A program made the translations under genes and the position numbers. From NCBI RefSeq assembly GCF_004365705.1, contig NZ_SOBN01000001.1:4016001-4080000 (forward strand): a DNA stretch of 64,000 bases, read 5' to 3'. The notes under the pieces were generated by a model. That model saw only the letters and a program-made list of their open reading frames with translations, was not told the origin of the DNA and made no database searches. Shown in pieces: positions 1-64,000 of the stretch (positions are counted from its first letter, which is position 1; each line of letters opens with the position of its first letter). Source of the stretch: Streptomyces sp. 846.5. GTDB taxonomy: Bacteria; Actinomycetota; Actinomycetes; Streptomycetales; Streptomycetaceae.

Positions 1-81
1 AGTTGGACTCCTATAACCGTTATGACAGTACAACTATCTCCCCGTGGGTGCCACCCAGGGGCTGCCGCTAGGCTGCGCAGC

Positions 82-681
82 ATGGTCGACAACCCGCGCG
101 TACAGCGCCGTGACGCCTACACCGTCGAGACGCTGCTCGCGGTGACGGTGCGGGTGTTCAACGAGCGCGGTTACGACGGCACCTCGATGGAGGACCTCTC
201 CCGGGCCGCTGGCATCAGCAAGTCGTCGATCTACCACCATGTCCGCGGCAAGGAGGAACTGCTGCGGCTGGCCGTGGGCCGGGCCCTGGACGGCCTGTTC
301 GGCATCCTGGACGAGCCCGCCGCCACCGACGGCCGCGCGGTCGACCGGCTGGAGCACGTGGTGCGCCGCACCACCGAGGTGCTGGCCGCCGAACTGCCGT
401 ACGTCACCCTGCTGCTGCGGGTCCGTGGCAACACCGCCACCGAGCAGTGGGCGCTGCAGCAGCGCCGCGCCTACGACCACCGGGTCGCGGAGCTGCTGGC
501 CGAGGCCGTGCGCGACGGCGACCTGCGCGCCGACATCGAGCCCAGGCTGGCCACCCGGCTGCTCTACGGCATGATCAACTCCCTGGTGGAATGGTACCGG
601 CCCGGACCGGACGAGAAGTCCGCGCAGCACATCGCCGACGCGGTGACCCTGCTCGCCTTCGGCGGCCTGCGCGCGCCTTAG
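82..681 (+). CDS. TetR/AcrR family transcriptional regulator
   Basis: About 199 residues. The N-terminal third is a TetR-type helix-turn-helix: a segment ending RGYDGTSMEDLSRAAGIS is followed by KSSIYHHVRGKEELL, the typical recognition-helix region. The C-terminal two thirds are helical and should bind a ligand and dimerise. The ATG at 82 is chosen because family homology starts there; an in-frame ATG at 22 would add a basic segment with no family match. No clear ribosome-binding site precedes 82, so a leaderless message is possible. The neighbour on the right is convergent. Its target is probably itself or a gene left of the window; the ligand is unknown. Confidence 0.85.
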   Translation: MVDNPRVQRRDAYTVETLLAVTVRVFNERGYDGTSMEDLSRAAGISKSSIYHHVRGKEELLRLAVGRALDGLFGILDEPAATDGRAVDRLEHVVRRTTEVLAAELPYVTLLLRVRGNTATEQWALQQRRAYDHRVAELLAEAVRDGDLRADIEPRLATRLLYGMINSLVEWYRPGPDEKSAQHIADAVTLLAFGGLRAP

Positions 682-705
682 CCGCCCCGGAGCACCCCCG
701 CGCGT

Positions 706-1470
706 TCAGTCCGGCAGCACCGGCGTCCGGTCGGTCTCGTCGAACACCAGCAGGGTGTGCGTGCCGAGCACCTCCGGGATCGCCTGGATCCGGTTCAGCA
801 CCAGGTCGCGCAGGGCCCGGTTGTCCACCGTGTGCACCAGCATCAGTACGTCGAACTCCCCGCTGACCAGGGCCATGTGCTCGACCCCCGGCAGTTCCAG
901 CAGCTGCCCCCTGACAGTGCGCCAGGAGTTCTGCACGATCTTCAGGGTGATGTACGCGGAGGCGCCCTGCCCGGCCCGCTCATGGTCCACCCGCGCGGTG
1001 AACCCCCTGATCACGCCGGACTCGACCATGCGCGCGATCCGCGCATAGGCATTGGCCCTGGACACATGGACCCGCTCGGCGACCGAGCGGATCGAGGCCC
1101 GCCCGTCCTGCTGCAGCAGCCGCAGGATGGCCCGGTCGATCCGGTCCAGCTGACGCGAGTCGGAGCCGCCAGCATCCGCACCACCCGCGCCGCCGCCCCC
1201 CACCCCGTCGGACGGTGACGAGGACGCCGGACCGGCGGGCTTCCGGCCGCTCCGCCGCTCCGGCTCCTGACGGCCGGCGCCGGGGCGCGCGGCGGGGGCC
1301 GGCGGATGCGCCGCCCGGCCGCCGACCGAGCCGGGAACGGCGGCCGACGCGGAGCGCTGGCGGGCCCGTTCGGCGATCCATTCGGCCGCCGATCCCGACC
1401 GGACGGGGGGCAGCGGCGAGTGCCGGGTTCGGCGGGGCTCACCCGGTCCGGCCATCTGTTCAGCGGACAT
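706..1470 (-). CDS. Lrp/AsnC family transcriptional regulator with long disordered N-terminal extension
   Basis: About 254 residues. The last 150 are a standard Lrp/AsnC protein: an HTH (DRIDRAILRLLQQDGRASIR, then VAERVHVSRANAYARIARM), followed by a RAM/AsnC ligand-binding domain with GVEHMALVSGEFDVLMLVHT. The first 100 or so residues are Arg/Pro/Ala/Gly-rich low-complexity sequence that ordinary Lrp proteins (about 150 aa) lack. The ATG at 1470 has a GGGGAGGCG ribosome-binding site at 1482-1490. The gene is divergent from the 2-oxoacid dehydrogenase operon starting at 1617. In actinomycetes such a neighbour often regulates branched-chain keto acid dehydrogenase genes, so it is likely the local regulator; this is inference. 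Confidence 0.88.
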   Translation of the reverse strand: MSAEQMAGPGEPRRTRHSPLPPVRSGSAAEWIAERARQRSASAAVPGSVGGRAAHPPAPAARPGAGRQEPERRSGRKPAGPASSSPSDGVGGGGAGGADAGGSDSRQLDRIDRAILRLLQQDGRASIRSVAERVHVSRANAYARIARMVESGVIRGFTARVDHERAGQGASAYITLKIVQNSWRTVRGQLLELPGVEHMALVSGEFDVLMLVHTVDNRALRDLVLNRIQAIPEVLGTHTLLVFDETDRTPVLPD

Positions 1471-1616
1471 GGTTCTTTCGCCTCCCCTGGTGGACACCCT
1501 GATTCCAGCACAGCGCGGGAGCAGCCGTTTGTCCACCACTTGCTCGTGACAGTAGCCGATTCGATCAATCGACCGAACAATCGGTAGGGAGCAGTGGCCC
1601 GCACCGGAGGAGCCCG
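1471..1616. promoter_or_regulatory. Divergent promoter region between Lrp-type regulator and dehydrogenase operon
   Basis: This 146-bp intergenic stretch separates two divergent genes. It is more AT-rich than its surroundings near 1555-1586, where TCGATCAATCGACCGAAC and the following AATCGG form overlapping imperfect dyads (CGATnnATCG type) of the sort bound by Lrp/AsnC proteins. It must hold promoters for both genes. The exact -10 and -35 boxes were not resolved. Confidence 0.45.
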
Positions 1617-2768
1617 ATGACCGTTCTCGATCATGACCTGGCGGCCGCCTGGACGCCGGACGCGCACGGCCCGCGCCGTGACCCAGCACCGCTGCTCCCC
1701 GACAGCGAGCCGGTGCGCATCCTCGGCACGCCCGCCCTGCGCCGCACCGCCGACTCCCCCGGCGGCCGCGAACTGCTGCGCGACCTGCACCGGCGGCTGG
1801 TCGTCGGACGGCGCTTCAACCAGCAGGCGACCACCCTCACCAAGCAGGGCCGGCTGGCCGTCTACCCGGCCTCGACCGGCCAGGAGGCCTGTCAGATCGC
1901 CGTGGCGAGCGCGCTGCGTCCGGGCGACTGGCTGTTCCCCAGCTACCGCGACACCCTCGCGGTGGTCTCCCGCGGCGTGGACCCGGTGCAGACTCTGACG
2001 CTGCTGCGCGGCAACGCCCACTGTGGCTACGACCCCTACGAGCACCAGGTCGCACCGCTCTCCACCCCGCTGGCCACCCAGGCGCCACACGCGGTGGGCC
2101 TGGCCCACGCCGCCCGGCTGCGCGGGGAGTCCACGGTGGCGCTGGCCCTGGTGGGCGACGGCGGCACCAGCGAGGGCGACTTCCACGAGGCGCTGAACTT
2201 CGCCGGGGTGCTGAACGCCCCGGTGGTCTTCCTGGTCCAGAACAACGGCTACGCCATCTCCGTCCCGCTGGCCAAGCAGTCCGCGGCGCCGACCCTGGCC
2301 CACAAGGCGGTCGGCTACGGCATCCAGGGCCGCCTGGTGGACGGCAACGACGCGGTCGCCGTGCACATCGTCCTCAGCGAGGCGGTGGAGCACGCCCGGA
2401 CCGGGCGCGGGCCGGTACTGGTCGAGGCGGTCACCTACCGCCTGGAGGCGCACACCAACGCCGACGACGCCGGGCGCTACCGCAGCGCCGAGGAGGTCGA
2501 GCGCTGGCAGGCACGCGACCCGCTGACGCTGATGGAACGCCATCTGCGCGAGGCCGGGGTGATCGGCGACGCCGACGTCGCCGCGGCGGCGGCCGAGGCC
2601 GAGGAACTGGCCGATCGTATGCGGACGTTGTTTCACGTGAAACCTCAGCTGGACCCGATGTCGCTGTTCGCCCATGTGTACGCCGAGCCCACCCCGCAGC
2701 TGCGGGAGCAGGCGGCGCAGCTCGCCGCCGAGCTGGCGGCCGAGGCCGCGACGGAGGAGCGACGATGA
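1617..2768 (+). CDS. 2-oxoacid (probably branched-chain) dehydrogenase E1 component, alpha subunit
   Basis: 383 residues. It forms the thiamine diphosphate-dependent decarboxylase of a 2-oxoacid dehydrogenase complex together with the next gene. The TPP motif is visible at about residues 180-208 ([18 protein letters not shown], ending in the NN pair of VFLVQNNGY). The ATG at 1617 has a strong ribosome-binding site (CGGAGGAG, 1605-1612). Its stop overlaps the next start (ATGA at 2765-2768), so alpha and beta subunits are translationally coupled. The separate alpha and beta subunits and the Lrp-type neighbour favour branched-chain over pyruvate dehydrogenase, but the substrate is not proven. 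Streptomyces usually has more than one such operon. Confidence 0.9.
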
Positions 2769-3781
2769 CCACCGCCGCCCCGCCGCGCACCCAACCGCCG
2801 CGCACCGCGACCCTGGCCTCGGCGCTCAACCGCGCCCTGCGCGACGCGCTGCGCGAGGACCCCGCCGTGCACATCCTCGGCGAGGACGTCGGCACCCTGG
2901 GCGGGGTCTTCCGGATCACCGACGGCCTGGCCGCCGAGTTCGGCGCCGACCGCTGCCTGGACACCCCGCTGGCCGAGGCCGGCATCCTCGGCACCGCCGT
3001 CGGCATGGCCATGTACGGGCTGCGCCCGGTGGTGGAGATGCAGTTCGACGCCTTCGCCTACCCGGCCTTCGAGCAACTGGTCTCGCATGTCGCCCGGATG
3101 CGCAACCGCACCGCGGGCCGGATGCCGCTGCCGATCACCGTGCGGATCCCCTACGGCGGCGGCATCGGCGGCGTGGAGCACCACAGCGACTCCTCGGAGG
3201 CCTACTACGCCCACACCCCCGGGCTGCACGTGGTCACCCCGGCCACCGTCGCCGACGGTTACGGACTGCTGCGGGCCGCCATCGCCTCCGACGACCCGGT
3301 GGTGTTCCTGGAGCCCAAGCGGCTCTACTGGTCCAAGGACGACTGGTCCGCCGAGGCCCCGGCCCCGGTCGAGCCGATCGGACGCGCCGTGGTCCGCCGC
3401 CAGGGCACCTCGGCGACCCTGCTGACCTACGGCCCGTCCCTTCCGGTCTGCCTGGAGGCGGCCGAGGCCGCCCGCGCCGAGGGCTGGGACCTGTCCGTGG
3501 TGGACCTGCGCAGCCTGGCGCCGTTCGACGACGAGACCGTCGCAGCAGCGGTACGGTCCACCGGACGCGCGGTGGTGGTGCACGAGTCGTCCGGCTTCGC
3601 CGGGGTCGGCGCGGAGATCGCCGCCCGGGTCACCGAGCGCTGCTTCCACCACCTGGCCGCCCCGGTACTGCGGGTCGCCGGCTTCGACATCCCCTATCCG
3701 CCACCGATGCTGGAGCAGCACCACCTGCCGGGGGTCGACCGGATCCTCGACGCCGTCGCCAAGCTTCAGTGGGAGCAGTGA
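2765..3781 (+). CDS. 2-oxoacid dehydrogenase E1 component, beta subunit
   Basis: 338 residues, the usual size of an E1-beta (transketolase pyrimidine-binding plus C-terminal domain). Recognisable family features include GEDVGTLGGVFRIT near the N-terminus, DTPLAEAGILGTAVGMAM, and a RIPYGGGIGGVEHHSDSSEA segment followed by HTPGLHVVTPAT. The C-terminal domain carries VVDLRSLAPFDDETV and VVVHESSGFAGVGAEIAA. It pairs with the preceding alpha subunit to make the alpha2-beta2 E1 enzyme. Start and stop overlap both neighbours (ATGA upstream, GTGA downstream), showing a tightly coupled three-gene operon. Confidence 0.92.
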   Translation: MTTAAPPRTQPPRTATLASALNRALRDALREDPAVHILGEDVGTLGGVFRITDGLAAEFGADRCLDTPLAEAGILGTAVGMAMYGLRPVVEMQFDAFAYPAFEQLVSHVARMRNRTAGRMPLPITVRIPYGGGIGGVEHHSDSSEAYYAHTPGLHVVTPATVADGYGLLRAAIASDDPVVFLEPKRLYWSKDDWSAEAPAPVEPIGRAVVRRQGTSATLLTYGPSLPVCLEAAEAARAEGWDLSVVDLRSLAPFDDETVAAAVRSTGRAVVVHESSGFAGVGAEIAARVTERCFHHLAAPVLRVAGFDIPYPPPMLEQHHLPGVDRILDAVAKLQWEQ

Positions 3782-4998
3782 TCGCCCTGATGCCTTCCGT
3801 GCGCGAGTTCCCGCTGCCCGACCTCGGCGAGGGCCTGACCTCGGCCGAGATCGTCCGCTGGCTGGTCGAGGTGGGCGACGTGATCCAGGTGGACCAGCCG
3901 GTCGCGGAGGTGGAGACCGCCAAGGCCGTGGTCGAGGTGCCCTGCCCCTACGCGGGCGTGGTCACCTCCCGCTTCGGCGAGGCCGGTACCGAGGTGCCGG
4001 TGGGCGCGGCGCTGGTCACCGTCGCGGTGGCGTCCGCACCGGACGAGCCGGCCGGGAGCTCGGGCTCGGGCAACGTCCTGGTCGGCTACGGCACAGCCGA
4101 GCCCTCTACCACCAGACGCCGTCGCGTCGGCGCTGCAGCAGCCCCCGCCCCCGTTCCGGCCCCCGTCCCCGCCGTCATCTCCCCGCTGGTGCGCCGGCTG
4201 GCCCGGGAGAACGGCATCGACCTCGCCACCGTCACCGGCAGCGGCCCCGACGGACTGATCATGCGCGCCGACGTGACGTCGGCCCAGGCGGCGCCCCGGG
4301 CAGCGGCCGCTCCGACCGAGGAGGTCACCCCGCTGCGCGGCGTCGCCCGCCTCGCCGCCGAGACCTTCTCCCGCAGCCGGCGTGAGATCCCGGACGCCAC
4401 CTGCTGGGTGGACGCCGACGCGACCGAACTCCTGGCCGCCCGCCGGACCCTGGACCTCGGCCTGCTCGCCCTGCTGGGCCGGATCTGCACCGCCGCGCTG
4501 GCCCTGCACCCCGAGCTCAACTCCAGCGTGGTGACCGGTCCGGACGGAGCCGCCACCGGCGTCCGGCGCCACTCCGCGGTCCATCTGGGCTTCGCCGCGC
4601 AGACCCCGCGCGGCCTCGCCGTTCCCGTGGTCAGGGACGCGCACCTGCTCAGCACCGGGCAGCTGGCCGCCGAGCTGTCCCGGCTCACCGCGGCCGCCCG
4701 GGAGGGACGGCTCAGCCCGGCCGAGCTCACCGGCGGCACCTTCACCCTCAACAACTACGGCGTCTTCGGCGTCGACGGCTCGACGCCGATCATCAACCAT
4801 CCCGAGGCGGCCATGCTCGGGGTGGGCCGGATCGCGGCCAAGCCCTGGGTGCACCAAGGGGAGCTGGCGGTCCGCCAGGTGGTGCAGCTGTCCTTCACCT
4901 TCGACCACCGGGTCTGCGACGGAGCGGTCGCCGGAGCCTTCCTGCGCTTCGTCGCCGACGCAGTGGAATCCCCGGTGACGCTACTGCGGAACCTCTGA
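3778..4998 (+). CDS. Dihydrolipoamide acyltransferase E2 of 2-oxoacid dehydrogenase
   Basis: About 406 residues from the coupled GTG at 3778; an ATG at 3790 (MPSVREF) is an alternative start. Order of domains: a lipoyl domain at 5-85 with the lipoylated lysine near residue 49 in ETAKAVVEV; a flexible Pro/Ala linker; a peripheral subunit-binding domain at about 130-170 (SPLVRRLARENGIDLATVTG); and a catalytic domain ending with FTFDHRVCDGAVAGAF near 375, which holds the HxxxDG active site. It passes the acyl group from E1 to CoA. No E3 (lipoamide dehydrogenase) gene follows, so E3 must be shared from elsewhere. The 3' end overlaps the convergent acetyltransferase gene by 18 bp. Confidence 0.92.
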   Translation: MIALMPSVREFPLPDLGEGLTSAEIVRWLVEVGDVIQVDQPVAEVETAKAVVEVPCPYAGVVTSRFGEAGTEVPVGAALVTVAVASAPDEPAGSSGSGNVLVGYGTAEPSTTRRRRVGAAAAPAPVPAPVPAVISPLVRRLARENGIDLATVTGSGPDGLIMRADVTSAQAAPRAAAAPTEEVTPLRGVARLAAETFSRSRREIPDATCWVDADATELLAARRTLDLGLLALLGRICTAALALHPELNSSVVTGPDGAATGVRRHSAVHLGFAAQTPRGLAVPVVRDAHLLSTGQLAAELSRLTAAAREGRLSPAELTGGTFTLNNYGVFGVDGSTPIINHPEAAMLGVGRIAAKPWVHQGELAVRQVVQLSFTFDHRVCDGAVAGAFLRFVADAVESPVTLLRNL

Positions 4999-5556
4999 CC
5001 GATCCTCGGCCCGCTGCCCCGACGGCTGCTCGGCCGACTGCCCGGGCAGCCGCCCCGCCGAGCGCAGCACGAACCGGGGCAGGCCGTCGTCGGCGACCCC
5101 GTCCCGCTGGAAGCCCGACCGGAGCAGCACGGCCTGCGAGGCCGTGTTGTCCGGCTCGGTGTGCGCGACCACCCGGGCCACGCCCTCCCCGGCCAGCGCA
5201 TAGGCCGTCAACAGCCGTACCGCCTCGGTGACATAGCCGTTGCCGCGCGCCGACGCGGCGAGGTCGTAGCCGATCTCGACGCCGCCGCCGCTCGGCGGGC
5301 CGTGGAAGCCCGCGCCGCCGACGGCCGCCCCGTCCTGTAGCCGGACGATCGCGAAGACACCCCACTCCGGCTCGAACACGCCGCCCTCGACCGCTCTCAC
5401 CACTCCGCCGCAGGCGTCCCTGGTGCCCTGGAACGGGCCGTCAGGGACCCAGCCGAACCCGCCGTCCCCGCCGCGCGCCAGCGCCTCGGCGGCGTCGGGA
5501 CCGATCGCGCGCAGTTCGATCCGGTCGGTGCGCAGTACCGGTCGTGCGTAGTTCAT
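4981..5556 (-). CDS. GNAT family N-acetyltransferase (RimJ/RimL type)
   Basis: 191 residues. The N-terminal LRTDRIELRAIGPDAAEAL and the central GYDLAASARGNGYVTEAVRL, with an acetyl-CoA-binding R/G-x-x-G-type loop, are typical of RimJ/RimL-like acetyltransferases. Then RVVAHTEPDNTASQAVLLRS matches motif B, ending with the conserved Asn and the GF that follows. Substrate unknown: it could be a ribosomal protein N-terminus or a small molecule. The C-terminal 20 residues are a hydrophilic tail that overlaps the E2 gene tail to tail. Confidence 0.85.
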   Translation of the reverse strand: MNYARPVLRTDRIELRAIGPDAAEALARGGDGGFGWVPDGPFQGTRDACGGVVRAVEGGVFEPEWGVFAIVRLQDGAAVGGAGFHGPPSGGGVEIGYDLAASARGNGYVTEAVRLLTAYALAGEGVARVVAHTEPDNTASQAVLLRSGFQRDGVADDGLPRFVLRSAGRLPGQSAEQPSGQRAEDRSEVPQ

Positions 5557-5647
5557 CTGGCCCCTTTGCGCCGGTTGTCCACTCAGGCCAGCATGACGGA
5601 CCGGACCGGGGCCGCACAGGGGAATTCACGCAAGAGGCGGACCCGCC

Positions 5648-5977
5648 CTACAGCACGAAGGGGTTGCCGTCCGCGCTCGTCATCGGCCGGCCGGCCGCCT
5701 CCCAGGCGTACATCCCGCCGTCGACGTTCACCGCGTCCCGGCCCTGGGCCACCAGGTACTGCACCACCTGGGCCGAGCGGCCACCGACCCGGCACAGCAC
5801 ATAGAGCTTCTGCTCCGGCAGCTCCTCGATCCGCGCCATCAGCTGGCCCATCGGGATGTGCAGCGCCCCGTCGACATGGCCCGCCTCCCACTCGTCCTGC
5901 TCCCGGACGTCGAGCAGCGCGGCGCCCTCGGCGGGCACGGAAGCGGCGTCCACTGTGGGGACGGAGGCGTGGAACAT
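5648..5977 (-). CDS. Rhodanese-like domain protein
   Basis: 109 residues, a single rhodanese domain. The active-site loop is at 61-67 with Cys62 in LCRVGGRS. Conserved ALLDVREQDEWEAGHVDGAL lies at 20-39. It should act as a cytoplasmic persulfide carrier or sulfurtransferase; the partner is not evident. The ATG at 5977 is chosen for its CTGGAGAG ribosome-binding site. The upstream J-domain-like gene ends 44 bases away on the same strand, so the two may be cotranscribed. Confidence 0.9.
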   Translation of the reverse strand: MFHASVPTVDAASVPAEGAALLDVREQDEWEAGHVDGALHIPMGQLMARIEELPEQKLYVLCRVGGRSAQVVQYLVAQGRDAVNVDGGMYAWEAAGRPMTSADGNPFVL

Positions 5978-6021
5978 CTGACTCTCCAGGGGTCGGGTAC
6001 TGCCATTGTCACCGACAGCGG

Positions 6022-6858
6022 TCACACCGTGCCGACCAGCCGGTCCAGTTCGGCCTGCCGGGTCGCGACCGACTCCAGCAGCTGCTCGGCCAGCACCTCC
6101 AGCAGCGCGTCCGGGTCGTCCGGGAGCAGCATCAGCAGCTGCCCCATCGGGCTGTCGACGAGCTCCGCGCGGGCCTCCTCGATCCGGCGCAGCCGCGCGG
6201 TCAGCCAGTCCAGGCGCTGCCGCAGCCAGGCCAGCCGCTCCGGGGTGCCCTCGGACGGGGCCCCGTTGTCGCCGGTCTCCCCGGCCCACTCCTCGGCGAG
6301 CGCCGCCAGGGCCAGCACGTCCCCGCGCGCGTAGGCCTCGTTGACCCGGGCGATGAAGGCGCCGCGGAGCTCCTGCTCGGCCGGGTCCTGGGCCAGGTCC
6401 GGGTGGGCCCGGCGGGCGAGGTCCCGGTAGAGCCGCTGAGCCTCCTTGTCGGGCCGGATCCGCTGCGGCGCCTGCGGAATGACGGGCTGTTCGGGCCCGT
6501 CCCCCTCGGCCGCCCCGTCGGACTCACCGCGGGCCGCCGCCGCGTCGGCCTCGGCGAAGAATGCCTCCAGGTCCGGCATCGGCTCGACCACGTTGCGCGC
6601 CTCGAAGGCCCGCCTGATGTCGTCGGGGTCGCCGGTCCGGGCCGCCGTGGCCTCGGCGATCAGCGCGTCCAGCTCGTCCAGGCGCACATACATGGGGCCC
6701 AGGCGCTGGTGGTGGACCAGTGCGAAGTTGTCCAGCTCCACCCGCAGGGTCTCGACCTCGACCTCGGCGTCGACCCATCGGGCCTCGGTCTCCGCGATCT
6801 GCTCCTCGAGCTGCTGCTCCTCCGGATCGATCCAGCGGACCGGACTGTCGGCAGCCAT
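6022..6858 (-). CDS. J-domain-like protein with coiled-coil N-terminus
   Basis: 278 residues. The N-terminal 80 residues are strongly charged and helical (EEQQLEEQIAETEARWVDAE and following), probably a coiled coil. At 135-185 lies a J-domain-like segment with the HPD tripeptide at 152-154 (RDLARRAHPDLAQDPAEQEL), then FIARVNEAYARGD. The C-terminus is again helical and acidic. HPD marks DnaK-stimulating co-chaperones, so a DnaK partner is plausible. The protein lacks the Gly/Phe and zinc-binding regions of DnaJ and is best called J-domain-like. It is divergent from the RsbU-type gene. Confidence 0.75.
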   Translation of the reverse strand: MAADSPVRWIDPEEQQLEEQIAETEARWVDAEVEVETLRVELDNFALVHHQRLGPMYVRLDELDALIAEATAARTGDPDDIRRAFEARNVVEPMPDLEAFFAEADAAAARGESDGAAEGDGPEQPVIPQAPQRIRPDKEAQRLYRDLARRAHPDLAQDPAEQELRGAFIARVNEAYARGDVLALAALAEEWAGETGDNGAPSEGTPERLAWLRQRLDWLTARLRRIEEARAELVDSPMGQLLMLLPDDPDALLEVLAEQLLESVATRQAELDRLVGTV

Positions 6859-7082
6859 CTCGCAACCTCACTGCTTGTTGTTTGTCCCGCGTGTCAGCCC
6901 CGTCACCCTACTGTCCCCGGGTTGTGCCCGAGGGCGCACACTAGGGCGTGCGAGCCCGCGTGCACCACTGGCCGAGCTAAATGTTCCCCGATGTCAGGCA
7001 GCGGAGGCAGGTTTCATGCTTGCCTGGGGTATTCCAGTAGGTGCCGGCGCTCGGAGCGGCAGGTGCACGAGAGAGGGTGAGT

Positions 7083-9782
7083 ATGGCGGAAGAGACCTTC
7101 GCGGCTCCTGAGCGAGGGCGGCGCAAGGCTGCCCTGAACGACTCCGCCCTTGGCTCTCCTGCCCCGTACGAGGCAAAGAAGGCGTCGGCCGATCCCGCGC
7201 GCCCCGCGCCCCCCGGCGTGGTCGCCGTAGTACGGCTGGCCGCACTGATGATCGATCCCGACGGACGGGTGTGCCACTGGAGCCGCGCCGCCGAGGAGGT
7301 CTTCGGCCACCGCCGCGACGACGTCTTCGACCGCCCCGCCGCCGGGCTGCTCCCGCTGGCCAGAACCACCCCGTCGGCCTCCCCCTCGACCGGACGCCTC
7401 GGCAGCGCCCTGGACCAGCTGGACGACCTCACCTCCTACAACCCGTCCTGGTCCGGCGAGCTACTGGTGACCGACCGCGACGGCCGGGCCGTCGACATCC
7501 TCTGCTGGGCCTACCGGTTGATCGAACCGGCCGGACGCAGCCTGCTGGTGCTGGCCGCCGACGCCAGACCGCTAAGGGCCTCCGGGCCCCGGATCGCCCT
7601 CGGCGACCAGCTGCTGCCCTACGCGGCCACGGCCGCCACCGGCGCGGGCGGCCTCCAGGTGGCGCCGGCCCGGTGCGCGCCGACCGGTGTCGCCGACTCG
7701 GCCCGCACCGCCGAGCGGCTGACCGCGCTGCTGCCCCGTACCGCGGAGGACCGGCGGCTGCGGCTGATCGGGCAGATCGCGGCCGGGGGCGCGCCCGCGC
7801 TGCTGGTCGACGGCACCCTGCGGCTGCCGGTGCTGCCGCAGGAGTTCCCCGACGAGTACTCCCCTTCGACCGGGCACGGGGGGTCCACAGGTCACGGGGG
7901 GTCCACCGGTCACGGGCCCGACCCGCACACCGAACGGCTCCGTGAGTTCCCCCAGCCCCGGGGCGAGCAGCCCCGCGGCGAGCGGCCGGTCGGCGTCCGG
8001 CTGCGCCGCCCCGGCACCGAGGACGGGCCCTTCAGCGGCCCTCCGACGGTCCCGACGCTGCTGCTCCCGGCCGGCCTCGCCGACGGCCGCACCCCCGTCC
8101 CGCTGCCCACCGCGGACCCCGTCAACGAGCAGCTGCGGCTGCTGAGCCACGCGGGCGCCCGGATCGGTACCACCCTGGACCTGGATGTGACGGTCCATGA
8201 GCTGTGCCAGGTCGTCGTCCCCGGAATCGCCGACTTCGCCTGCGTCGACCTGCGCGACCGGCTGATCGTCGACACCGAGCTGCCGCGCGACCGCCCCGAC
8301 GACGAGACCCAGCTGCGCCGGGTGGCCCGCGCCTTCAGCGAGTCGCTGGCCGGCTGGGAGCACCAGGTCCACGAGGGCACCCTGTTCTCGCTGTCCCGCA
8401 CCACCCCCTCGGGCCTGGCGCTGCAGAGCAACCAGCCGGTGCTGGTGCCGGCGGTCGATCCCGCCGTGGCCGAGGAGTGCGCCGTCGGACGGGGATCGAG
8501 CCTGCTGGCGCCGCTGTTCGAGGGCCGCTCGATGCTGGTGCTGCCGCTGGCGGCGCGCGGCACCGTGCTGGGCATCCTGACGCTGCTGCGCAACGCCGAC
8601 CAGCCGCCGTTCGACGAGACCGACGCCGCGTACCTGCGGGAGCTGGCCGCCCGCGCCGCACTGTCGATCGACAATGCCCGGCTGCACCGGATGGAGGCCA
8701 AGACGGCGCTGACGCTGCAGCGCAGCATGCTGCCGAACCGTCCGCCGAAGATCCCCGGGGTGCTGATCGCGCACCGCTACATCCCCGGCGACCGCCGGGC
8801 CGAGGTCGGCGGCGACTGGTTCGACGCGGTGCAGCTGCCGGGCAGCCGGGTGGCGCTGGTGGTCGGCGACGTGATGGGCCACGGCCTGCACTCGGCGGTG
8901 GCCATGGGCCGCTTCCGCACCGCGATGCAGACCCTGGCCGCCCTGGACCTGCCGCCGGGCCAGATCCTGCGGCACCTGGACAACCTGTCCCAGCGGCTCG
9001 GCGACGACCACCTGGCGACCTGCCTGTACGCGGTCTACGACCCGATCGCCCGTACCTGCACCCTGGCCAGCGCCGGGCACGTGCCGCCGGTGCTGGTCCA
9101 TCCGGACGGGCGCGGCGAGCTGCTGGAGATCCCCTCGGGCGCGCCGATCGGCGTGGGCGGGGTGCCGTTCGCCTCCCGGGAGATCAAGGTCTCCGACGGC
9201 AGCATGCTGGTGCTGTGCACCGACGGCCTGGTGGAGATGCGCGGCGGCGACATAGGGGACGGCCTGGCCGCCCTGTGCGGCGACATCGTCGACCCGCGGC
9301 GCAGCCCGGACGAGGTCTGCGACACGGTGCTGGAGCGGCTGCACACCGACGACCGCAGCGACGACCTGGCGCTGCTGATCGCCCGCTTCGACGGCATTCC
9401 GCCGCAGGACGTGATCTCCTGGTCGCTGCAGCTCGACTCCACCGAGGTGCGCCGGGCCCGGCTGATGGTCCGTGAACAGCTGGCGCAGTGGGGCCTGGAA
9501 GAGCTGAGCGAGACGACGGAGCTGCTGGTCAGCGAGCTGGTGACCAATGCGCTGCGGGTGGCCAAGGACCGGGTCGAGCTGCAGTTGATGCGGGTCGGCA
9601 AACTGCTGGTGGAAGTCAGCGACGACGACCACAACCTGCCCTCGCTGGAGCCCTCCGAGGCGCTGGACGAGGACGGCCGCGGCCTGAGCCTGGTCAGCCA
9701 TCTCTCGGCGCGCTGGGGGACCAGCCGCAAGGCGGTCGGCAAGGTGGTCTGGTTCGAGCTGCCGCTGCCGCACCGCGGCTGA
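7083..9782 (+). CDS. RsbU-type PP2C phosphatase with PAS, GAF and anti-sigma-type ATPase domains
   Basis: About 899 residues. Order: PAS-like domain at about 40-165 (LMIDPDGRVCHWSRAAEEVF); a long variable linker; GAF at about 345-535; SpoIIE/RsbU PP2C at about 560-760 (AEVGGDWFDAVQ, then VVGDVMGHGLHSA, the metal-binding aspartates); and an HATPase_c_2 kinase-like domain at about 785-895 (ELLVSELVTNALRV, DEDGRGLSLVSHL). Streptomyces encodes many such proteins. They dephosphorylate anti-sigma-antagonist proteins and, through the ATPase domain, may also phosphorylate or bind them, tuning stress sigma factors. No sigma-factor genes lie nearby, so the target is unknown. The ATG at 7083 has GAGAGGG about 5 bases upstream. 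Confidence 0.9.
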   Translation: MAEETFAAPERGRRKAALNDSALGSPAPYEAKKASADPARPAPPGVVAVVRLAALMIDPDGRVCHWSRAAEEVFGHRRDDVFDRPAAGLLPLARTTPSASPSTGRLGSALDQLDDLTSYNPSWSGELLVTDRDGRAVDILCWAYRLIEPAGRSLLVLAADARPLRASGPRIALGDQLLPYAATAATGAGGLQVAPARCAPTGVADSARTAERLTALLPRTAEDRRLRLIGQIAAGGAPALLVDGTLRLPVLPQEFPDEYSPSTGHGGSTGHGGSTGHGPDPHTERLREFPQPRGEQPRGERPVGVRLRRPGTEDGPFSGPPTVPTLLLPAGLADGRTPVPLPTADPVNEQLRLLSHAGARIGTTLDLDVTVHELCQVVVPGIADFACVDLRDRLIVDTELPRDRPDDETQLRRVARAFSESLAGWEHQVHEGTLFSLSRTTPSGLALQSNQPVLVPAVDPAVAEECAVGRGSSLLAPLFEGRSMLVLPLAARGTVLGILTLLRNADQPPFDETDAAYLRELAARAALSIDNARLHRMEAKTALTLQRSMLPNRPPKIPGVLIAHRYIPGDRRAEVGGDWFDAVQLPGSRVALVVGDVMGHGLHSAVAMGRFRTAMQTLAALDLPPGQILRHLDNLSQRLGDDHLATCLYAVYDPIARTCTLASAGHVPPVLVHPDGRGELLEIPSGAPIGVGGVPFASREIKVSDGSMLVLCTDGLVEMRGGDIGDGLAALCGDIVDPRRSPDEVCDTVLERLHTDDRSDDLALLIARFDGIPPQDVISWSLQLDSTEVRRARLMVREQLAQWGLEELSETTELLVSELVTNALRVAKDRVELQLMRVGKLLVEVSDDDHNLPSLEPSEALDEDGRGLSLVSHLSARWGTSRKAVGKVVWFELPLPHRG
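7869..7916 (+). repeat. In-frame 18-bp tandem repeat in the phosphatase linker
   Basis: Two and two-thirds copies of an 18-bp unit (ACCGGGCACGGGGGGTCC, second copy with two changes) encode a T/S-G-H-G-G-S hexapeptide repeat in the linker between the PAS and GAF domains. It lies in a disordered, likely length-variable region. Confidence 0.85.
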
Positions 9783-9795
9783 GGGACCGGTCTGC

Positions 9796-9840
9796 GGAAC
9801 TCCTTCTTTGGTTGTATTATGCAACCAAAGAAGGAGTTCC
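9796..9840. promoter_or_regulatory. Perfect 19-bp inverted repeat (MarR operator or leader hairpin)
   Basis: Arms 9796-9814 and 9822-9840 are perfectly complementary (GGAACTCCTTCTTTGGTTG against its reverse complement), separated by TATTATG. The right arm contains the AAGAAGGAG ribosome-binding site of the MarR gene that starts at 9842. The loop TATTAT could be a -10 box, in which case the palindrome is a DNA operator covering the promoter. If transcription starts further upstream, the same sequence would form an mRNA hairpin hiding the ribosome-binding site. Confidence 0.8.
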
Positions 9841-9841
9841 G

Positions 9842-10288
9842 ATGCCTACCCCCACCCCGCTGCCCACCGCCGCCCGCGCCGAGTCGATCGACTCGATCCA
9901 GCGCGAGCTGACCGCCGTGGCCCGCCGCGCCCGCTCGGTGACGGCACAGATCCACCCCGGCCTCACTCTGGTCACCTACACCCTGCTGGACCACCTGCAC
10001 GAGCGCGGCGGCTGCCGGGGCACCGACCTGGCCGCCCACTTCCTGCTGGACAAGTCCACCGTCAGCCGACAGATCTCCGCCCTGGAGCGACTCGGCCTGG
10101 TCGAGCGGACCGCCGATCCGGAGGACCTGCGCGGCCAGATCATCCGCCCCTCGGCGGCCGGCGCGCAGCTGCTCGCCGACGTCCGCGAGCGGCGGCACCA
10201 GGCCTTCCTGAGCCGCCTCGCCGACTGGCCGGACGACGACCTGGAACGCTTCGCCTCCTATCTCACCCTCTACAACGCCCGCACCTGA
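9842..10288 (+). CDS. MarR family transcriptional regulator
   Basis: 148 residues with the MarR winged helix: helices around residues 40-65, a recognition segment LAAHFLLDKSTVSRQISALE near 62-81, and a wing with LVERTADPEDLRGQIIRPS. MarR proteins usually repress themselves and an adjacent exporter and release DNA on binding phenolic or other lipophilic ligands. That fits the MMPL transporter 130 bases downstream. The start is fixed by AAGAAGGAG at 9828-9836. The perfect palindrome in front of it is the obvious autoregulatory site. Confidence 0.9.
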   Translation: MPTPTPLPTAARAESIDSIQRELTAVARRARSVTAQIHPGLTLVTYTLLDHLHERGGCRGTDLAAHFLLDKSTVSRQISALERLGLVERTADPEDLRGQIIRPSAAGAQLLADVRERRHQAFLSRLADWPDDDLERFASYLTLYNART

Positions 10289-10383
10289 CACGGGACGCGA
10301 CGACCGACCCCAGGCCCGCCCCCCTGCGGACCTGCGGTGCTTGACACCGTCCACAGCGACGTCACATCGTTGAGCCACGACTT

Positions 10384-10395
10384 GCGATGTATCGC
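10384..10395. promoter_or_regulatory. Short dyad upstream of the MMPL transporter
   Basis: GCGATGTATCGC is a 5-bp inverted repeat with a 2-bp spacer, 23 bases before the transporter start, within an AT-richer stretch of the intergenic region. It may be an operator of the MarR neighbour or part of the promoter. It does not resemble the larger palindrome at 9796-9840. Confidence 0.35.
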
Positions 10396-10418
10396 GTCCA
10401 ATTGGGGGATACACACAC

Positions 10419-12551
10419 ATGAACCTCGCCCGGCGGCTGGCCGCCCTGCCCTGCGGAAGACGAAGCAAGTGGGTCGTCCTCGCCGCATGGATCATCCTGC
10501 TGCTCGTGCTCGCACCGCTGGCCGGCAAGCTCACCGGCGCCGAGGACAACCAGGCGTCGAGCTGGCTGCCCGGCAGCGCCGAATCGACCAAGGTGCTGAA
10601 CCTGGAGGGACGGTTCACCAGCACCCAGAGCGCCCCGGCCGTCGTCCTCTACGTCCGCGACTCCGGCATCACCACCGCCGACAAGGCCAAGGCCACCGCC
10701 GACGCCGCCGCGTTCGCCTCGGCCCCGCACGTCCAGGGGCAGATCACCGGGCCGGTCGAGTCCCAGGACGGCAAGGCCCTGCAGACCGTGGTGCCCATCG
10801 ACATGGCCAGCGGCGGCTGGAACAACCTCACCCCGGCCGTCGACAAGATGCGCAGCACCGCGACCCAGGGCGACCCCGGCCTGACCGTGCACGTCACCGG
10901 GCCCGGCGGGGTCGGCGCCGACCAGAGCAAGGCCTTCGCCGGGATCGACGGCACCCTGCTCTACGCCACCCTGGGCGTGGTCGTCGTCCTGCTGCTGCTC
11001 ACCTACCGCAGCCCGACCCTGTGGCTGCTGCCGCTGCTCTCCTCCGGGCTGGCCCTGACCGCCGCCGAAGCCGTCATCTACCTCCTGGTCAAACACGCCG
11101 GACTGACCGTCAACGCGCAGAGCGGCGGCATCCTGGTGGTCCTGGTCATCGGCGCGGGAACCGACTACGCCCTGCTGCTGGTCGCCCGCTACCGCGAGGA
11201 GCTGCGCCGGCACGAGGACCGGCACGAGGCCATGGCCGAGGCCATGCACCGGGCCGGACCCGCGATCATCGCCAGCGCCGCGACCGTCGCCGTCAGCATG
11301 CTCTGCCTGCTGTTCGCGCGGATGAACTCGACCAGCGGCCTCGGCCCGGTCTGCGCCATCGGCATCGCCGTCGCGCTGGCCGCGATGGTGACCCTGCTGC
11401 CGGCCCTGCTCGTCATCTGCGGACGCTGGATCTTCTGGCCGGTCAAGCCGGCCTTCGGCACCGCCGAGCCGACCGAGAGCGGCGTCTGGGCCAGGGTCGG
11501 CGGCGGTATCTCCCGCCGTCCCCGGCTGGTCTGGGTCGGGACCACGCTGGCCCTGGGGGCACTGGCGCTCGGCCTGTTCAGCCTCAAGGCCGACGGCCTG
11601 TCCACGGCCGGCGCCTTCACCGGCAAGCCCGACTCGGTGGTCGGCCAGACCGTACTGGCCGAGCACTTCCCGGCCGGCTCGGGATCGCCGGTGGTCGTGA
11701 TCACCACGGCCGGCGCGGCGGCGCAGGCCCAGTCCACCCTGGCCGGGGTCCAGGGCATCGCCTCGACCACCCCGCCGCTGGTCAAGGGCGACCTCGCCTA
11801 CCTCACCGGCACCCTGTCCTCGGCACCCGACAGCAAGGCCGCCCAGGACACCGTGGACCGGGTCCGGGCCGCCGAGCACGCCCTTCCGGGGGCGCAGGCC
11901 CAGGTGGGCGGGAACACCGCGGTGCAGTTGGACACCCATCGGGCGTCCCGGCACGACGACTTCCTGATCATCCCGATCGTGCTGGTGGTGGTGCTGCTGA
12001 TCCTGGCACTGCTGCTGCGGGCGGTGGTGGCGCCGCTGCTGCTGATCGCGACGGTGGTGCTGTCCTTCGCCTCGGCCCTGGGCGTCAGTTCGTTCGCCTT
12101 CGCCCACCTGTTCCACTTCCAGGGCGAGGACACCGCCTTCCCGCTGTTCGTGTTCGTCTTCCTGGTGGCCCTGGGCATCGACTACAACATCTTCCTGATG
12201 ACCCGGGTCAGGGAGGAGTCGTTCAGCCGGGGCACCCGCGGCGGCGCGCTCGCCGGGCTGGCCGCGACCGGCGGTGTGATCACCTCGGCCGGACTGATCC
12301 TGGCCAGCACCTTCGGAGTGCTGGGGACGCTGCCGGTGGTCGGCTTCGCCGAGATCGGCTTCGCGGTCTGCCTGGGCGTGCTGCTGGACACCCTGGTGGT
12401 CCGCTCGATCCTGGTCACCGCACTGGCCATGGACCTGGACCGGCGGCTGTGGTGGCCCAGCGCGCTGGGCCGGATCACCGCACCGGGCACGGCCCCGGCG
12501 GCCCGGGGCGGCACCGCGGCCCTCGACCCGCAGTCGGAACGCACGACCTGA
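10419..12551 (+). CDS. MMPL family RND-type transporter
   Basis: 710 residues with the duplicated MMPL architecture. There is one N-terminal membrane helix (WVVLAAWIILLLVLAPLAG), a periplasmic-type loop, five clustered helices at about 185-355 containing GAGTDYALLLVARYREEL, a cytoplasmic region, another single helix (residues 365-385), a second extracytoplasmic domain, and a final five-helix bundle with ALGIDYNIFLMTRVREE. The two GxxxDY segments are the proton-relay motifs. It should export a lipid or drug using the proton gradient. The MarR gene directly upstream is the likely regulator. The substrate cannot be read from sequence. Confidence 0.92.
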   Translation: MNLARRLAALPCGRRSKWVVLAAWIILLLVLAPLAGKLTGAEDNQASSWLPGSAESTKVLNLEGRFTSTQSAPAVVLYVRDSGITTADKAKATADAAAFASAPHVQGQITGPVESQDGKALQTVVPIDMASGGWNNLTPAVDKMRSTATQGDPGLTVHVTGPGGVGADQSKAFAGIDGTLLYATLGVVVVLLLLTYRSPTLWLLPLLSSGLALTAAEAVIYLLVKHAGLTVNAQSGGILVVLVIGAGTDYALLLVARYREELRRHEDRHEAMAEAMHRAGPAIIASAATVAVSMLCLLFARMNSTSGLGPVCAIGIAVALAAMVTLLPALLVICGRWIFWPVKPAFGTAEPTESGVWARVGGGISRRPRLVWVGTTLALGALALGLFSLKADGLSTAGAFTGKPDSVVGQTVLAEHFPAGSGSPVVVITTAGAAAQAQSTLAGVQGIASTTPPLVKGDLAYLTGTLSSAPDSKAAQDTVDRVRAAEHALPGAQAQVGGNTAVQLDTHRASRHDDFLIIPIVLVVVLLILALLLRAVVAPLLLIATVVLSFASALGVSSFAFAHLFHFQGEDTAFPLFVFVFLVALGIDYNIFLMTRVREESFSRGTRGGALAGLAATGGVITSAGLILASTFGVLGTLPVVGFAEIGFAVCLGVLLDTLVVRSILVTALAMDLDRRLWWPSALGRITAPGTAPAARGGTAALDPQSERTT

Positions 12552-12646
12552 CGGGCCGTCGGTCTTCCTCGCCGGCGCCGTCGGCGAGGATGGCACCCGA
12601 GTCATCCCGCGTCCCCGTCCCGTCATCCTCACGAGGAGTCAGCACC

Positions 12647-12832
12647 GTGCCGCTCATCCAGGTCAAGCAGATCGCCGGACGCACCGAGGAGCAGAAGCGC
12701 GCCCTCGCCCGCGAACTCACCGACGCCTACGTACGGGTGATGGGGAACAAGCCCGAGTCGGTGTGGGTCACCATCGACGAACTGCCCGCCGGGAACTGGG
12801 CCATCGGCGGAACGCTGATCGCCGACCGTTGA
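12647..12832 (+). CDS. 4-oxalocrotonate tautomerase family protein
   Basis: 61 residues from GTG at 12647 (ACGAGGAG ribosome-binding site at 12631-12638). After removal of the initiator the protein begins PLIQVKQIAGRTEEQKRAL, with the catalytic Pro1 of the tautomerase superfamily. An Arg in RTEEQK and the C-terminal IGGTLIADR fit small 4-OT subunits, which assemble as hexamers or dimers. The physiological substrate is unknown. Confidence 0.88.
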   Translation: MPLIQVKQIAGRTEEQKRALARELTDAYVRVMGNKPESVWVTIDELPAGNWAIGGTLIADR

Positions 12833-12846
12833 TCGCCGACCGCTGA

Positions 12847-12931
12847 GGCACAACGGCGCTGCGGCACGGCGGACATAACGGTTCTGAACGGAACATCCGT
12901 CGACCCGTGCCCTCCGCCGTGCCGTTGTGCC
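12847..12931. terminator. Large interrupted hairpin after the tautomerase gene
   Basis: GGCACAAC (12847-12854) pairs with GTTGTGCC (12924-12931), and GGCACGGCGGA (12863-12873) with TCCGCCGTGCC (12913-12923), leaving an 8-base bulge on one side and a 39-base loop. It lies between two genes transcribed in the same direction and has no U-tract, so terminator function is only probable. Confidence 0.5.
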
Positions 12932-12987
12932 ACCCTGTGCTCTGCGGGGATCCGACCGGGTACAGCAGGTGTGGGGGAAGCAGCGCC

Positions 12988-13647
12988 ATGAGCAACGAGA
13001 TCTACTTCAGCAACAACTACCGTGACCTGTGCGAACAGCACGGCACCGGGGCCGGGTTCCAGTTCGAGTTCTCCTGCTGGCGCTGCTCCGACACCTGGCG
13101 CTCCGCCTTCCAGCCCTACACCAGCGGACGGATGGCGGGCTGGGCCGACCGCGTGGTGGGCAGCGCCTGGGGCTCGTTCGGCCGCGCCGGCAGCGAAGCC
13201 TCCAGCGCGCTGGGCGGGCTGGTCGGCGCCAACTGGGGCCCGGCCAAGGACGCCGCCTTCCAGAAGTCCATCGACGACGCCAAGACCCACTTCAACCGCT
13301 GCGGCCGCTGCACCAACTACGTCTGCGCCCGCTGCTGGAACGCCGCCCAGGGCCTGTGCCTCGGCTGCGCCCCCGACACCGCCGCCGAGGCCCTCGCCGC
13401 CCAGCAGCGCGGGCTCAACGACGCGGTCTCGCAGCGCGCCTACGAGACCGGCAGCGCCCAGGCCGCCTCCTACGACACCGACCAGCGCCGCCAACTGGTC
13501 TGCCCCCAGTGCAGCACCGAGACCCACGGCGCCCGCTTCTGCCCCGGCTGCGGCCACCGGCTCGCCCAGGCCGACCACTGCGCCTCCTGCAACGCCGAGG
13601 TCCCCCAGGGCGCGGCCTTCTGCCCGGACTGCGGCACCCGCCGCTGA
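12988..13647 (+). CDS. Multi-zinc-ribbon protein of unknown function
   Basis: 219 residues with at least four cysteine clusters: CWRC near residue 31; a pair CGRC/CARC then CLGC at about 105-135; CPQC/CPGC at about 172-190; and CASC/CPDC at the C-terminus (about 202-216), the last two resembling double zinc ribbons. Between clusters 1 and 2 lies a Gly/Ala-rich amphipathic stretch (SAWGSFGRAGSEASSALGGL). The double-ribbon tail suggests nucleic-acid or protein binding. No enzyme domain is seen. The ATG at 12988 follows GTGGGGGAAG. Conserved in actinomycetes as far as I can judge, with no function I recognise. Confidence 0.8.
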   Translation: MSNEIYFSNNYRDLCEQHGTGAGFQFEFSCWRCSDTWRSAFQPYTSGRMAGWADRVVGSAWGSFGRAGSEASSALGGLVGANWGPAKDAAFQKSIDDAKTHFNRCGRCTNYVCARCWNAAQGLCLGCAPDTAAEALAAQQRGLNDAVSQRAYETGSAQAASYDTDQRRQLVCPQCSTETHGARFCPGCGHRLAQADHCASCNAEVPQGAAFCPDCGTRR

Positions 13648-13982
13648 CCCGCGGACGCGAATTCTGGTGCCTTTGTGCCTGATGGGGTCGGTATACGGCC
13701 ACATTGTGGCCATGAGCGGGCGCTATCGGGCAAGCAGGTTGCGAACCCCCCGAGGATTCATCGGCTTGGACCTCCAGTTCACCCTCGGCTGCGGACCCGC
13801 ACTCGACGCAGCCCGCAGCGGCCTGCCGGCCCTGGAGGCGGACCTGCGCCAGGTCCAGCCGCAGCGCTGGGGCACCCTGCCGGCCGCAGGGGGCGGCCCC
13901 GGGCCGGCTCCCAACGAGAAAAGGTGCCTCCCTCAGCGACTTTCGTCTCTGCTGGAGGCACTTTTTCGTCGGTGCTTCGCTG
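13648..13982. other. Intergenic region between the zinc-ribbon gene and tRNA-Leu
   Basis: No convincing gene is seen. Short open frames here lack ribosome-binding sites and family resemblance. The only clear structure is the terminator hairpin at 13919-13966. Confidence 0.6.
13919..13966 (-). terminator. Rho-independent terminator of tRNA-Leu
   Basis: GTGCCTCC (13924-13931) pairs with GGAGGCAC (13954-13961), with a further inner stem in the loop. It is flanked by AAAA at 13919-13922 and TTTTT at 13962-13966, so it can work in both directions. On the minus strand it lies just past the tRNA-Leu 3' end. Confidence 0.8.
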
Positions 13983-14065
13983 TGCGCGAGGGGGGATTTG
14001 AACCCCCACGCCCTTTCGGACACTGGCACCTGAAGCCAGCGCGTCTGCCATTCCGCCACTCGCGC
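13983..14065 (-). tRNA. tRNA-Leu (anticodon CAG)
   Basis: 83 nt, class II. The acceptor stem GCGCGAG (from 14065) pairs with CTCGCGC; the D region is TGGCGGAATGGCAGACG; the anticodon loop CTTCAGG sits in the GCTGG/CCAGT stem and reads CAG; there is a long variable arm and the T arm GGGGGTTCAAATCCCCC. CCA is not encoded. Read on the minus strand, convergent with the zinc-ribbon gene. Confidence 0.97.
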
Positions 14066-14504
14066 AGTGAGTGATGTCGTCGGCCCCGCCGCCTCTGCGT
14101 TCCTGCGGCAGCGCCTTTCGACAAGAAGAACATTAGCACGTCGGAGGGGTGCTCCTGCCCACCCATTACCGTGCCGGGGACGGCCTCGGGCGCTGTCCCG
14201 GCCCAAGCCGAACGGGTGATCCACGGATGACCACCCCCTCCGCCGGGTACGTCTCAGCCTGCACGCCCCGACTCTTACCGGTCGGCCCCCTCGCAATGGC
14301 ATTCTTCATACAGTGACACCCCGCAAGACCGCGAAACACCGCATCGCCTGCCGTCCCACCGTGACCGACCCCACGTGGCCACTCCTCTTCGCCGAGGAAC
14401 CGCACGTCGGTCCCGGGCGTAGATACGATCAGTAGGACGACAAGCATGCTGCCGCCGCGCGCCCGCGCGGCGGAGACAGAACGCCCGATGGAAGGGGGTG
14501 CCCC
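14066..14504. other. Intergenic region with the promoter of the fha-pstP-ftsW-pbpA-pknB cluster
   Basis: This 439-bp stretch separates tRNA-Leu (leftward) from fhaA (rightward) and must carry both promoters. Near 14418-14432 the segment GTAGATACGATCAG contains a plausible -10 hexamer, about 75 bases before the fhaA start. No gene with a family match is seen. Confidence 0.45.
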
Positions 14505-15446
14505 GTGGGAGCCCTGAAGAAGTTCGAGCAGCGACTCGAGGGATTCGTCAACGGCGCCTTCGCCAAGGTGTTCAAGTCCGAAGTGCAGCCCGTGGAGATC
14601 GCCGGAGCGCTGCAGCGCGAGTGCGACAACAACGCCAGCATCTGGAACCGCGACCGCACGGTCGTCCCCAACGACTTCATCGTGGAGCTCAGCACCCACG
14701 ACTACGAGCGGCTCAGCCCCTACGCCGCTCAGCTCGGCGGGGAACTGGCCGGGATGGTCCGCGAATACGCCCAGGCGCAGCGCTACTCCTTCATGGGCCC
14801 GCTCAAGGTGGCCCTGGAGCAGGCCGCGGACCTGGACACCGGCCTGTACCGGGTGCGCAGCCGGATCGAGTCGACCCCCGAGGCCCAGTCCCCGGCCGCC
14901 GACCCCTACGCGCAGCCGTACCAGCAGTCCCCGGCCCGCCCCCAGCCGCCGGCCTACGGCGCGGCGCCCGGAGCCGGCCAGCCCTACGGTGGGCGCCAGG
15001 CCGAGGCCTGGCAGCCCCAGGTGCCGCCGCTGCCGCCGACCGCGCCGGCCTTCCCCGCGGTGCAGCCGGGCTCCCCGCCCCCGGCTGCGGCCGTCCACCC
15101 CGAGGCCACCCCCGACCACAACAACGTCAGGCCGCTGCCCGGCAGCGGCTACGGCGCCGCCGCGACCACCAGGCGCTGGCTGGAGATCAACGGCGACCGC
15201 CACCAGGTGAGCACGCCGGTGGTGGTCCTGGGCCGCAGCACCGAGGCCGACATCCGGGTGGACGACCCCGGGGTCTCCCGCAAGCACGCCGAGATCCGGA
15301 TCGGTTCGCCCTCGATGGTCCTGGACCTCGGCTCCACCAACGGCATCGTGGTCGACGGACAGCACACCCAGCGCGCTACGCTGCGCGACGGCTCACGGAT
15401 CGTCATGGGCAGCACCACCATCGTCTACCGGCAAGCCGAAGGGTGA
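14505..15446 (+). CDS. fhaA: FHA domain protein FhaA (DUF3662 plus FHA)
   Basis: 313 residues. The N-terminal 120 residues are the DUF3662 domain (GALKKFEQRLEGFVNGAFAK at the start). A Pro/Gln/Ala-rich linker of about 100 residues follows. The C-terminal FHA domain has the phosphothreonine-binding signature GRSTEADIRVDDPGVSRKHA and LGSTNGIVVDG. FhaA proteins bind phosphorylated partners of the PASTA kinase and link it to peptidoglycan precursor control. GTG start at 14505 preceded by GAAGGGGG. It leads the kinase/phosphatase/cell-wall cluster. Confidence 0.95.
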   Translation: MGALKKFEQRLEGFVNGAFAKVFKSEVQPVEIAGALQRECDNNASIWNRDRTVVPNDFIVELSTHDYERLSPYAAQLGGELAGMVREYAQAQRYSFMGPLKVALEQAADLDTGLYRVRSRIESTPEAQSPAADPYAQPYQQSPARPQPPAYGAAPGAGQPYGGRQAEAWQPQVPPLPPTAPAFPAVQPGSPPPAAAVHPEATPDHNNVRPLPGSGYGAAATTRRWLEINGDRHQVSTPVVVLGRSTEADIRVDDPGVSRKHAEIRIGSPSMVLDLGSTNGIVVDGQHTQRATLRDGSRIVMGSTTIVYRQAEG

Positions 15447-15456
15447 CGCGGGGCAC

Positions 15457-15990
15457 ATGTCAGAACTGACCCTCACCGTCATGAGACTGGGATTCCTCGC
15501 AGTCCTGTGGCTGTTCGTCATCGTCGCGGTGCAGGTCATCCGCAGCGACCTGTTCGGCACCAAGGTCGTCCAGCGCACCACCGCGGCCGGGCGCCGCACC
15601 GGCGCCGGCGCCGTGCCGACGGGCCGTCAGCAGCCCCCGCCGCAGCGCGAGGCCCGCGGGCAGCAGACCCAGGGCGGCGGCCGACCGCGCCGCGGCGGCC
15701 CGACCCAACTGGTGGTCACCCAGGGGTCGCTGGCGGGCACCACGGTGGCGCTCCAGGGCCAGACCATCACCCTCGGCCGGGCCCACGACTCGACCATCGT
15801 CCTGGACGACGACTACGCGTCCTCGCGCCACGCCCGGATCTACCCCGACCAGACCGGCCAGTGGATCGTCGAGGACCTGCAGTCCACCAACGGCACCTAT
15901 CTCGACCGGACCCGGCTGACCAGCCCCACCCCGCTCCAGCCGGGAGCGGCCATCCGCATCGGCAGGACCGTCATCGAGCTGCGGAAGTAG
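15457..15990 (+). CDS. fhaB: FHA domain protein FhaB (FipA-like)
   Basis: 177 residues. An N-terminal membrane helix (LGFLAVLWLFVIVAVQVI), an Arg/Gly/Gln-rich linker, then an FHA domain with GRAHDSTIVLDDDYASSRHA and LQSTNGTYLD. It is membrane anchored, with the FHA domain in the cytoplasm next to the kinase substrates. It begins 10 bases after fhaA, consistent with cotranscription. Confidence 0.95.
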   Translation: MSELTLTVMRLGFLAVLWLFVIVAVQVIRSDLFGTKVVQRTTAAGRRTGAGAVPTGRQQPPPQREARGQQTQGGGRPRRGGPTQLVVTQGSLAGTTVALQGQTITLGRAHDSTIVLDDDYASSRHARIYPDQTGQWIVEDLQSTNGTYLDRTRLTSPTPLQPGAAIRIGRTVIELRK

Positions 15991-16157
15991 TCACGCATGA
16001 GGCATGGGCAGCAGCCCCCCGTCCCCGACCCGAGCGGGGGCGGTATCGGTTCGGCGCACCCGCGCCCGGACAGCCGGCCCCGCGCACCGTACGATGCATC
16101 AACGCACGCTGCACCGGGGCATCGCGCAGGGGACCGAGGGAAGGGGGCGGACGGCAC

Positions 16158-17729
16158 ATGAGCCTCGTGCTGCGCTTCGCCGCCGGGTCGCACAAGGGCA
16201 TGATCCGGGAGGGCAACGAGGACTCCGGCTACGCCGGTCCGCGGCTGCTCGCCGTGGCCGACGGCATGGGCGGCCAGGCGGCCGGCGAGGTGGCCTCCTC
16301 CGAGGTCCTCTCCACCATGGTCGAGCTGGACGAGGACGTGCCGGGCAGCGACCCGCTGACCGCACTGAGCCAGGCGGCCGACCGCGCCAACGAGCGGCTG
16401 CGGCTGCTCGTCGAGGGCGATCCCGCGCTGGAGGGCATGGGCACCACGCTCACCGCGCTGCTCTGGGACGGCCAGCGCGCCGGGCTGATCCACATCGGCG
16501 ACTCCCGCGCCTACCTGCTCCGCGACGGCTCGCTGTCGCAGATCACCCAGGACCACACCTGGGTGCAGCGGCTGGTCGACGAGGGCCGGATCACCGAGGA
16601 GGAGGCCAGCACCCACCCGCAGCGGTCGCTGATCATGCGTGCGCTGATGGGGACCGGCGAGGTCGAGTCCGACCTGTCGATCCGTGAGGTGCGGGCCGGG
16701 GACCGCTACCTGATCTGTTCCGACGGCCTCTCGGGCGTGGTCAGCCACCAGACCCTGGAAGAGACCCTCGGCAGCTACTACGCCCCCGAGCAGACCGTCG
16801 CCGAGCTGATCCAGCTGGCGCTGCGCGGCGGCGGCCCGGACAACATCACCTGCGTGGTCGCGGACGTCCTGGACGTCACCGACGGCGACACCATGGCCGG
16901 CCACTTCACCGACACCCCGGTGGTGGTGGGCGCGGTCGCCGACGGGCCCCCCACGATCAGCCACCACACCATGGCCAACACCCCGGCGGCCCGCGCCGCC
17001 TCGCTCGGCCGCCGGCAGCAGCCCGGCGGCGTGGCCGTGGCCGAGCCCGGCTACGACGGATCCACCGACGGCGGGTACCAGGACGGCGACTACCAGGACG
17101 CCGGATACCAGAACGCGGGGTACGACGAGCACACCGACGGCTATGCCCAGGACGAGGAGGACTACCTCCCCGAAGAGGGCAGCCGCCGAAGCCGCCGCCG
17201 GGGGCGCAGCGGCCGCAGGCGCTGGGCCGTTCCGGCCGTGGTGCTGCTGGTGGTGCTGGCGCTGATCGGCAGCGCCGGCTACCTCGGCTACCGCTGGACC
17301 CAGACCCAGTACTTCATCGGCGCCGACGGCGCGACCGTGGCGATCTACAAGGGCGTCAACCAGAACCTGGCCGGCCTCAGCCTGTCCAAGGTCTACCAGC
17401 CCTCGACGGTCCAGCTGAGCGATCTGCCGCAGATGGACCAGACGCATGTGAAGAACACCATCACCACCGCCAGCCTCAAGGACGCCCAGACCCAGCTGGC
17501 CCAACTGCAGACCCAGGCGAACGTCTGCAAGTCCGTCAAGGCCGGCACCCTTCCGGGCAGCACCGCCAGTGCCTCCCCGAGCGCCGGCGCCAGCGCCAAG
17601 GCCGGCGCCAAGCCGACCGCGACCGCCCCGGCGACCACCGCAGCGGCAGCCAACCCCTCCCCGTCGGCCTCCTCCACCCTCAGCACCCAACAGCAGCAAC
17701 AGCTGGCTGCCCTGTGCGTCGCCGCCTGA
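16158..17729 (+). CDS. pstP: PP2C family Ser/Thr phosphatase PstP, membrane anchored
   Basis: About 523 residues. Residues 1-240 are a PP2C phosphatase with the metal-binding motifs REGNEDSGYAGPRLLAVADG, then GMGGQAAGE and ICSDGLSGVVS. An acidic Tyr/Asp/Gly-rich linker with YQDGDYQDAGYQNAGYDE repeats follows, then an Arg-rich patch, one membrane helix at about 358-380, and a 140-residue extracytoplasmic part ending in an Ala/Ser/Thr-rich tail. It reverses phosphorylation by PknB. A 167-bp gap separates it from fhaB, longer than the spacing within the rest of the cluster. Confidence 0.95.
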   Translation: MSLVLRFAAGSHKGMIREGNEDSGYAGPRLLAVADGMGGQAAGEVASSEVLSTMVELDEDVPGSDPLTALSQAADRANERLRLLVEGDPALEGMGTTLTALLWDGQRAGLIHIGDSRAYLLRDGSLSQITQDHTWVQRLVDEGRITEEEASTHPQRSLIMRALMGTGEVESDLSIREVRAGDRYLICSDGLSGVVSHQTLEETLGSYYAPEQTVAELIQLALRGGGPDNITCVVADVLDVTDGDTMAGHFTDTPVVVGAVADGPPTISHHTMANTPAARAASLGRRQQPGGVAVAEPGYDGSTDGGYQDGDYQDAGYQNAGYDEHTDGYAQDEEDYLPEEGSRRSRRRGRSGRRRWAVPAVVLLVVLALIGSAGYLGYRWTQTQYFIGADGATVAIYKGVNQNLAGLSLSKVYQPSTVQLSDLPQMDQTHVKNTITTASLKDAQTQLAQLQTQANVCKSVKAGTLPGSTASASPSAGASAKAGAKPTATAPATTAAAANPSPSASSTLSTQQQQQLAALCVAA

Positions 17730-17778
17730 GCAACCTTCGGAGCACCGGTCCCGGGGCGGCGACGCCCCGGGCAGCGCC

Positions 17779-19200
17779 ATGAGCACCTCCGCTGCCCGCG
17801 GCAGCATCCCGCGCGGCCCCGCCACCGCGACGATCCTGCCGCAGGGCGCGCCCAACCGCCGCAACACCGAACTGGTGCTGCTGGTCTTCGCCGTCCTGAT
17901 CCCGCTGTTCGCCTACGCCGACACCGGCCTGGCCATGGACGGCAGGGTCCCGGCCGGGATGCTGGAGTACGGCCTGGGGATGGGCCTGTTCGCGCTCCTG
18001 GCGCATCTCGCGGTACGCCGCTTCGCCCCCTACGCCGACCCGCTGATGCTGCCGATCGCCGCCCTGCTGAACGGCCTGGGCCTGGTCTTCATCTGGCGTC
18101 TGGACAAGGCCCGCCAGCTGGCGCGCAACTTCCCGGCCGCGCAGAACCAGCTGATCTGGACCGGTCTGGGGATCGCCCTGTTCATCGGAGTGATGGCGCT
18201 GCTCAAGGACCACCGCTTACTGCAGCGCTACACCTACAGCGCCGGTCTGGTCGCGCTGGTGCTGCTGGCCGCCCCGGCCTTCATGCCCACCCGCGCCTCG
18301 GACTTCGGCGCGAAGATCTGGATCCATGTGGGCAGCTTCTCGATCCAGCCCGGCGAGTTCGTCAAGATCGTGCTGTCGGTGTTCTTCGCCGGCTACCTGA
18401 TGGCGAAGCGGGACGCACTGGCACTGGCCAGCCGCCGCTTCCTCGGCCTCTACCTGCCGCGCGGGCGCGATCTGGGCCCGATCATCGCGGTGTGGCTGCT
18501 CAGCCTGCTGATCCTGGTCTTCGAGACCGACCTGGGCACCTCGCTGCTGTTCTTCGGTGTGTTCGTGGTCATGCTCTATGTGGCCACCGAGCGCACCAGC
18601 TGGATCCTCTTCGGCCTGCTGATGGCCGGTCTCGGCTTCTGGGCGGTGGCCGCCACCGAGGCCCATGTGCAGTCCAGGATCACCGACTGGCTGCACCCGC
18701 TGACCGCGGCACCGAACGGCGGCGGGGTCGGACAGATCGGCCAGTCGCTGTTCGCGCTGGGCGCCGGCGGTGTCCTCGGCACCGGGCTCGGCCAGGGCCA
18801 CTCCTGGCTGATCGGCTTCGCCGCCAAGAGCGACTTCATCCTCGGCACCATCGGCGAGGAGCTGGGCCTGGCCGGACTGATGGCCCTGTTCCTGCTCTAC
18901 GCGCTGCTGTTCGAACGCGGCCTGCGGACCGCCCTGGCGGCCCGTGACCCCTTCGGCAAACTGCTGGCGGTCGGCCTGTCCGGGGCCTTCGCCCTCCAGG
19001 TCTTCATCGTCGCCGGCGGAGTGACCGGTACCATCCCACTGACCGGTATGACTCTGCCGTTCATGGCCCAGGGCGGTTCCTCCGTCATCACCAACTGGGC
19101 CCTGATCGCCATCCTGCTGAAGATCAGCGATGTGGCCCGGCGCCCGGCCCCGGTGCCGGAGACCGCGGCAGAACCGACCCAGGTGCTCGGACCGTCATGA
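17779..19200 (+). CDS. SEDS family protein (FtsW/RodA-type peptidoglycan glycosyltransferase)
   Basis: 473 residues with about ten membrane helices. Signature segments: SFSIQPGEFVKIVLSVFFAG, ETDLGTSLLFFGVFVVMLYV, a periplasmic loop with GGGVGQIGQSLFALGAGGV, and LTGMTLPFMAQGGSSVITNW near the C-terminus. SEDS proteins polymerise lipid II glycan strands with a partner class B PBP, here the gene immediately downstream. Streptomyces uses this pair in sporulation or wall growth; FtsW and RodA cannot be separated by eye. The start lacks a clear ribosome-binding site. A CCCGGGGCG/CGCCCCGGG hairpin (17751-17771) lies just before it. Confidence 0.93.
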   Translation: MSTSAARGSIPRGPATATILPQGAPNRRNTELVLLVFAVLIPLFAYADTGLAMDGRVPAGMLEYGLGMGLFALLAHLAVRRFAPYADPLMLPIAALLNGLGLVFIWRLDKARQLARNFPAAQNQLIWTGLGIALFIGVMALLKDHRLLQRYTYSAGLVALVLLAAPAFMPTRASDFGAKIWIHVGSFSIQPGEFVKIVLSVFFAGYLMAKRDALALASRRFLGLYLPRGRDLGPIIAVWLLSLLILVFETDLGTSLLFFGVFVVMLYVATERTSWILFGLLMAGLGFWAVAATEAHVQSRITDWLHPLTAAPNGGGVGQIGQSLFALGAGGVLGTGLGQGHSWLIGFAAKSDFILGTIGEELGLAGLMALFLLYALLFERGLRTALAARDPFGKLLAVGLSGAFALQVFIVAGGVTGTIPLTGMTLPFMAQGGSSVITNWALIAILLKISDVARRPAPVPETAAEPTQVLGPS

Positions 19201-19282
19201 TGACCGTGTAGACAAGATGAGCGTCGACAAGATCGACGTGCAGACAAGTGGTTGACTGCCCGGTACCCGGAGGAGAAGGCAC

Positions 19283-20737
19283 ATGAACAAACCCATCCGC
19301 CGGGTGTCGGTGTTCTGCCTGGTCCTGGTCCTCGCGCTGATGATCAGGGTGAACTACGTCCAGGGCGTGCAGGCGAGCTCGCTCAACAAGAACGCCAACA
19401 ACAAGCGCGGCCTGATCGAGGCGTACAGCTATCCCCGCGGCCAGATCATCGTCGGCGGCAAGCCGGTCACCAAGGACATCGAGGTCGACGGCAACACCTA
19501 CAAGTACAAGCGCGGCTACACCGACGGGGCCGTCTACGCCCCGGTGACCGGCTTCTCCTCCCAGGTCTACGGCAGCAACCTGCTGGAGAACGTCGAGAAC
19601 CCGATCCTCAGCGGCAACGACTCCCGGCTGTTCATCCGCAACACCCTGGACCTGCTCACCGGCAAGCCCAAGCAGGGCGGCGACGTGGTCACCACGATCG
19701 ACCCCAAGGTGCAGCAGGCCGCGTACACCGCCTTCACCAGCGCCGGCAAGAAGGGCGCGGCGGTCGCTCTGGACCCGACCACCGGCGCCATCCTCGGCCT
19801 GGTCAGCGTTCCCTCCTACGACCCGGGCACGATCGCCGGGAGCGACAACCAGGCCGCCTGGACCAGCCTCAACGCGGACAAGTCCCAGCCGATGCTGAAC
19901 CGGGCGCTGCGGCAGACCTATCCGCCCGGCTCGACCTTCAAGCTGATCACCTCGGCGGCCGCGCTGGAGAACGGCGTCATCACCGACATCAACGCCAAGA
20001 CCGTCTCGCCGGACCCGTACACCCTTCCGCAGACCACCACCACGCTGCCGAACGAGGCCGGTGACAACTGCCTCAACGTGTCCATGAACGACGCGCTGAG
20101 GGTGTCCTGCAACACGGTCTTCGCCAAGATCGGCGACGAGGTCGGCAACGCCAAGATGGCCGCCGAGGCGGAGAGGTTCGGCTTCAACAGCTCCTCGCTG
20201 ACCATCCCGGTGGGCGTCACCAAGAGCAACTACGACACCAACATCAACCGGCCGTCCAACGCGCTGTCCTCGGTCGGCCAGTTCGACACCCGGGCCACCC
20301 CGCTGCAGATGGCCATGGTCGCCGCCGCCATCGCCAACAACGGCACCCTGATGAAGCCCTACCTGGTCGCCCAGGAGCGCTCGGCCAACGTCAATGTGAT
20401 CGACACCACCAAGCCGACCGTGCTCTCCCAGGCCACCACGCCGCAGGTCGCCCAGGAGATCCAGACCATGATGGTCAACGTGGTCCAGAACGGCACCGGC
20501 ACCCCGGCGCAGATCTCCGGAGCCACCGTCGGCGGCAAGACCGGCACCGCCCAGCACGGCGAGAACAACTCCGACAACCCCTACGCCTGGTTCGTCTCCT
20601 ACGCCAAGATGGGCGACAAGCAGATCGCGGTCGCCGTCGTCGTCGAGGACAGCAACGCCCAGCGTGACGAGATCTCCGGCTCCGGCCTGGCCGCGCCGAT
20701 CGCCAAGAAGATGATGGAGGCCGGCCTCGGCAAGTGA
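19283..20737 (+). CDS. pbpA: Class B penicillin-binding protein PbpA
   Basis: 484 residues. One N-terminal membrane anchor (VSVFCLVLVLALMIRVNYVQ), a dimerisation/pedestal region, then the transpeptidase domain. Active-site motifs: STFK near residue 217, SCN near 275, KTGTA near 417. It cross-links peptidoglycan at the outer face of the membrane and partners the preceding SEDS protein. The ATG at 19283 is preceded by GGAGGAGAAGG, a very strong ribosome-binding site. Confidence 0.95.
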   Translation: MNKPIRRVSVFCLVLVLALMIRVNYVQGVQASSLNKNANNKRGLIEAYSYPRGQIIVGGKPVTKDIEVDGNTYKYKRGYTDGAVYAPVTGFSSQVYGSNLLENVENPILSGNDSRLFIRNTLDLLTGKPKQGGDVVTTIDPKVQQAAYTAFTSAGKKGAAVALDPTTGAILGLVSVPSYDPGTIAGSDNQAAWTSLNADKSQPMLNRALRQTYPPGSTFKLITSAAALENGVITDINAKTVSPDPYTLPQTTTTLPNEAGDNCLNVSMNDALRVSCNTVFAKIGDEVGNAKMAAEAERFGFNSSSLTIPVGVTKSNYDTNINRPSNALSSVGQFDTRATPLQMAMVAAAIANNGTLMKPYLVAQERSANVNVIDTTKPTVLSQATTPQVAQEIQTMMVNVVQNGTGTPAQISGATVGGKTGTAQHGENNSDNPYAWFVSYAKMGDKQIAVAVVVEDSNAQRDEISGSGLAAPIAKKMMEAGLGK

Positions 20738-21011
20738 CCGGCCCTCCGGCGACCCGCCCGGGCCGCTCCCAGCTGGGGTTCAGCCCGGCTTCGGCCCGCC
20801 CGGGAACCGCCGACACTCGATACCGGTCTCATATCAAGCTGCCCCTCCCGCGTCGGAACCGACCCGGGCCCGGTAGCGTATCCGCAAGCAGCGGTCTGCC
20901 CTACCGGTGCCGAGGGAACGGCAGCAGAGCTTCACCCGGGCACCCATGACCGCAGACCGCAGCAGGACCGACAGATCAACCTCGGCAGTGGCGAGGGAGA
21001 GGGTTGGAACC

Positions 21012-22952
<1,941 letters not shown>

Positions 22953-23003
22953 CCCCAGATCCCAGCTTGTGCGCCCCCTAACCCCAGCAGCAAGCAGCAC
23001 CGC

Positions 23004-23062
23004 ACACCCCCGAGGGGCTGTGGCCGCCACCCCAGGCGCCCACAGCCCCTCGGGGGTGTTTT
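23004..23062 (+). terminator. Strong intrinsic terminator after pknB
   Basis: A 20-bp perfect stem, 23004-23023 with 23040-23059, encloses a 16-base loop and ends in TTTT (23059-23062). It closes the fhaA-pknB cluster. Confidence 0.93.
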
Positions 23063-23098
23063 CCTGCACGATCCGTCTGCCTGCCCGAACATGGGCAC

Positions 23099-23527
23099 AT
23101 GGCTACCGCGATGACCGAACCCCAGTGGCGCGCCTTCCTCAGTGAGGGCACCCGCACCGGAAAGCTCGCCACCACCCGCGCCGACGGCCGACCGCACCTC
23201 GCACCCATCTGGTTCCTGCTGGACGGGGACGACCTGGTCTTCAACACCAACAGAGACACCGTCAAGGGCCGCACGCTGGCCCGGGACGGCCGGGTCGCGC
23301 TGTGCGTGGACGACGACCGCCCGCCGTTCTCCTTCGCCATCGCCGAGGGCCGGGCGGTCCTCAGCGAGGACCTCGCAGAGGTCAAGCACTGGGCGACCAG
23401 AATCGCTGCCCGCTACATGGGCGAGGAGCAGGCCGAGGCCTACGGCGAGCGCAACGGCGTACCGGGCGAGCTGCTGGTGCGGGTCCGCATCGAGAAGATC
23501 GTCGCCCTGGCCGCCATCGCAGACTGA
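23099..23527 (+). CDS. PPOX class F420-dependent oxidoreductase / flavin-binding split-barrel protein
   Basis: 142 residues, one split beta-barrel. The segments GKLATTRADGRPHLAPIWFL and DDLVFNTNRDTVKGRTLARD match the F420-binding PPOX family of actinobacteria (Rv1155-like). Such proteins use F420 or FMN to reduce or bind small molecules; the substrate is unknown. No ribosome-binding site precedes either possible start (23099 or 23111), so a leaderless message is likely. Confidence 0.87.
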   Translation: MATAMTEPQWRAFLSEGTRTGKLATTRADGRPHLAPIWFLLDGDDLVFNTNRDTVKGRTLARDGRVALCVDDDRPPFSFAIAEGRAVLSEDLAEVKHWATRIAARYMGEEQAEAYGERNGVPGELLVRVRIEKIVALAAIAD

Positions 23528-23532
23528 GGCCG

Positions 23533-24138
23533 TCAGCCCCTGCCCTTTCGGCGGCGACGCAGTTCGAGGCCACGGTCGATCCGCAGCTCCGCCACCTCCT
23601 GGCGGAGCGCCTCCACCTTCTCGGAGAGGCCCTCCACAGCGGTCTGCAGATCCGTGAGCCGCACGCTCATGGCCCCGATCAGCTCGGCATGGAGCTCCAA
23701 CGTCCTGCGGTCGACCGAGGACGCGCTGCGCGCCGCCTCCTCCATGTCGAGCAGGTAGGTCCGGACCCGCCGGGCCACTTCGCTGTCGCGGAGCAGCATG
23801 GCCACGTTGAGCACCGCCCGACGTGGCAGCAGGGTCAGATGCGTCCGTGCCTGTAGATAACCGATGTTCGAAAGGGACAAGATGTCCCTTTGAAGGACCT
23901 GCAGGTTTTCACCTCGCAGCACGACGAGTCCGTTCGAATCGAGCTCGGCCCGATTGCGCTGAATGAGCTTGTGCACAACTTCGTACCCAACCTCGAAGTA
24001 CTCGGCCGCCATCCTCGCGGTGACGTGCACCCCGTCCGGCAGCAGTTGCAGCGCTTTGACCTTGTCCAGCACCTCCACTCGGCTCCCCAGCGCCGAGCGC
24101 ATGGTCCGGGACTCCAACAGAACGATCTGATCCGTCAT
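23533..24138 (-). CDS. Phage antirepressor-like conserved protein
   Basis: 201 residues. Residues 15-125 contain VEVLDKVKALQLLPDGVHVT, MAAEYFEVGYEVVHKLIQRN and LTLLPRRAVLNVAMLLRDSE, then VARRVRTYLLDMEEAA. This pattern resembles DNA-binding modules of phage antirepressors (Rha/ORF6N or BRO-like). I name it by resemblance only. The C-terminal 60 residues are a heptad-like coiled coil (RLTDLQTAVEGLSEKVEAL) ending in a basic tail. Start at ATG 24138 with GAGAGGA upstream. The genes on both sides are housekeeping, so this may be a domesticated regulator rather than part of a prophage. Confidence 0.6.
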   Translation of the reverse strand: MTDQIVLLESRTMRSALGSRVEVLDKVKALQLLPDGVHVTARMAAEYFEVGYEVVHKLIQRNRAELDSNGLVVLRGENLQVLQRDILSLSNIGYLQARTHLTLLPRRAVLNVAMLLRDSEVARRVRTYLLDMEEAARSASSVDRRTLELHAELIGAMSVRLTDLQTAVEGLSEKVEALRQEVAELRIDRGLELRRRRKGRG

Positions 24139-24368
24139 GGCAGGGTTCCTCTCGCTTCGCACGGAGAGAGGCACCGGGGCACGTCCACGGAGGTCGGCAC
24201 AGAGGTGGCATCGAGAGGCTGGGCAGGGCATGCGGAACCGGTCGACATCACCCACGCGGAGAACATGAACGTTCCCCTGGCGTCGACCGGGATGCACCCG
24301 GCACTCTCATACATCCGGACCAACGACCGATCAGACAATCGGTTACGCCTGCTTGTTCAGGCGGATCG

Positions 24369-25109
24369 TCAGCGCAGTTCCGCTGGAAGGTCGCGGAATT
24401 TGTCCACGCGTTGGGTGCGGGTGAGCGAGGCCCAGACGGCCATGCGGTAGCGGGAGGTGTAGGCCGGGGTGCAGGTGGTCAGGGTGAGGTAGCGGCCTGG
24501 TCTGCGGTAGCCGGACTCCGCGGGGACCGAGGCGGTCACGTCGACGTCGTACTTGCTGGTCTGCTGGAGGGTGCGGTCGACCGTGTAGACGTACCAGGTG
24601 TACCGGGTCTCCACGACGACCTTGTCGCCGGGCCGCAGCTCCGGCAGGTCGTGGAACCTGGCGCCGTGCCCGTCCCGGTGCGCGGCCATGGCGAAGTTGC
24701 CGGAGCCGGCCCAGGGCATCGCCGCCGCGTAGGGCCGCTGGTAGACCCCGGCCACGCCCTCGTTGAGGACGTCGGTGCCGGTGCCCATCTTGATGAGCAC
24801 CTGGTAGCCCTTCCCCAGCCTGGGGATGTGCAGGAAGCCCACCCCGTCCCCGGCCCGGTAGACCCGGGGCGCCGGCGGACGGGAATCCGCGCCCCCCGCG
24901 ACCGCCGGGGGAGCGGCCCAGGACTGCCGGACCCTGGCCGAGTCGCCGTCCGCGCGGCGGTCGGCGACGACGTCCGTCCACCAGAGCGAGTAGACGACGA
25001 AGAGCCCCAGCAGCACCCCGAGGGTGATCAGCAGCTCGCCCAGCACCCCGGCCACGGCGAGGAGCGGGCGGGGGCGGCCGAGGCCGGGGGAGGACGGCGA
25101 CAGCGGCAT
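24369..25109 (-). CDS. Class E sortase
   Basis: 246 residues. N-terminal membrane helix (LLITLGVLLGLFVVYSLWW), then a sortase beta-barrel. Catalytic residues: His in FAMAAHRDGHGARFHDLPEL, Cys near residue 213 in LTLTTCTPAYTSRYRM, and the Arg that follows in SRYRMAV. Class E sortases of high-GC Gram-positives anchor LAXTG-type proteins, in Streptomyces including chaplins. A second sortase gene sits directly upstream on the same strand, 64 bases away. Confidence 0.94.
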   Translation of the reverse strand: MPLSPSSPGLGRPRPLLAVAGVLGELLITLGVLLGLFVVYSLWWTDVVADRRADGDSARVRQSWAAPPAVAGGADSRPPAPRVYRAGDGVGFLHIPRLGKGYQVLIKMGTGTDVLNEGVAGVYQRPYAAAMPWAGSGNFAMAAHRDGHGARFHDLPELRPGDKVVVETRYTWYVYTVDRTLQQTSKYDVDVTASVPAESGYRRPGRYLTLTTCTPAYTSRYRMAVWASLTRTQRVDKFRDLPAELR

Positions 25110-25173
25110 GGAACGGGTTCTCCTCGGGCGCGGGGCCTGCGGTCCGTGACCGCACGCCCCGCCCGACGTCCCG

Positions 25174-26169
25174 TCAGCCCTGCAGCGCCGCGGGCTTCTT
25201 CCCCGAGCTCTTCAGCAGGTCTTCGGTCATCGTGCCCCACACCGCCATCCGGTACTTGGAGGTGAACTCCGGCGTACAGGTCGTCAGGGTGATGTAGCGG
25301 CCCGGCTTGGTGTATCCGGACTGGGGCGGCACCGGCTGGATCACGCTGACGTTGGTCGGCGAGGTCTGCCCGAGCGTGCTGGTCACCGTATAGGTGTAGT
25401 AGTCGTAGGCGGTCTCCACGACGATCTTGTCGCCGGGGACCAGCTTGTTGATGTAGCGGAACGGCTCGCCGTGCGTGTTGCGGTGCCCGGCCAGCGCGAA
25501 GTTGCCGGACGCGGCCCACGGGAAGGCCGTCTCCAGGTCCCCCGTGTAGTGCCCGACCAGGCCGTTGTCGAGGATGGACGTCTTGTCCACGCCCTCGGCG
25601 ATCGGCGTCATCACATCCAGCTTGGGGATGTAGATGATGGCGAACTTGGTGCCGGCGGCTATGGACGCGGGGTAGGCCGGGTGGGCCTTGGCCGCGCCGC
25701 CCGTGGAGCCGTTCGGCTGCCACTGCTGCTCCAGGGTCTTCGCGGAGCCGTGCGCGTAGTTGTCGGCGGTGACGTTGGTCCACCACAACTGGTAGGCGAC
25801 GAACAGGAACATCACCACACCGAGGGTGATGAACAGCTCGCCCATCAGCCGCACCACGATGATCCCGGCGCTCTCCCTGACCTTCAGCTGCTGGGGCTGG
25901 AGCTGGGGCGTCGGGCCCGACCGGCCGCCGCGTCGTCTGGACCGCTGCTGGGCGCGGCGCCGCTCGGCCCGCCCGCCGCCACCGCCCGCGGCCGGCTCCT
26001 GCGCCAGCGGCGCGGGCCCCTGCGGCGGTCCGCCGAAGGGGAGCCGTAGCTTGAGCGTCTCCGAGCCGTCGTAGCCGCCCTCGGGCCAGTAGACGCTCGG
26101 CTCCTGCCAGGGCTCCGGACCGGCGTCGGCGCTGTCGCTGTCGCCGCGCTCCGGGCGCAGCGTGGTCAT
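25174..26169 (-). CDS. Class E sortase with long cytoplasmic N-terminus
   Basis: 331 residues. An N-terminal 95-residue Arg/Gly/Pro-rich cytoplasmic segment, membrane helix (LMGELFITLGVVMFLFVAYQ), then the sortase domain. His lies in FALAGHRNTHGEPF, Cys near residue 298 in ITLTTCTPEFTSKYRM, with the catalytic Arg after it. It is paralogous to the neighbouring sortase; the pair may share or divide substrates. The start ATG overlaps the stop of pabA (ATGA at 26166-26169), so it is translationally coupled to that unrelated function. Confidence 0.94.
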   Translation of the reverse strand: MTTLRPERGDSDSADAGPEPWQEPSVYWPEGGYDGSETLKLRLPFGGPPQGPAPLAQEPAAGGGGGRAERRRAQQRSRRRGGRSGPTPQLQPQQLKVRESAGIIVVRLMGELFITLGVVMFLFVAYQLWWTNVTADNYAHGSAKTLEQQWQPNGSTGGAAKAHPAYPASIAAGTKFAIIYIPKLDVMTPIAEGVDKTSILDNGLVGHYTGDLETAFPWAASGNFALAGHRNTHGEPFRYINKLVPGDKIVVETAYDYYTYTVTSTLGQTSPTNVSVIQPVPPQSGYTKPGRYITLTTCTPEFTSKYRMAVWGTMTEDLLKSSGKKPAALQG

Positions 26170-26807
26170 GCGACCGCCCGCCCGATCACCGGCGCCAGGC
26201 CGGCGGAGCGGGCGACGGCGTCCGGATCGCCGCATTCGGCGAGCCAGTTGGCGAGCATCCGGTGGCCACCCTCGGTCAGCACCGACTCGGGGTGGAACTG
26301 CACGCCCTCGATGGGCAGGTCGCGGTGGCGCAGGCCCATCACGATGCCGGAGTCGGTCCACGCGGTGACCGCCAGCTCCGGCGGCACGGTGTCGCGCTCG
26401 ACGGCGAGCGAGTGGTAGCGGGTGGCGGTGAGCGGGGAGTGCAGTCCGGCGAAGACCCCGCCGTCCTCGTGGGTCACCGCCGAGGTCTTGCCGTGCAGCA
26501 GCTCGGGGGCCCGGTCGACCACGGCGCCGTGGGCGACCGCGATGGACTGCAGCCCCAGGCAGACGCCGAACAGCGGGATGCCCGCCGCGGCGCAGTGGTG
26601 CACCATCTCCACGCACACCCCGGCGTCCTCCGGCGTACCCGGGCCCGGCGACAGCAGCACCCCGTCGTAGCGGGACGCGGTGACCGCGTCGACCGTCACC
26701 TCGTCGTTGCGCAGCACCTCGCAGGTCGCGCCGAGCTGGTAGAGGTACTGGACCAGGTTGAAGACGAAGCTGTCGTAGTTGTCGACGACAAGGATGCGGG
26801 AACCCAT
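26166..26807 (-). CDS. pabA: Aminodeoxychorismate/anthranilate synthase glutamine amidotransferase subunit
   Basis: 213 residues, class I glutamine amidotransferase. Signature RILVVDNYDSFVFNLVQYL at the start, nucleophile Cys83 in FGVCLGLQSIA, oxyanion region LLSPGPGTPEDAG, and His in GVQFHPESVLTEGG. It supplies ammonia to chorismate-using synthases for folate (PabB) or tryptophan (TrpE). No synthase subunit is adjacent. pabA is the usual name at this conserved Streptomyces locus, but TrpG activity cannot be excluded. Confidence 0.9.
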   Translation of the reverse strand: MGSRILVVDNYDSFVFNLVQYLYQLGATCEVLRNDEVTVDAVTASRYDGVLLSPGPGTPEDAGVCVEMVHHCAAAGIPLFGVCLGLQSIAVAHGAVVDRAPELLHGKTSAVTHEDGGVFAGLHSPLTATRYHSLAVERDTVPPELAVTAWTDSGIVMGLRHRDLPIEGVQFHPESVLTEGGHRMLANWLAECGDPDAVARSAGLAPVIGRAVA

Positions 26808-27124
26808 CAGGCAGCGACTCCGGTCGGTACGAGGGGCACGTAGGTGGGCAACGCGGCGCCGTTCAGCGAGGGCGCCGTGGACGGCTTGGCGGACGACTTG
26901 CCGGGCGACTTGGCCGTCCCCGACGGTGTGGCGGACGTGCCGACCGGCTGCACGCCGGTGGTGCCGCCGTTGTTCACGGTGACGTCGCCGAAGGGGAGCA
27001 GCGGTTCCGCCCAGGGGAAGACCCAGGTGAAGAGGACCGCCACCACCGCGACGAACAGCACCAGCGAGAGGAACAGGCGCACCAGGGCGTTGCCGGGCAG
27101 CCGGTTCCAGATCCAGGCGTACAC
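26807..27124 (-). CDS. Hypothetical membrane protein
   Basis: 105 residues: one membrane helix near the N-terminus (LVRLFLSLVLFVAVVAVLFT), then PWAEPLLPFGDVTVNN and a Ser/Thr/Pro/Gly-rich extracytoplasmic tail. Its stop overlaps the pabA start (TGATG). It occupies a conserved position in this block; no function recognised. Confidence 0.75.
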   Translation of the reverse strand: MYAWIWNRLPGNALVRLFLSLVLFVAVVAVLFTWVFPWAEPLLPFGDVTVNNGGTTGVQPVGTSATPSGTAKSPGKSSAKPSTAPSLNGAALPTYVPLVPTGVAA

Positions 27125-27294
27125 CGCGCTCCCTCCTCTGTCCTTGTTCTCCGCTGTCCTTCTCCACTGTCACTGCCGCACCAGCGTACGGGTCGATCGC
27201 GCAACGGTGTGCTGCACCCGGCCAGCCTTTACCGTTCCTACCGGGACCGACCGTTTGGTCCGGTCTTTGTATCTGCCTGCTGAGCGTCCGCCGG

Positions 27295-28080
27295 CTACTG
27301 CTTGGCCTGGGCGTACTGCAGGTCCACCGTGCCCGAGTAGGCGGGCAGCGTCATCGTCCTGGACTGGTCCAGTTTCCAGCCGAGGCCGTAGGCGGCCACG
27401 TACTGGAGGTAGTTCTGGATGTAGCTGTCCTGGTCGATGGCGGTGAGCAGGCGCTGCTGGTCGCCGACCGCCCGGATCACATAGGGAGGGGAGTAGACCC
27501 GACCCTGCAGGATCAGCTGGTTGCCGACGCAGCGGACCGCGCTGGTGGAGATCAGCCGCTGGTCCTGGACCTGGACGCCGGTGGCGCCGCCCTTCCACAG
27601 CGCGTTGACCACGGCCTGCAGGTCCTGCTGGTGCACCACCAGGTCGTCGGGCTGCGGCTGGGGCACCCCGGGGATCTTCGCGGTGGCGCCGCTGGGCGCG
27701 TCGTTGAGGGTGACGGTCACTCCCGCCCCCTGCAGCGAATCGAGCCCGGCCGCCTGTTCGAGGGTGGCGAGCCGCTTGGCGTCCGCCGGGTTCTGGGCGT
27801 GCTGCGCCGCGAGCGCGTCGATCTGCGCCCGCAGTCCGGCGACGACGTTCTCGGACTGGGCGTTCTGCTGGCTCCGCTGCTGTATCAGGTCGGAGAGCCG
27901 GAGCAGGGTGTCGTCATTGCGGAGCGAGGTTCCGTGCGCGGCCAGGGAACTCACATAGAACAGAAATCCGGCGAGGGCGAAAACCATACATGTCGCGATA
28001 CGCCCGACAATTCGGGGCCTCCTGGATGACGGTTCGGTCCCGGGATCGGTCACGGGCGGAACTTCTTGCGAATCTGCCAC
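27295..28080 (-). CDS. DUF881 family membrane protein
   Basis: 261 residues from a GTG at 28080. One membrane helix (IATCMVFALAGFLFYVSSLA) is followed by a coiled coil (RLSDLIQQRSQQNAQSENVV) and a globular domain with GAGVTVTLNDAP, LVVHQQDLQAVVNALWKGGA and ISTSAVRCVGNQLILQG. DUF881 proteins sit next to crgA and sortases in actinobacteria and resemble divisome coiled-coil proteins. Likely an envelope or division protein. Confidence 0.88.
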   Translation of the reverse strand: MADSQEVPPVTDPGTEPSSRRPRIVGRIATCMVFALAGFLFYVSSLAAHGTSLRNDDTLLRLSDLIQQRSQQNAQSENVVAGLRAQIDALAAQHAQNPADAKRLATLEQAAGLDSLQGAGVTVTLNDAPSGATAKIPGVPQPQPDDLVVHQQDLQAVVNALWKGGATGVQVQDQRLISTSAVRCVGNQLILQGRVYSPPYVIRAVGDQQRLLTAIDQDSYIQNYLQYVAAYGLGWKLDQSRTMTLPAYSGTVDLQYAQAKQ

Positions 28081-28247
28081 GTACCCTTATCTCCTTCTGA
28101 CTCCGCGAGCCACTACGCTAACGGACGCTGGAGAGGTATGCGGTGCCCCCGGGCCCCGCGCCATCGCCTGCCCACACAACCCCACAGCTCAGCAGGCGCC
28201 CTAGGGCTAGGGCCATGCAGTGCAGCGCATCGACAGGAGTGCTCCTC

Positions 28248-28502
28248 GTGCCGAAGTCCCGGATCCGCAAGAAGTCGGACTACACCCCGCCGCCGGCCAC
28301 GGCCACCGCGGTGCGGCTGAGTTCGGGACGCAGTTGGATCGCGCCACTGATGCTGGGGCTGTTCCTGCTCGGACTGGTGTGGATCGTCGTCTACTACGTG
28401 TCCAGTGCGGCCTGGCCGATCTCGGCCATCGGCAACTGGAACATCGTGATCGGCTTCGCGTTCATCGCGGGCGGGTTCGGCGTCTCCACCCAGTGGAAGT
28501 AG
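28248..28502 (+). CDS. crgA: Cell division protein CrgA
   Basis: 84 residues from GTG at 28248 with AGGAG 8 bases upstream. Basic N-terminus [16 protein letters not shown], then two membrane helices ([39 protein letters not shown]) separated by a short loop with [10 protein letters not shown]. CrgA coordinates septation and FtsZ turnover in sporulating Streptomyces and interacts with FtsZ, FtsI and others in mycobacteria. Confidence 0.96.
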
Positions 28503-28526
28503 CGCTGACCTCACGGTCCGGCGGCG

Positions 28527-28704
28527 TTGTCCACATGGTTATCCACAGTGGGGAAAACCATGACTATCTGTGGATAACTTGATTCCTTGGCCCCACAAAT
28601 CCTCTGCAGCAGAGCCGTACAGACGTACGAATCGGCAGGTGAACACGGGTAGACCACTATCAACACAGGCGGCCCGCACATCCGTGCGGGCCGCCTGTGG
28701 ACAA
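28527..28704. repeat. Cluster of four DnaA boxes outside oriC
   Basis: Within 178 bp between crgA and the rhomboid gene lie TTGTCCACA (28527-28535), TTATCCACA (28539-28547), TGTGGATAA (28569-28577) and TGTGGACAA (28696-28704). All match the 9-mer DnaA box exactly, either in the actinomycete form (TTGTCCACA) or the E. coli form (TTATCCACA). The first two are 3 bp apart. The cluster could titrate DnaA or regulate a neighbouring gene. Confidence 0.8.
28664..28699 (-). terminator. Hairpin terminator of the rhomboid gene
   Basis: Perfect 16-bp stem (CACAGGCGGCCCGCAC with its complement at 28684-28699) and a 4-base loop, 25 bases past the rhomboid stop. It overlaps the last DnaA box. Convergent transcripts from crgA and the rhomboid gene could both use it. 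Confidence 0.75.
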
Positions 28705-28724
28705 CTCGGGTGTTCGACAACAGG

Positions 28725-29588
28725 TCAGCTGATCGTGGCCACCCCGACCAGGGTCACCACCAGCACCAGGACGAACACCACCAGCACCGAGCCCGCCTGG
28801 ACCAGGGCTCGCCTGCGGGGCGGGGTCGCCGGTGCGTGCGCCAGTCCGAAACCGATCAGCAGGCCGCCGACCAGGCCGCCGATATGGGCCTCCCAGCTGA
28901 TGCCGGGGATCGAGAAGGTCGCCACCAGGTTCACCACCACGATCGCCACGATCGGCCCCAGCGAGAAGCCGCGCCTGCGCTGGATCACCAGCAGCGCGCC
29001 CAGCAGGCCGAAGATCGCCCCGGAGGCCCCCAGCGCCGCGGTGCCGGGCGCCGCGATCAGCTGCAGCGCCGAACCGGCCAGGCCGGACACCAGGTACAGC
29101 GCCAGGAAGCGCCAGCGGCCCAGCAGCTGCTCCAGCGGCGGCCCCAGCACCCACAGCGACCACATGTTCATGGCGATGTGCAGGATCGCGGTGTGGAAGA
29201 ACACCGAGGTGATCATCCGGTACCACTCGCCGTTGTCGGCCACCCCGTAGCCCCACATGTACAGGTGGTCCACCGCGTTGGCGCTCAGCACCTTCCAGGC
29301 CAGCACCCAGACCACCACATTGATCCCGATCAGGATCCTGGTGACCAGCGCGCGGTCGCCGACCAGACGCCCGCCGAACTCGGTGCGCGCCTCCCGCACT
29401 GCCGCGTTGCCGCCGTGGACGCAGTTCAGGCACTGGAAGCCCACCGCGGCCTCGACCCGGCACTCCGGGCACACCGGACGCCCGCACCGGGTGCAGGACA
29501 CCCCGGTCTCCCGCCCCGGATGGCGGTAGCAGTCGGGCAGGGTGTGCTCCTGCGGGTGGTCGGACGGTACGGGCTGGTCGGAGAGCAT
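28725..29588 (-). CDS. Rhomboid family intramembrane serine protease with N-terminal zinc ribbon
   Basis: 287 residues. A B-box/zinc-ribbon segment near 20-58 (CYRHPGRETGVSCTRCGRPV, CPEC, CLNC) precedes about seven membrane helices. Catalytic Ser lies in GTAALGASGAIFGLLG and His in SWEAHIGGLVGGLLIGF; the HxxMN motif lies in ILHIAMNMWSLW. It cleaves membrane proteins within the bilayer; substrates unknown. The ATG at 29588 is chosen over 29621 for its AAGGCAGG upstream. Confidence 0.93.
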   Translation of the reverse strand: MLSDQPVPSDHPQEHTLPDCYRHPGRETGVSCTRCGRPVCPECRVEAAVGFQCLNCVHGGNAAVREARTEFGGRLVGDRALVTRILIGINVVVWVLAWKVLSANAVDHLYMWGYGVADNGEWYRMITSVFFHTAILHIAMNMWSLWVLGPPLEQLLGRWRFLALYLVSGLAGSALQLIAAPGTAALGASGAIFGLLGALLVIQRRRGFSLGPIVAIVVVNLVATFSIPGISWEAHIGGLVGGLLIGFGLAHAPATPPRRRALVQAGSVLVVFVLVLVVTLVGVATIS

Positions 29589-29697
29589 CTCATCCTGCCT
29601 TCTGGGTGCCTTCTCAGGCACCAGCTTCTCAAGACATGCTCCAGGCCCGGCACCCCGCAGGACAAGCCTGCAGGCGACCGGGCCCGGGAGAGGGCTG

Positions 29698-30225
29698 CTA
29701 GCGGCGGGAGATCCGCACCGACTCGATCACCACGTCCTCGACCGGACGGTCGTTGAACGGCGTCACCTTGGTGCCCACGATGGCGTCCACGACCTTGCGG
29801 CCGGCCTCGTTGCTGACCTCGCCGAAGATGGTGTGCTTGCGGTTCAGCCAGGTGGTCGGCGCGACCGTGATGAAGAACTGCGAGCCGTTGGTGCCCGGGC
29901 CCGCGTTGGCCATCGCCAGCAGGTACGGGCGGTCGAAGGCCAGGTCGGGGTGGAACTCGTCGGCGAACTGGTACCCCGGGCCGCCGGTGCCGGTGCCCAG
30001 CGGGTCACCGCCCTGGATCATGAAGTCGGAGATCACCCGGTGGAAGACGGTCCCGTCGTAGAGCGGCGCCTGCGACTTGGCACCCGTACGCGGGTCGGTC
30101 CACTCCCTGGTGCCCTCGGCGAGCTCCACGAAGTTGGCCACCGTCTTGGGGGTGTGGTTCGGGAAGAGCTTGACCTCGATGTCCCCGTGGTTGGTCCTGA
30201 GAGTGGCGAACAGTTCCTCGGCCAC
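29698..30225 (-). CDS. Cyclophilin-type peptidyl-prolyl cis-trans isomerase
   Basis: 175 residues from GTG 30225 (GGAAGG ribosome-binding site). The cyclophilin fold is clear: TNHGDIEVKLFPNHTPKTVA, FHRVISDFMIQGGDPLGTGT (catalytic Arg), ANAGPGTNGSQFFIT and HTIFGEV. Cytoplasmic, no signal peptide. It speeds proline isomerisation during folding. Its place beside the rhomboid gene is conserved in Streptomyces. Confidence 0.95.
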   Translation of the reverse strand: MAEELFATLRTNHGDIEVKLFPNHTPKTVANFVELAEGTREWTDPRTGAKSQAPLYDGTVFHRVISDFMIQGGDPLGTGTGGPGYQFADEFHPDLAFDRPYLLAMANAGPGTNGSQFFITVAPTTWLNRKHTIFGEVSNEAGRKVVDAIVGTKVTPFNDRPVEDVVIESVRISRR

Positions 30226-30448
30226 GATGTGCCTTCCTGCAGTCCTGCGTACATCACGTACGGATCTGACACCAGGAATCCTCCCATGCCCTGCACAAAG
30301 CGGCGCAGAGGAGCAGGATGCGAGAAGACGTCCGGTACACCCGGTCCGCCCTGAGGCCGCACCGGCGCGCCTTGGATCGTTCCCGGGCGCATGAACCTTA
30401 ACTGGGTGGACAGGTGAGAAATCGGACGCCATCGAGGAGGAGGTACTG

Positions 30449-31345
30449 GTGACCCGCATCGACGCAGCGCGCGAGGCTGCCGGGAAGACCCGGGAGCAGC
30501 TCGCCCCCTATGCCGTGAGCGCACGGGACGCGGCAGCGCACTACACGGACGAGGCATGGCAGCGGCTGGCCCCGCGCATCGAGTCCGCCGTTGAGCAGGC
30601 GCGAGCGGCGGCCTCCGCAGCCCAGCAGGCCGCCCAGAGCACGGTGGACGGCAAGGTGGCGCCCCGGGTGGCCCCGCTCTGGGAGCAGGCGCGGGACCAC
30701 GTCCCGCCGGCCGTCGAGGACGCGGTGGGCGAGGCCGCCCGGCGCACCCGAAGGGCCGCCAGGTCGGCGCGCAGGTCCGCCGCCGCGGCCGCCCTCCAGG
30801 CCCGCGAGACCGCACGACCGGCCGTCGCCCACGCCTGGGACGAGGCCGCGCTGGCCGCGGCCCAGGCCGCCCAGCTGGCCCACGACCGCGGGGCGGCGGC
30901 GCTGCCGGTCCTGCGCGGCCAGGTGTCCCTCGCCGAGATCGAGGCGCTGACCGCCGAGCACGGCCGCTCCCGGCGCTCCCGCAGGCTCCGGCGCTTCCTG
31001 GTGCTGGCCGGCCTCGGCGCGGTGGCCGGCGGCGGCCTGGCCGCCTGGAAGTGGTGGCAGAAGCAGAGCAACCCCGACTGGCTGGTGGAGCCGCCGTCCA
31101 GCTCGCTCCCGCTGCGCTCGACCCCGGCCACGGCCGCGCACGGCTCCACCGTCTCCTCCCCGGTCGCCTCGACGACCCCGGTCTCCAGCGTGGACACCGA
31201 GGACTCGATCATGCCGCTGGCCCCCGACGTCGAGGCCAAGGCGGCCGCGGAGGCCGACGCCGAGGGATACGCCGATCAGGTGGACGGCACCGGGACGGAC
31301 GACCCGTCCGAGAACGGGAACCCGAGGCGGAAGAAGAAGGCCTGA
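30449..31345 (+). CDS. DUF5324 family protein
   Basis: 298 residues from GTG 30449 with GAGGAGGAGG upstream. Residues 1-165 are Ala/Arg-rich helices in a repeating pattern (TRIDAAREAAGKTREQLAPY, then ARAAASAAQQAAQ), likely a long coiled coil. One membrane helix lies at about 187-205 (FLVLAGLGAVAGGGLAAWKW). The tail is acidic and Ser/Pro-rich. Function unknown; the position next to tRNA-Ala and DLW-39 is conserved. Confidence 0.85.
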   Translation: MTRIDAAREAAGKTREQLAPYAVSARDAAAHYTDEAWQRLAPRIESAVEQARAAASAAQQAAQSTVDGKVAPRVAPLWEQARDHVPPAVEDAVGEAARRTRRAARSARRSAAAAALQARETARPAVAHAWDEAALAAAQAAQLAHDRGAAALPVLRGQVSLAEIEALTAEHGRSRRSRRLRRFLVLAGLGAVAGGGLAAWKWWQKQSNPDWLVEPPSSSLPLRSTPATAAHGSTVSSPVASTTPVSSVDTEDSIMPLAPDVEAKAAAEADAEGYADQVDGTGTDDPSENGNPRRKKKA

Positions 31346-31395
31346 CCAATGAAGGAGCCCCCGTCCGCGGCGCGGACGGGGGCTCCTTCATTGGT
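31345..31395. terminator. Perfect 25-bp hairpin between the DUF5324 gene and tRNA-Ala
   Basis: Arms 31345-31369 and 31371-31395 are perfectly complementary around a single central base. The left arm begins inside the DUF5324 stop codon. It lies between convergent genes and can terminate both. Confidence 0.85.
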
Positions 31396-31428
31396 TCTGC
31401 GTGCTGTGTTCGCGTGCTGTGTTCTCTG

Positions 31429-31501
31429 TGGAGCCTAGGGGAGTCGAACCCCTGACATCCGCCATGCAAAGACGGCGCTCTACCAACTGAGCTAAGGCCC
31501 C
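31429..31501 (-). tRNA. tRNA-Ala (anticodon TGC)
   Basis: 73 nt. Acceptor GGGGCCT (from 31501) pairs with AGGCTCC; D arm TAGCTCAGTTGGTAGAGC; anticodon loop TTTGCAT reads TGC; T arm AGGGGTTCGACTCCCCT. CCA is not encoded. Confidence 0.97.
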
Positions 31502-31621
31502 TCGGCGGGACCTGTCGGAACCGCCGCGCACTAGGGTACCGGTTCCCGGAGACAATCCTGACCTCGATTGTTCCGGGCTCGGACCCGGGCCGGAACCGGC
31601 CGGGCCGTCAGCGGTGGGCCG

Positions 31622-31753
31622 TCAGCGGGCGCCGACCGGGACCGCGTCCGTCGCCTCGGTCCACAGGTCCTGCTCGGCGCGGTCCGCCTGGACCTGGCGG
31701 TACACGAAGTACCCACCAAGAGCAGCCAGGACTACCAGGAGAAGCTTCTTCAC
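31622..31753 (-). CDS. DLW-39 family small membrane protein
   Basis: 43 residues from GTG 31753: VKKLLLVVLAALGGYFVYRQ, then a polar tail containing the diagnostic DLW (EQDLWTEATD). A single membrane helix. DLW-39 proteins lie near gyrA and the Ile/Ala tRNAs in actinobacteria. Its presence left of the element, while gyrA and tRNA-Ile lie right of it, shows the element split a conserved block. Confidence 0.88.
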   Translation of the reverse strand: MKKLLLVVLAALGGYFVYRQVQADRAEQDLWTEATDAVPVGAR

Positions 31754-31948
31754 CGCGCGACCTCGTCCTTCTGTGCCGGTACTGGAACGGCGGCAGCCGG
31801 GAGGGGCTGCCGTCCTTCCGGCCGATGATACACACCTGGTAGGCGGGGCAGGACTGGCTGCGCTCAGGGCCCCACCGCAGCGGGTTGACGTGCTATCAGC
31901 TCTTTCACAGGCCCGCCGGACCTGCTCCATAGGTCGGACAGAACCAAA

Positions 31949-31978
31949 GAGGCGGACACCGTTTCCGATGTCCGCCTC
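31949..31978 (-). terminator. Terminator originally downstream of tRNA-Ile
   Basis: GAGGCGGACA (31949-31958) pairs with TGTCCGCCTC (31969-31978) around a 10-base loop; on the minus strand it is followed by TTTGG. It lies just left of the 44-bp att copy, where it would have closed the tRNA-Ile transcript before the element inserted. Confidence 0.7.
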
Positions 31979-31985
31979 CGAGTGC

Positions 31986-32029
31986 GGTGGACCTAGGAGG
32001 ACTTGAACCTCCGGCCTCTTCCTTATCAG
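31986..32029. repeat. att site, left (displaced 3' end of tRNA-Ile)
   Basis: 44 bp identical to 51761-51804, from the anticodon-stem side to the last CC of the tRNA 3' end. The sequence diverges right after (A at 32030 versus G at 51805; C at 31985 versus T at 51760). It is not a functional tRNA gene because the 5' half is missing. Confidence 0.95.
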
Positions 32030-32326
32030 AAGTCTTCCCCGCGCGGACATCACATCTGGGACCAGGGTACGGGCGCAGCCGTGGTCCGTCTGCTGCCCCA
32101 GAGATCCACCCCCGTACGCCACCGTTGGCGTACGGGATGGGCGTACCTCTGTCCCATGTCAGCGCCGAGGCCGCGGCTGTCTTCGGCGTGTGACTGTGCT
32201 CAACGATTCCTCGCGTTTTGTCGGGAGGAGGATATTTCTGGGCGGATTGTCATACCTGGCCCCTAGAGTCGCTTTCGCGGTCTGAAGTCGGGACCGCCCA
32301 GCATCTGCATGAAAGAAGGTATCCAG
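32030..32326. other. Noncoding left end of the element
   Basis: 297 bp between the att site and the AbiV-like gene, with no convincing gene. It holds an 11-bp hairpin, CCCGTACGCCA (32111-32121) with TGGCGTACGGG (32126-32136), and one CTGTCCCA (32149-32156) matching the repeat arrays at 34951-35047 and 50176-50280. The promoter of the AbiV-like gene must lie here. Confidence 0.55.
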
Positions 32327-32905
32327 ATGGGCAAGCAGAAGAAGCGTCTGCCGACCCCGGTCGAGGCCGCCATCGGTTTCAAGGTTGCCGCGGCGAACTC
32401 CCGCAACGTGCTGAACGGCGCGGACCACCTCGCGGATGGACAGCTCTACGGGCCGGCCAGATCCCTGGCCGTGCTCGCGCTGGAAGAGGCGGTCAAGGCC
32501 CGCACGCTCGGTTCGATCGTCGCAGCCCACCTCCATGGTCGTCCTCCCGGTTACTCGGACGCGGACATGATCGCCATCATCTACTCAAGCCACAAAACCC
32601 GGCACGCTGCGGGGTTCTTCCAGCAACTCGCCGCAGGGAAGCATAAGAACATCTACCTGAAGCTCCTGCTAGGCCAGACCCCCACTGCCGACGAAAAGAA
32701 GGCACTGCAAGACCTGGCGAACCTGCTCGGCGCTGCCGACACACAGAAGCAAGCTGGCTTCTATACAGACTTCGACCCGGATTCCTCGGCTTGGGCCACG
32801 CCCGCCGACGCCACCCAGGATGATTTCGAAGCGCTCCGAGCCCTCGTCAGCGAGTTCGTCGACGAGACCGAACGACAGGTCAATGACCTGCCCGAGAAGC
32901 TTTAA
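32327..32905 (+). CDS. AbiV family abortive infection protein (HEPN-like)
   Basis: 192 residues from ATG 32327, chosen for AGAAGG 7 bases upstream. The N-terminal half is helical, with a family-typical LYGPARSLAVLALEEAVKAR near 45-65: a hydrophobic helix with paired acidic residues and Lys, as in AbiV/HEPN-fold proteins, where the region is A-x-LA-x-x-A-x-EE-x-x-KA. The C-terminal half is helical and acidic. AbiV was defined in Lactococcus as a phage-induced abortive infection protein. Here it stands alone, convergent with the CBASS operon and separated from it by a strong hairpin. Assignment rests on pattern recognition of a divergent family. Confidence 0.7.
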   Translation: MGKQKKRLPTPVEAAIGFKVAAANSRNVLNGADHLADGQLYGPARSLAVLALEEAVKARTLGSIVAAHLHGRPPGYSDADMIAIIYSSHKTRHAAGFFQQLAAGKHKNIYLKLLLGQTPTADEKKALQDLANLLGAADTQKQAGFYTDFDPDSSAWATPADATQDDFEALRALVSEFVDETERQVNDLPEKL

Positions 32906-32914
32906 GCCCAAGAC

Positions 32915-32957
32915 TCGTCTTCCAGCGGTCCGACTCGTCCGGACCGCTGGAAGACGA
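32915..32957. terminator. Bidirectional hairpin between AbiV and CBASS
   Basis: Perfect 18-bp arms, TCGTCTTCCAGCGGTCCG (32915-32932) and its complement (32940-32957), 7-base loop. It sits between the ends of two convergent transcription units and has no long U-tract. Confidence 0.8.
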
Positions 32958-33008
32958 CTTCGGAGACGGGCTGGTCCGGCTGAGACCGAGGAGGACCGCA
33001 CCGCCGAA

Positions 33009-33689
33009 TCAGGGCCCCGGGGTGGACGGAGGCGCCGGGGCCGGGGCGGGTGGCGCCGCTGGCGTGTCCGCGGCGGCGGCTTCGGCGAAGGAGCCGTAGT
33101 CGGTCCTGCGGTCGACCAGGATCAGGTCCATGTCGCCGGCGGTGAAGCGGTCGGTGTAGTACCGGCCGGTCAGCGTCGTCGGCTGCCGCCCGGCCACGTT
33201 CAGCCGGCAGGCGCCGGTGTGCACAGGGCTGCGCGGCTGGTGCACCACCTGCGGGGTGTTCTCGTAGAGGAACCTCAGCTCGGTGAGGCCGGAGCCGTCG
33301 CGCTTCTCCACCGTGCTGTTGGTGGAGCGGGAGCTGCTCTCCGCGGTGCGCAGCGTGGCGTGCAGGGTCCAGTAGGACTGCTCGATGGTGAGGTAGGTGG
33401 TGATCGGGCCGCGGTTGCCGCCCGGCGGGATGTCGCTCTTGGGGCTGGTGACCAGGATCGTCCGCCAGGTGCCGTCCAGCCGCGGGTGGCCGGTCAGTTT
33501 GTGGATCCCGGGCCAACGCCAGGCCCACTTGTCGAAGACCAGCACGGCGTAGCCCAGGGCGGCCGGCACGTACGCGAAGGCGTACTTCAGCTCCTGGTCC
33601 GGGCGCAGACCCAGGATGTATAGCAGCACTCCGTACAGGGTGGACGCGGCGGCAGCGCCCCAGCGGATGGATCGGGCAGGTGAGTTCAT
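33009..33689 (-). CDS. cap15: Cap15-type CBASS effector (2TM, beta-strand-rich SMODS-associated domain)
   Basis: 226 residues. Two membrane helices at about 7-28 (GAAAASTLYGVLLYILGL) and 35-54 (YAFAYVPAALGYAVLVF), then a beta-rich cytoplasmic domain opening with HPRLDGTWRTILVTSP, the LxGtW signature of the SMODS-associating 2TM effector. A Pro/Ala tail (about 25 residues) ends the protein. Cap15 proteins bind a cyclic dinucleotide through the beta-barrel and oligomerise in the inner membrane, disrupting it and killing the infected cell. The gene starts 7 bases after the CD-NTase stop, so the two form one operon. No Cap2/Cap3 or HORMA/Trip13 genes are present, making this a minimal type I CBASS. 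Confidence 0.85.
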   Translation of the reverse strand: MNSPARSIRWGAAAASTLYGVLLYILGLRPDQELKYAFAYVPAALGYAVLVFDKWAWRWPGIHKLTGHPRLDGTWRTILVTSPKSDIPPGGNRGPITTYLTIEQSYWTLHATLRTAESSSRSTNSTVEKRDGSGLTELRFLYENTPQVVHQPRSPVHTGACRLNVAGRQPTTLTGRYYTDRFTAGDMDLILVDRRTDYGSFAEAAAADTPAAPPAPAPAPPSTPGP

Positions 33690-33696
33690 CGCGGTA

Positions 33697-34587
33697 TCAG
33701 TCCCTGTATCCGAGATAGTCCCAGGCTGCGGCGACCAGCTGGCGCCCGTCGTTGACCTGCCACTTCTGGGTGCTCCCGAACAGCTTCTTGATCTCGTTCG
33801 GCTCGGTCATCGCGTCGGTGCTGCCCCACCAGCGGTCGAAGTTGCCGCGCAGGTGGGCGAGCACCCCTTGGAACGCCTGGTCGAATGACGGGGCGAGGAG
33901 GGCCTGATCAGGAACGTTGTAGACCAGGCACTCCATGAAGTATGACGGGAGGTCCTTGATCGCACGGGCGGCGACGAGGTCGTTCTCGACCGCCTTCAGT
34001 GCGCGGACGGCGTACTTGTAGCGGCGGTTGGTGCGCACGTTCTTCGCCCGGCCGTTGACCAGCTGCTGATGAGACCAGTTGATGATGTGCTTGCCGTCCT
34101 TGGTGAAGACCACCGTGCCCTGATTCGAGCCGTGGGTGTAGGTGAAGCAGGGGACCACGTCGGTGTCCGGTCGGCTACCTGGGACGCTGGGCACAAGGAA
34201 GGCGACGTTGTGGCTGGCGTCCACGTTGCCGGAGGCGCCCTTCAGGGCTATCCCGAGCTCGCTGCGGAACTCCTCCGCAGTCCACTGCCCGCCGTACTTT
34301 TGGTTCTGCATGTACAGCTCCCAGAACGACATCCCGGTAGCCAAGGCACCGGTGAAGACGCGCCGGGTGAACTCAACCTTGATGTCCATGTCGCTGTCGC
34401 TGCTGACATTGGTGTTGTTGGCCCACGAGCCCTTCGCCTCTACCGTGAGGCCCACACCGTCGAACCGCGGGTGGCGCTGTACCGCCTGGATGACCATGCG
34501 CTTCGCACGCTCCAGCCTGGCAGCCTCTGCCTCGCTCGGCGGACTCGTCCAACGGTTGAGCTTGCTGATTCTCTGCTCTGGTGTCAC
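33697..34587 (-). CDS. CBASS cyclic oligonucleotide synthase (CD-NTase, SMODS family)
   Basis: 296 residues from GTG 34587, chosen for GAGGAGAAGG just upstream (34590-34599); an ATG at 34698 gives an extension with no family match. Nucleotidyltransferase motif: GSWANNTNVSSDSDMDIKVE at 53-72, i.e. GS followed by the metal-binding D66 and D68. The third acidic residue lies in DTDVVPCF near 141-148. A helical C-terminal lobe (LKAVENDLVAARAIKDLPSY, then FMECLVYNVPD) is typical of CD-NTases. It should make a cyclic di- or trinucleotide on phage infection and activate the Cap15 partner downstream. The clade and product cannot be read by eye. Confidence 0.9.
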   Translation of the reverse strand: MTPEQRISKLNRWTSPPSEAEAARLERAKRMVIQAVQRHPRFDGVGLTVEAKGSWANNTNVSSDSDMDIKVEFTRRVFTGALATGMSFWELYMQNQKYGGQWTAEEFRSELGIALKGASGNVDASHNVAFLVPSVPGSRPDTDVVPCFTYTHGSNQGTVVFTKDGKHIINWSHQQLVNGRAKNVRTNRRYKYAVRALKAVENDLVAARAIKDLPSYFMECLVYNVPDQALLAPSFDQAFQGVLAHLRGNFDRWWGSTDAMTEPNEIKKLFGSTQKWQVNDGRQLVAAAWDYLGYRD

Positions 34588-34884
34588 GTCCTTCTCCTCT
34601 ACGTTCCAGAGTCGGACCTGGCACACCGTCATCGTCCGCACCCGCGCGTAGATTACGCCCCGGCACTGACATTCCGCGTAATTGATCCACCTGGGCATCC
34701 CCGCACCTCGATGACCTGCTCGTCAGGCAGAGTCACCCGCACCGTGGGTCCGAGAGCCTTCATAATCGAATACTAGTTCCAAATAGACAGAGTGGACTTC
34801 ACTCAGCTAATCCTCAACAGCAGTACGCCCCCTACGTCCTCAGCCTCTCCCCTATATACGAAGCCCACTGCATGTCGTCTGATG

Positions 34885-34926
34885 CTGGGCTTTGCTGAAA
34901 CACACGGGTGTTTCAGCAAAGCCCAG
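34885..34926. repeat. Perfect 19-bp inverted repeat with 4-base loop
   Basis: CTGGGCTTTGCTGAAACAC (34885-34903) and its exact complement (34908-34926) surround ACGG. No U-tract follows on either strand. It lies upstream of both divergent units, so it is not an obvious terminator. It could be an operator, an insulating terminator against read-through, or a single-strand origin for element replication. Confidence 0.85.
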
Positions 34927-34950
34927 CGCGGCGGGGGCGCCGCAGTGCGT

Positions 34951-35047
34951 CCGTCCCACCGCTGTCCCAGCCATCAGGCCAGGTCAGATACCATGCTGGG
35001 ACACTGGGACAGCTGGGACACCTCAAGGTTGGGCAGCTGTCCCAGCT
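34951..35047. promoter_or_regulatory. Operator array of TGGGACA half-sites before the GntR-type gene
   Basis: Six half-sites: CGTCCCA (34952-34958), CTGTCCCAG (34962-34970), then three direct CTGGGACA copies at 34996, 35004 and 35013 (8 and 9 bp apart), and inverted CTGTCCCAG (35037-35045). The same array in mirrored order occurs before xis at 50176-50280. This fits a multi-helix repressor binding its own promoter. Confidence 0.75.
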
Positions 35048-35192
35048 ACGGCCCGGCAGGGAGCAGGCGACCGGCGGTGCCGTCTCTCGGCAGTCGAAAC
35101 CCTCATATCTGGATCATGTACAAGACCCTCTCCGCAGGACTTCTGCGCTGTGCGACGCTTGTCCACGACGACGCAGCAGAGAAGGAGGGCGA

Positions 35193-35660
35193 GTGTCAGG
35201 TCAGATCAGTCCTCGGGGGACCTTTCTGAACATCGCGAAGGCGGTACAAGCGCAGATCGAGTCCGATCCGCAGCAGACAGAGCTTCCGTCAATCGCCAAC
35301 CTCATGGGCGCGCACCACGTCTCGCGAGGCGTCGTACTCCGCGCTTTCGCTGAACTTCAGCGAGACGGTTTCGCGGAGCCTGTACCCGGTGGCCGCTGGC
35401 GGGTCGTTCGGCCGGGACACCGCACGGACCGCCGACCGCTTGCAGAGCGCCTCTTGGACGTGTTCACGGATGATGCGCTCTCGGTCGGAGCCCCCTTTCC
35501 GAGCGCATCAGCCCTCTGCGACAGGTTCAGCGCCTCGCGGCCAACGGTGAGCAAGGCATTGGACAAGCTTGAGGCGGCCGGCTGGTTGTCTGAAGGAGGC
35601 CAGGGGAAGGTCAGGACCGTGCAAGCCCTACCCAGTCGAGAGGACCGTTCGCAGTCGTGA
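35193..35660 (+). CDS. Tandem winged-helix GntR-type repressor (KorSA-like)
   Basis: 155 residues from GTG 35193, set by GAAGGAGGG at 35181-35189; the frame is open further upstream but without family match. It consists of two GntR-type winged helices and little else. The first is at 10-65 (SIANLMGAHHVSRGVVLRAF, LQRDGFAEPVPGGRWRV). The second is at 75-140 (ASALCDRFSASRPTVSKALD, LEAAGWLSEGGQGKVRTV). There is no effector domain. GntR-type Kor proteins of Streptomyces elements repress their own gene and transfer or replication genes. The operator arrays here and at 50176-50280 suggest it controls itself and xis-int. It is coupled to the HD gene by a GTGA overlap. Confidence 0.82.
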   Translation: MSGQISPRGTFLNIAKAVQAQIESDPQQTELPSIANLMGAHHVSRGVVLRAFAELQRDGFAEPVPGGRWRVVRPGHRTDRRPLAERLLDVFTDDALSVGAPFPSASALCDRFSASRPTVSKALDKLEAAGWLSEGGQGKVRTVQALPSREDRSQS

Positions 35661-36229
35661 TCACCAAGGGACTTACTGAGTGGGCTTTCCCCCTCGCCGA
35701 ATCGCTGCTCTCCGAGCCGCTCCCACGTAGGTGGAAGCACTCCCAGGGAGTGGCTGGCCGAGCGCGATCGATCGCCCCGATCCTCGGTACAGACGCCGAT
35801 CTGCTTGAAGCCGCGGCACTCCTTCATGACATCGGCTATTCGCCAGACCTCGCGAAGACTGGCTTCCACCCATTGGATGGAGCCCGGTACCTCCGAGATG
35901 TGGCAAATGCAGACGAGCGGGTCGTGCGCCTGGTAGCACACCACTCGTGCGCATGGATGGAAGCAGAGTCGCGAGGCCTGCGCAATGAACTGGAGTCCGA
36001 GTTCTCACGCGACAGCCCAGACCTTATTGACGCACTCTGCTACTGCGACATGAGCACCACTCCGGACGGCGCGCCGACCAACCCGGTGGACCGCGTCAAT
36101 GAGATCGACGGAAGATACGGCCCTGATAGTCTCATCGGTCAGTTCATCCGCCGCGCAGAACCGGAGATCCTGGCAAGCTCAGCGCGCGTATTGACCCGCC
36201 TCGCAGCCGTCAAATCTCAGCCAATGTAG
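35657..36229 (+). CDS. HD domain phosphohydrolase-like protein
   Basis: 190 residues from GTG 35657 overlapping the preceding stop. HD domain with the metal-binding HD pair at 57-58 (EAAALLHDIGYSPDLAKTGF), an upstream His in WKHSQGVAGRAR near 27-29, and a further His pair in VVRLVAHHSCAWMEAE. These are the usual H...HD...D/H ligands. HD proteins hydrolyse nucleotides or cyclic nucleotides; the substrate is not known. The 3' end overlaps the convergent NUDIX gene by 13 bp. Coupling to the repressor suggests a role in element maintenance or sensing. Confidence 0.82.
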   Translation: MITKGLTEWAFPLAESLLSEPLPRRWKHSQGVAGRARSIAPILGTDADLLEAAALLHDIGYSPDLAKTGFHPLDGARYLRDVANADERVVRLVAHHSCAWMEAESRGLRNELESEFSRDSPDLIDALCYCDMSTTPDGAPTNPVDRVNEIDGRYGPDSLIGQFIRRAEPEILASSARVLTRLAAVKSQPM

Positions 36230-36690
36230 GGACTAGTCCCATCCCGGTCCATGGCATGGTCGATCCTGAGTTTCATGGTGGGGTGGATATCGAGGCTCGA
36301 CAGGTCCGCTGGAGTGAACCAGCGGACCTGTGTTGTCTCATCGCTTGTGCGGATTGTCCCACCGATGAGCTTTGCACGGAAGCAAATGCTGAACTGCTGC
36401 CGAGCTTCCCCGTCGTCGTAAACAAGCACATGACCGGGGTCCGTATAAATCCCAGACATGTCGATAACCTCGACTTTGAGGCCAGTCTCTTCCTCGACCT
36501 CGCGCACAACTGTGTCGCTGATGAACTCGCCCAAGTCGTGACCACCCCCAGGTAGAGCCCACCGACCGTTGTCGGATCGCTGGATCATGAGGATCTGCCC
36601 CAGGTCGTTCTGAACGAACGCCACGACCGACGGTACTACCGAGTTGGCAGCCGGCGCCTTGGGGTCATGCAAATAGTCAATGCGTCCCAT
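36217..36690 (-). CDS. NUDIX hydrolase (Pif-like)
   Basis: 157 residues from ATG 36690. Complete NUDIX box at about 49-71: GGHDLGEFISDTVVREVEEE followed by TGL, matching Gx5Ex7REUxEExGU. The rest of the fold is clear (QILMIQRSDNGRWALPGG upstream; TTQVRWFTPADLSSLDIHPT downstream). pSAM2 encodes a NUDIX protein, Pif, that blocks redundant transfer between element-bearing cells. By context this is a likely counterpart. It overlaps the end of the HTH gene by 14 bp, showing translational coupling. Confidence 0.88.
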   Translation of the reverse strand: MGRIDYLHDPKAPAANSVVPSVVAFVQNDLGQILMIQRSDNGRWALPGGGHDLGEFISDTVVREVEEETGLKVEVIDMSGIYTDPGHVLVYDDGEARQQFSICFRAKLIGGTIRTSDETTQVRWFTPADLSSLDIHPTMKLRIDHAMDRDGTSPYIG

Positions 36691-37450
36691 GGTCAGCTCC
36701 GCTGAAGTCGCGTTCAGTAGCCGGGCGTGCCCCGCCCCATGTCTGTTCGATGCTATTCGCATAGGTGTCGAATAGCCCACCCCCGGGAAGCCTCCGCAGG
36801 TGGAAGACAGGCGCCATGAAAGCGCCAATTCCGTAGACATGCGGATTCACAAGCATGTCATCGTCCGCCCGATAGAGCGAGTTGTAGAGCGTAGTGGTGT
36901 GCAGACGGAATCCGATATCCGGGTGCCCTCGATAGAGTTCACGGTAGTTCTGCAAGGCGTTTCGAATCTTGCCATCCATGAACCCGTGACCCTCGTCTAT
37001 GCCACGCTGATGAACAGCTGGAGCTTCAGGATCTCCCAATAGAATTCGAACTTGGGCAGTCCCTTGGACCTTCGCTGCCAGAAGCTCATGAAACCGGGGG
37101 TCCTCGGAGAGAAAGAGGCCAGAGTACACGAGCACGTCAATGTACTTCTGCGCCCCTGCATAGAGCTGCCGCCAAAGATCCTGCGGCACCATGTGCCGAT
37201 GCGGGTAGACGGCTATGATCTCCGCTTTACTAAGGTCCGTAGCGCTCTCGATAGCGCGAGTGTCGTTCCAGAGGGTCGTCACATCGACCTTCAGCAACGA
37301 TGCTGCGGCGTACTGATGGCTTCGGTACGGCACCTTGCCCTGAGTGATCCACCGTTCGACGGTCTTCGGATTGACCTTGATGGCATCGGCGAGATCCTGC
37401 ACGGACATGCCCTGAGCCAGGAGGGCTGATCGCAGGCGTTCGTTGGACAT
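36677..37450 (-). CDS. HTH regulator with degenerate phospholipase D-like C-terminal domain
   Basis: 257 residues from ATG 37450; an in-frame GTG at 37456 is possible. N-terminal HTH at 1-55 (LAQGMSVQDLADAIKVNPKT, VERWITQGKVPYRSHQYAA). The remainder (about 75-250) resembles the PLD-like domain found in actinomycete HTH regulators. The place of the HKD motif is taken by RLHTTTLYNSLYRADDDMLV, where His is kept but the Lys spacing is lost, so catalysis is doubtful. Paired with a NUDIX gene, as on other Streptomyces elements. It may sense a nucleotide made or removed by the NUDIX protein. A single CTGGGACA lies at 37462-37469, just before the start. Confidence 0.75.
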   Translation of the reverse strand: MSNERLRSALLAQGMSVQDLADAIKVNPKTVERWITQGKVPYRSHQYAAASLLKVDVTTLWNDTRAIESATDLSKAEIIAVYPHRHMVPQDLWRQLYAGAQKYIDVLVYSGLFLSEDPRFHELLAAKVQGTAQVRILLGDPEAPAVHQRGIDEGHGFMDGKIRNALQNYRELYRGHPDIGFRLHTTTLYNSLYRADDDMLVNPHVYGIGAFMAPVFHLRRLPGGGLFDTYANSIEQTWGGARPATERDFSGADHGTH

Positions 37451-37604
37451 CTTCACCCCCGCTGGGACATCTACGGACCTCTTGAAGGTAGCCAGATGCC
37501 CCCGAGCTGTCTATCCATGGTGTAACCAACGCCCCCCACCTGCGGCGATTCTGATGGTGCGCCAGGAAGTCCCGGCGCAGAACCAAGAGGTCCCTCCGAA
37601 CTGC

Positions 37605-37648
37605 TTGACAGGCCCTTGATGTAGTACCTGTAATACAGGTACTACATC
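37605..37648 (+). promoter_or_regulatory. Promoter with 31-bp palindromic operator for the transfer operon
   Basis: TTGACA (37605-37610) is followed 18 bp later by TGTAAT (37629-37634), a plausible sigma-70-type promoter. A perfect palindrome with 15-bp arms, GATGTAGTACCTGTA (37618-37632) and its complement (37634-37648), covers the -10 region and start point. The first gene begins at 37692. Confidence 0.8.
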
Positions 37649-37691
37649 GGCTTCGCCCCGATGCCGCTCCTCTGATCTTGGGAGATCAACC

Positions 37692-37967
37692 GTGAGAACG
37701 TTCGTCGCGGGCCACGAGGCCCTGACCGCAGCCGAGTTCGCCTCCCTGGCACTCGGCTTCGACGTGGAGCTGTTCGCCGGTGCCCCCGGCGAATCCACCA
37801 TGGACAAGGCGGCCCGGCTGGACGCCGCCGCCGACTTGCTCACCGAGCTGGAGCAGCAGGACCCCACTGCCGCCGCCTACGCGGCTCACCTGCTGTCCAC
37901 CTCCCCCCTGAACCTGCGCCGCATCGTGATCCCCCGTCCGGTCGTCCGGGTCGAGGTGTCGGCATGA
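37692..37967 (+). CDS. Small hypothetical protein, first gene of the transfer operon
   Basis: 91 residues from GTG 37692. Hydrophobic and acidic helices (ALTAAEFASLALGFDVELFA, LDAAADLLTELEQQDPTAAA), no membrane span, no known motif. The ATG of the next gene overlaps its stop region (ATGA at 37964-37967). Function unknown. Confidence 0.7.
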   Translation: MRTFVAGHEALTAAEFASLALGFDVELFAGAPGESTMDKAARLDAAADLLTELEQQDPTAAAYAAHLLSTSPLNLRRIVIPRPVVRVEVSA

Positions 37968-38167
37968 AGCGTCAGGTGATCTACGTCGAGTCCGCCCGCG
38001 CGGGCGGCTCCGGCGACGGCGAGGGTGCGAAGTGGGTTGCGCGGCTGGCTGCCGGCCTGGTGCTGTGGCAGTGCTGGCACCTCGGGTTGTGGGGATTCTC
38101 CACCGCAGCGGCCACGTACCTGGTGGTCCTGATCGTGCTGAAGGCACGGTCTGGGGGTGTGCGATGA
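37964..38167 (+). CDS. Small membrane protein of the transfer operon
   Basis: 67 residues with two hydrophobic segments (WVARLAAGLVLWQCWHLGLW; TAAATYLVVLIVLKA). ATGA overlaps at both ends couple it to its neighbours. Position and size recall the Spd spread proteins of Streptomyces plasmids, but there is no diagnostic motif. Confidence 0.65.
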   Translation: MKRQVIYVESARAGGSGDGEGAKWVARLAAGLVLWQCWHLGLWGFSTAAATYLVVLIVLKARSGGVR

Positions 38168-39039
38168 ACCGCACCGCTAAGGGCTTCCTGGTCGCCGGTC
38201 TGCTGGCCGTGGTCCTGATGGCGTTCCGGGTGTCGTGGAACGCGTTGCGGGACGTGGCCCACACGATCGGCGCGGACCACACCGCCGCCGTGGTCTACCC
38301 CCTGGTCGTGGACGGGCTGATGGCCCTCGCCCTGGTGGCAACCCTCGTCCTCCCGGACGAACCGCGCAAGAACGGGAAGGGCTCACCGCGCCGGTTCGCA
38401 CTGAATGTGCTCGCCGCCTACACCCTGGCCTCGCTGGTCCTCAACTACGTGCACGGGCTCACCGCACCCGACGGCGCCCGTATCCGACTGGCCGACTGGC
38501 CCCCCGCCAACTGGGCTCTGGTTCTGCTCGGCACCTCCCTGCCGGTCGGCTCCATCTTCTTCGGCTCCGACCTGGTCGCCAAGGTGCTCCACCACCGCCC
38601 CGACTCCGGCAATACGGGATCTTCTACCGCAGACCAGTCGATACCTGACCTGCCCCAGCCCACCCCGCCCGCGACCGAACCGTCGGTCTACCAGCTCGCC
38701 GACAACGCCCCGACCACCCCTATTGAGCCCGAGACAAACCCGACGCACCGCCCCCGACCGGCCACCGGCCCGATACCTGCCGCCGCCCGCACTCGGACCC
38801 CGACCCGCAGCACCGCCGAACTGCTCGTCGAGGCCCGTCGGGTTACCGCCGACTGGTCGGACGACCAGCTGTCGGGCGAGCGGATCCGCAAGGCCCTGCA
38901 CACCTCCGCCGCCAACGGCCGTTCGCTGCGCGATCTGCTCCAGCGCGAGCGTGCCCACGCCCGCCCCGGTCTGCACGTGGTCGAGGAAACCCAGCCCGCC
39001 CCCGAGGACGCGGGCGCCGTGCCCGCCGCCGCGAACTGA
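38164..39039 (+). CDS. DUF2637 family membrane protein (SpdB-like)
   Basis: 291 residues from ATG 38164. Four membrane helices in the first 150 residues, with the DUF2637 pattern VSWNALRDVAHTIGADHTAA, VVYPLVVDGLMALALVATLV, LNVLAAYTLASLVLNYVHGL. A Pro/Thr-rich linker follows, then a C-terminal helix-rich region with ELLVEARRVTADWSDDQLSG and RIRKALHTSAANGRSLRDLL, which looks like a small DNA-binding helix-turn-helix. Proteins of this type sit before tra in AICEs and are thought to help spread transferred DNA through the mycelium. Confidence 0.8.
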   Translation: MNRTAKGFLVAGLLAVVLMAFRVSWNALRDVAHTIGADHTAAVVYPLVVDGLMALALVATLVLPDEPRKNGKGSPRRFALNVLAAYTLASLVLNYVHGLTAPDGARIRLADWPPANWALVLLGTSLPVGSIFFGSDLVAKVLHHRPDSGNTGSSTADQSIPDLPQPTPPATEPSVYQLADNAPTTPIEPETNPTHRPRPATGPIPAAARTRTPTRSTAELLVEARRVTADWSDDQLSGERIRKALHTSAANGRSLRDLLQRERAHARPGLHVVEETQPAPEDAGAVPAAAN

Positions 39040-39053
39040 CCGGAGGAACCCCC

Positions 39054-39377
39054 GTGATGACGACCGAAACCGCTGCCCGCGACCAGGCCAACGCCGCCGG
39101 CGCTCTGCTCGCCCTGGTCACCCAGTTCCCCGACCTGCCCGCCGCCGACTTCGACATCACCACCGGTCGGGTGGAGACGGACCTGCGCATCAACGTCCAC
39201 AGGAACCCGTCCGGGTTCGAGCAGTGGCGCCAGGCCCTGGACCTGGACCCCGACACCGCCGACGGCTCCCACTTCCCGACGTTCCAGACGATCGAGATCC
39301 CCGGTACCTACGCGGGCATCCGGGTCCTGCTGGTCGGCTACCTGCCGCTGCCCGCCGAACCCGCCACAGCGGCTTGA
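39054..39377 (+). CDS. Hypothetical protein of the transfer operon
   Basis: 107 residues from GTG 39054, or ATG 39057. Soluble, acidic, with beta-rich stretches (FDITTGRVETDLRINVHRNP, IPGTYAGIRVLLVGYLP). It follows the DUF2637 gene with GGAGGA as ribosome-binding site. No recognised family. Confidence 0.7.
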   Translation: MMTTETAARDQANAAGALLALVTQFPDLPAADFDITTGRVETDLRINVHRNPSGFEQWRQALDLDPDTADGSHFPTFQTIEIPGTYAGIRVLLVGYLPLPAEPATAA

Positions 39378-39419
39378 CCATCCACCACCGTGCACAGCCA
39401 ACCGAGCGGAGGAACCGCC

Positions 39420-39692
39420 ATGTTCGTCAGCTTCCACCTGCACCCCGCCCTCGCGGGCAGCGTCGGCGTCGAGTGCAGCCCCTTCGGCCCGATGCTGGTC
39501 CTGGACTGTGAGGGCGTCAGCGCGGCCATCTTCACCCCGACCGTGGAGCACCCCGCCGACGCCGTGCCCTTCGCCCGCGCCCTGCACGAGGCCGCCGCCG
39601 AGTTCCTGGCCGCCGTCGAAGCCCACGCCATCGCCGACCTGGACCCCGAAAGCGGCACCGGCACCGGCACCGGGACTGACCGGGCCGCCTAG
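39420..39692 (+). CDS. Hypothetical protein of the transfer operon
   Basis: 90 residues from ATG 39420 with CGGAGGA upstream. Soluble; FVSFHLHPALAGSVGVECSP and LVLDCEGVSAAIFTPTVEHP, ending in a Gly/Thr repeat tail (GTGTGTGTD). No recognised family. Confidence 0.7.
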   Translation: MFVSFHLHPALAGSVGVECSPFGPMLVLDCEGVSAAIFTPTVEHPADAVPFARALHEAAAEFLAAVEAHAIADLDPESGTGTGTGTDRAA

Positions 39693-39789
39693 TTCTGCCG
39701 CCGGGGCACGTCACCGCCTGCCAGCAAACGCCGTGCCCCGGCACCCCTTCCCCGTACATCCCGCAGGAACATGAGAGAAGGAACCCCAA

Positions 39790-41991
39790 GTGAATCACCC
39801 GATGGATGACGGTGACCCGGAGCGCGAGCTGTTCGCGCGCCTGGAGGCCGACCTGAACACCCCCACCACCGGCGGGGAGCTGCTGGACCTGGGCAAGGCC
39901 GCCCGGGGTGAGCGCGGCAGCGAGGACCGGGCGGCCCTGGCCGCGCTGGACATCGACCCGGACGCCGCGCCGCCGATGATCGACGGCCCGGGACTGGTGG
40001 AGCCCTCGCTGCTGGAGAAGGTCAAGGCCGAGCGGCTGCGCCCGGTCATCCCCGCGTGGCTGCGCGAACGGGCGGAGTTCCAGAACGCCGCGAGGTGGCT
40101 GGCCCGCCACTACGGGCACAGCGCCGCGTTCCACGCGCTCCGCCTGCCGGTCTACACCGCCAAGCTGGTCGGCCGCGCCCCGCGCGGCGTTGGGCGGCTG
40201 CTGCGGCGGATGAGCCGCTGGGTCACCGACGCGGAGGCCGCCCCGCTGCGGGACTTCGCGGTGACCAAGGAGGACGCCGAGCTGTACCTGAAGCTGCTGC
40301 GGGCCCGCGACCACCGGGTCATGTGGCGCCGCTGGGTGCTCGGGCTGGCCTCCATGCTGGGGTTCGCGTTCCTGGCCGTGCTGCTGGTCATGACCCCGGA
40401 CTGGACCCACATGGCACTGCTGGCAGCCTCCGTCCTGGCCGCAGGCGTGGCCGGGGCCCCGGCCGACAAGCCCCTGATCACCCGCGCGGTCACCCGTCCG
40501 ACGGTGCAGAAGCTCACGTCGGAGATTGTCGAGCGCGCGCTGTCGGTGCTGGGCATCGCGGAGATCACCCGCGCGCTGAGCAAGGGCAGCAAGCTGGTGT
40601 TCACCGCACCCATCACCCGCGACGGCCCCGGCTGGCGCGCCGACGTGGAACTCCCCTTCGGGGTGACCACCACCGAGGTCATGGACAAGCGCGACAAGCT
40701 CGCCTCCGGCCTGCGGCGCCCGCTCGGGTGTGTGTGGCCCGAGCCGATGCCCGGCCAGCACCCCGGACACATGCTGCTGTGGGTCGGCGACCAGGACATG
40801 AACAAGACCAAGATGCCGCCCTGGCCGCTGCTCAAGGCCGGGACCGTGGACCTGTTCAAGCCCGCCGCGTTCGCCACCGACCAGCGCGGACGCTGGGTCG
40901 AGGTCACCTTGATGTACATCGCCGGGATCATCGGCGCCATCCCCCGCATGGGCAAGACCTACCTGCTCCGGCTGCTGCTGCTGGTCGCCGCCCTGGACCC
41001 CCGCGCCGAACTGCACACCTACGACCTGAAGGGCACCGGCGACCTGGACCCCGTGGGCGAGAAGGTCTCCCACCGCCACCGCGCCGGCGAGGAGGAAGAG
41101 GACATCCTCTACGCCCTGGCCGACATGCGCGAGGTCCAGGCCGAACTGCGGCGCCGCGCCAAGATGATCCGCTCCCTGCCCCGCGACATCTGCCCCGAGT
41201 CCAAGGTCACCACCGACCTGGCCTCCAAGAAGTCCCTCGGGCTGCACCCGATCGTCATCGGCGTGGACGAGTGCCAGAAGTGGTTCGAACACCCCAAGTA
41301 CGGCGCGGAGTTCGAAGAGATCTGCACCGACCTGGTCAAGCGGGGACCTGCCACCGGGATCGTGCTGCTGCTGGCCACCCAGCGCCCCGACGCCAAGTCC
41401 CTGCCCACCGGGATCAGCGCCAACGCCTCCATGCGGCTGTGCCTGAAGGTCATGGGCCACACCGAGAACGACATGGTCCTCGGTACCTCCGCGCACAAGA
41501 ACGGCATCCGCGCCACCACCTTCGCATGGGCCGACAAGGGCATCGCCTACTTCGTCGGCGAGGGCAGCGACGCCCGCATCATCCGCGCCGTTGAGGTCAA
41601 CGCCCCCACCGCCGAACTGGTCGCCACCCGCGGCCGGGTGGCCCGCGAACGCGCCGGGCTGCTGACCGGCTACGCCGCCGACGCCGACAGCACACCCACC
41701 GACACCACCCCCGGATACGACCTGCTCGCCGACGTTCAGGCCGTGGTCCCCGCCAACGAGGCCAAGGTCTGGTCCGAGACCGTCACCGCCCGCCTGGCGG
41801 AGCTGCGCCCCACCGTCTACGGCGGCTGGGCACCCGATCAGCTCGCCGCCGCGCTGAAGCCGCTTGGGGTGGCCACCGGACAGGTCTGGGGCACCACCGC
41901 CGACGGCAAGGGCGCCAACCGACGCGGCATCACCCGCGCCGACATCACCAAGGCAATCGCAGAGCGTGACGGAAAGCCCGCCGCGAGCTGA
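39790..41991 (+). CDS. FtsK/SpoIIIE-type conjugal DNA translocase (Tra)
   Basis: 733 residues. N-terminal soluble region, two membrane helices at about 180-225 (WVLGLASMLGFAFLAVLLVM; MALLAASVLAAGVAG), then the RecA-like motor. Walker A is near residue 378 in GAIPRMGKTYLLRLLLLVAA, Walker B near 497 in HPIVIGVDECQKWF, and LLATQRPDAKSLPTGIS is characteristic of FtsK-type Tra proteins. The C-terminal 60 residues (YGGWAPDQLAAALKPLG, RGITRADITKAIAERD) look like the winged helix that binds the clt repeats. Such proteins move double-stranded DNA from cell to cell, unlike relaxase-based conjugation. The candidate clt lies directly downstream. Confidence 0.93.
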   Translation: MNHPMDDGDPERELFARLEADLNTPTTGGELLDLGKAARGERGSEDRAALAALDIDPDAAPPMIDGPGLVEPSLLEKVKAERLRPVIPAWLRERAEFQNAARWLARHYGHSAAFHALRLPVYTAKLVGRAPRGVGRLLRRMSRWVTDAEAAPLRDFAVTKEDAELYLKLLRARDHRVMWRRWVLGLASMLGFAFLAVLLVMTPDWTHMALLAASVLAAGVAGAPADKPLITRAVTRPTVQKLTSEIVERALSVLGIAEITRALSKGSKLVFTAPITRDGPGWRADVELPFGVTTTEVMDKRDKLASGLRRPLGCVWPEPMPGQHPGHMLLWVGDQDMNKTKMPPWPLLKAGTVDLFKPAAFATDQRGRWVEVTLMYIAGIIGAIPRMGKTYLLRLLLLVAALDPRAELHTYDLKGTGDLDPVGEKVSHRHRAGEEEEDILYALADMREVQAELRRRAKMIRSLPRDICPESKVTTDLASKKSLGLHPIVIGVDECQKWFEHPKYGAEFEEICTDLVKRGPATGIVLLLATQRPDAKSLPTGISANASMRLCLKVMGHTENDMVLGTSAHKNGIRATTFAWADKGIAYFVGEGSDARIIRAVEVNAPTAELVATRGRVARERAGLLTGYAADADSTPTDTTPGYDLLADVQAVVPANEAKVWSETVTARLAELRPTVYGGWAPDQLAAALKPLGVATGQVWGTTADGKGANRRGITRADITKAIAERDGKPAAS

Positions 41992-42000
41992 CCGGAACGG

Positions 42001-42087
42001 GTGCTAGGTCTAGCAGCCCACCCCGCTAGACCTAGCACCCCCGCTAGCACCCCATATATCGCCTGATCAGGACGCTAGTACCTAGCG
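42001..42087. repeat. CTAG-rich repeat patch, candidate clt transfer locus
   Basis: Seven CTAG tetramers in 87 bp, each within GCTAG on one strand or the other. The first four form a perfect 14-bp hairpin, GTGCTAGGTCTAGC (42001-42014) with GCTAGACCTAGCAC (42025-42038). Then comes GCTAGCAC (42043-42050), a CTGATCAG palindrome (42063-42070) and CGCTAGTACCTAGCG (42073-42087). CTAG is normally scarce in Streptomyces DNA. The patch begins 10 bases after the tra stop, where Streptomyces elements often keep the clt repeats recognised by TraB. Confidence 0.65.
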
Positions 42088-42130
42088 CCCTCCCCCCAGC
42101 ACGGCCCAAAACCCGCCCGGGAGGCACCCC

Positions 42131-42388
42131 GTGACCCTGATCGCCGCCGCTATACCCCTCATCCTGCTCCTCACCCTCGGTTACCTCGCCGTATGCATGG
42201 CCAGCCCGTTCGCCCGCTGCCGCCGCTGCAACGGCATCGGCCACCACCTGGTGACCGACCGGCGCGGCAAGCCCCGCCGGGGCAAGGCCTGCCGCCACTG
42301 CCGCACCACCGGCCTGCGCATCCGCCCCGGACGCCACCTCATCAACCTCGCCAAACGCGTCCGCGCCGACGCCCGCCGCGCCAACTGA
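42131..42388 (+). CDS. Small membrane protein with DnaJ-like zinc cysteines
   Basis: 85 residues from GTG 42131. N-terminal membrane helix (LIAAAIPLILLLTLGYLAVC), then CRRCNGIGHH and CRHCRTTGLR, two CxxC(x)G motifs like those of the DnaJ zinc domain, in a strongly basic tail. Probably a membrane-anchored nucleic-acid-binding protein used in transfer; function is inferred from context. Confidence 0.7.
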   Translation: MTLIAAAIPLILLLTLGYLAVCMASPFARCRRCNGIGHHLVTDRRGKPRRGKACRHCRTTGLRIRPGRHLINLAKRVRADARRAN

Positions 42389-42426
42389 CCCGCCCCGCCG
42401 CCCGCCGACCCAAGGAGTTCCCCGCC

Positions 42427-42618
42427 ATGGCCGTGAACCTGTCCGCAGTCCTCGTCTTCGGCGCCGCCCTGCTGTTCATGCTGCGCGCCAGGACCCTCGG
42501 CGCCGGGGCCGCCCTGGTCGCCCTCCTCTTCGGCTTCTACCTCGCCCGCACCGGCGCCGCACCCCTGCTGTCCAGCGCCGTCAGCTCCGTCTTCACCGCC
42601 CTGTCCCACATCCACTGA
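42427..42618 (+). CDS. Small hydrophobic membrane protein (Spd-like)
   Basis: 63 residues from ATG 42427 with AAGGAG 10 bases upstream. Two hydrophobic segments (VNLSAVLVFGAALLFML; AGAALVALLFGFYLA) and a short C-terminus ending HIH. Resembles small Spd membrane proteins of Streptomyces plasmids in size and position. Confidence 0.68.
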   Translation: MAVNLSAVLVFGAALLFMLRARTLGAGAALVALLFGFYLARTGAAPLLSSAVSSVFTALSHIH

Positions 42619-42640
42619 CCCGCCGTCAGGAGACCCAACC

Positions 42641-43045
42641 GTGAACCCCATCCCCGACCAGAGCGCCCCGGTCACCGTCCTGTACGACGCCGACGGCCAC
42701 CCCCACTACGCCACCACCGCCGGACCCCTGGTCCGCTACCAGCCCGCACAGGTCCAGCCCGTGGTCTACCAGCCCACCCCCATGCCCACCACCAACCCCG
42801 GCGCGCAGCCCACCGGCTACAGCATCGGCCGGGACCCGGTGGCCGTACGGCTGCTGGCCGGCGGCATCGGACTGGGCGCGGCCGGAGTCGGCATCGGGTT
42901 CCTGCTCCAGGCCCTGGCCGCCGCCACCACCGCCCTCGCAGCCCTCGCCGCAGTCCTCGCCCTGGTCTACGTCCTGATCCACTCCGGCGGCGGCAGCGGC
43001 CGGGGTGGCGCGGTCAACATCCGCATCTCCAACCGCAACCGCTGA
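42641..43045 (+). CDS. Mobile element transfer protein, SpdD-like
   Basis: 134 residues. A Pro/Gln/Tyr-rich N-terminal half with repeated YQPxxxQPVVYQP elements, then two long hydrophobic helices (LLAGGIGLGAAGVGIGFLLQ; AAATTALAALAAVLALVYVL), then a Gly/Arg tail. This layout is typical of SpdC/SpdD-type proteins near tra genes. Likely a membrane partner in intramycelial spread. Confidence 0.75.
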   Translation: MNPIPDQSAPVTVLYDADGHPHYATTAGPLVRYQPAQVQPVVYQPTPMPTTNPGAQPTGYSIGRDPVAVRLLAGGIGLGAAGVGIGFLLQALAAATTALAALAAVLALVYVLIHSGGGSGRGGAVNIRISNRNR

Positions 43046-43209
43046 CCCGACCGGCCTGCCCCTTCGGCCGTGCCACCCGAACCGCCGCCCGCAACCCCGG
43101 GGTGGTCGGTGCGGGTGGTGCGGGGGACCGGCAGACCCGCACCCCGCCGCTCTCGCCCTCGTACCACGGCACTTGACCTGTTCCACCCCTGATGTCCTGG
43201 GAGGACACC

Positions 43210-43701
43210 GTGTCCGTCGGAGAAACCACCATCACCATCGTCGGGAACCTGACCGAGGACCCCGACCTGAAGTTCACCGCCGCCGGAGTGGCCGCGGCCC
43301 GCTTCACCGTCGCCTCCACCCCGCGCACCTACGACAAGACCACCGGCCAGTGGGTCGACGGCACCGGCATGTTCCTGCGCTGCACCGCCTGGCGCGAGCT
43401 GGCCGACCACGCCACCGAGTCCCTGTCCAAGGGCATGCGCGTCATCATCAGCGGCCGTCTGCGCCAGCACAACTGGAAGAACGACCAGGGCGAGAACCGC
43501 TCCATGCTCCAGGTCGAGGTCGACGAGATCGGCCCCTCCCTCCGCTGGGCCACCGCCAAGGTCACCAAGGCCAACCGCACCAACGGCGGCAACGGCTTCG
43601 GCGCCCCCGCGCAGACCGACCAGTGGGCCACCGGCACCCCCGCCCCCAGCCCCGCCACGGCCGGGGCCGGTAGCGGGTTCAGCGAGGAACCCCCGTTCTA
43701 G
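43210..43701 (+). CDS. ssb: Single-stranded DNA-binding protein
   Basis: 163 residues from GTG 43210 (GGGAGG 5 bases upstream); an ATG at 43192 is less well placed. OB fold with TITIVGNLTEDPDLKFTAAG, AAARFTVASTPRTYDKTTGQ, FLRCTAWRELADHATESLSK and GMRVIISGRLRQHNWKNDQG, all standard SSB segments. A Gly/Pro/Ala linker leads to the tip SEEPPF, the acidic protein-interaction tail. An element-borne copy supports autonomous replication before transfer. Confidence 0.94.
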   Translation: MSVGETTITIVGNLTEDPDLKFTAAGVAAARFTVASTPRTYDKTTGQWVDGTGMFLRCTAWRELADHATESLSKGMRVIISGRLRQHNWKNDQGENRSMLQVEVDEIGPSLRWATAKVTKANRTNGGNGFGAPAQTDQWATGTPAPSPATAGAGSGFSEEPPF

Positions 43702-43803
43702 CAGCTCTCTTTGGCCCGCAGCGGCCGGACTCACCCGGCAAGGTTCCCCGGCCGCTGCGGCCCTCCCGGCACCGATTCCAGACCAGGCAGGAGAACACCC
43801 ACC

Positions 43804-44493
43804 ATGCACCACGACACCGAACCCGCACACCCCATCGCCCCGACCCGGCTGCCCGCACCGGGCCCGTGGGAGAGCATCGCCGCCCTGGTGGCGTGGCTGG
43901 ACGCCCACAACGGCACCGGCCAGCAGGAGACCGCGCTGCGGCTGCTGAAGGTCACCGAGGAAGCCGGAGAGGCCGCCGCCGCCTACATCGGCGCCACCGG
44001 CCAGAATCCCCGCAAGGGCACCACCCACACCCGCGCCGACGTCGCCGACGAACTGTGCGATGTGATCGTGTCCGCCATGGTCGCCCTGCACTCCTTCTCC
44101 GACCATCCCCGCCACCACCTGGCGGCCAAGCTCGCCGCCGTCACCGACCGCGTGCTCAGCCAGGACACGGTGACCGTCGCCGAACTCCACGCCACCGGCC
44201 AGGTCCAGGGCGAGGTGGCCCTGTCCGGCACCGTCACCAGCATCGAACGGCACGTCAGCAACGCCGGGTACCCGTGGGCTGAGGTCCGCTTCACCGACAC
44301 CACCGGATCGATCCGGGTCACGTTCTTCCCCAAGCCCTGGCTGCAGTTGCAGAACATCGTCGCCGAGGGACTGTGCTGCACCGTCACCGGCCTGCTCAAC
44401 GCCGGGAACGGGGAGCTGACCCTGATCGGCCAGCGCGTCGGACCCGCCGCCCGACAGCCGTCCAGCGCTTCGGCCGTGGGGGGTGCGCGGTGA
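43804..44493 (+). CDS. MazG-like NTP pyrophosphohydrolase fused to an OB-fold domain
   Basis: 229 residues from ATG 43804. Residues 20-115 look like a MazG-type alpha-helical NTP-PPase: LRLLKVTEEAGEAAAAYIGA supplies the first acidic pair and DVADELCDVIVSAMVAL the second ExxD-type metal site. Residues 130-215 form an OB-fold nucleic-acid-binding domain (GEVALSGTVTSIERHV, WAEVRFTDTTGSIRVTFFP, LCCTVTGLLNAGNGELTLIG), like those of replication factors. The next gene, a cytosine methyltransferase, overlaps by GTGA. The fusion suggests hydrolysis of a nucleotide in association with DNA, but this is inference. Confidence 0.8.
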   Translation: MHHDTEPAHPIAPTRLPAPGPWESIAALVAWLDAHNGTGQQETALRLLKVTEEAGEAAAAYIGATGQNPRKGTTHTRADVADELCDVIVSAMVALHSFSDHPRHHLAAKLAAVTDRVLSQDTVTVAELHATGQVQGEVALSGTVTSIERHVSNAGYPWAEVRFTDTTGSIRVTFFPKPWLQLQNIVAEGLCCTVTGLLNAGNGELTLIGQRVGPAARQPSSASAVGGAR

Positions 44494-45983
44494 GCGCCCC
44501 GACCTCGGGTCACCTGCTGTGCGGGGCCGGCGGGGACTCCAAGGGCTTCGCCAACGCTGGTTTCGACGTGGCCGTGGGCGCGAACCACTGGGACCGGGCG
44601 ATCGAGACCCACGCGGCGAACTTCCCCGACGCCGAGCACCTGTGCGTGGACCTGGACCACTACGACATGCGCAAACTCCCCAAGACGGATGTTCTGGTGG
44701 GGTCGCCGATCTGCTACGAGGGCAGTCCCGCCGACGGCGTCGCGCGCCCCAAGGCACCCCCGACGCCGGGGCAGTTGGACCTGCTGGAGCAGGGCCCGAT
44801 TGCGCACGCGGCGTGGGAGCGCACCCGGGCGACCGCGTACGACATCCTGCGCGCGGCCGAGATCCACGACTACAAGGCGATCGTGTGCGAGAACGTGGTG
44901 CGGTTCGCCACCGCCTGGCCGCTGTTCCCCTGGTGGCTGACCGGGTTCGAGCAGTTGGGCTACCGCCACCAGGTGGTCTCCGCCAACGCCGCCCACGTCG
45001 GCGACCCCGGCAACGACCCCGCCAGCCAGTGGCGGGACCGGATCTTCATCGTCTTCACCAAGCTGGCCATGGACGCCCCGGACCTGCGGCTGTCGCCGCG
45101 CGCCTGGTGCCCCACCTGCGGGGTGGACGTGGACGCCGTGCAGGCGTGGCGCAACGGCCGCAAGATCGGCAAGTACCGGCAGCAGTACGACTACCGCTGC
45201 CCCAACTCCGCCTGCCGCCACCAGGTGGTGGAGCCCTACGTCAGCCCGGCCGCCGCCGTCATCGACTGGACCGACCTGGGCACCCGCATCGGCGACCGCC
45301 CCACCCTGGGCATGCGGCCCTTGGCCGCGAACACGGTCAAGAAGATCCGGCTGGGCCTGGACCGCTACCGCACCCCGACCGTGGTCACCGTCAACCACGA
45401 CGACCGGGGCGGGGACGGCCGCGCCTTCCCCGCCGCCGGTAGCCCGCTGCCCACCCGCACGCTGCGGATCGGCGACGGGGTGGCCGTGCCGCCGCTGCTG
45501 GTGCCCACCGGCGGGAGCTGGAACGACAGCGCGGTACCGGTGACGGTGCCGATGCGCACCCGCACCACCCGCGAGAGCGAGGGCGTGCTGATCCCCGGGG
45601 CGTTCATCACCGAGCACCGCGGCGGCGGCTCCACCACCCGCCCCGTCGCCGACCCCCTCGCGACCATCACCGCCGGCGGCAACCACCACGGCCTGGTCAT
45701 CCCCTACCGCAAAGGAAAGCCGACCACCACCGCCGACCCCCTGCACACCATCGCCACCCACGAGAGCGCCGCCCTCGCCGGGGCCGGAGCGGACCTGGCC
45801 GCGCTGGAGCTGGAGGAGTGCCGGTTCCGGATGCTGTCCCCGCGCGAACACCTGCGCGCCCAGCGCTTCACCGACGACTACATCGTCAAGGGCAACGTCG
45901 GCGAACAGACCGCGCAAGCGGGCAACGCCGTGCCCTGCAACGTCGCCCAGTGGATCGCCAGCAAACTCCTGGAGGTGCTGTGA
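44490..45983 (+). CDS. C5 cytosine DNA methyltransferase with zinc-ribbon insert
   Basis: 497 residues from GTG 44490. Motif I: HLLCGAGGDSKGFANAGFDV. Motif IV: GSPICYEGSPADG with catalytic Cys75, where the usual PPC is PIC. Motif VI: IVCENVVRFA. Motif VIII: DRIFIVFTK. A zinc ribbon (CPTCGVDVDAVQAW, then CPNSACRHQ) is inserted near 205-250, before a variable target-recognition region. Motif X: GNAVPCNVAQWIASKLL at the C-terminus. It would methylate element and host DNA. No restriction endonuclease is adjacent, so it is orphan, perhaps protecting incoming element DNA from host restriction. Confidence 0.88.
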   Translation: MSAPTSGHLLCGAGGDSKGFANAGFDVAVGANHWDRAIETHAANFPDAEHLCVDLDHYDMRKLPKTDVLVGSPICYEGSPADGVARPKAPPTPGQLDLLEQGPIAHAAWERTRATAYDILRAAEIHDYKAIVCENVVRFATAWPLFPWWLTGFEQLGYRHQVVSANAAHVGDPGNDPASQWRDRIFIVFTKLAMDAPDLRLSPRAWCPTCGVDVDAVQAWRNGRKIGKYRQQYDYRCPNSACRHQVVEPYVSPAAAVIDWTDLGTRIGDRPTLGMRPLAANTVKKIRLGLDRYRTPTVVTVNHDDRGGDGRAFPAAGSPLPTRTLRIGDGVAVPPLLVPTGGSWNDSAVPVTVPMRTRTTRESEGVLIPGAFITEHRGGGSTTRPVADPLATITAGGNHHGLVIPYRKGKPTTTADPLHTIATHESAALAGAGADLAALELEECRFRMLSPREHLRAQRFTDDYIVKGNVGEQTAQAGNAVPCNVAQWIASKLLEVL

Positions 45984-46336
45984 GCATCCCCGGACCCGTC
46001 GGCGAACTCCCCCTGTGGGAAGCCGTCATGAACACCGCCGCCTACACCTGCCAGTGCACCGGCCAGTGCGGACGCTCCCACACCAAGACCGGCAAGCGCT
46101 GCGACCGCACCCACGGCGCCCTGGCCGCCGTCCACGGCGGACGCATCCTGCTCCTGGCCGCACCCGCCGACCCCACCGCCATGACCCAGCCCACCCACCG
46201 GCTGGTCACCCTGCCCGCGTCGGCACTCGCGGCGTGGTGCCCGGCCTGCCACGACGGCGCCCGCACCCGCGCCACCAAACAGCAACGCGCCACCACCCCG
46301 CCCCCGCCCGACATCGACACCCTGTTCACCCTCTAG
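45980..46336 (+). CDS. Small Cys/His-rich protein
   Basis: 118 residues from GTG 45980, overlapping the methyltransferase stop (GTGA) with GGAGG upstream. The middle carries TCQCTGQCGRSHTKTGKRCD, and AWCPACHDGARTR follows later, a likely zinc site. The pattern is seen in small actinomycete element proteins; function unknown. Confidence 0.68.
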   Translation: MSIPGPVGELPLWEAVMNTAAYTCQCTGQCGRSHTKTGKRCDRTHGALAAVHGGRILLLAAPADPTAMTQPTHRLVTLPASALAAWCPACHDGARTRATKQQRATTPPPPDIDTLFTL

Positions 46337-46358
46337 CCCCGGGAAGAAGCACCCGCCC

Positions 46359-46640
46359 GTGAGCCTGAAGACCTTCCCCGCGCACACCCTGCACTGCGAC
46401 GTATGCGGCCAGGAACTCACCGACCCCGTCAACGACCTGCCGTGGTGGTTCACCGACTTCACCGAGGCCCGCCTGTGCGCGCTGGGAGCCGGGTGGATCG
46501 CCACCGCCGACCAGTTCGCCATCTGCCCCGCACCCGACGACGCCCACCGCGACGCCGTCACCGCCCTGCTGCCCCCCGAGCCCGTGTTCGAGGTCCCCGG
46601 ACAGCTCAGCCTCGACACCGACCCCGAAACGCCCGCCTGA
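46359..46640 (+). CDS. Small protein with one CxxC motif
   Basis: 93 residues from GTG 46359. LHCDVCGQELTDPVNDLPWW near the N-terminus and an acidic C-terminus (LSLDTDPETPA). Soluble. Third cysteine-motif protein in this operon. No recognised family. Confidence 0.65.
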   Translation: MSLKTFPAHTLHCDVCGQELTDPVNDLPWWFTDFTEARLCALGAGWIATADQFAICPAPDDAHRDAVTALLPPEPVFEVPGQLSLDTDPETPA

Positions 46641-46735
46641 GCCTCCCTCAGCACCACCCCAGTACACGGCCGGGCGGGCGAGACCCCGACTCCGCCCGCC
46701 CGGCCGCACCAACCCCCGAAAGGACACCCCTGCTC

Positions 46736-47608
46736 ATGTCCGAGCTGCTGAACGCCGCCCTGGCCTGCGCCGCGCGCGGCTGGCACGTCTTCCTGCTGAT
46801 CCCCGGCGGCAAGCGCCCCGCCATCAAGAACTGGGACCAGCGCGCCACCACCGACCCCGCCGTCATCACCCACGGCTGGACCAACGGCGCCTACAACATC
46901 GGCATCGCCTGCGGCCCCTCCCACCTGCTGGTGGTCGACCTGGACACCCCCAAGCACCCCGGCGACACCCCGCCCCCGCCCTGGCACGACCAGGACGTGC
47001 ACACCGGCGCCGACGTCCTCGCCCACCTGGCCACAGACCAGGACCCCGGATGGCGCGAGACGTTCACCGTGGCCACCCCCAGCGGCGGCACCCACCTGTA
47101 CTACCAGGCACCCGCCGGCCGGACCTACCGCAACACCACCGGCACCCTCGGATGGAAGATCGACACCCGCGCCGCCGGAGGCCTGGTCGTCGCCCCCGGA
47201 AGCCAAACAGCCAAAGGCCCCTACACCGTGCTCAACGACGCCCCACCGGCGCCGCTGCCGCACTGGCTGGCCGACCTGCTGGCACCGGCCCCGCTGCGGC
47301 CCTCAGGGCCGCTGACGGTGCCGCTGCTGCGCGGCAGCGACCGGCGCACCCGCTACCTGAACGCCGCCATCACCCGCAGCATCACCGCCGTCCTGACCTC
47401 CCCCGAGCAGCGGCACAACGCCTGCCTGTTCGGCGCCGCCGCCTCACTGGGGGAGCTGATCGCCGGGGGCGAGCTGACCGAGTCCGAGGTGTTCCCCGCG
47501 CTGATGGACGCCGCCCGCGCGGTTGGCCAGGGCGAGGGTGAGGCCGCGCGCACCATCCGCTCCGGGTTCCGCCACGGCGCCCAGCGCCCGCGCACCCTGG
47601 CCGCCTGA
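46736..47608 (+). CDS. Bifunctional DNA primase/polymerase (prim-pol)
   Basis: 290 residues from ATG 46736. Prim-pol AEP fold: ACAARGWHVFLLIPGGKRPA at the start, the metal-binding LLVVDLDTPKHPG near residue 62, FTVATPSGGTHLYYQAPAG and IDTRAAGGLVVAPGSQTAKG. The C-terminal 90 residues are helical. In AICEs this protein works with a helicase to replicate the excised circle. That helicase partner lies downstream but is separated by the IS110 insertion. Both proteins are complete. Confidence 0.9.
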   Translation: MSELLNAALACAARGWHVFLLIPGGKRPAIKNWDQRATTDPAVITHGWTNGAYNIGIACGPSHLLVVDLDTPKHPGDTPPPPWHDQDVHTGADVLAHLATDQDPGWRETFTVATPSGGTHLYYQAPAGRTYRNTTGTLGWKIDTRAAGGLVVAPGSQTAKGPYTVLNDAPPAPLPHWLADLLAPAPLRPSGPLTVPLLRGSDRRTRYLNAAITRSITAVLTSPEQRHNACLFGAAASLGELIAGGELTESEVFPALMDAARAVGQGEGEAARTIRSGFRHGAQRPRTLAA

Positions 47609-47644
47609 TTCGAAAATCCCCCGCTCCGTGACCGTTTCCGCTGT

Positions 47645-48883
47645 TCAGAGCACTCCGATGGGTTGGAGGTTGACTTGGTAGCCGAGTTGGTTGAGTTGGC
47701 TGATGAGCCGTCGGGTCGCTCTGGTCTTGCCGGTGCGTTCGAGGAAGTAGTCGCCGCCGAGGTCGGCGTACTCGGCATCGTTGGTGAACATGTGCCAGAT
47801 GGCGACGAGGATGGAGTGCTCCAGAGCGACAAGGGCTCTCTTCTTGCCGCGGCGTCCGACCAGGCGCCGGTATCGGGAGGCGAGGTAGGTGTCCTTGGTG
47901 CGGGAGGCGGCGACGGCAGCCTGTCCGAGGGCGGCCTTGAGCCAGGGGTCGCCGTGCCGGGTCTTCCCGCTGCTGCTCTTGCCGGCCGATTCGTGGTTGC
48001 CGGGGCAGACGCCGGCCCAGGACGCCAGATCGCCGGCGGTGGGGAACCGCTCCATCTGGGCCCCGATCTCGGCCAGGATCACCTCGGCGGCGCGGGTGCC
48101 CACTCCGGGGATCGTGATCAGCAGGTCGATGCGGCGGCGAAAGGGCCGCACCTGCGCGTCGATCCGCTCGCTCAGCCGGTTCTCCATCGCCGTGCAGGCG
48201 TCGATCCGGTCGAGCATGGCCCGCAGCAAGAACGCGTGGTGGTCGGTGAAGTTGCCGGTCAGTGCCTCGACGAGGTCGGCGGTCTTGCGGCGCATGCTGC
48301 CCAGCGCCAGGTCCGCGAGCCGTCCGGGGTCACGTTCCCCGCCGATCAGGGCCTCCAGCATGGCCCGGGCCGACTTGCCCGTCAGGTCGGAGACCACGCT
48401 GGACAGCTTGATCCCGGAGTCCTCCAGCAGCTTCTCCGTCCGCTGGATCTCGCGGGTGCGCTCCCGGATGACCTCGGTGCGGTAGCGGGTCAGGTCCCGC
48501 AGCTGCCGGATCGGCTCCGGGGGCACGAAGCTGGCGCGGACCAGCCCGTACTCGACCAGCCGGGCAATCCACTCGGAGTCCTTCACGTCGGTCTTGCGGC
48601 CGGGCACCGACTTCATGTGCCGGGCGTTCAGCAGCCAGCACTCGATGTCGTGCTCCAGCAGGTAGAACACCGGCTTCCAGTACACGCCGGTGGCTTCCAT
48701 GCCGACCACGGTCACGCCCTCGGCCAGCAGCCAGTCCCGCATCGCCAGCAGTCCGCTGGTGACCGCGGGGAAGGTGCGGACCTCGCTGCGGCGCCGCTTC
48801 CCGGTGCTGGGCGCCCTCACGCACACCTTCACGTCGACCTTGCTGATGTCGATCCCCGCACACCGTTCGTGGATCACGTCCAT
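47645..48883 (-). CDS. IS110 family transposase (DEDD recombinase)
   Basis: 412 residues, full length. N-terminal RuvC-like DEDD domain: CAGIDISKVDVKVCVRAP, TVVGMEATGVYWKPVFYLL, and KSVPGRKTDVKDSEWIARL. C-terminal Tnp20 domain with TIPGVGTRAAEVILAEIGAQ and SWAGVCPGNHESAGKSSSGK, where the catalytic Ser lies, then RHGDPWLKAALGQAAVAASR. These enzymes recombine DNA guided by a bridge RNA encoded at the element end. No frameshift, so possibly active. Confidence 0.95.
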   Translation of the reverse strand: MDVIHERCAGIDISKVDVKVCVRAPSTGKRRRSEVRTFPAVTSGLLAMRDWLLAEGVTVVGMEATGVYWKPVFYLLEHDIECWLLNARHMKSVPGRKTDVKDSEWIARLVEYGLVRASFVPPEPIRQLRDLTRYRTEVIRERTREIQRTEKLLEDSGIKLSSVVSDLTGKSARAMLEALIGGERDPGRLADLALGSMRRKTADLVEALTGNFTDHHAFLLRAMLDRIDACTAMENRLSERIDAQVRPFRRRIDLLITIPGVGTRAAEVILAEIGAQMERFPTAGDLASWAGVCPGNHESAGKSSSGKTRHGDPWLKAALGQAAVAASRTKDTYLASRYRRLVGRRGKKRALVALEHSILVAIWHMFTNDAEYADLGGDYFLERTGKTRATRRLISQLNQLGYQVNLQPIGVL

Positions 48884-49120
48884 CGCCCCGGCACCTCCCT
48901 CCCTCGACAGCCGCGAGCGCGTGGCCGTCCAGCGGGGGTCCGCAGGCGTAAGAGTCTGATTCGCGTGCTCGGAGCAACATTTCCGGGTGCCTGTCGGTGG
49001 ACCCCCAGCGTCCTACTGAACCGCGGGCTCGGAACGCGCCAAGGCGAAACGACGTCGGCCAGACGGCCACCAACCAGATTTTCACCCACTCAGGGTCTGC
49101 CCGTAAGGGCTTCGGACTAC
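48884..49120 (-). ncRNA. Candidate bridge RNA region of the IS110 element
   Basis: The noncoding 5' flank of the transposase is where IS110-group elements encode the bridge RNA. The stretch has self-complementary parts, for example GGGGGTCC (48934-48941) with GGACCCCC (48999-49006). No conserved structure was computed, and the target- and donor-binding loops were not assigned. Location follows the family rule; the RNA itself is inferred. Confidence 0.4.
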
Positions 49121-49164
49121 TGAACCCCCGTCACCCCTGCTCCACTGCACCTGAGGGAGGTTCC

Positions 49165-50238
49165 GTGACTCCAACGCCCCCGCCACACCTGCGCGTCATC
49201 AACCCCGACCAGGCCCCCGAGGACGACCAGCCCCCGCAGGACCAGGGGCCGATGGCGTCCGGCTTCCCCACCCTGTGGACAGCCGACCAGCTCATGGGCA
49301 CTGTCTTCCCCGAACCCCGGTGGGCGGTGCCCGGCATCCTGGCCGAAGGGGTCACCCTGCTGACCGGACCGCCCAAGGTCGGCAAGTCCTGGCTCTCCCT
49401 GGGACTGGGGCTGACCGTGGCGGCGGGCGGCACCGCGTTCGGCACGATCCCCGTCACCGCAGGCCCCGTCCTCTACCTGGCGTTGGAGGACACCCCGCGT
49501 CGGCTCCAGAACCGGATGGGCAAGCTCCTTCAGGGCAAGCCCGCCCCGGGGGCGCTGACGCTGGTGACGACCTGCCCGCCGCTGCCGCAGGGCGGCGTGC
49601 AGGCCATCGCCGGCTGGCTCACCGAGCACCCCGACGCCCGCATGGTCGTCGTGGACGTCTTCGCCAAGGTGCGCGGACAGGCAGCCCCCGGATCTTCCGC
49701 CTATGACGCCGACTACACCGCCGTGTCGCAGGTCAAGCGGCTGGCCGACCACTTCGGGGTGGCCCTGGTCCTAGTCCACCACGTCCGCAAAGCCGCCTCT
49801 GACGACTTCCTCGCGGAAGTCTCCGGTACCAACGGCCTGGCGGGTGCAGCCGACACCACCATCGTCCTCAAGCGCGCCCGCGGCCAGGCCGACGGCGTCC
49901 TGCACATCACCGGCCGCGACGTGGACGAGACCGAACACGCCTTGGCATTCCAGCCCGAGACCGGGCACTGGCGGCTGCTGCCCGGCGCCGCCGCCGAGCA
50001 CACCATCGCCGACACCCGCGCCACCATCCTGCGCCACGTCCGCACCCACCCCGGTCAGCGCCCCAAGGACATCGCCGACGCCACCGGCCTGGACTACGAA
50101 CTCACCCGCAAGACCTGCTCACGCATGGCCGCCGACGGCCAACTCAAAGCCGCCAACGGCACCTACACCACCGCCCTGGGACACCCGGACACCCCCGGAA
50201 CTGTCCCAGCTGTCCCACTGTCCCAGCACACGCCCTGA
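49165..50238 (+). CDS. AAA/RecA-fold ATPase, replicative helicase-like (RepA-like)
   Basis: 357 residues from GTG 49165 with GGGAGG just upstream. RecA-like core: Walker A in TLLTGPPKVGKSWLSLGL near residue 65, Walker B in ARMVVVDVFAKVRG near 165, and VALVLVHHVRKAASDDFLAE near 205. It resembles hexameric RepA/RSF1010-type helicases. A C-terminal winged-helix segment (TILRHVRTHPGQRPKDIADA, LTRKTCSRMAADGQLK) follows. Works with the prim-pol in element replication. The 3' end contains part of the operator array that precedes xis. Confidence 0.85.
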   Translation: MTPTPPPHLRVINPDQAPEDDQPPQDQGPMASGFPTLWTADQLMGTVFPEPRWAVPGILAEGVTLLTGPPKVGKSWLSLGLGLTVAAGGTAFGTIPVTAGPVLYLALEDTPRRLQNRMGKLLQGKPAPGALTLVTTCPPLPQGGVQAIAGWLTEHPDARMVVVDVFAKVRGQAAPGSSAYDADYTAVSQVKRLADHFGVALVLVHHVRKAASDDFLAEVSGTNGLAGAADTTIVLKRARGQADGVLHITGRDVDETEHALAFQPETGHWRLLPGAAAEHTIADTRATILRHVRTHPGQRPKDIADATGLDYELTRKTCSRMAADGQLKAANGTYTTALGHPDTPGTVPAVPLSQHTP

Positions 50239-50280
50239 CCAGCACCGACGTCCCCGATGTGCCGGGACAGCACTGGGACA
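50176..50280. promoter_or_regulatory. Operator array of TGGGACA half-sites before xis-int
   Basis: Six half-sites: CTGGGACA (50176-50183), then CTGTCCCA at 50201, 50210 and 50218 (9 and 8 bp apart), CCGGGACAG (50262-50270) and CTGGGACA (50273-50280). The array mirrors the one at 34951-35047. The first half-sites lie inside the end of the helicase gene; the rest are just upstream of xis. Confidence 0.75.
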
Positions 50281-50322
50281 CCCCGCCCTAGCAACCGCTT
50301 CACACCTGGGGAGAAGCCCGCG

Positions 50323-50505
50323 ATGACCACCGCCGAAGCCCTGACCGTGCCCGAAGTCATGTCCGCCCTTCGACTGAGCCGTAGCAAGGTCTACGACCTG
50401 CTCCGCGCCCGTGAACTGCCCAGCTTCCACATCGGCCGGAGCCGTCGGATCGCCGCCGACGCCCTGGCCGAGTACATCCGCCGCCAGTCCGCTGAGGAGA
50501 ACTGA
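50323..50505 (+). CDS. xis: Excisionase (MerR/Xis-type HTH)
   Basis: 60 residues. TVPEVMSALRLSRSKVYDLL, RARELPSFHIGRSRRIAADA and LAEYIRRQ form the small winged helix of AICE excisionases. The ATG at 50323 has GGGGAGAAG upstream. It ends 3 bases before int. Xis biases the integrase toward excision. The preceding operator array suggests repression in the integrated state. Confidence 0.9.
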   Translation: MTTAEALTVPEVMSALRLSRSKVYDLLRARELPSFHIGRSRRIAADALAEYIRRQSAEEN

Positions 50506-50508
50506 TCC

Positions 50509-51660
50509 ATGGCCAAGCGCAGGCCGAACGGGGCGGGGAGCATCACCCGCCGCAAGGACGGCACGTACCACGGGCGCGTCTACGTGACCACGACCGAGGG
50601 CGTGCCGAAGCGGATTTCCCGCTACGGCAAGACCTATGACGAGGTAGCCGAGAAGATCGCCAAACTGCTGGAACTGGAGTCCAAGGGGGTGCCGACCCCC
50701 GACAAGACGTGGAAGATCGGCCCCTTCCTGCTCTACTGGCTGGCCGAGATCGTGAAGCCCACCCAGCGGCCGACCACCTACGACAAGTACGAGTCGATGG
50801 TGCGGCTCTACCTCATCCCCAAGCTGGGAAAGAAGTCGCTGACCAGACTGAACGTCAAGGACGTCCGGACCTTCCTGCGGCAGATGACCGCCGACCAGAC
50901 GGGCGCGTCCACCATCCAGGAGTGCATGAAGGTGCTCCGCAACGCCCTGAACAGCGCCATGCGGGAGGAACTGCTGCTCCGCAATGTGGTGACGCTGGTC
51001 GGCATCCCCTCGGCCGAGTCGAAGGAGGTCATCCCCTGGTCCGCTGCGGAGGCCATCGCCTTCCTGCGGTCGGCCCGTCCGCACCGGCTGTACGCCGCTT
51101 TCGTGCTGGCCCTGGTGCTGGGCCTGCGGCGCGGTGAGCTGCTGGGGCTGCGCTGGATCGACCTGGACCTTGGCCAGGGCGTGGCGCACCCGCGCAAGCA
51201 GGTGCAGCGGCAGAAGGGCAAGGGCCTGGTCCACGTGGACCTGAAGACCAAGGCGTCCAAGGGTGCGCTGCCGCTCCCGCTGTTCTGCGTGGAGGCGCTG
51301 GGGGAGCGGCGCCGGCTGCTGGAGTTGGAGCGGGCCAAGGCCGGGGAGAAGTGGACGGATCTGGACCTGGTCTTCGGCACCGAGACCGGTGGCCTGTATG
51401 ACCCTGATCACTTCTCGCAGTGCTTCCAGCGGAGAGTCAAGCGCTCCGCGCAGCGAAGGGTGCGGTTGCACGACACCCGGCACACCTGCGGGAGCCTGCT
51501 CGCATGGCTCGGGGTCCACCCGAACGACGCGATGAAGATCCTGAGGCACAGTCAGATTCAGACCACGCTGGCGATCTACACCCACGTCACGACGGAGACC
51601 CAGCGGGCCGCCGCCGCCAAGATCAGCGCCCAGTTGCGGGACGGCATGGGGGGTCGCTGA
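50509..51660 (+). CDS. int: Tyrosine site-specific integrase
   Basis: 383 residues. N-terminal basic arm-binding domain (SITRRKDGTYHGRVYVTTTE), SAM-like core-binding domain at about 80-165 (YESMVRLYLIPKLGKKSLTR), and the catalytic domain from about 180. Catalytic residues: Arg in LGLRRGELLGLRW near 206, HxxR in LHDTRHTCGSLLAWLG near 320-323, His in KILRHSQIQTTLAIY near 346, and the nucleophile Tyr near 357 in IYTHV. It recombines attP with the 3' end of tRNA-Ile, about 100 bp downstream. Intact, with no frameshift. Confidence 0.96.
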   Translation: MAKRRPNGAGSITRRKDGTYHGRVYVTTTEGVPKRISRYGKTYDEVAEKIAKLLELESKGVPTPDKTWKIGPFLLYWLAEIVKPTQRPTTYDKYESMVRLYLIPKLGKKSLTRLNVKDVRTFLRQMTADQTGASTIQECMKVLRNALNSAMREELLLRNVVTLVGIPSAESKEVIPWSAAEAIAFLRSARPHRLYAAFVLALVLGLRRGELLGLRWIDLDLGQGVAHPRKQVQRQKGKGLVHVDLKTKASKGALPLPLFCVEALGERRRLLELERAKAGEKWTDLDLVFGTETGGLYDPDHFSQCFQRRVKRSAQRRVRLHDTRHTCGSLLAWLGVHPNDAMKILRHSQIQTTLAIYTHVTTETQRAAAAKISAQLRDGMGGR

Positions 51661-51724
51661 TCGCGGGGATATGGATGGCAATTGGATGGCTGGCGTAAAC
51701 AATGGGGGTAGAGGGCACAAAGAA

Positions 51725-51755
51725 CGCCCCGGAAGGGCTACCTTCCGGGGCGTTT
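51725..51755. terminator. Intrinsic terminator between int and tRNA-Ile
   Basis: CGCCCCGGAAGG (51725-51736) pairs with CCTTCCGGGGCG (51741-51752) around GCTA and is followed by TTT. It lies between convergent int and tRNA-Ile and can stop both. The element supplies it, since it is on the attP side. Confidence 0.88.
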
Positions 51756-51759
51756 GCGC

Positions 51760-51836
51760 TGGTGGACCTAGGAGGACTTGAACCTCCGGCCTCTTCCTTA
51801 TCAGGGAAGCGCTCTAACCGTCTGAGCTATAGGTCC
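51760..51836 (-). tRNA. tRNA-Ile (anticodon GAT), 3' half supplied by the element
   Basis: 77 nt including an encoded CCA. Acceptor GGACCTA (from 51836) pairs with TAGGTCC; D arm TAGCTCAGACGGTTAGAGC; anticodon loop CTGATAA reads GAT; T arm GGAGGTTCAAGTCCTCC. The 44 bases nearest int duplicate 31986-32029, so integration rebuilt a functional gene. The terminal A of the CCA is present here but not in the left copy. Confidence 0.97.
51761..51804. repeat. att site, right (int-proximal)
   Basis: 44 bp identical to 31986-32029; covers the tRNA-Ile segment from the 3' CC to the anticodon stem. Crossover must lie within it. The typical tRNA-targeting AICE arrangement places int next to this copy. 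Confidence 0.95.
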
Positions 51837-51934
51837 GCGCTGCGTTGCGTTGAAAGATTAGCGCACCTATGCCGATCTGCCCAAATCCGTTCGCAGCCCC
51901 CGTAACGGCGGGCTGCGAACGGTCCGCGGAGGAC

Positions 51935-52783
51935 CTACTCCTCCTCCGCGAGGGTCAGCTCGACACCGCCGGTGATGCCCGCGGCGGTGTTGTAGATGAA
52001 GGAGCCCAGCGTCGCCAGGGCCGTCATCAGCACCACGTCGATCACGGCGATCAGGGCCGTGAAGGTCAGCACATTGCCGAAGGACAGGTACGACTGGAGG
52101 TCGAACCCGCCGGTGGTGTCGGAGCCGGTGGCCTGCTTCAGGGTGCCACCGATCGAGCTGAACACTCCGGCGGTGTCCAGCACCATCCACAGCAGCGAGA
52201 CGCCCACCACGGTGACGATGCCCATCGCGATGGACAGCAGGAAGCTGATCTTCATCACCGACCAGGGGTCGGTGCGGGAGACCCGCAGCCGTGCCCTGCG
52301 GGTACGGCCCGACGGGGGCGCCGCGGGCCCGGCGGCGGGTCCGGGGCGCCTGGCGGCCGCGGCTGCGGGCGCCGCAGCGGGGGACGCCACCGCCGGCGGC
52401 ACCCGGGTGCCGGCCGCGGGCGTCGCCTGGCCCTTCTGGTAGGTCGTCGGCGTCGAGTAGCCGGACCGCTCCGGAGCCGCCGGGGCGGCCGTCCCGGGCG
52501 CGGCCGGGGTAGCGGCGGTGGCCTGCTGGCCCTGCGCCCCGCCCTGGCGGCGGCGCGGATTACCGCCGCCGCTGCCGCCGCCCACGGCGGGCGCGCGCGG
52601 CGGCGTGCCCCCCGTGACCGTCGGCATCATCGACGTCGTTCCGGCAGCGTTCTGCCCAGCCGGCCCAAATCCCGGAGTGTGGTCGGCGGATCCGCCTGCC
52701 GCACCGCCCGGGGGCGCACCCGGTCCCTGCCGCCCCGCGGCGGCGCCGCCGGCACCACCTGCCGCGCCGTTGGCTCCACTCAC
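51935..52783 (-). CDS. DUF3566 family membrane protein
   Basis: 282 residues from GTG 52783, set by GGAGGACCAGG. The first 170 residues are Gly/Ala/Pro/Gln-rich and disordered. The DUF3566 core follows: RRARLRVSRTDPWSVMKISF, two membrane helices (FLLSIAMGIVTVVGVSLLWM; LTFTALIAVIDVVLMTALAT) and LGSFIYNTAAGITGGVELTL at the C-terminus. Always next to gyrA in actinobacteria; the mycobacterial counterpart (CwsA region) is linked to cell-envelope functions. Function here unknown. Confidence 0.92.
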   Translation of the reverse strand: MSGANGAAGGAGGAAAGRQGPGAPPGGAAGGSADHTPGFGPAGQNAAGTTSMMPTVTGGTPPRAPAVGGGSGGGNPRRRQGGAQGQQATAATPAAPGTAAPAAPERSGYSTPTTYQKGQATPAAGTRVPPAVASPAAAPAAAAARRPGPAAGPAAPPSGRTRRARLRVSRTDPWSVMKISFLLSIAMGIVTVVGVSLLWMVLDTAGVFSSIGGTLKQATGSDTTGGFDLQSYLSFGNVLTFTALIAVIDVVLMTALATLGSFIYNTAAGITGGVELTLAEEE

Positions 52784-52857
52784 CCTGGTCCTCCCGCAAT
52801 TCCCCGCCGGCACCGGTCGGTGCTGGCCCGTGTCCATGTGTCGGTCCGGTGCGGCGA

Positions 52858-55533
52858 CTACTCGGACGAGCCGTCCGCCTGGTCGTCGTCCCCGTTGTCG
52901 ACTGCCCCGGCCGTGACCTCGACTGCGGTGGCCTCGGCGGCGCCGGAGTCCGCTGACGCAGTGCCCTCGGTGCCGTCCTCGCCGTTCTCGTCCAGGTCGT
53001 CCTCACCGGCTCCCTCGGCGTTGCGGGCGATGCCGACGACGGCGTCCCGCTTACCCAGGTTGATCAGTTGGACGCCCATGGTGTCACGACTGGTTTCACG
53101 AACTTCGGCAACCCGGGTGCGAATCACTCCGCCGCCCAGGGTGATTGCCAGGATTTCGTCCGTTTCCTCCACAACCAGAGCGCCGACCAGGGTACCCCGG
53201 TCCTCGACGATCTTGGCTGCCTTGATCCCCAGCCCACCACGTCCCTGAACACGGTACTCGTCCACCTTCGTCCGCTTGGCGTAACCGCCGTCGGTCGCAG
53301 TGAACACATAGGTTCCCGGGCGGATGACGTTCAGCGAGAGCAGTTCGTCGCCCTCACGGAAACTCATACCCTTCACACCTGAGGTCGCCCGGCTCATCGG
53401 CCGCAGCGCCTCGTCGGTCGGGGTGAAGCGGATCGCCTGGGCCTTCTTGCTGACCAGCAGCAGGTCGTCCTCGGCGGACACCAGCACCGCGCCGATCAGC
53501 TCGTCGTCGCGGCCCTCCTCGTCGGTGCGGAGGTTGATCGCGATCAGACCGCCGGAGCGCGGCGAGTCGTAGTCCTTCAGCGGCGTCTTCTTCACCAGGC
53601 CCTCGCGGGTCGCCAGGATCAGGTAGGGGGCGGCCTCGTAGGTGCGCACCGCCATCACCTGGGCGATGTGCTCGCCCGGCTGGAACGCCAGCAGGTTGGC
53701 CACGTGCTGGCCGCGGGCGTCGCGGCCGGCGTCCGGCAGCTCGTAGCCCTTGGCCCGGTAGACCCGGCCCTTGTTGGTGAAGAACAGGATCCAGTTGTGC
53801 GTGGTGGTCACGAAGAAGTGGTCGACGATGTCGTCCTGCTTCAGCTGTGCGCCGCGCACCCCCTTGCCGCCGCGCTTCTGCGAGCGGTAGAGGTCGCTGC
53901 GGGTGCGCTTGACGTACCCGCCGCGGGTGATGGTGACGACGATGTCCTCTTCGGCGATGAGGTCCTCGACCGACATGTCCCCCTCGTAGGGGATCAGCGT
54001 CGAGCGGCGGTCGTCGCCGTACTTCTCCACGATGACCGCCAGCTCCTCGGCGATGATCGCGCGCTGGCGGTCCGGGGAGGCCAGGATCGCGTTGTACTCG
54101 TTGATCTTGGCCATCAGCTCGTCGTACTCGGCCGTGATCTTCTGGTGCTCCAGCGCGGCCAGCCGGCGCAGCTGCATCTCCAGGATCGCGTTGGCCTGGA
54201 GCTCGTCGATCGCGAGCAGCGCCATCAGGCCCCGGCGGGACTCCTCGACCGTCTGCGAGCGCCGGATGGTGGCGATGACCTCGTCGATCGCGTCCAGCGC
54301 CTTGAGCAGCCCGCGCAGGATGTGGGCCCGCTCCTCGGCCTTGCGCAGCCGGAAGGTGGTGCGCCGGACGATGACCTCGACCTGGTGGTTGACCCAGTGC
54401 CGGATGAAGGCGTCGATCGCCAGCGTCCGCGGCACCCCGTCGACCAGGGCCAGCATGTTGGCGCCGAAGTTGGTCTGCAGGTCGGTGTGCTTGTAGAGGT
54501 TGTTCAGCACCACCTTGGCGACCGCGTCGCGCTTGAGCACGATCACCAGCCGCTGGCCGGTCCTGGACGAGGACTCGTCGCGGACGTCGGCGATGCCGCC
54601 GACCCGGCCGTCCTTGACCAGGTCGGCGATCTTCAGCGCCAGGTTGTCCGGGTTGACCTGGTACGGCAGCTCGGTGATCACCAGGCACTGCCGGCCCTGG
54701 ATCTCCTCGACCTCGACCACGGCGCGCATGGTGATCGAGCCGCGACCGGTGCGGTAGGCGTCCTCGATGCCGCGGCGGCCGACGATCAGCGCGCCGGTGG
54801 GGAAGTCCGGGCCCTTGATCCGCTCGATCAGCGCCTCCAGCAGCTCCTCGCTGGAGGCGGTGGGGTTGTTCAGGTACCACAGCGCGCCGGAGGCGACCTC
54901 GCGCAGGTTGTGCGGCGGGATGTTGGTCGCCATCCCGACCGCGATCCCGGTGGCGCCGTTGACCAGCAGGTTGGGGAAGCGGGCCGGGAGGACGTCGGGC
55001 TCCTGCGAGCGGCCGTCGTAGTTGGCGGAGAAGTCGACGGTCTCCTCGTCGATGTCCCGCATCATCTCCATGGCCAGCGGCATCATCCGGCACTCGGTGT
55101 AGCGCATCGCCGCCGCCGGGTCGTTGCCCGGCGAGCCGAAGTTGCCGTTGCCGTCCACCAGCGGCATCCGCAGCGACCAGGGCTGCGCCAGGCGCACCAC
55201 GGTGTCGTAGATCGACGTGTCGCCGTGCGGGTGGTAGTTGCCCATGACGTCGCCGACGACGCGGGCGCACTTGTAGTAGCCCTTCTCGGGGCGGTAGCCG
55301 CCGTCGTACATCGCGTACAGCACCCGGCGGTGGACGGGCTTGAGCCCGTCGCGGACCTCCGGCAGGGCGCGGCTCACGATGACGCTCATCGCGTAGTCGA
55401 GGTAGGAGCGCTGCATCTCGCTCTCGAGCTCGACCTGCTCGATCCGCAGGTCGGCCTCGACCTGGACGGGCAGCCCCTGGGGCGCGTCGCCCTCGGGACC
55501 CTCGGGACTGGTGGGCTTGTCGTCGTCGACCAC
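52858..55533 (-). CDS. gyrA: DNA gyrase subunit A
   Basis: 891 residues. Winged-helix/tower domain with the catalytic Tyr in [11 protein letters not shown] near residue 130. Quinolone-region segment [20 protein letters not shown] is of actinomycete type (Thr where E. coli has Ser83). A coiled-coil tower follows, then a C-terminal beta-pinwheel with a GyrA box-like [10 protein letters not shown]. The acidic tail is rich in Asp/Glu/Gly. With GyrB it introduces negative supercoils. Starts 68 bases after gyrB on the same strand. Confidence 0.98.
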
Positions 55534-55601
55534 TGCTGGTCAGTTTCCTCTCGTGCGTGCTGCCAGGGACCGTCTGACGTGCTCGTACTGCCGAGCGGTC
55601 G

Positions 55602-57761
<2,160 letters not shown>

Positions 57762-57966
57762 TCAGTCACTGCTAGGTCACTGCTACGTCACCGCAAGCGG
57801 CGGTTTCTTTCTCCAGTGTACCGGTGCGACTGACACTCATGGGCCTTTGGCGGCCTCTGGCTTCCCCCGTGCCGCACGAAATCCGGGCGGATTGTCTCCT
57901 CCACACGCCCGGGGGGCGAGATGGGCTCACATGGGCACTCAGCCGGTCCGGTCGGTGACCCGCCGC

Positions 57967-58506
57967 TCACCCCCAGGTGTCACCCGGACCCTTGCTCCCC
58001 GGGGCCCTCAGCCGACCGTAGGAACGCGTAGGCCCCGCAGGCCCCTGCACCTTGATCAGTTTCACCGTGCCGTGGCCCAGCTCCTCGTTCAGCTTGCGCA
58101 CCAACTGGGGTGCCAGCAAACGGATCTGAGTGGCCCAGGCGGTGGAGCTGCAGCGCACCGACAGCACCCGGTCGTCCTCGGAGTAGTGCTCCGGCTCGCA
58201 GTGCGCCGCCAGGTCCCGTCCGACGATCTGCGGCCAGCGGCCCATCACCCCGCCCACCGCCGCCGGGGCCTCCCAGCCGCGCTCGGCCACCAGCCGGCTG
58301 ATCGCTGCGCCCAGCGGCTGGGGGTCGCGCCCGTCCGCGCGCGCGCCGGAGCGCAGCCCGGTCCGCCGGGCCTCCTTCTTCTGCCGCACATTGTCGCCGC
58401 GCAGCCGCGCCTGCTCCTTGGCGTTGCGCAGCGCCACCCGGGCCAGGTCCACGCCGGACAGCTGCGGCTCGCCCGCCCCACTGCCTTCTTCGGTCGAATC
58501 GCTCAC
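57967..58506 (-). CDS. DUF721 family protein (DciA-like)
   Basis: 179 residues from GTG 58506, chosen for GGGGAGAGT upstream. A conserved C-terminal part has WPQIVGRDLAAHCEPEHYSE and STAWATQIRLLAPQLVRKLN, the DUF721 fold. The N-terminal half is basic and helical. Members of this family include the helicase-loading factor DciA; the location between recF and gyrB is standard in Streptomyces. A role at the replicative helicase is likely but inferred. Confidence 0.9.
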   Translation of the reverse strand: MSDSTEEGSGAGEPQLSGVDLARVALRNAKEQARLRGDNVRQKKEARRTGLRSGARADGRDPQPLGAAISRLVAERGWEAPAAVGGVMGRWPQIVGRDLAAHCEPEHYSEDDRVLSVRCSSTAWATQIRLLAPQLVRKLNEELGHGTVKLIKVQGPAGPTRSYGRLRAPGSKGPGDTWG

Positions 58507-58580
58507 AGCAGACTCACTCTCCCCAGCTTGGGGAAGCAAGCCTACGAGGCCTCACCGACATCAGCTGACCACAGTCGGCA

Positions 58581-59711
58581 TCAGGAGATCCGGTCGACCT
58601 CACCGTTCGCGACCGAGTAACGGCTTCCCGCCAGCGCCTCCGGCACGTCCTCCGGCACCGCGGCGGTGACCAGCACCTGCTCGCCGTTGGCCACCAGCTC
58701 CGCCAGCCGCTCCCGGCGCCGGGTGTCCAGCTCGGCGAAGACGTCGTCCAGGATCAGCACCGGCTCGCCGCCGTCGGCCCGCAGCAGCTCGTACGAGGCC
58801 AGCCGCAGCGCCAGCGCGTACGACCAGGACTCGCCGTGGCTGGCGTAGCCCTTGGCGGGCAGCTCGCCCAGCTGCAGCCCCAGCTCGTCCCGGTGCGGGC
58901 CGACCAGGGTCACCCCGCGCTCCAGCTCCTGCTTGCGGGCCACCCCCAGCGCCCCCAGCATCGCCGCGTACAAGGGGTCCCGGCCGCCACTCAACGGCAC
59001 GCCCTCCCCCATCGAGCTGCGGTACTCCAGGCGGGTCGGACCGCCGCCCGGCGCCAGCTCCTCGTAGGCACTGCGGACCAGCGGCTGCAGAGCGGTGACC
59101 AGGTCCAGCCGCTGCGCCAGCAGCTCCGCGCCGGCCCTGGCCAGATGCTCGTCCCAGACGTCCAGGGTCGACAGCTGCGCCTTGGCTCCCGACCTGCGCG
59201 CCATCGCGGCGCTCTTCAGCAGCGCGTTGCGCTGCTTCAGCACCCGCTCGTAGTCCTGGCGCACGCCCGCGAGCCGGGGCGCGCGGGCCACCAGCAACTC
59301 GTCCAGAAAGCGCCTGCGCTCCCCCGGATCGCCCTTCACCAGGCTCAGGTCCTCCGGGGCGAACAGCACGGTCCGCAGCAGGCCGAGGACGTCGCGGGGG
59401 CGGACGTTGTCGGAGCGGTTGATCCTGGCCCGGTTCGCCCGCCCCGGGTTCAGCTCCAGCTCGACCAGGGTCGGCCGCTGCTCGCGCACCACACTGGCGC
59501 GGATCACCGCCCGCTCGGCGCCCAGGCGCACCAGCGGGGCGTCACCGGCGACCCGGTGGCTGGCCAGGGTGGCGACATAGCCGACCGCCTCGACCAGATT
59601 GGTCTTGCCCTGGCCGTTGGGCCCGGTGAACGCGGTGACGCCCGGATCGAGCGGAACCTCGACCCGGGCGTAGGAGCGGAAGTCGGCCAACGACAGATGC
59701 GCGACGTGCAT
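58581..59711 (-). CDS. recF: DNA replication and repair protein RecF
   Basis: 376 residues. SMC-like ATPase: Walker [20 protein letters not shown] near residue 30, RecF signature [20 protein letters not shown], and Walker [21 protein letters not shown] near 325. It loads RecA at gapped DNA with RecO and RecR. Located 52 bases after gnd. Confidence 0.97.
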
Positions 59712-59763
59712 GCTCTGGACTCGTCAGCCTTCTTCTCGTCAACTCTGCTGTCTGAAAAGGGGG

Positions 59764-60639
59764 TTACTTGCTCTCGACCGCGTGGCCGCCGAACTGGTTG
59801 CGCAGCGCGGCGATCATCTTCATCTGCGGGGAGTCGTCCTGCCGCGAGGCGAAGCGGGCGAACAGGCTCGCGGTGATCGCCGGCAGCGGCACGGCGTTGT
59901 CGATCGCGGCCTCCACGGTCCAGCGGCCCTCGCCGGAGTCGGCGGCGTAGCCCTTGAGCTTGTCCAGGTGCTCGTCGGAGTCCAGGGCGTTGACGGCCAG
60001 GTCCAGCAGCCAGGAGCGGATGACCGTGCCCTCCTGCCAGGACCGGAAGACCTCGCGGACGTCGGTGACGCTGTCCACCGCCTCCAGCAGCTCCCAGCCC
60101 TCGGCGTAGGCCTGCATCATGGCGTACTCGATGCCGTTGTGGACCATCTTGGCGAAGTGGCCCGCGCCGATCTTGCCGGCGTGGACGGAGCCGAAGTCGC
60201 CCTCGGGCTTGAGCGCGTCGAAGATCGGCTGGACCCGGGCGATGTCCTCGTCCTTGCCGCCGTACATCAGGGCGTAGCCGTTCTGCAGGCCCCAGACGCC
60301 GCCGGAGACACCGCAGTCGACGAAGCCGATGCCCTTGGCGGCCAGTTCGGCTCCGTGCTTCTCGTCGTCGGTCCAGCGGGAGTTGCCGCCGTCGACGACG
60401 ATGTCGCCGGGCTCCAGCAGCTCGCCCAGCTGGTCCACGGTGTCCTGGGTCGGGCCGCCGGCCGGGACCATCACCCATACGACGCGCGGCGCGGGCAGGG
60501 CCGCGACCAGGTCCTTGAGGCTGGAGACGTCGGCAAGGTCCGGGTTGCGGTCGTATCCGACCACGGTGTGGCCCGCGCGGCGGATGCGCTCGCGCATGTT
60601 TCCGCCCATCTTGCCGAGACCGATGAGTCCGAGCTCCAT
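59764..60639 (-). CDS. gnd: 6-phosphogluconate dehydrogenase, decarboxylating (short, GndA type)
   Basis: 291 residues, the short single-domain class found in actinomycetes. N-terminal GLIGLGKMGGNMRERIRRAG is the dinucleotide-binding loop; substrate-binding VDGGNSRWTDDE and GCGVSGG-like VDCGVSGGVWGLQNG follow; the catalytic Lys lies in HFAKMVHNGIEYAMMQAYAE. It makes ribulose-5-phosphate in the pentose phosphate pathway. It sits between dnaN and recF, an arrangement conserved in Streptomyces though metabolically unrelated. Confidence 0.95.
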   Translation of the reverse strand: MELGLIGLGKMGGNMRERIRRAGHTVVGYDRNPDLADVSSLKDLVAALPAPRVVWVMVPAGGPTQDTVDQLGELLEPGDIVVDGGNSRWTDDEKHGAELAAKGIGFVDCGVSGGVWGLQNGYALMYGGKDEDIARVQPIFDALKPEGDFGSVHAGKIGAGHFAKMVHNGIEYAMMQAYAEGWELLEAVDSVTDVREVFRSWQEGTVIRSWLLDLAVNALDSDEHLDKLKGYAADSGEGRWTVEAAIDNAVPLPAITASLFARFASRQDDSPQMKMIAALRNQFGGHAVESK

Positions 60640-60801
60640 CGCGAAGTCCTTCGTTTCGAGGTGACTGCACAGCGCGCGGCGCCCTTGCCGCCAGACGTGA
60701 GCCTACGCCCGATGCCTTGAGGGCACCGGGCGCAGGGACCCATCCGCGTGAGCTGCCACCCGCCCGCGGGGGTACGGGGGTCGTCCCCCGGGAGGCTGGA
60801 G

Positions 60802-61932
60802 TCAGCCGGACAGCCGCACCGGCATGATCAGGTACTTGTACGCCTCGTCGGCCTCGGCATCCGGCGCGTGCTTTCCGCTGAGCAGCGCGGGCTTGGTCGA
60901 GGTGGTGAAGCTCAGCTGGGCGACGGCGGCGTCGATGGCCGCCAGGCCGTCCAGCAGGTAGGCCGGGTTGAAGGCGATCGAGATGTCGTCGCCCTCCAGG
61001 TCGGCGTCGACCCGCTCGGTGGCCTGGGCGTCGTCGCCGGAGCCGGCCTCCAGGGTGAGCACGCCCTGCTCGAAGCTCAGGCGCACCGGGGTGTTCCGCT
61101 CGGCGACCAGCGAGACGCGCTTGACGGCCTCCACGAACGCCGGGGTGGCCACGGTCGCCACCGAGTTGAACTCGGTCGGGAACAGCGCCCGGAACTTGGG
61201 GAACTCGCCCTCCAGCAGCCGGGTGGTGGTGCGCCGCCCGGCGCCCTCGAAGCCGATCAGCCCCTCGCCCTTGCCGCTGCCCGCCAGGGCGATGCTGACC
61301 ACGTCGCCAGCGCTGAGGGACTTGGCGGTGTCCAGGAGCGTCTTGGCGGGCACCAGGGCGACCGCGGAGAGGCCCTCCTGCTCGGGCTTCCACATCAGGT
61401 CGCGGACGGCGAAGCGGTAGCGGTCGGTGGCGGCCAGGGTGACCCGGTCCCCCTCGATCTCCACCCGGACACCGGTCAGCACCGGCAGGGTGTCGTCGCG
61501 CCCGGCCGCGGTGGCCACCTGGGCGACCGCGGCGGCGAAGGCCTCGCCGGGGACGGTGCCGGAGACGGTGGGCATCTGCGGCAGCGCGGGGTACTCGTCC
61601 ACAGGAAGCGTGGGGAGTGTGAATCGCGAGCTGCCGCAGACCACGATGACGCGCACGCCGTCGGTGGAGATCTCCACAGGCCTGTTGGGAAGCGAACGCG
61701 AGATGTCGGCCAGCAGCCGACCGGAGACCAGGACGGTGCCAGGCTCCTCGACGTCCGCCTCGGTCTCGACCCGCGCCGAGACCTCGTAGTCGAATCCGGA
61801 CAGGCTCAGCTTGCCCTCGTCGGCCGCCAGCAGCAGCCCGGCGAGCACAGGCACCGGAGGCCGTGCCGGGAGGCTGCGCGCGGCCCAGGCCACGGCCTCC
61901 GCGAGGACGTCACGCTCGACCCGGAACTTCAC
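60802..61932 (-). CDS. dnaN: DNA polymerase III beta sliding clamp
   Basis: 376 residues from GTG 61932 with AGGAGGCG upstream. Three clamp domains: KFRVERDVLAEAVAWAARSL at the N-terminus, central GRDDTLPVLTGVRVEIEGDR, and a C-terminal DGLAAIDAAVAQLSFTTSTK region ending YKYLIMPVRLSG. It forms a dimeric ring tethering the polymerase. It follows oriC directly. Confidence 0.98.
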   Translation of the reverse strand: MKFRVERDVLAEAVAWAARSLPARPPVPVLAGLLLAADEGKLSLSGFDYEVSARVETEADVEEPGTVLVSGRLLADISRSLPNRPVEISTDGVRVIVVCGSSRFTLPTLPVDEYPALPQMPTVSGTVPGEAFAAAVAQVATAAGRDDTLPVLTGVRVEIEGDRVTLAATDRYRFAVRDLMWKPEQEGLSAVALVPAKTLLDTAKSLSAGDVVSIALAGSGKGEGLIGFEGAGRRTTTRLLEGEFPKFRALFPTEFNSVATVATPAFVEAVKRVSLVAERNTPVRLSFEQGVLTLEAGSGDDAQATERVDADLEGDDISIAFNPAYLLDGLAAIDAAVAQLSFTTSTKPALLSGKHAPDAEADEAYKYLIMPVRLSG

Positions 61933-62892
61933 CGGTAACCGCCTCCTGTGTGCTGCTTGTTGTTCATCGCGTCTTCGTCATGTCTGCGGGTGGGTCTCGG
62001 TTTGAGCCCGTCCCCAGGGTGGGGACCATTCCTGTGGGTGCGGAGTCCGGTGCGAGTGGCCCCGGCCGCTCCCTGTTGCTGGAGACAGTCTGACGCACTC
62101 CACCGACAGCCGAGGCAGATGGGGGGAAGACGGCTCGAACCCGTGTCGGGTCGCCGTCATCCACAGATCAAGCGCCCACCTGCTTTTCGATCATCCCCGA
62201 GCTCTATACGTGGGGTAGTAGTAGTAGGGGTTGTGGAAACCGTGGATAACCCCATTCCACCCAGCTCAGACCCGCTTTTCTGTCCACATTGGACCTGTGG
62301 GGAACCGGTGGAAAAACTACCCGGGCTGTGGACGCAGCACCCTTCCCCCACAGGGCAGTTGAGTTGTCCCCAGGTTTTCCCCAGCTGCGTCCCCAGGATT
62401 GTGCCCGGTTCTCCCCAGCCCCTCTGACAACATCGTGTGTCGTCTTTCACTCGGAGAAGTGAAATGTGGATTGATGTTGCCGAACTGTGGACATTGCTGT
62501 GGAGAACCCGACGAAATCTGGGGACAACCGGCCTGGTCCTGGGGACGGCGCGTGGATAACCCTGGCGCCGTGTTGACGGCCCTTCAGTTGTCCACACCCT
62601 GTGGACGACATCTTCCCACAAGCCCACAGGCAGGTGAGCTGCGCGGACAGCTCCATGATGGACCAGCCTGTGGAGGGATTCTGGATAACTCCGCTCTCCC
62701 CAGGGTGTGGACGGGGAAAACCCCGTCGTCCTGTGGACCGGGGTTGGTCGGACTGTTCCTGTTCGAATCAGAGGCACTCCCGTGCGGGCCGTCGGAGACG
62801 GCAGAAGGGCCCCCGAGGCGTCCTCCGGGGCCCTTCTGCGGCGGTTCTGCGGCGGTCCGGCGGCGGACCGCCGGCGGTCCGCCGCCGCCGGG
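61933..62892. other. oriC, chromosomal replication origin region
   Basis: About 960 bp between dnaA and dnaN without a gene. From about 62151 to 62760 there are at least a dozen DnaA-box-like 9-mers on both strands: 62241, 62280, 62327, 62364, 62486, 62499, 62519, 62551, 62588, 62600, 62706 and 62732. The one at 62588-62596 is a perfect TTGTCCACA; the others have one or two changes. Many clustered boxes without an obvious AT-rich block is the Streptomyces pattern. The dnaA promoter lies within or outside the far end of the window. Confidence 0.95.
62801..62887 (-). terminator. Hairpins after dnaA
   Basis: Two structures follow the dnaA stop. A 30-bp perfect palindrome at 62858-62887 (centre GACCGCCGGCGGTC) starts 5 bases past the stop. 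A 13-bp stem follows, GCAGAAGGGCCCC (62801-62813) with GGGGCCCTTCTGC (62827-62839). No U-tract. Together they should end the dnaA transcript and shield oriC. Confidence 0.7.
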
Positions 62893-64000
62893 TCAGCTCT
62901 TGATGCGGTTGGTGAGCTCGGTGACCTGGTTGTAGATGGAGCGCCGCTCGGCCATCATCGTGCGGATCTTCCGGTCGGCGTGCATCACCGTGGTGTGGTC
63001 CCGGCCGCCGAACTGCGCCCCGATCTTGGGCAGCGACAGGTCGGTGAGCTCCCGGCACAGGTACATCGCGATCTGCCGCGCGGTGACCAGCACCCTGCTC
63101 CGCGAGGAGCCGCACAGGTCGTCCACGCTCAGACCGAAGTAGGCGGCGGTCTGCTGCATGATGACCTGCGCGGTGATCTCCGGGCCGGCCTCCTCGCCGC
63201 CCGGCACCAGGTCCTTGAGCACGATCTCGGCCAACTGCAGGTCCACCGGCGCCCGGTTGAGACTGGCGAAGGCCGTCACCCGGATCAGCGCGCCCTCCAA
63301 CTCCCGGATGTTGCGCGAGATCCGGGAGGCGATGAACTCCAACACCTCGGGCGGGGCGTTCAGTTGCTCCTGGAGCGCCTTCTTGCGGAGGATCGCGATC
63401 CGGGTCTCCAGCTCGGGCGGCTGGACGTCCGTGGTCAGCCCCCACTCGAAGCGGTTGCGGAGCCGGTCCTCCAGGGTGACCAGCTGCTTGGGCGGCCGGT
63501 CGGAGGAGATCACGATCTGCTTGTTGGCGTTGTGCAGGGTGTTGAAGGTGTGGAAGAACTCCTCCTGGGTCGACTCCTTGCTCTGCAGGAACTGGATGTC
63601 GTCGACCAGCAGGATGTCCATGTCGCGGTAGCGCTGCCGGAACCCGTCGCCCTTGTCGTCCCGGATCGAGTTGATGAACTCGTTGGTGAACTCCTCCGAG
63701 CTCACATAGCGCACCCGGGTCCCCGGGTAGAGGCTCCGGGCGTAGTGCCCGATGGCGTGCAGCAGATGGGTCTTGCCCAGGCCGGACTCGCCGTAGATGA
63801 AGAGCGGGTTGTACGCCTTCGCGGGGGCCTCGGCGACGGCGACGGCGGCCGCGTGGGCGAAGCGGTTGCTGGAACCGATGACGAAGGTCTCGAACAGGTA
63901 CTTGGGGTTCAGCCGCGCGGCCGGCTCGTCCTTGCGCGGGAGCGCGGGCGCGCCGCTGGAGCCGCCGCCGGGACGGTTCCTGGGGTGCTCCGGCGGAGTC
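62893..64000 (-). CDS. dnaA: Chromosomal replication initiator DnaA (5' end beyond window)
   Basis: The frame is open from the stop at 62893 to the window edge, about 369 residues of the C-terminal part; the N-terminus lies outside. Visible: [20 protein letters not shown], Walker A in [18 protein letters not shown], Walker B in [16 protein letters not shown], sensor region [20 protein letters not shown], and domain IV with [15 protein letters not shown], the DnaA-box-binding signature. It binds the boxes in the adjacent oriC and starts replication. Confidence 0.98.

Follow-up and report, generated by a model that had tools for sequence, protein, structure and literature searches.

A MazG-type NTP pyrophosphohydrolase domain fused to a DnaE-type OB domain in the replication module of a Streptomyces AICE

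The window analyzed here, a 64,000-nucleotide stretch of the Streptomyces sp. 846.5 genome, contains a mobile element that carries a fused mazG-OB gene and, directly behind it, a C5-cytosine methyltransferase gene. The features to which we refer below are as follows, with domain calls being predictions.

31986-51804, no strand assigned: AICE carrying mazG-OB and the methyltransferase gene (about 19.8 kb; 44-bp perfect direct repeats, tRNA-Ile, integrase)
39790-41991, + strand: TraB/FtsK-like transfer protein of the AICE (far below the model cut-offs in NCBIfam: plasmid_TraB, E 1.8e-5; EccCa, 1.2e-6; no Pfam match)
43192-43701, + strand: SSB, single-stranded DNA-binding protein (PF00436, 1.2e-25; NCBIfam PRK07772, 203.9 bits, cut-off 194)
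43713-43763, + strand: GC-rich hairpin between SSB and MazG-OB, from RNA folding
43804-44493, + strand: MazG-OB fusion protein, 229 aa (AGGAG some ten bases upstream of the ATG)
43861-44157, + strand: MazG-type all-alpha NTP pyrophosphohydrolase domain, residues about 20-118 (conserved motifs, profiles, fold)
44158-44451, + strand: DnaE-type OB-fold domain (PF01336; DnaE profile and Foldseek)
44490-45983, + strand: orphan C5-cytosine DNA methyltransferase, 497 aa, GTG start (PF00145, 1.9e-23; phrog_116, 5.9e-47)
44703-44714, + strand: motif IV catalytic loop SPIC of the methyltransferase
45108-45215, + strand: zinc-ribbon insert of the methyltransferase (C207, C210, C237, C242; alignment of 47)
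45980-46336, + strand: P0003, small Cys/His-rich protein, 118 aa (GTGA overlap with the methyltransferase stop)
46359-46640, + strand: small Cys-containing protein, 93 aa (DUF6011 and DUF983, sub-threshold only)
46652-47608, + strand: Prim-Pol replication protein of the AICE (PF09250, 2.5e-43)
49177-50238, + strand: AAA_25 ATPase of the replication module (PF13481, 1.3e-35)
50509-51660, + strand: tyrosine integrase of the AICE (PF00589, 3.1e-15)

Perfect direct repeats of 44 bp (31986-32029 and 51761-51804) bound the element, the second lying within tRNA-Ile (51760-51836), and a helix-turn-helix (Xis-like) gene and the integrase adjoin the repeat on the tRNA-Ile side. Of the features by which we recognize an AICE, the 19.8-kb element has an integrase with tRNA-bounded direct repeats and a Prim-Pol/Rep replication protein; for a third, an FtsK/TraB-type transfer protein, its candidate scores far below the model cut-offs. 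The AICE setting of mazG-OB was borne out, as were the SSB gene directly upstream and the small Cys-containing proteins downstream that the first-pass annotation had pointed to; P0003, the first of these, matched no Pfam family at E<=1. The RNA fold of 43702-43785, between SSB and mazG-OB, reached -38.5 kcal/mol (z -2.99; 2 of 200 shuffles equally good).

The first-pass annotation had described a 229-residue protein joining a MazG-type domain to an OB fold, its stop overlapping the start of the methyltransferase. Coordinates, lengths and overlap agreed with this description, and the two genes have a GTGA in common. For codon positions 1/2/3, GC content was 0.75/0.51/0.92 in the portion encoding MazG and 0.66/0.54/0.92 in that encoding the OB, so the fused frame looks coding throughout. 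We consider it confirmed that mazG-OB is a natural fusion of a MazG-type NTP pyrophosphohydrolase domain and a DnaE-type OB domain.

The MazG metal motif EExxE...ExxD is present in the fusion protein as E52, E53, E56 and E83, D86. In an alignment of 104 sequences (the window's own included; 99 distinct), E52, E56, E83 and D86 were conserved in 100% and E53 in 99%, and the EExxE/ExxD and GQNPRKG motifs as a whole in 93-100%; the other 103 are mostly 100-130 aa long, a length set by our choice of start. Against the PRA-PH Pfam family, the whole protein scored 16.1 bits and the MazG domain alone 18.5, with a cut-off of 21.3. A relative (L069) scored above that cut-off, and at E<=0.01 PRA-PH matched 20 and MazG 11 of 39 aligned family members. 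Profile searches against structures revealed matches of the domain to MazG structures (5ie9, 1.3e-5). The AlphaFold model has helices at residues 21-36, 40-65, 77-98 and 102-120 with pLDDT 91-98, the four-helix fold of the MazG superfamily. With this model, rows 1-16 of a VIA-align fold search were all MazG, HisE, iMazG, RS21-C6/DCTPP1 or DR2231 (Z 7.0-8.6; next row 6.7), although Z of 7-8.6 can occur by chance among helical bundles and is to be read with the profile matches. When the full-length model was submitted to Foldseek, nothing matched at E<=0.001. Motif, structure profiles and predicted fold together indicate that the N-terminal domain belongs to the all-alpha NTP pyrophosphohydrolase (MazG) superfamily, and the helical domain with two acidic metal sites proposed at first reading is therefore upheld.

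The OB part, with its fold at residues about 138-211, scored 29.8 bits against PF01336 (cut-off 27). Its top match was Mycobacterium tuberculosis DnaE (7pu7), with E 6.7e-14 by profile and 5.2e-7 by Foldseek with an OB-only model, and RPA and SSB domains were among the next rows after DnaE. In the full-length model this domain has low confidence (block means 43-71), and confidence was good only when it was predicted alone, from 4 sequences; in the latter model the order of elements is strand-strand-strand-helix-strand-strand. OB topology and best match indicate that the domain is of DnaE (Pol III alpha) type, and it probably binds single-stranded DNA.

The methyltransferase scored 83.9 bits against PF00145 (cut-off 22). 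Aligned with 46 relatives, it has, in order, what we take to be motifs I, IV (Cys), VI (ENV) and VIII (QxRxR), followed by a C-terminal GNAV. The NCBIfam dcm model TIGR00675 gave 67.3 bits, below its cut-off of 100.65, and the protein was therefore filed only under the wider Pfam family. As described at first pass, no recognized endonuclease adjoins the gene, and both a PIC catalytic loop and a zinc ribbon are present. They are not special to this enzyme: Cys75 was found in all 46 aligned sequences that have a residue at this position, motif IV varies among PIC, VIC, IIC, PEC and PSC, and C207, C210, C237 and C242 occur in 47, 46, 47 and 41 of the 47 aligned sequences (the window's included). 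We thus rejected a special catalytic loop or zinc insert, since both are common to the family alignment.

We then considered where relatives of the MazG domain lie. MazG was found downstream of TraB in all 17 genome-contig loci with a TraB relative, and between TraB and Prim-Pol on the same strand in all 11 with relatives of both. An SSB relative was present in 8 loci, and in 4 of them 36-136 bp separate the end of the MazG match from the SSB match that follows (3 of the 103 loci, L080, L081 and L083, were omitted from this list because they had no MazG match). Proteins of the window served as queries for all of these counts, a choice that favors close relatives. The steady context of MazG is the AICE replication module. 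In the tree, the window's MazG groups with 13 AICE-marked sequences (support 0.865), and a wider clade (support 0.805) holds 16 of the 19 AICE-marked sequences and one viral one, with 3 of the 19 outside the window's clade; the "AICE-marked" label was assigned with TraB, Prim-Pol and AAA_25 of the window itself as references, a definition that favors relatives.

The closest element (L005/L084) has a methyltransferase 95.6% identical to that of the window and an unfused MazG with another tail. Its DNA is 92% identical to the window's up to about codon 100, differs in the tail and is again 92% identical from the methyltransferase start. At the junction point, the tail of this sister MazG is Cys-containing and unrelated to the OB domain, and C-terminal tails vary in length and content across the family. 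Values of dN/dS between the two elements were 0.28 for the MazG core and 0.15 for the methyltransferase.

The first reading had called for a search for the fusion and its neighbors across AICEs; the place of MazG proved steady, and no second fusion appeared. None was present in 79 genome-contig loci, where the scan required an exact 8-residue match, or in 24 viral loci. The same was true of 61 plasmid and 11 phage records, in which no place covers 80% of the query, and when MazG and OB domains were searched apart in 150 family genomes, no other genome had both in one frame. A whole-protein search of 394 genomes gave no fusion among the matches listed; because the 315 of 394 genomes that it matched include both MazG and DnaE matches, we used 112 of 150 family genomes as the count for the MazG domain alone. 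OB-only scans of viral contigs gave no match in one case and, in another, one prophage already among the loci examined. Divergent fusions or those of other bacterial families could escape these searches. As far as searched, the MazG-type enzyme itself is common, and the gain of a DnaE-type OB is seen only here.

The observations are the domain make-up, a metal motif that is intact, residence in an AICE, AICE-marked MazG genes located between TraB and Prim-Pol, and a C-terminal region unlike that of the sister element. The explanation that we favor is that MazG-OB is an AICE-lineage (d)NTP pyrophosphohydrolase with an acquired DnaE-type OB domain, acting near replicating element DNA, and that the methyltransferase is separate cargo. 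We give this reading about an even chance. An AICE-lineage MazG would have had its C-terminal tail replaced, inside the gene, by a DnaE-type OB domain. The MazG domain would cleave (d)NTPs to NMP and PPi, and its substrate, by analogy with characterized relatives, may be a dNTP with a pyrimidine base, or one that is damaged or modified: a mycobacterial MazG is reported to degrade 5-OH-dCTP (PMC3855555), and a cyanophage MazG to prefer dGTP and dCTP (PMC6850273). The OB domain may tether the enzyme to single-stranded DNA or keep it close to the replication machinery; the nucleotide pool would then be cleaned locally as the element replicates, before or after transfer. The methyltransferase would be a separately moving orphan, stop-start coupled to whatever gene precedes it. 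Several points count against the proposal. Just one instance of the fusion turned up, which leaves room for the OB as a passenger; several AICEs are without MazG in the stretch examined, as in all eight methyltransferase loci seen with 6-10 kb of flank; and we found no assay of substrate or DNA binding for this subfamily. The low confidence of the OB in the full-length model, the absence of a Foldseek match with that model, the Z values within reach of chance and the 3 AICE-marked genes outside the clade weigh against it as well.

Could the fusion instead be a chance recombination product, with MazG working as in its unfused relatives and the OB domain a neutral passenger? The single instance, the variable tails of the family and the unrelated tail at the same point of the sister element are all consistent with this. 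However, the OB domain retains all of its strands in the OB-only model, keeps residues common to DnaE and the free-standing OB proteins and has a coding-like GC3 of 0.92. We regard a neutral passenger as rather unlikely, though worth keeping in mind.

According to the first-pass annotation, the two genes could form a unit for DNA modification or anti-restriction: the methyltransferase would mark the element's DNA, while MazG-OB would tune a nucleotide pool such as modified dCTP. The GTGA overlap fits such a unit, as does the report that the MazG-like DCTPP1 acts on 5-methyl-dCTP (PMC4491611). A methyltransferase-type HMM, built with several of the very sequences counted, matched within the 5-6 kb flank of MazG in 12/79 genome and 5/24 viral loci, and PF00145 matched 8 of the 24 viral MazG records (7 above cut-off), each of the 8 having a match 0.5-7 kb from MazG. 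One prophage (L127, on the L006 contig; L152 in IMG/VR) has MazG, a free OB and two short C5-methyltransferase-like genes within about 4 kb, the latter called by eye, with one PF00145 match below cut-off in the L152 record. However, the early modules of phages and AICEs are compact, so loose co-location of this kind is expected. MazG lay within 1.5 kb of the methyltransferase in only 1 of 29 other loci; these were the best-scoring loci (83 genomes had a match), and the window's own proteins served as queries, which favors close relatives. That one locus, L084, belongs to the nearest relative of the window's element. In L130, chosen for having both genes, they are 4.3 kb apart. Moreover, the gene in the slot before the methyltransferase is swapped among related elements, being GGDEF-like in L119, another small protein in L118, an ASCH protein in L113 and zinc-ribbon-like in L120-L122. 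Finally, ScoMcrA is reported to cut Dcm-methylated DNA, and 5mC can attract type IV restriction in streptomycetes (PMC3009677), so the mark is not simply protective there. From the distances and the swapped slot we rejected MazG and the methyltransferase as one conserved unit; the expectation that they would be conserved together largely failed, and the methyltransferase looks like an ordinary separate cargo gene, not a fixed partner of MazG-OB. A joint modification unit is accordingly quite improbable. A narrower version, in which MazG-OB at the element's fork destroys 5-methyl-dCTP or other modified dCTP from turnover of methyltransferase-marked DNA, so that the methyl mark never arises via misincorporation, has only a slim chance; if true, the modification system would come with a nucleotide proofreader of its own.

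It is very unlikely that MazG destroys a defense or alarm nucleotide, for example by tuning the CBASS genes (CD-NTase and Cap15-type effector) that the element carries along with an AbiV-like HEPN protein. These defense genes lie 9 kb from mazG-OB at the opposite element end, and AICE-marked MazG genes hold their place near transfer and replication genes; PADLOC gave no match for MazG-OB, and a cyanophage MazG is reported neither to bind nor to hydrolyze (p)ppGpp (PMC6850273). That the methyltransferase and the overlapping P0003 are a restriction-modification pair, with P0003 as an HNH-type nuclease, is barely credible: relatives of P0003 occur no more than 1.5 kb away in 7 of the 29 methyltransferase loci, and two distant ones, L036 and L024, resemble HNH proteins by eye, but P0003 lacks (by eye) their HNH-like His and Asn, and no Pfam HNH family matches any scanned member, L036 and L024 included.

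The preferred reading, of an AICE-lineage pyrophosphohydrolase acting near replicating DNA, points to a MazG-type enzyme lineage with a set place in the AICE transfer-replication module, for which we found no discussion in the literature searched. The natural fusion makes action at single-stranded or replicating DNA directly testable. The analysis also separates a gene pair that appears coupled in a single genome and is mostly uncoupled across elements. In keeping with the first-pass statement that no such system was known, none of this kind was found in the literature searched, which lacked most subscription journals; the searches showed no description of a MazG fused to an OB fold and no paper on an AICE with MazG, and "MazG" is absent from the main text of the AICE survey (PMC3218068).

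Among known systems, MazG, iMazG, HisE, DCTPP1/RS21-C6 and DR2231 have the four-helix fold and EExxE...ExxD motif in common with the window's domain, which differs in belonging to its own actinobacterial subfamily, with a GQNPRKG loop and an OB domain behind it; OB is absent from the titles of the matched structures. The "MazG-like family protein" of Streptomyces plasmids and gp3 of phages WheeHeim and Forthebois are of the same subfamily but, unlike the window's protein, stand alone. The window's OB domain is 38% identical to the host's own DnaE-like frame and 40-45% identical to small free-standing OB proteins in L006 and L024; known DnaE-type OB domains sit in the polymerase or alone (actinobacterial prophages, plasmids), not behind MazG. 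The C5 methyltransferases of actinophages, plasmids and AICEs (phrog_116) match the window's over its full length, with the same motif IV variants and zinc ribbon, and a "C5-MT" of Frankia AICEs named in a figure legend of Ghinet et al. 2011 (PMC3218068) is grouped with it here by name. Beyond its neighbor gene, we found no difference between the window's methyltransferase and this phrog_116-type family.

The MazG-OB fusion stands first in a run of three genes within an actinomycete integrative and conjugative element (AICE).

Features of the MazG-OB locus and of the element boundaries
43804-44493, + strand: MazG-OB protein, 229 aa
44490-45983, + strand: C5 methyltransferase, 497 aa, GTG start
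45980-46336, + strand: P0003, a small Cys/His-rich protein
31986-32029 and 51761-51804: 44-bp perfect repeat at the AICE boundaries, second copy within tRNA-Ile

The first-pass annotation had reported a MazG-OB fusion beside a C5 methyltransferase; our analysis confirmed this observation, together with the coordinates, lengths and overlap of the two frames. GTGA is common to the MazG-OB stop and the methyltransferase start, and the methyltransferase stop and P0003 overlap likewise, so that all three genes are joined stop to start. The 102 bases between the end of SSB and the start of MazG-OB contain a predicted RNA hairpin (-38.5 kcal/mol, z -2.99), with 2 of 200 shuffles folding equally well.

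The element itself is an AICE: it is bounded by the tRNA-Ile repeats, an integrase gene and a helix-turn-helix gene adjoin the repeat, and it encodes a Prim-Pol and a TraB/FtsK-like protein (39790-41991). The model scores of the latter lie below cut-offs (no Pfam family at E ≤ 1; NCBIfam matches sub-threshold only). Beside the left repeat, the AICE carries a defence cargo module: a CBASS pair on the reverse strand (within 33009-34698; CD-NTase, 33697-34698; Cap15-type effector, 33009-33689) and, on the forward strand, an AbiV-like HEPN protein (32309-32905). A transposase-like gene (47645-48883, reverse strand), which we take to be IS110-like, sits inside the replication module between the Prim-Pol and AAA_25 genes.

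Does the N-terminal domain fold as MazG? By itself, the window protein scored below the Pfam cut-off for MazG-type families. Across 104 aligned sequences (99 distinct), E52, E56, E83 and D86 were invariant, E53 was conserved in 99%, and the loop G66-Q-N-P-R-K-G72 was 93 to 100% conserved. A 39-sequence profile matched Bacillus MazG (5ie9, 1.3e-5), YpjD (2gta, 9.4e-4) and iMazG (2q73, 0.0036); with the same profile, MazZ (7ody, 0.3) and RS21-C6/DCTPP1 (0.39) did not reach significance. The AlphaFold model of this part comprises four helices (pLDDT 91-98). Plain Foldseek returned no match at E ≤ 0.001, and in a second look with VIA-align, rows 1 to 16 were all MazG, HisE, iMazG, RS21-C6/DCTPP1 or DR2231 (Z 7.0-8.6; next row, 6.7). 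The conserved metal motif, the profile matches and the predicted four-helix model thus favor the MazG assignment of the first-pass annotation, and the domain most likely folds as MazG with its metal site kept. The host also has a second, unfused MazG-like gene away from the element, 52% identical (G000:C1:2779286-2779579; loci L002 and L131).

The OB part matched PF01336 above its gathering score. Its top NCBIfam matches were full-length DnaE models, with scores far under the cut-offs, as expected for a single domain. A profile of four OB sequences found Mycobacterium tuberculosis DnaE (7pu7, 6.7e-14). When the OB was modelled alone, core block means were 86 to 90, and Foldseek with this model again placed 7pu7 first (5.2e-7), followed by RPA, SSB, PolC and tRNA-synthetase OB folds. 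The domain is 38% identical to the host's own DnaE-like frame and 40 to 45% identical to small stand-alone OB proteins of this type, which occur in a prophage contig (L006/L127) and in locus L024. Matches at E ≤ 1e-6 occurred in 64 of 150 family genomes, mostly in DnaE frames of ~1150-1650 aa; a few lay in shorter frames (183, 247, 282, 384 and 410 aa), the last of which may be a cut DnaE. On a Kitasatospora plasmid (L170:6950-8022), the last base of a DnaE-type OB protein gene coincides with the first base of a gene annotated as "Pycsar system effector family protein."

At least one MazG-domain match was present in 112 of the 150 family genomes (domain-only query). When MazG and OB places were compared across these genomes, the two shared one frame only in the window's own genome; in one other (G002), they matched on one contig 5.8 kb apart. 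No further fusion was found in 79 genome loci, 24 viral loci, 61 plasmid records and 11 phage records. The nearest element, found in Streptacidiphilus carbonis (L005), shares the stop-start overlap, and identity to the window proteins is 95.6% for its methyltransferase and 82% for its MazG, which lacks the OB. The DNA of the two elements is 92% identical through roughly MazG codon 100, divergent beyond it, and 92% identical again from the methyltransferase start. This pattern points to exchange of the MazG tail within one gene. Comparison of the two elements gave dN/dS values of 0.28 (MazG core) and 0.15 (methyltransferase), which suggest that both are under purifying selection; the MazG sample is small, with 10 synonymous changes and 9 others.

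AICE markers were found in 19 of 103 MazG loci. MazG lay downstream of TraB in all 17 genome loci with TraB, and between TraB and Prim-Pol relatives on one strand in all 11 genome loci with both. In a FastTree of the MazG domain, the window sequence grouped with 13 AICE-marked sequences in one clade (support 0.865), which is nested in a larger one with 16 AICE-marked sequences and one viral (support 0.805); three AICE-marked sequences lay outside. This placement and these clades suggest that a MazG gene lineage accompanies the transfer-replication module of AICEs. The MazG match ended 36 to 136 bp ahead of the SSB match in four of eight loci with an SSB relative, and the fused DnaE-type OB echoes this frequent neighbor.

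Is the pair with the methyltransferase a unit, as had been proposed for DNA modification or anti-restriction? In other genomes, the 29 methyltransferase loci with the highest scores were taken with flanks of 1.5 kb; one of them contained MazG (L084, again the S. carbonis element), and seven contained P0003 relatives. With 6 to 10 kb on each side, MazG was present in none of eight loci; in a ninth, chosen for holding both, it lay 4.3 kb away (L130). The slot before the methyltransferase is swapped: L119 has a GGDEF-like protein there and L118 a different small protein (each with a 4-base overlap), L120-L122 have zinc-ribbon-like proteins, judged by eye, and a Streptomyces plasmid has an ASCH protein, the annotated genes overlapping by 4 bases. 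In sister AICEs, a GGDEF protein lies at or near this slot (L005:5348-5998, verified with Pfam; L119, upstream of 8162, judged by similarity). A methyltransferase-type HMM, partly built from the loci in which it was counted, matched within the available flank in 12 of 79 genome and 5 of 24 viral MazG loci. A PF00145 search matched 8 of the 24 viral records (7 above cut-off), each with one match 0.5 to 7 kb from MazG. This looser association is the best support for the proposed unit, but it does not show joint function, because both kinds of gene belong to compact early modules. The first-pass interpretation as a whole is supported in part. In a prophage (L127:7594-11838, contig of L006; similar to the IMG/VR record L152), the three components of the window locus occur unfused within ~4 kb: a MazG-like protein and a stand-alone DnaE-type OB protein are each encoded separately, and two short genes next to each other look by eye like C5 methyltransferases. 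The P0003 Cys/His pattern recurs in distant relatives that look HNH-nuclease-like by eye (L036:1335-1697, L024:5223-5936); P0003 itself has neither the HNH-like His nor the Asn, and Pfam found no HNH in the family members scanned.

The methyltransferase family is large and occurs in actinobacterial phages, plasmids and AICEs, with matches in 83 of 394 family genomes (E ≤ 1e-20) and, at E ≤ 1e-5, in 235 phage and 191 plasmid records. An alignment of 47 sequences, 46 of them distinct, included that of the window. In it, the catalytic Cys was present in all 46 with a letter at that position, preceded mostly by Ile (Glu or Ser in distant members). ENV and QWRDR/QSRDR were found in all 47, and the zinc-ribbon cysteines in 47, 46, 47 and 41. 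The PIC loop and zinc ribbon singled out earlier are therefore real but family-wide, and neither is peculiar to the window methyltransferase.

Superfamily members are (d)NTP-cleaving enzymes: published reports describe cleavage of 5-OH-dCTP by mycobacterial MazG (PMC3855555), of dGTP and dCTP, not (p)ppGpp, by a cyanophage MazG (PMC6850273), and of dCTP and 5-methyl-dCTP by DCTPP1 (PMC4491611). With moderate confidence, we infer that MazG-OB would clean or trim the dNTP pool close to replicating element DNA and that the OB would anchor it locally. DNA marking by the methyltransferase is probably independent of MazG-OB. This mark would not necessarily be protective, since a Streptomyces type IV enzyme is reported to cut Dcm-methylated DNA (PMC3009677).

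We found no paper treating AICEs and MazG together in the literature searched; a C5 methylase has already been recorded among AICE genes (PMC3218068). Compared with known systems, the novelty is the single fusion, whereas the kinds of component and the kind of element are already known.
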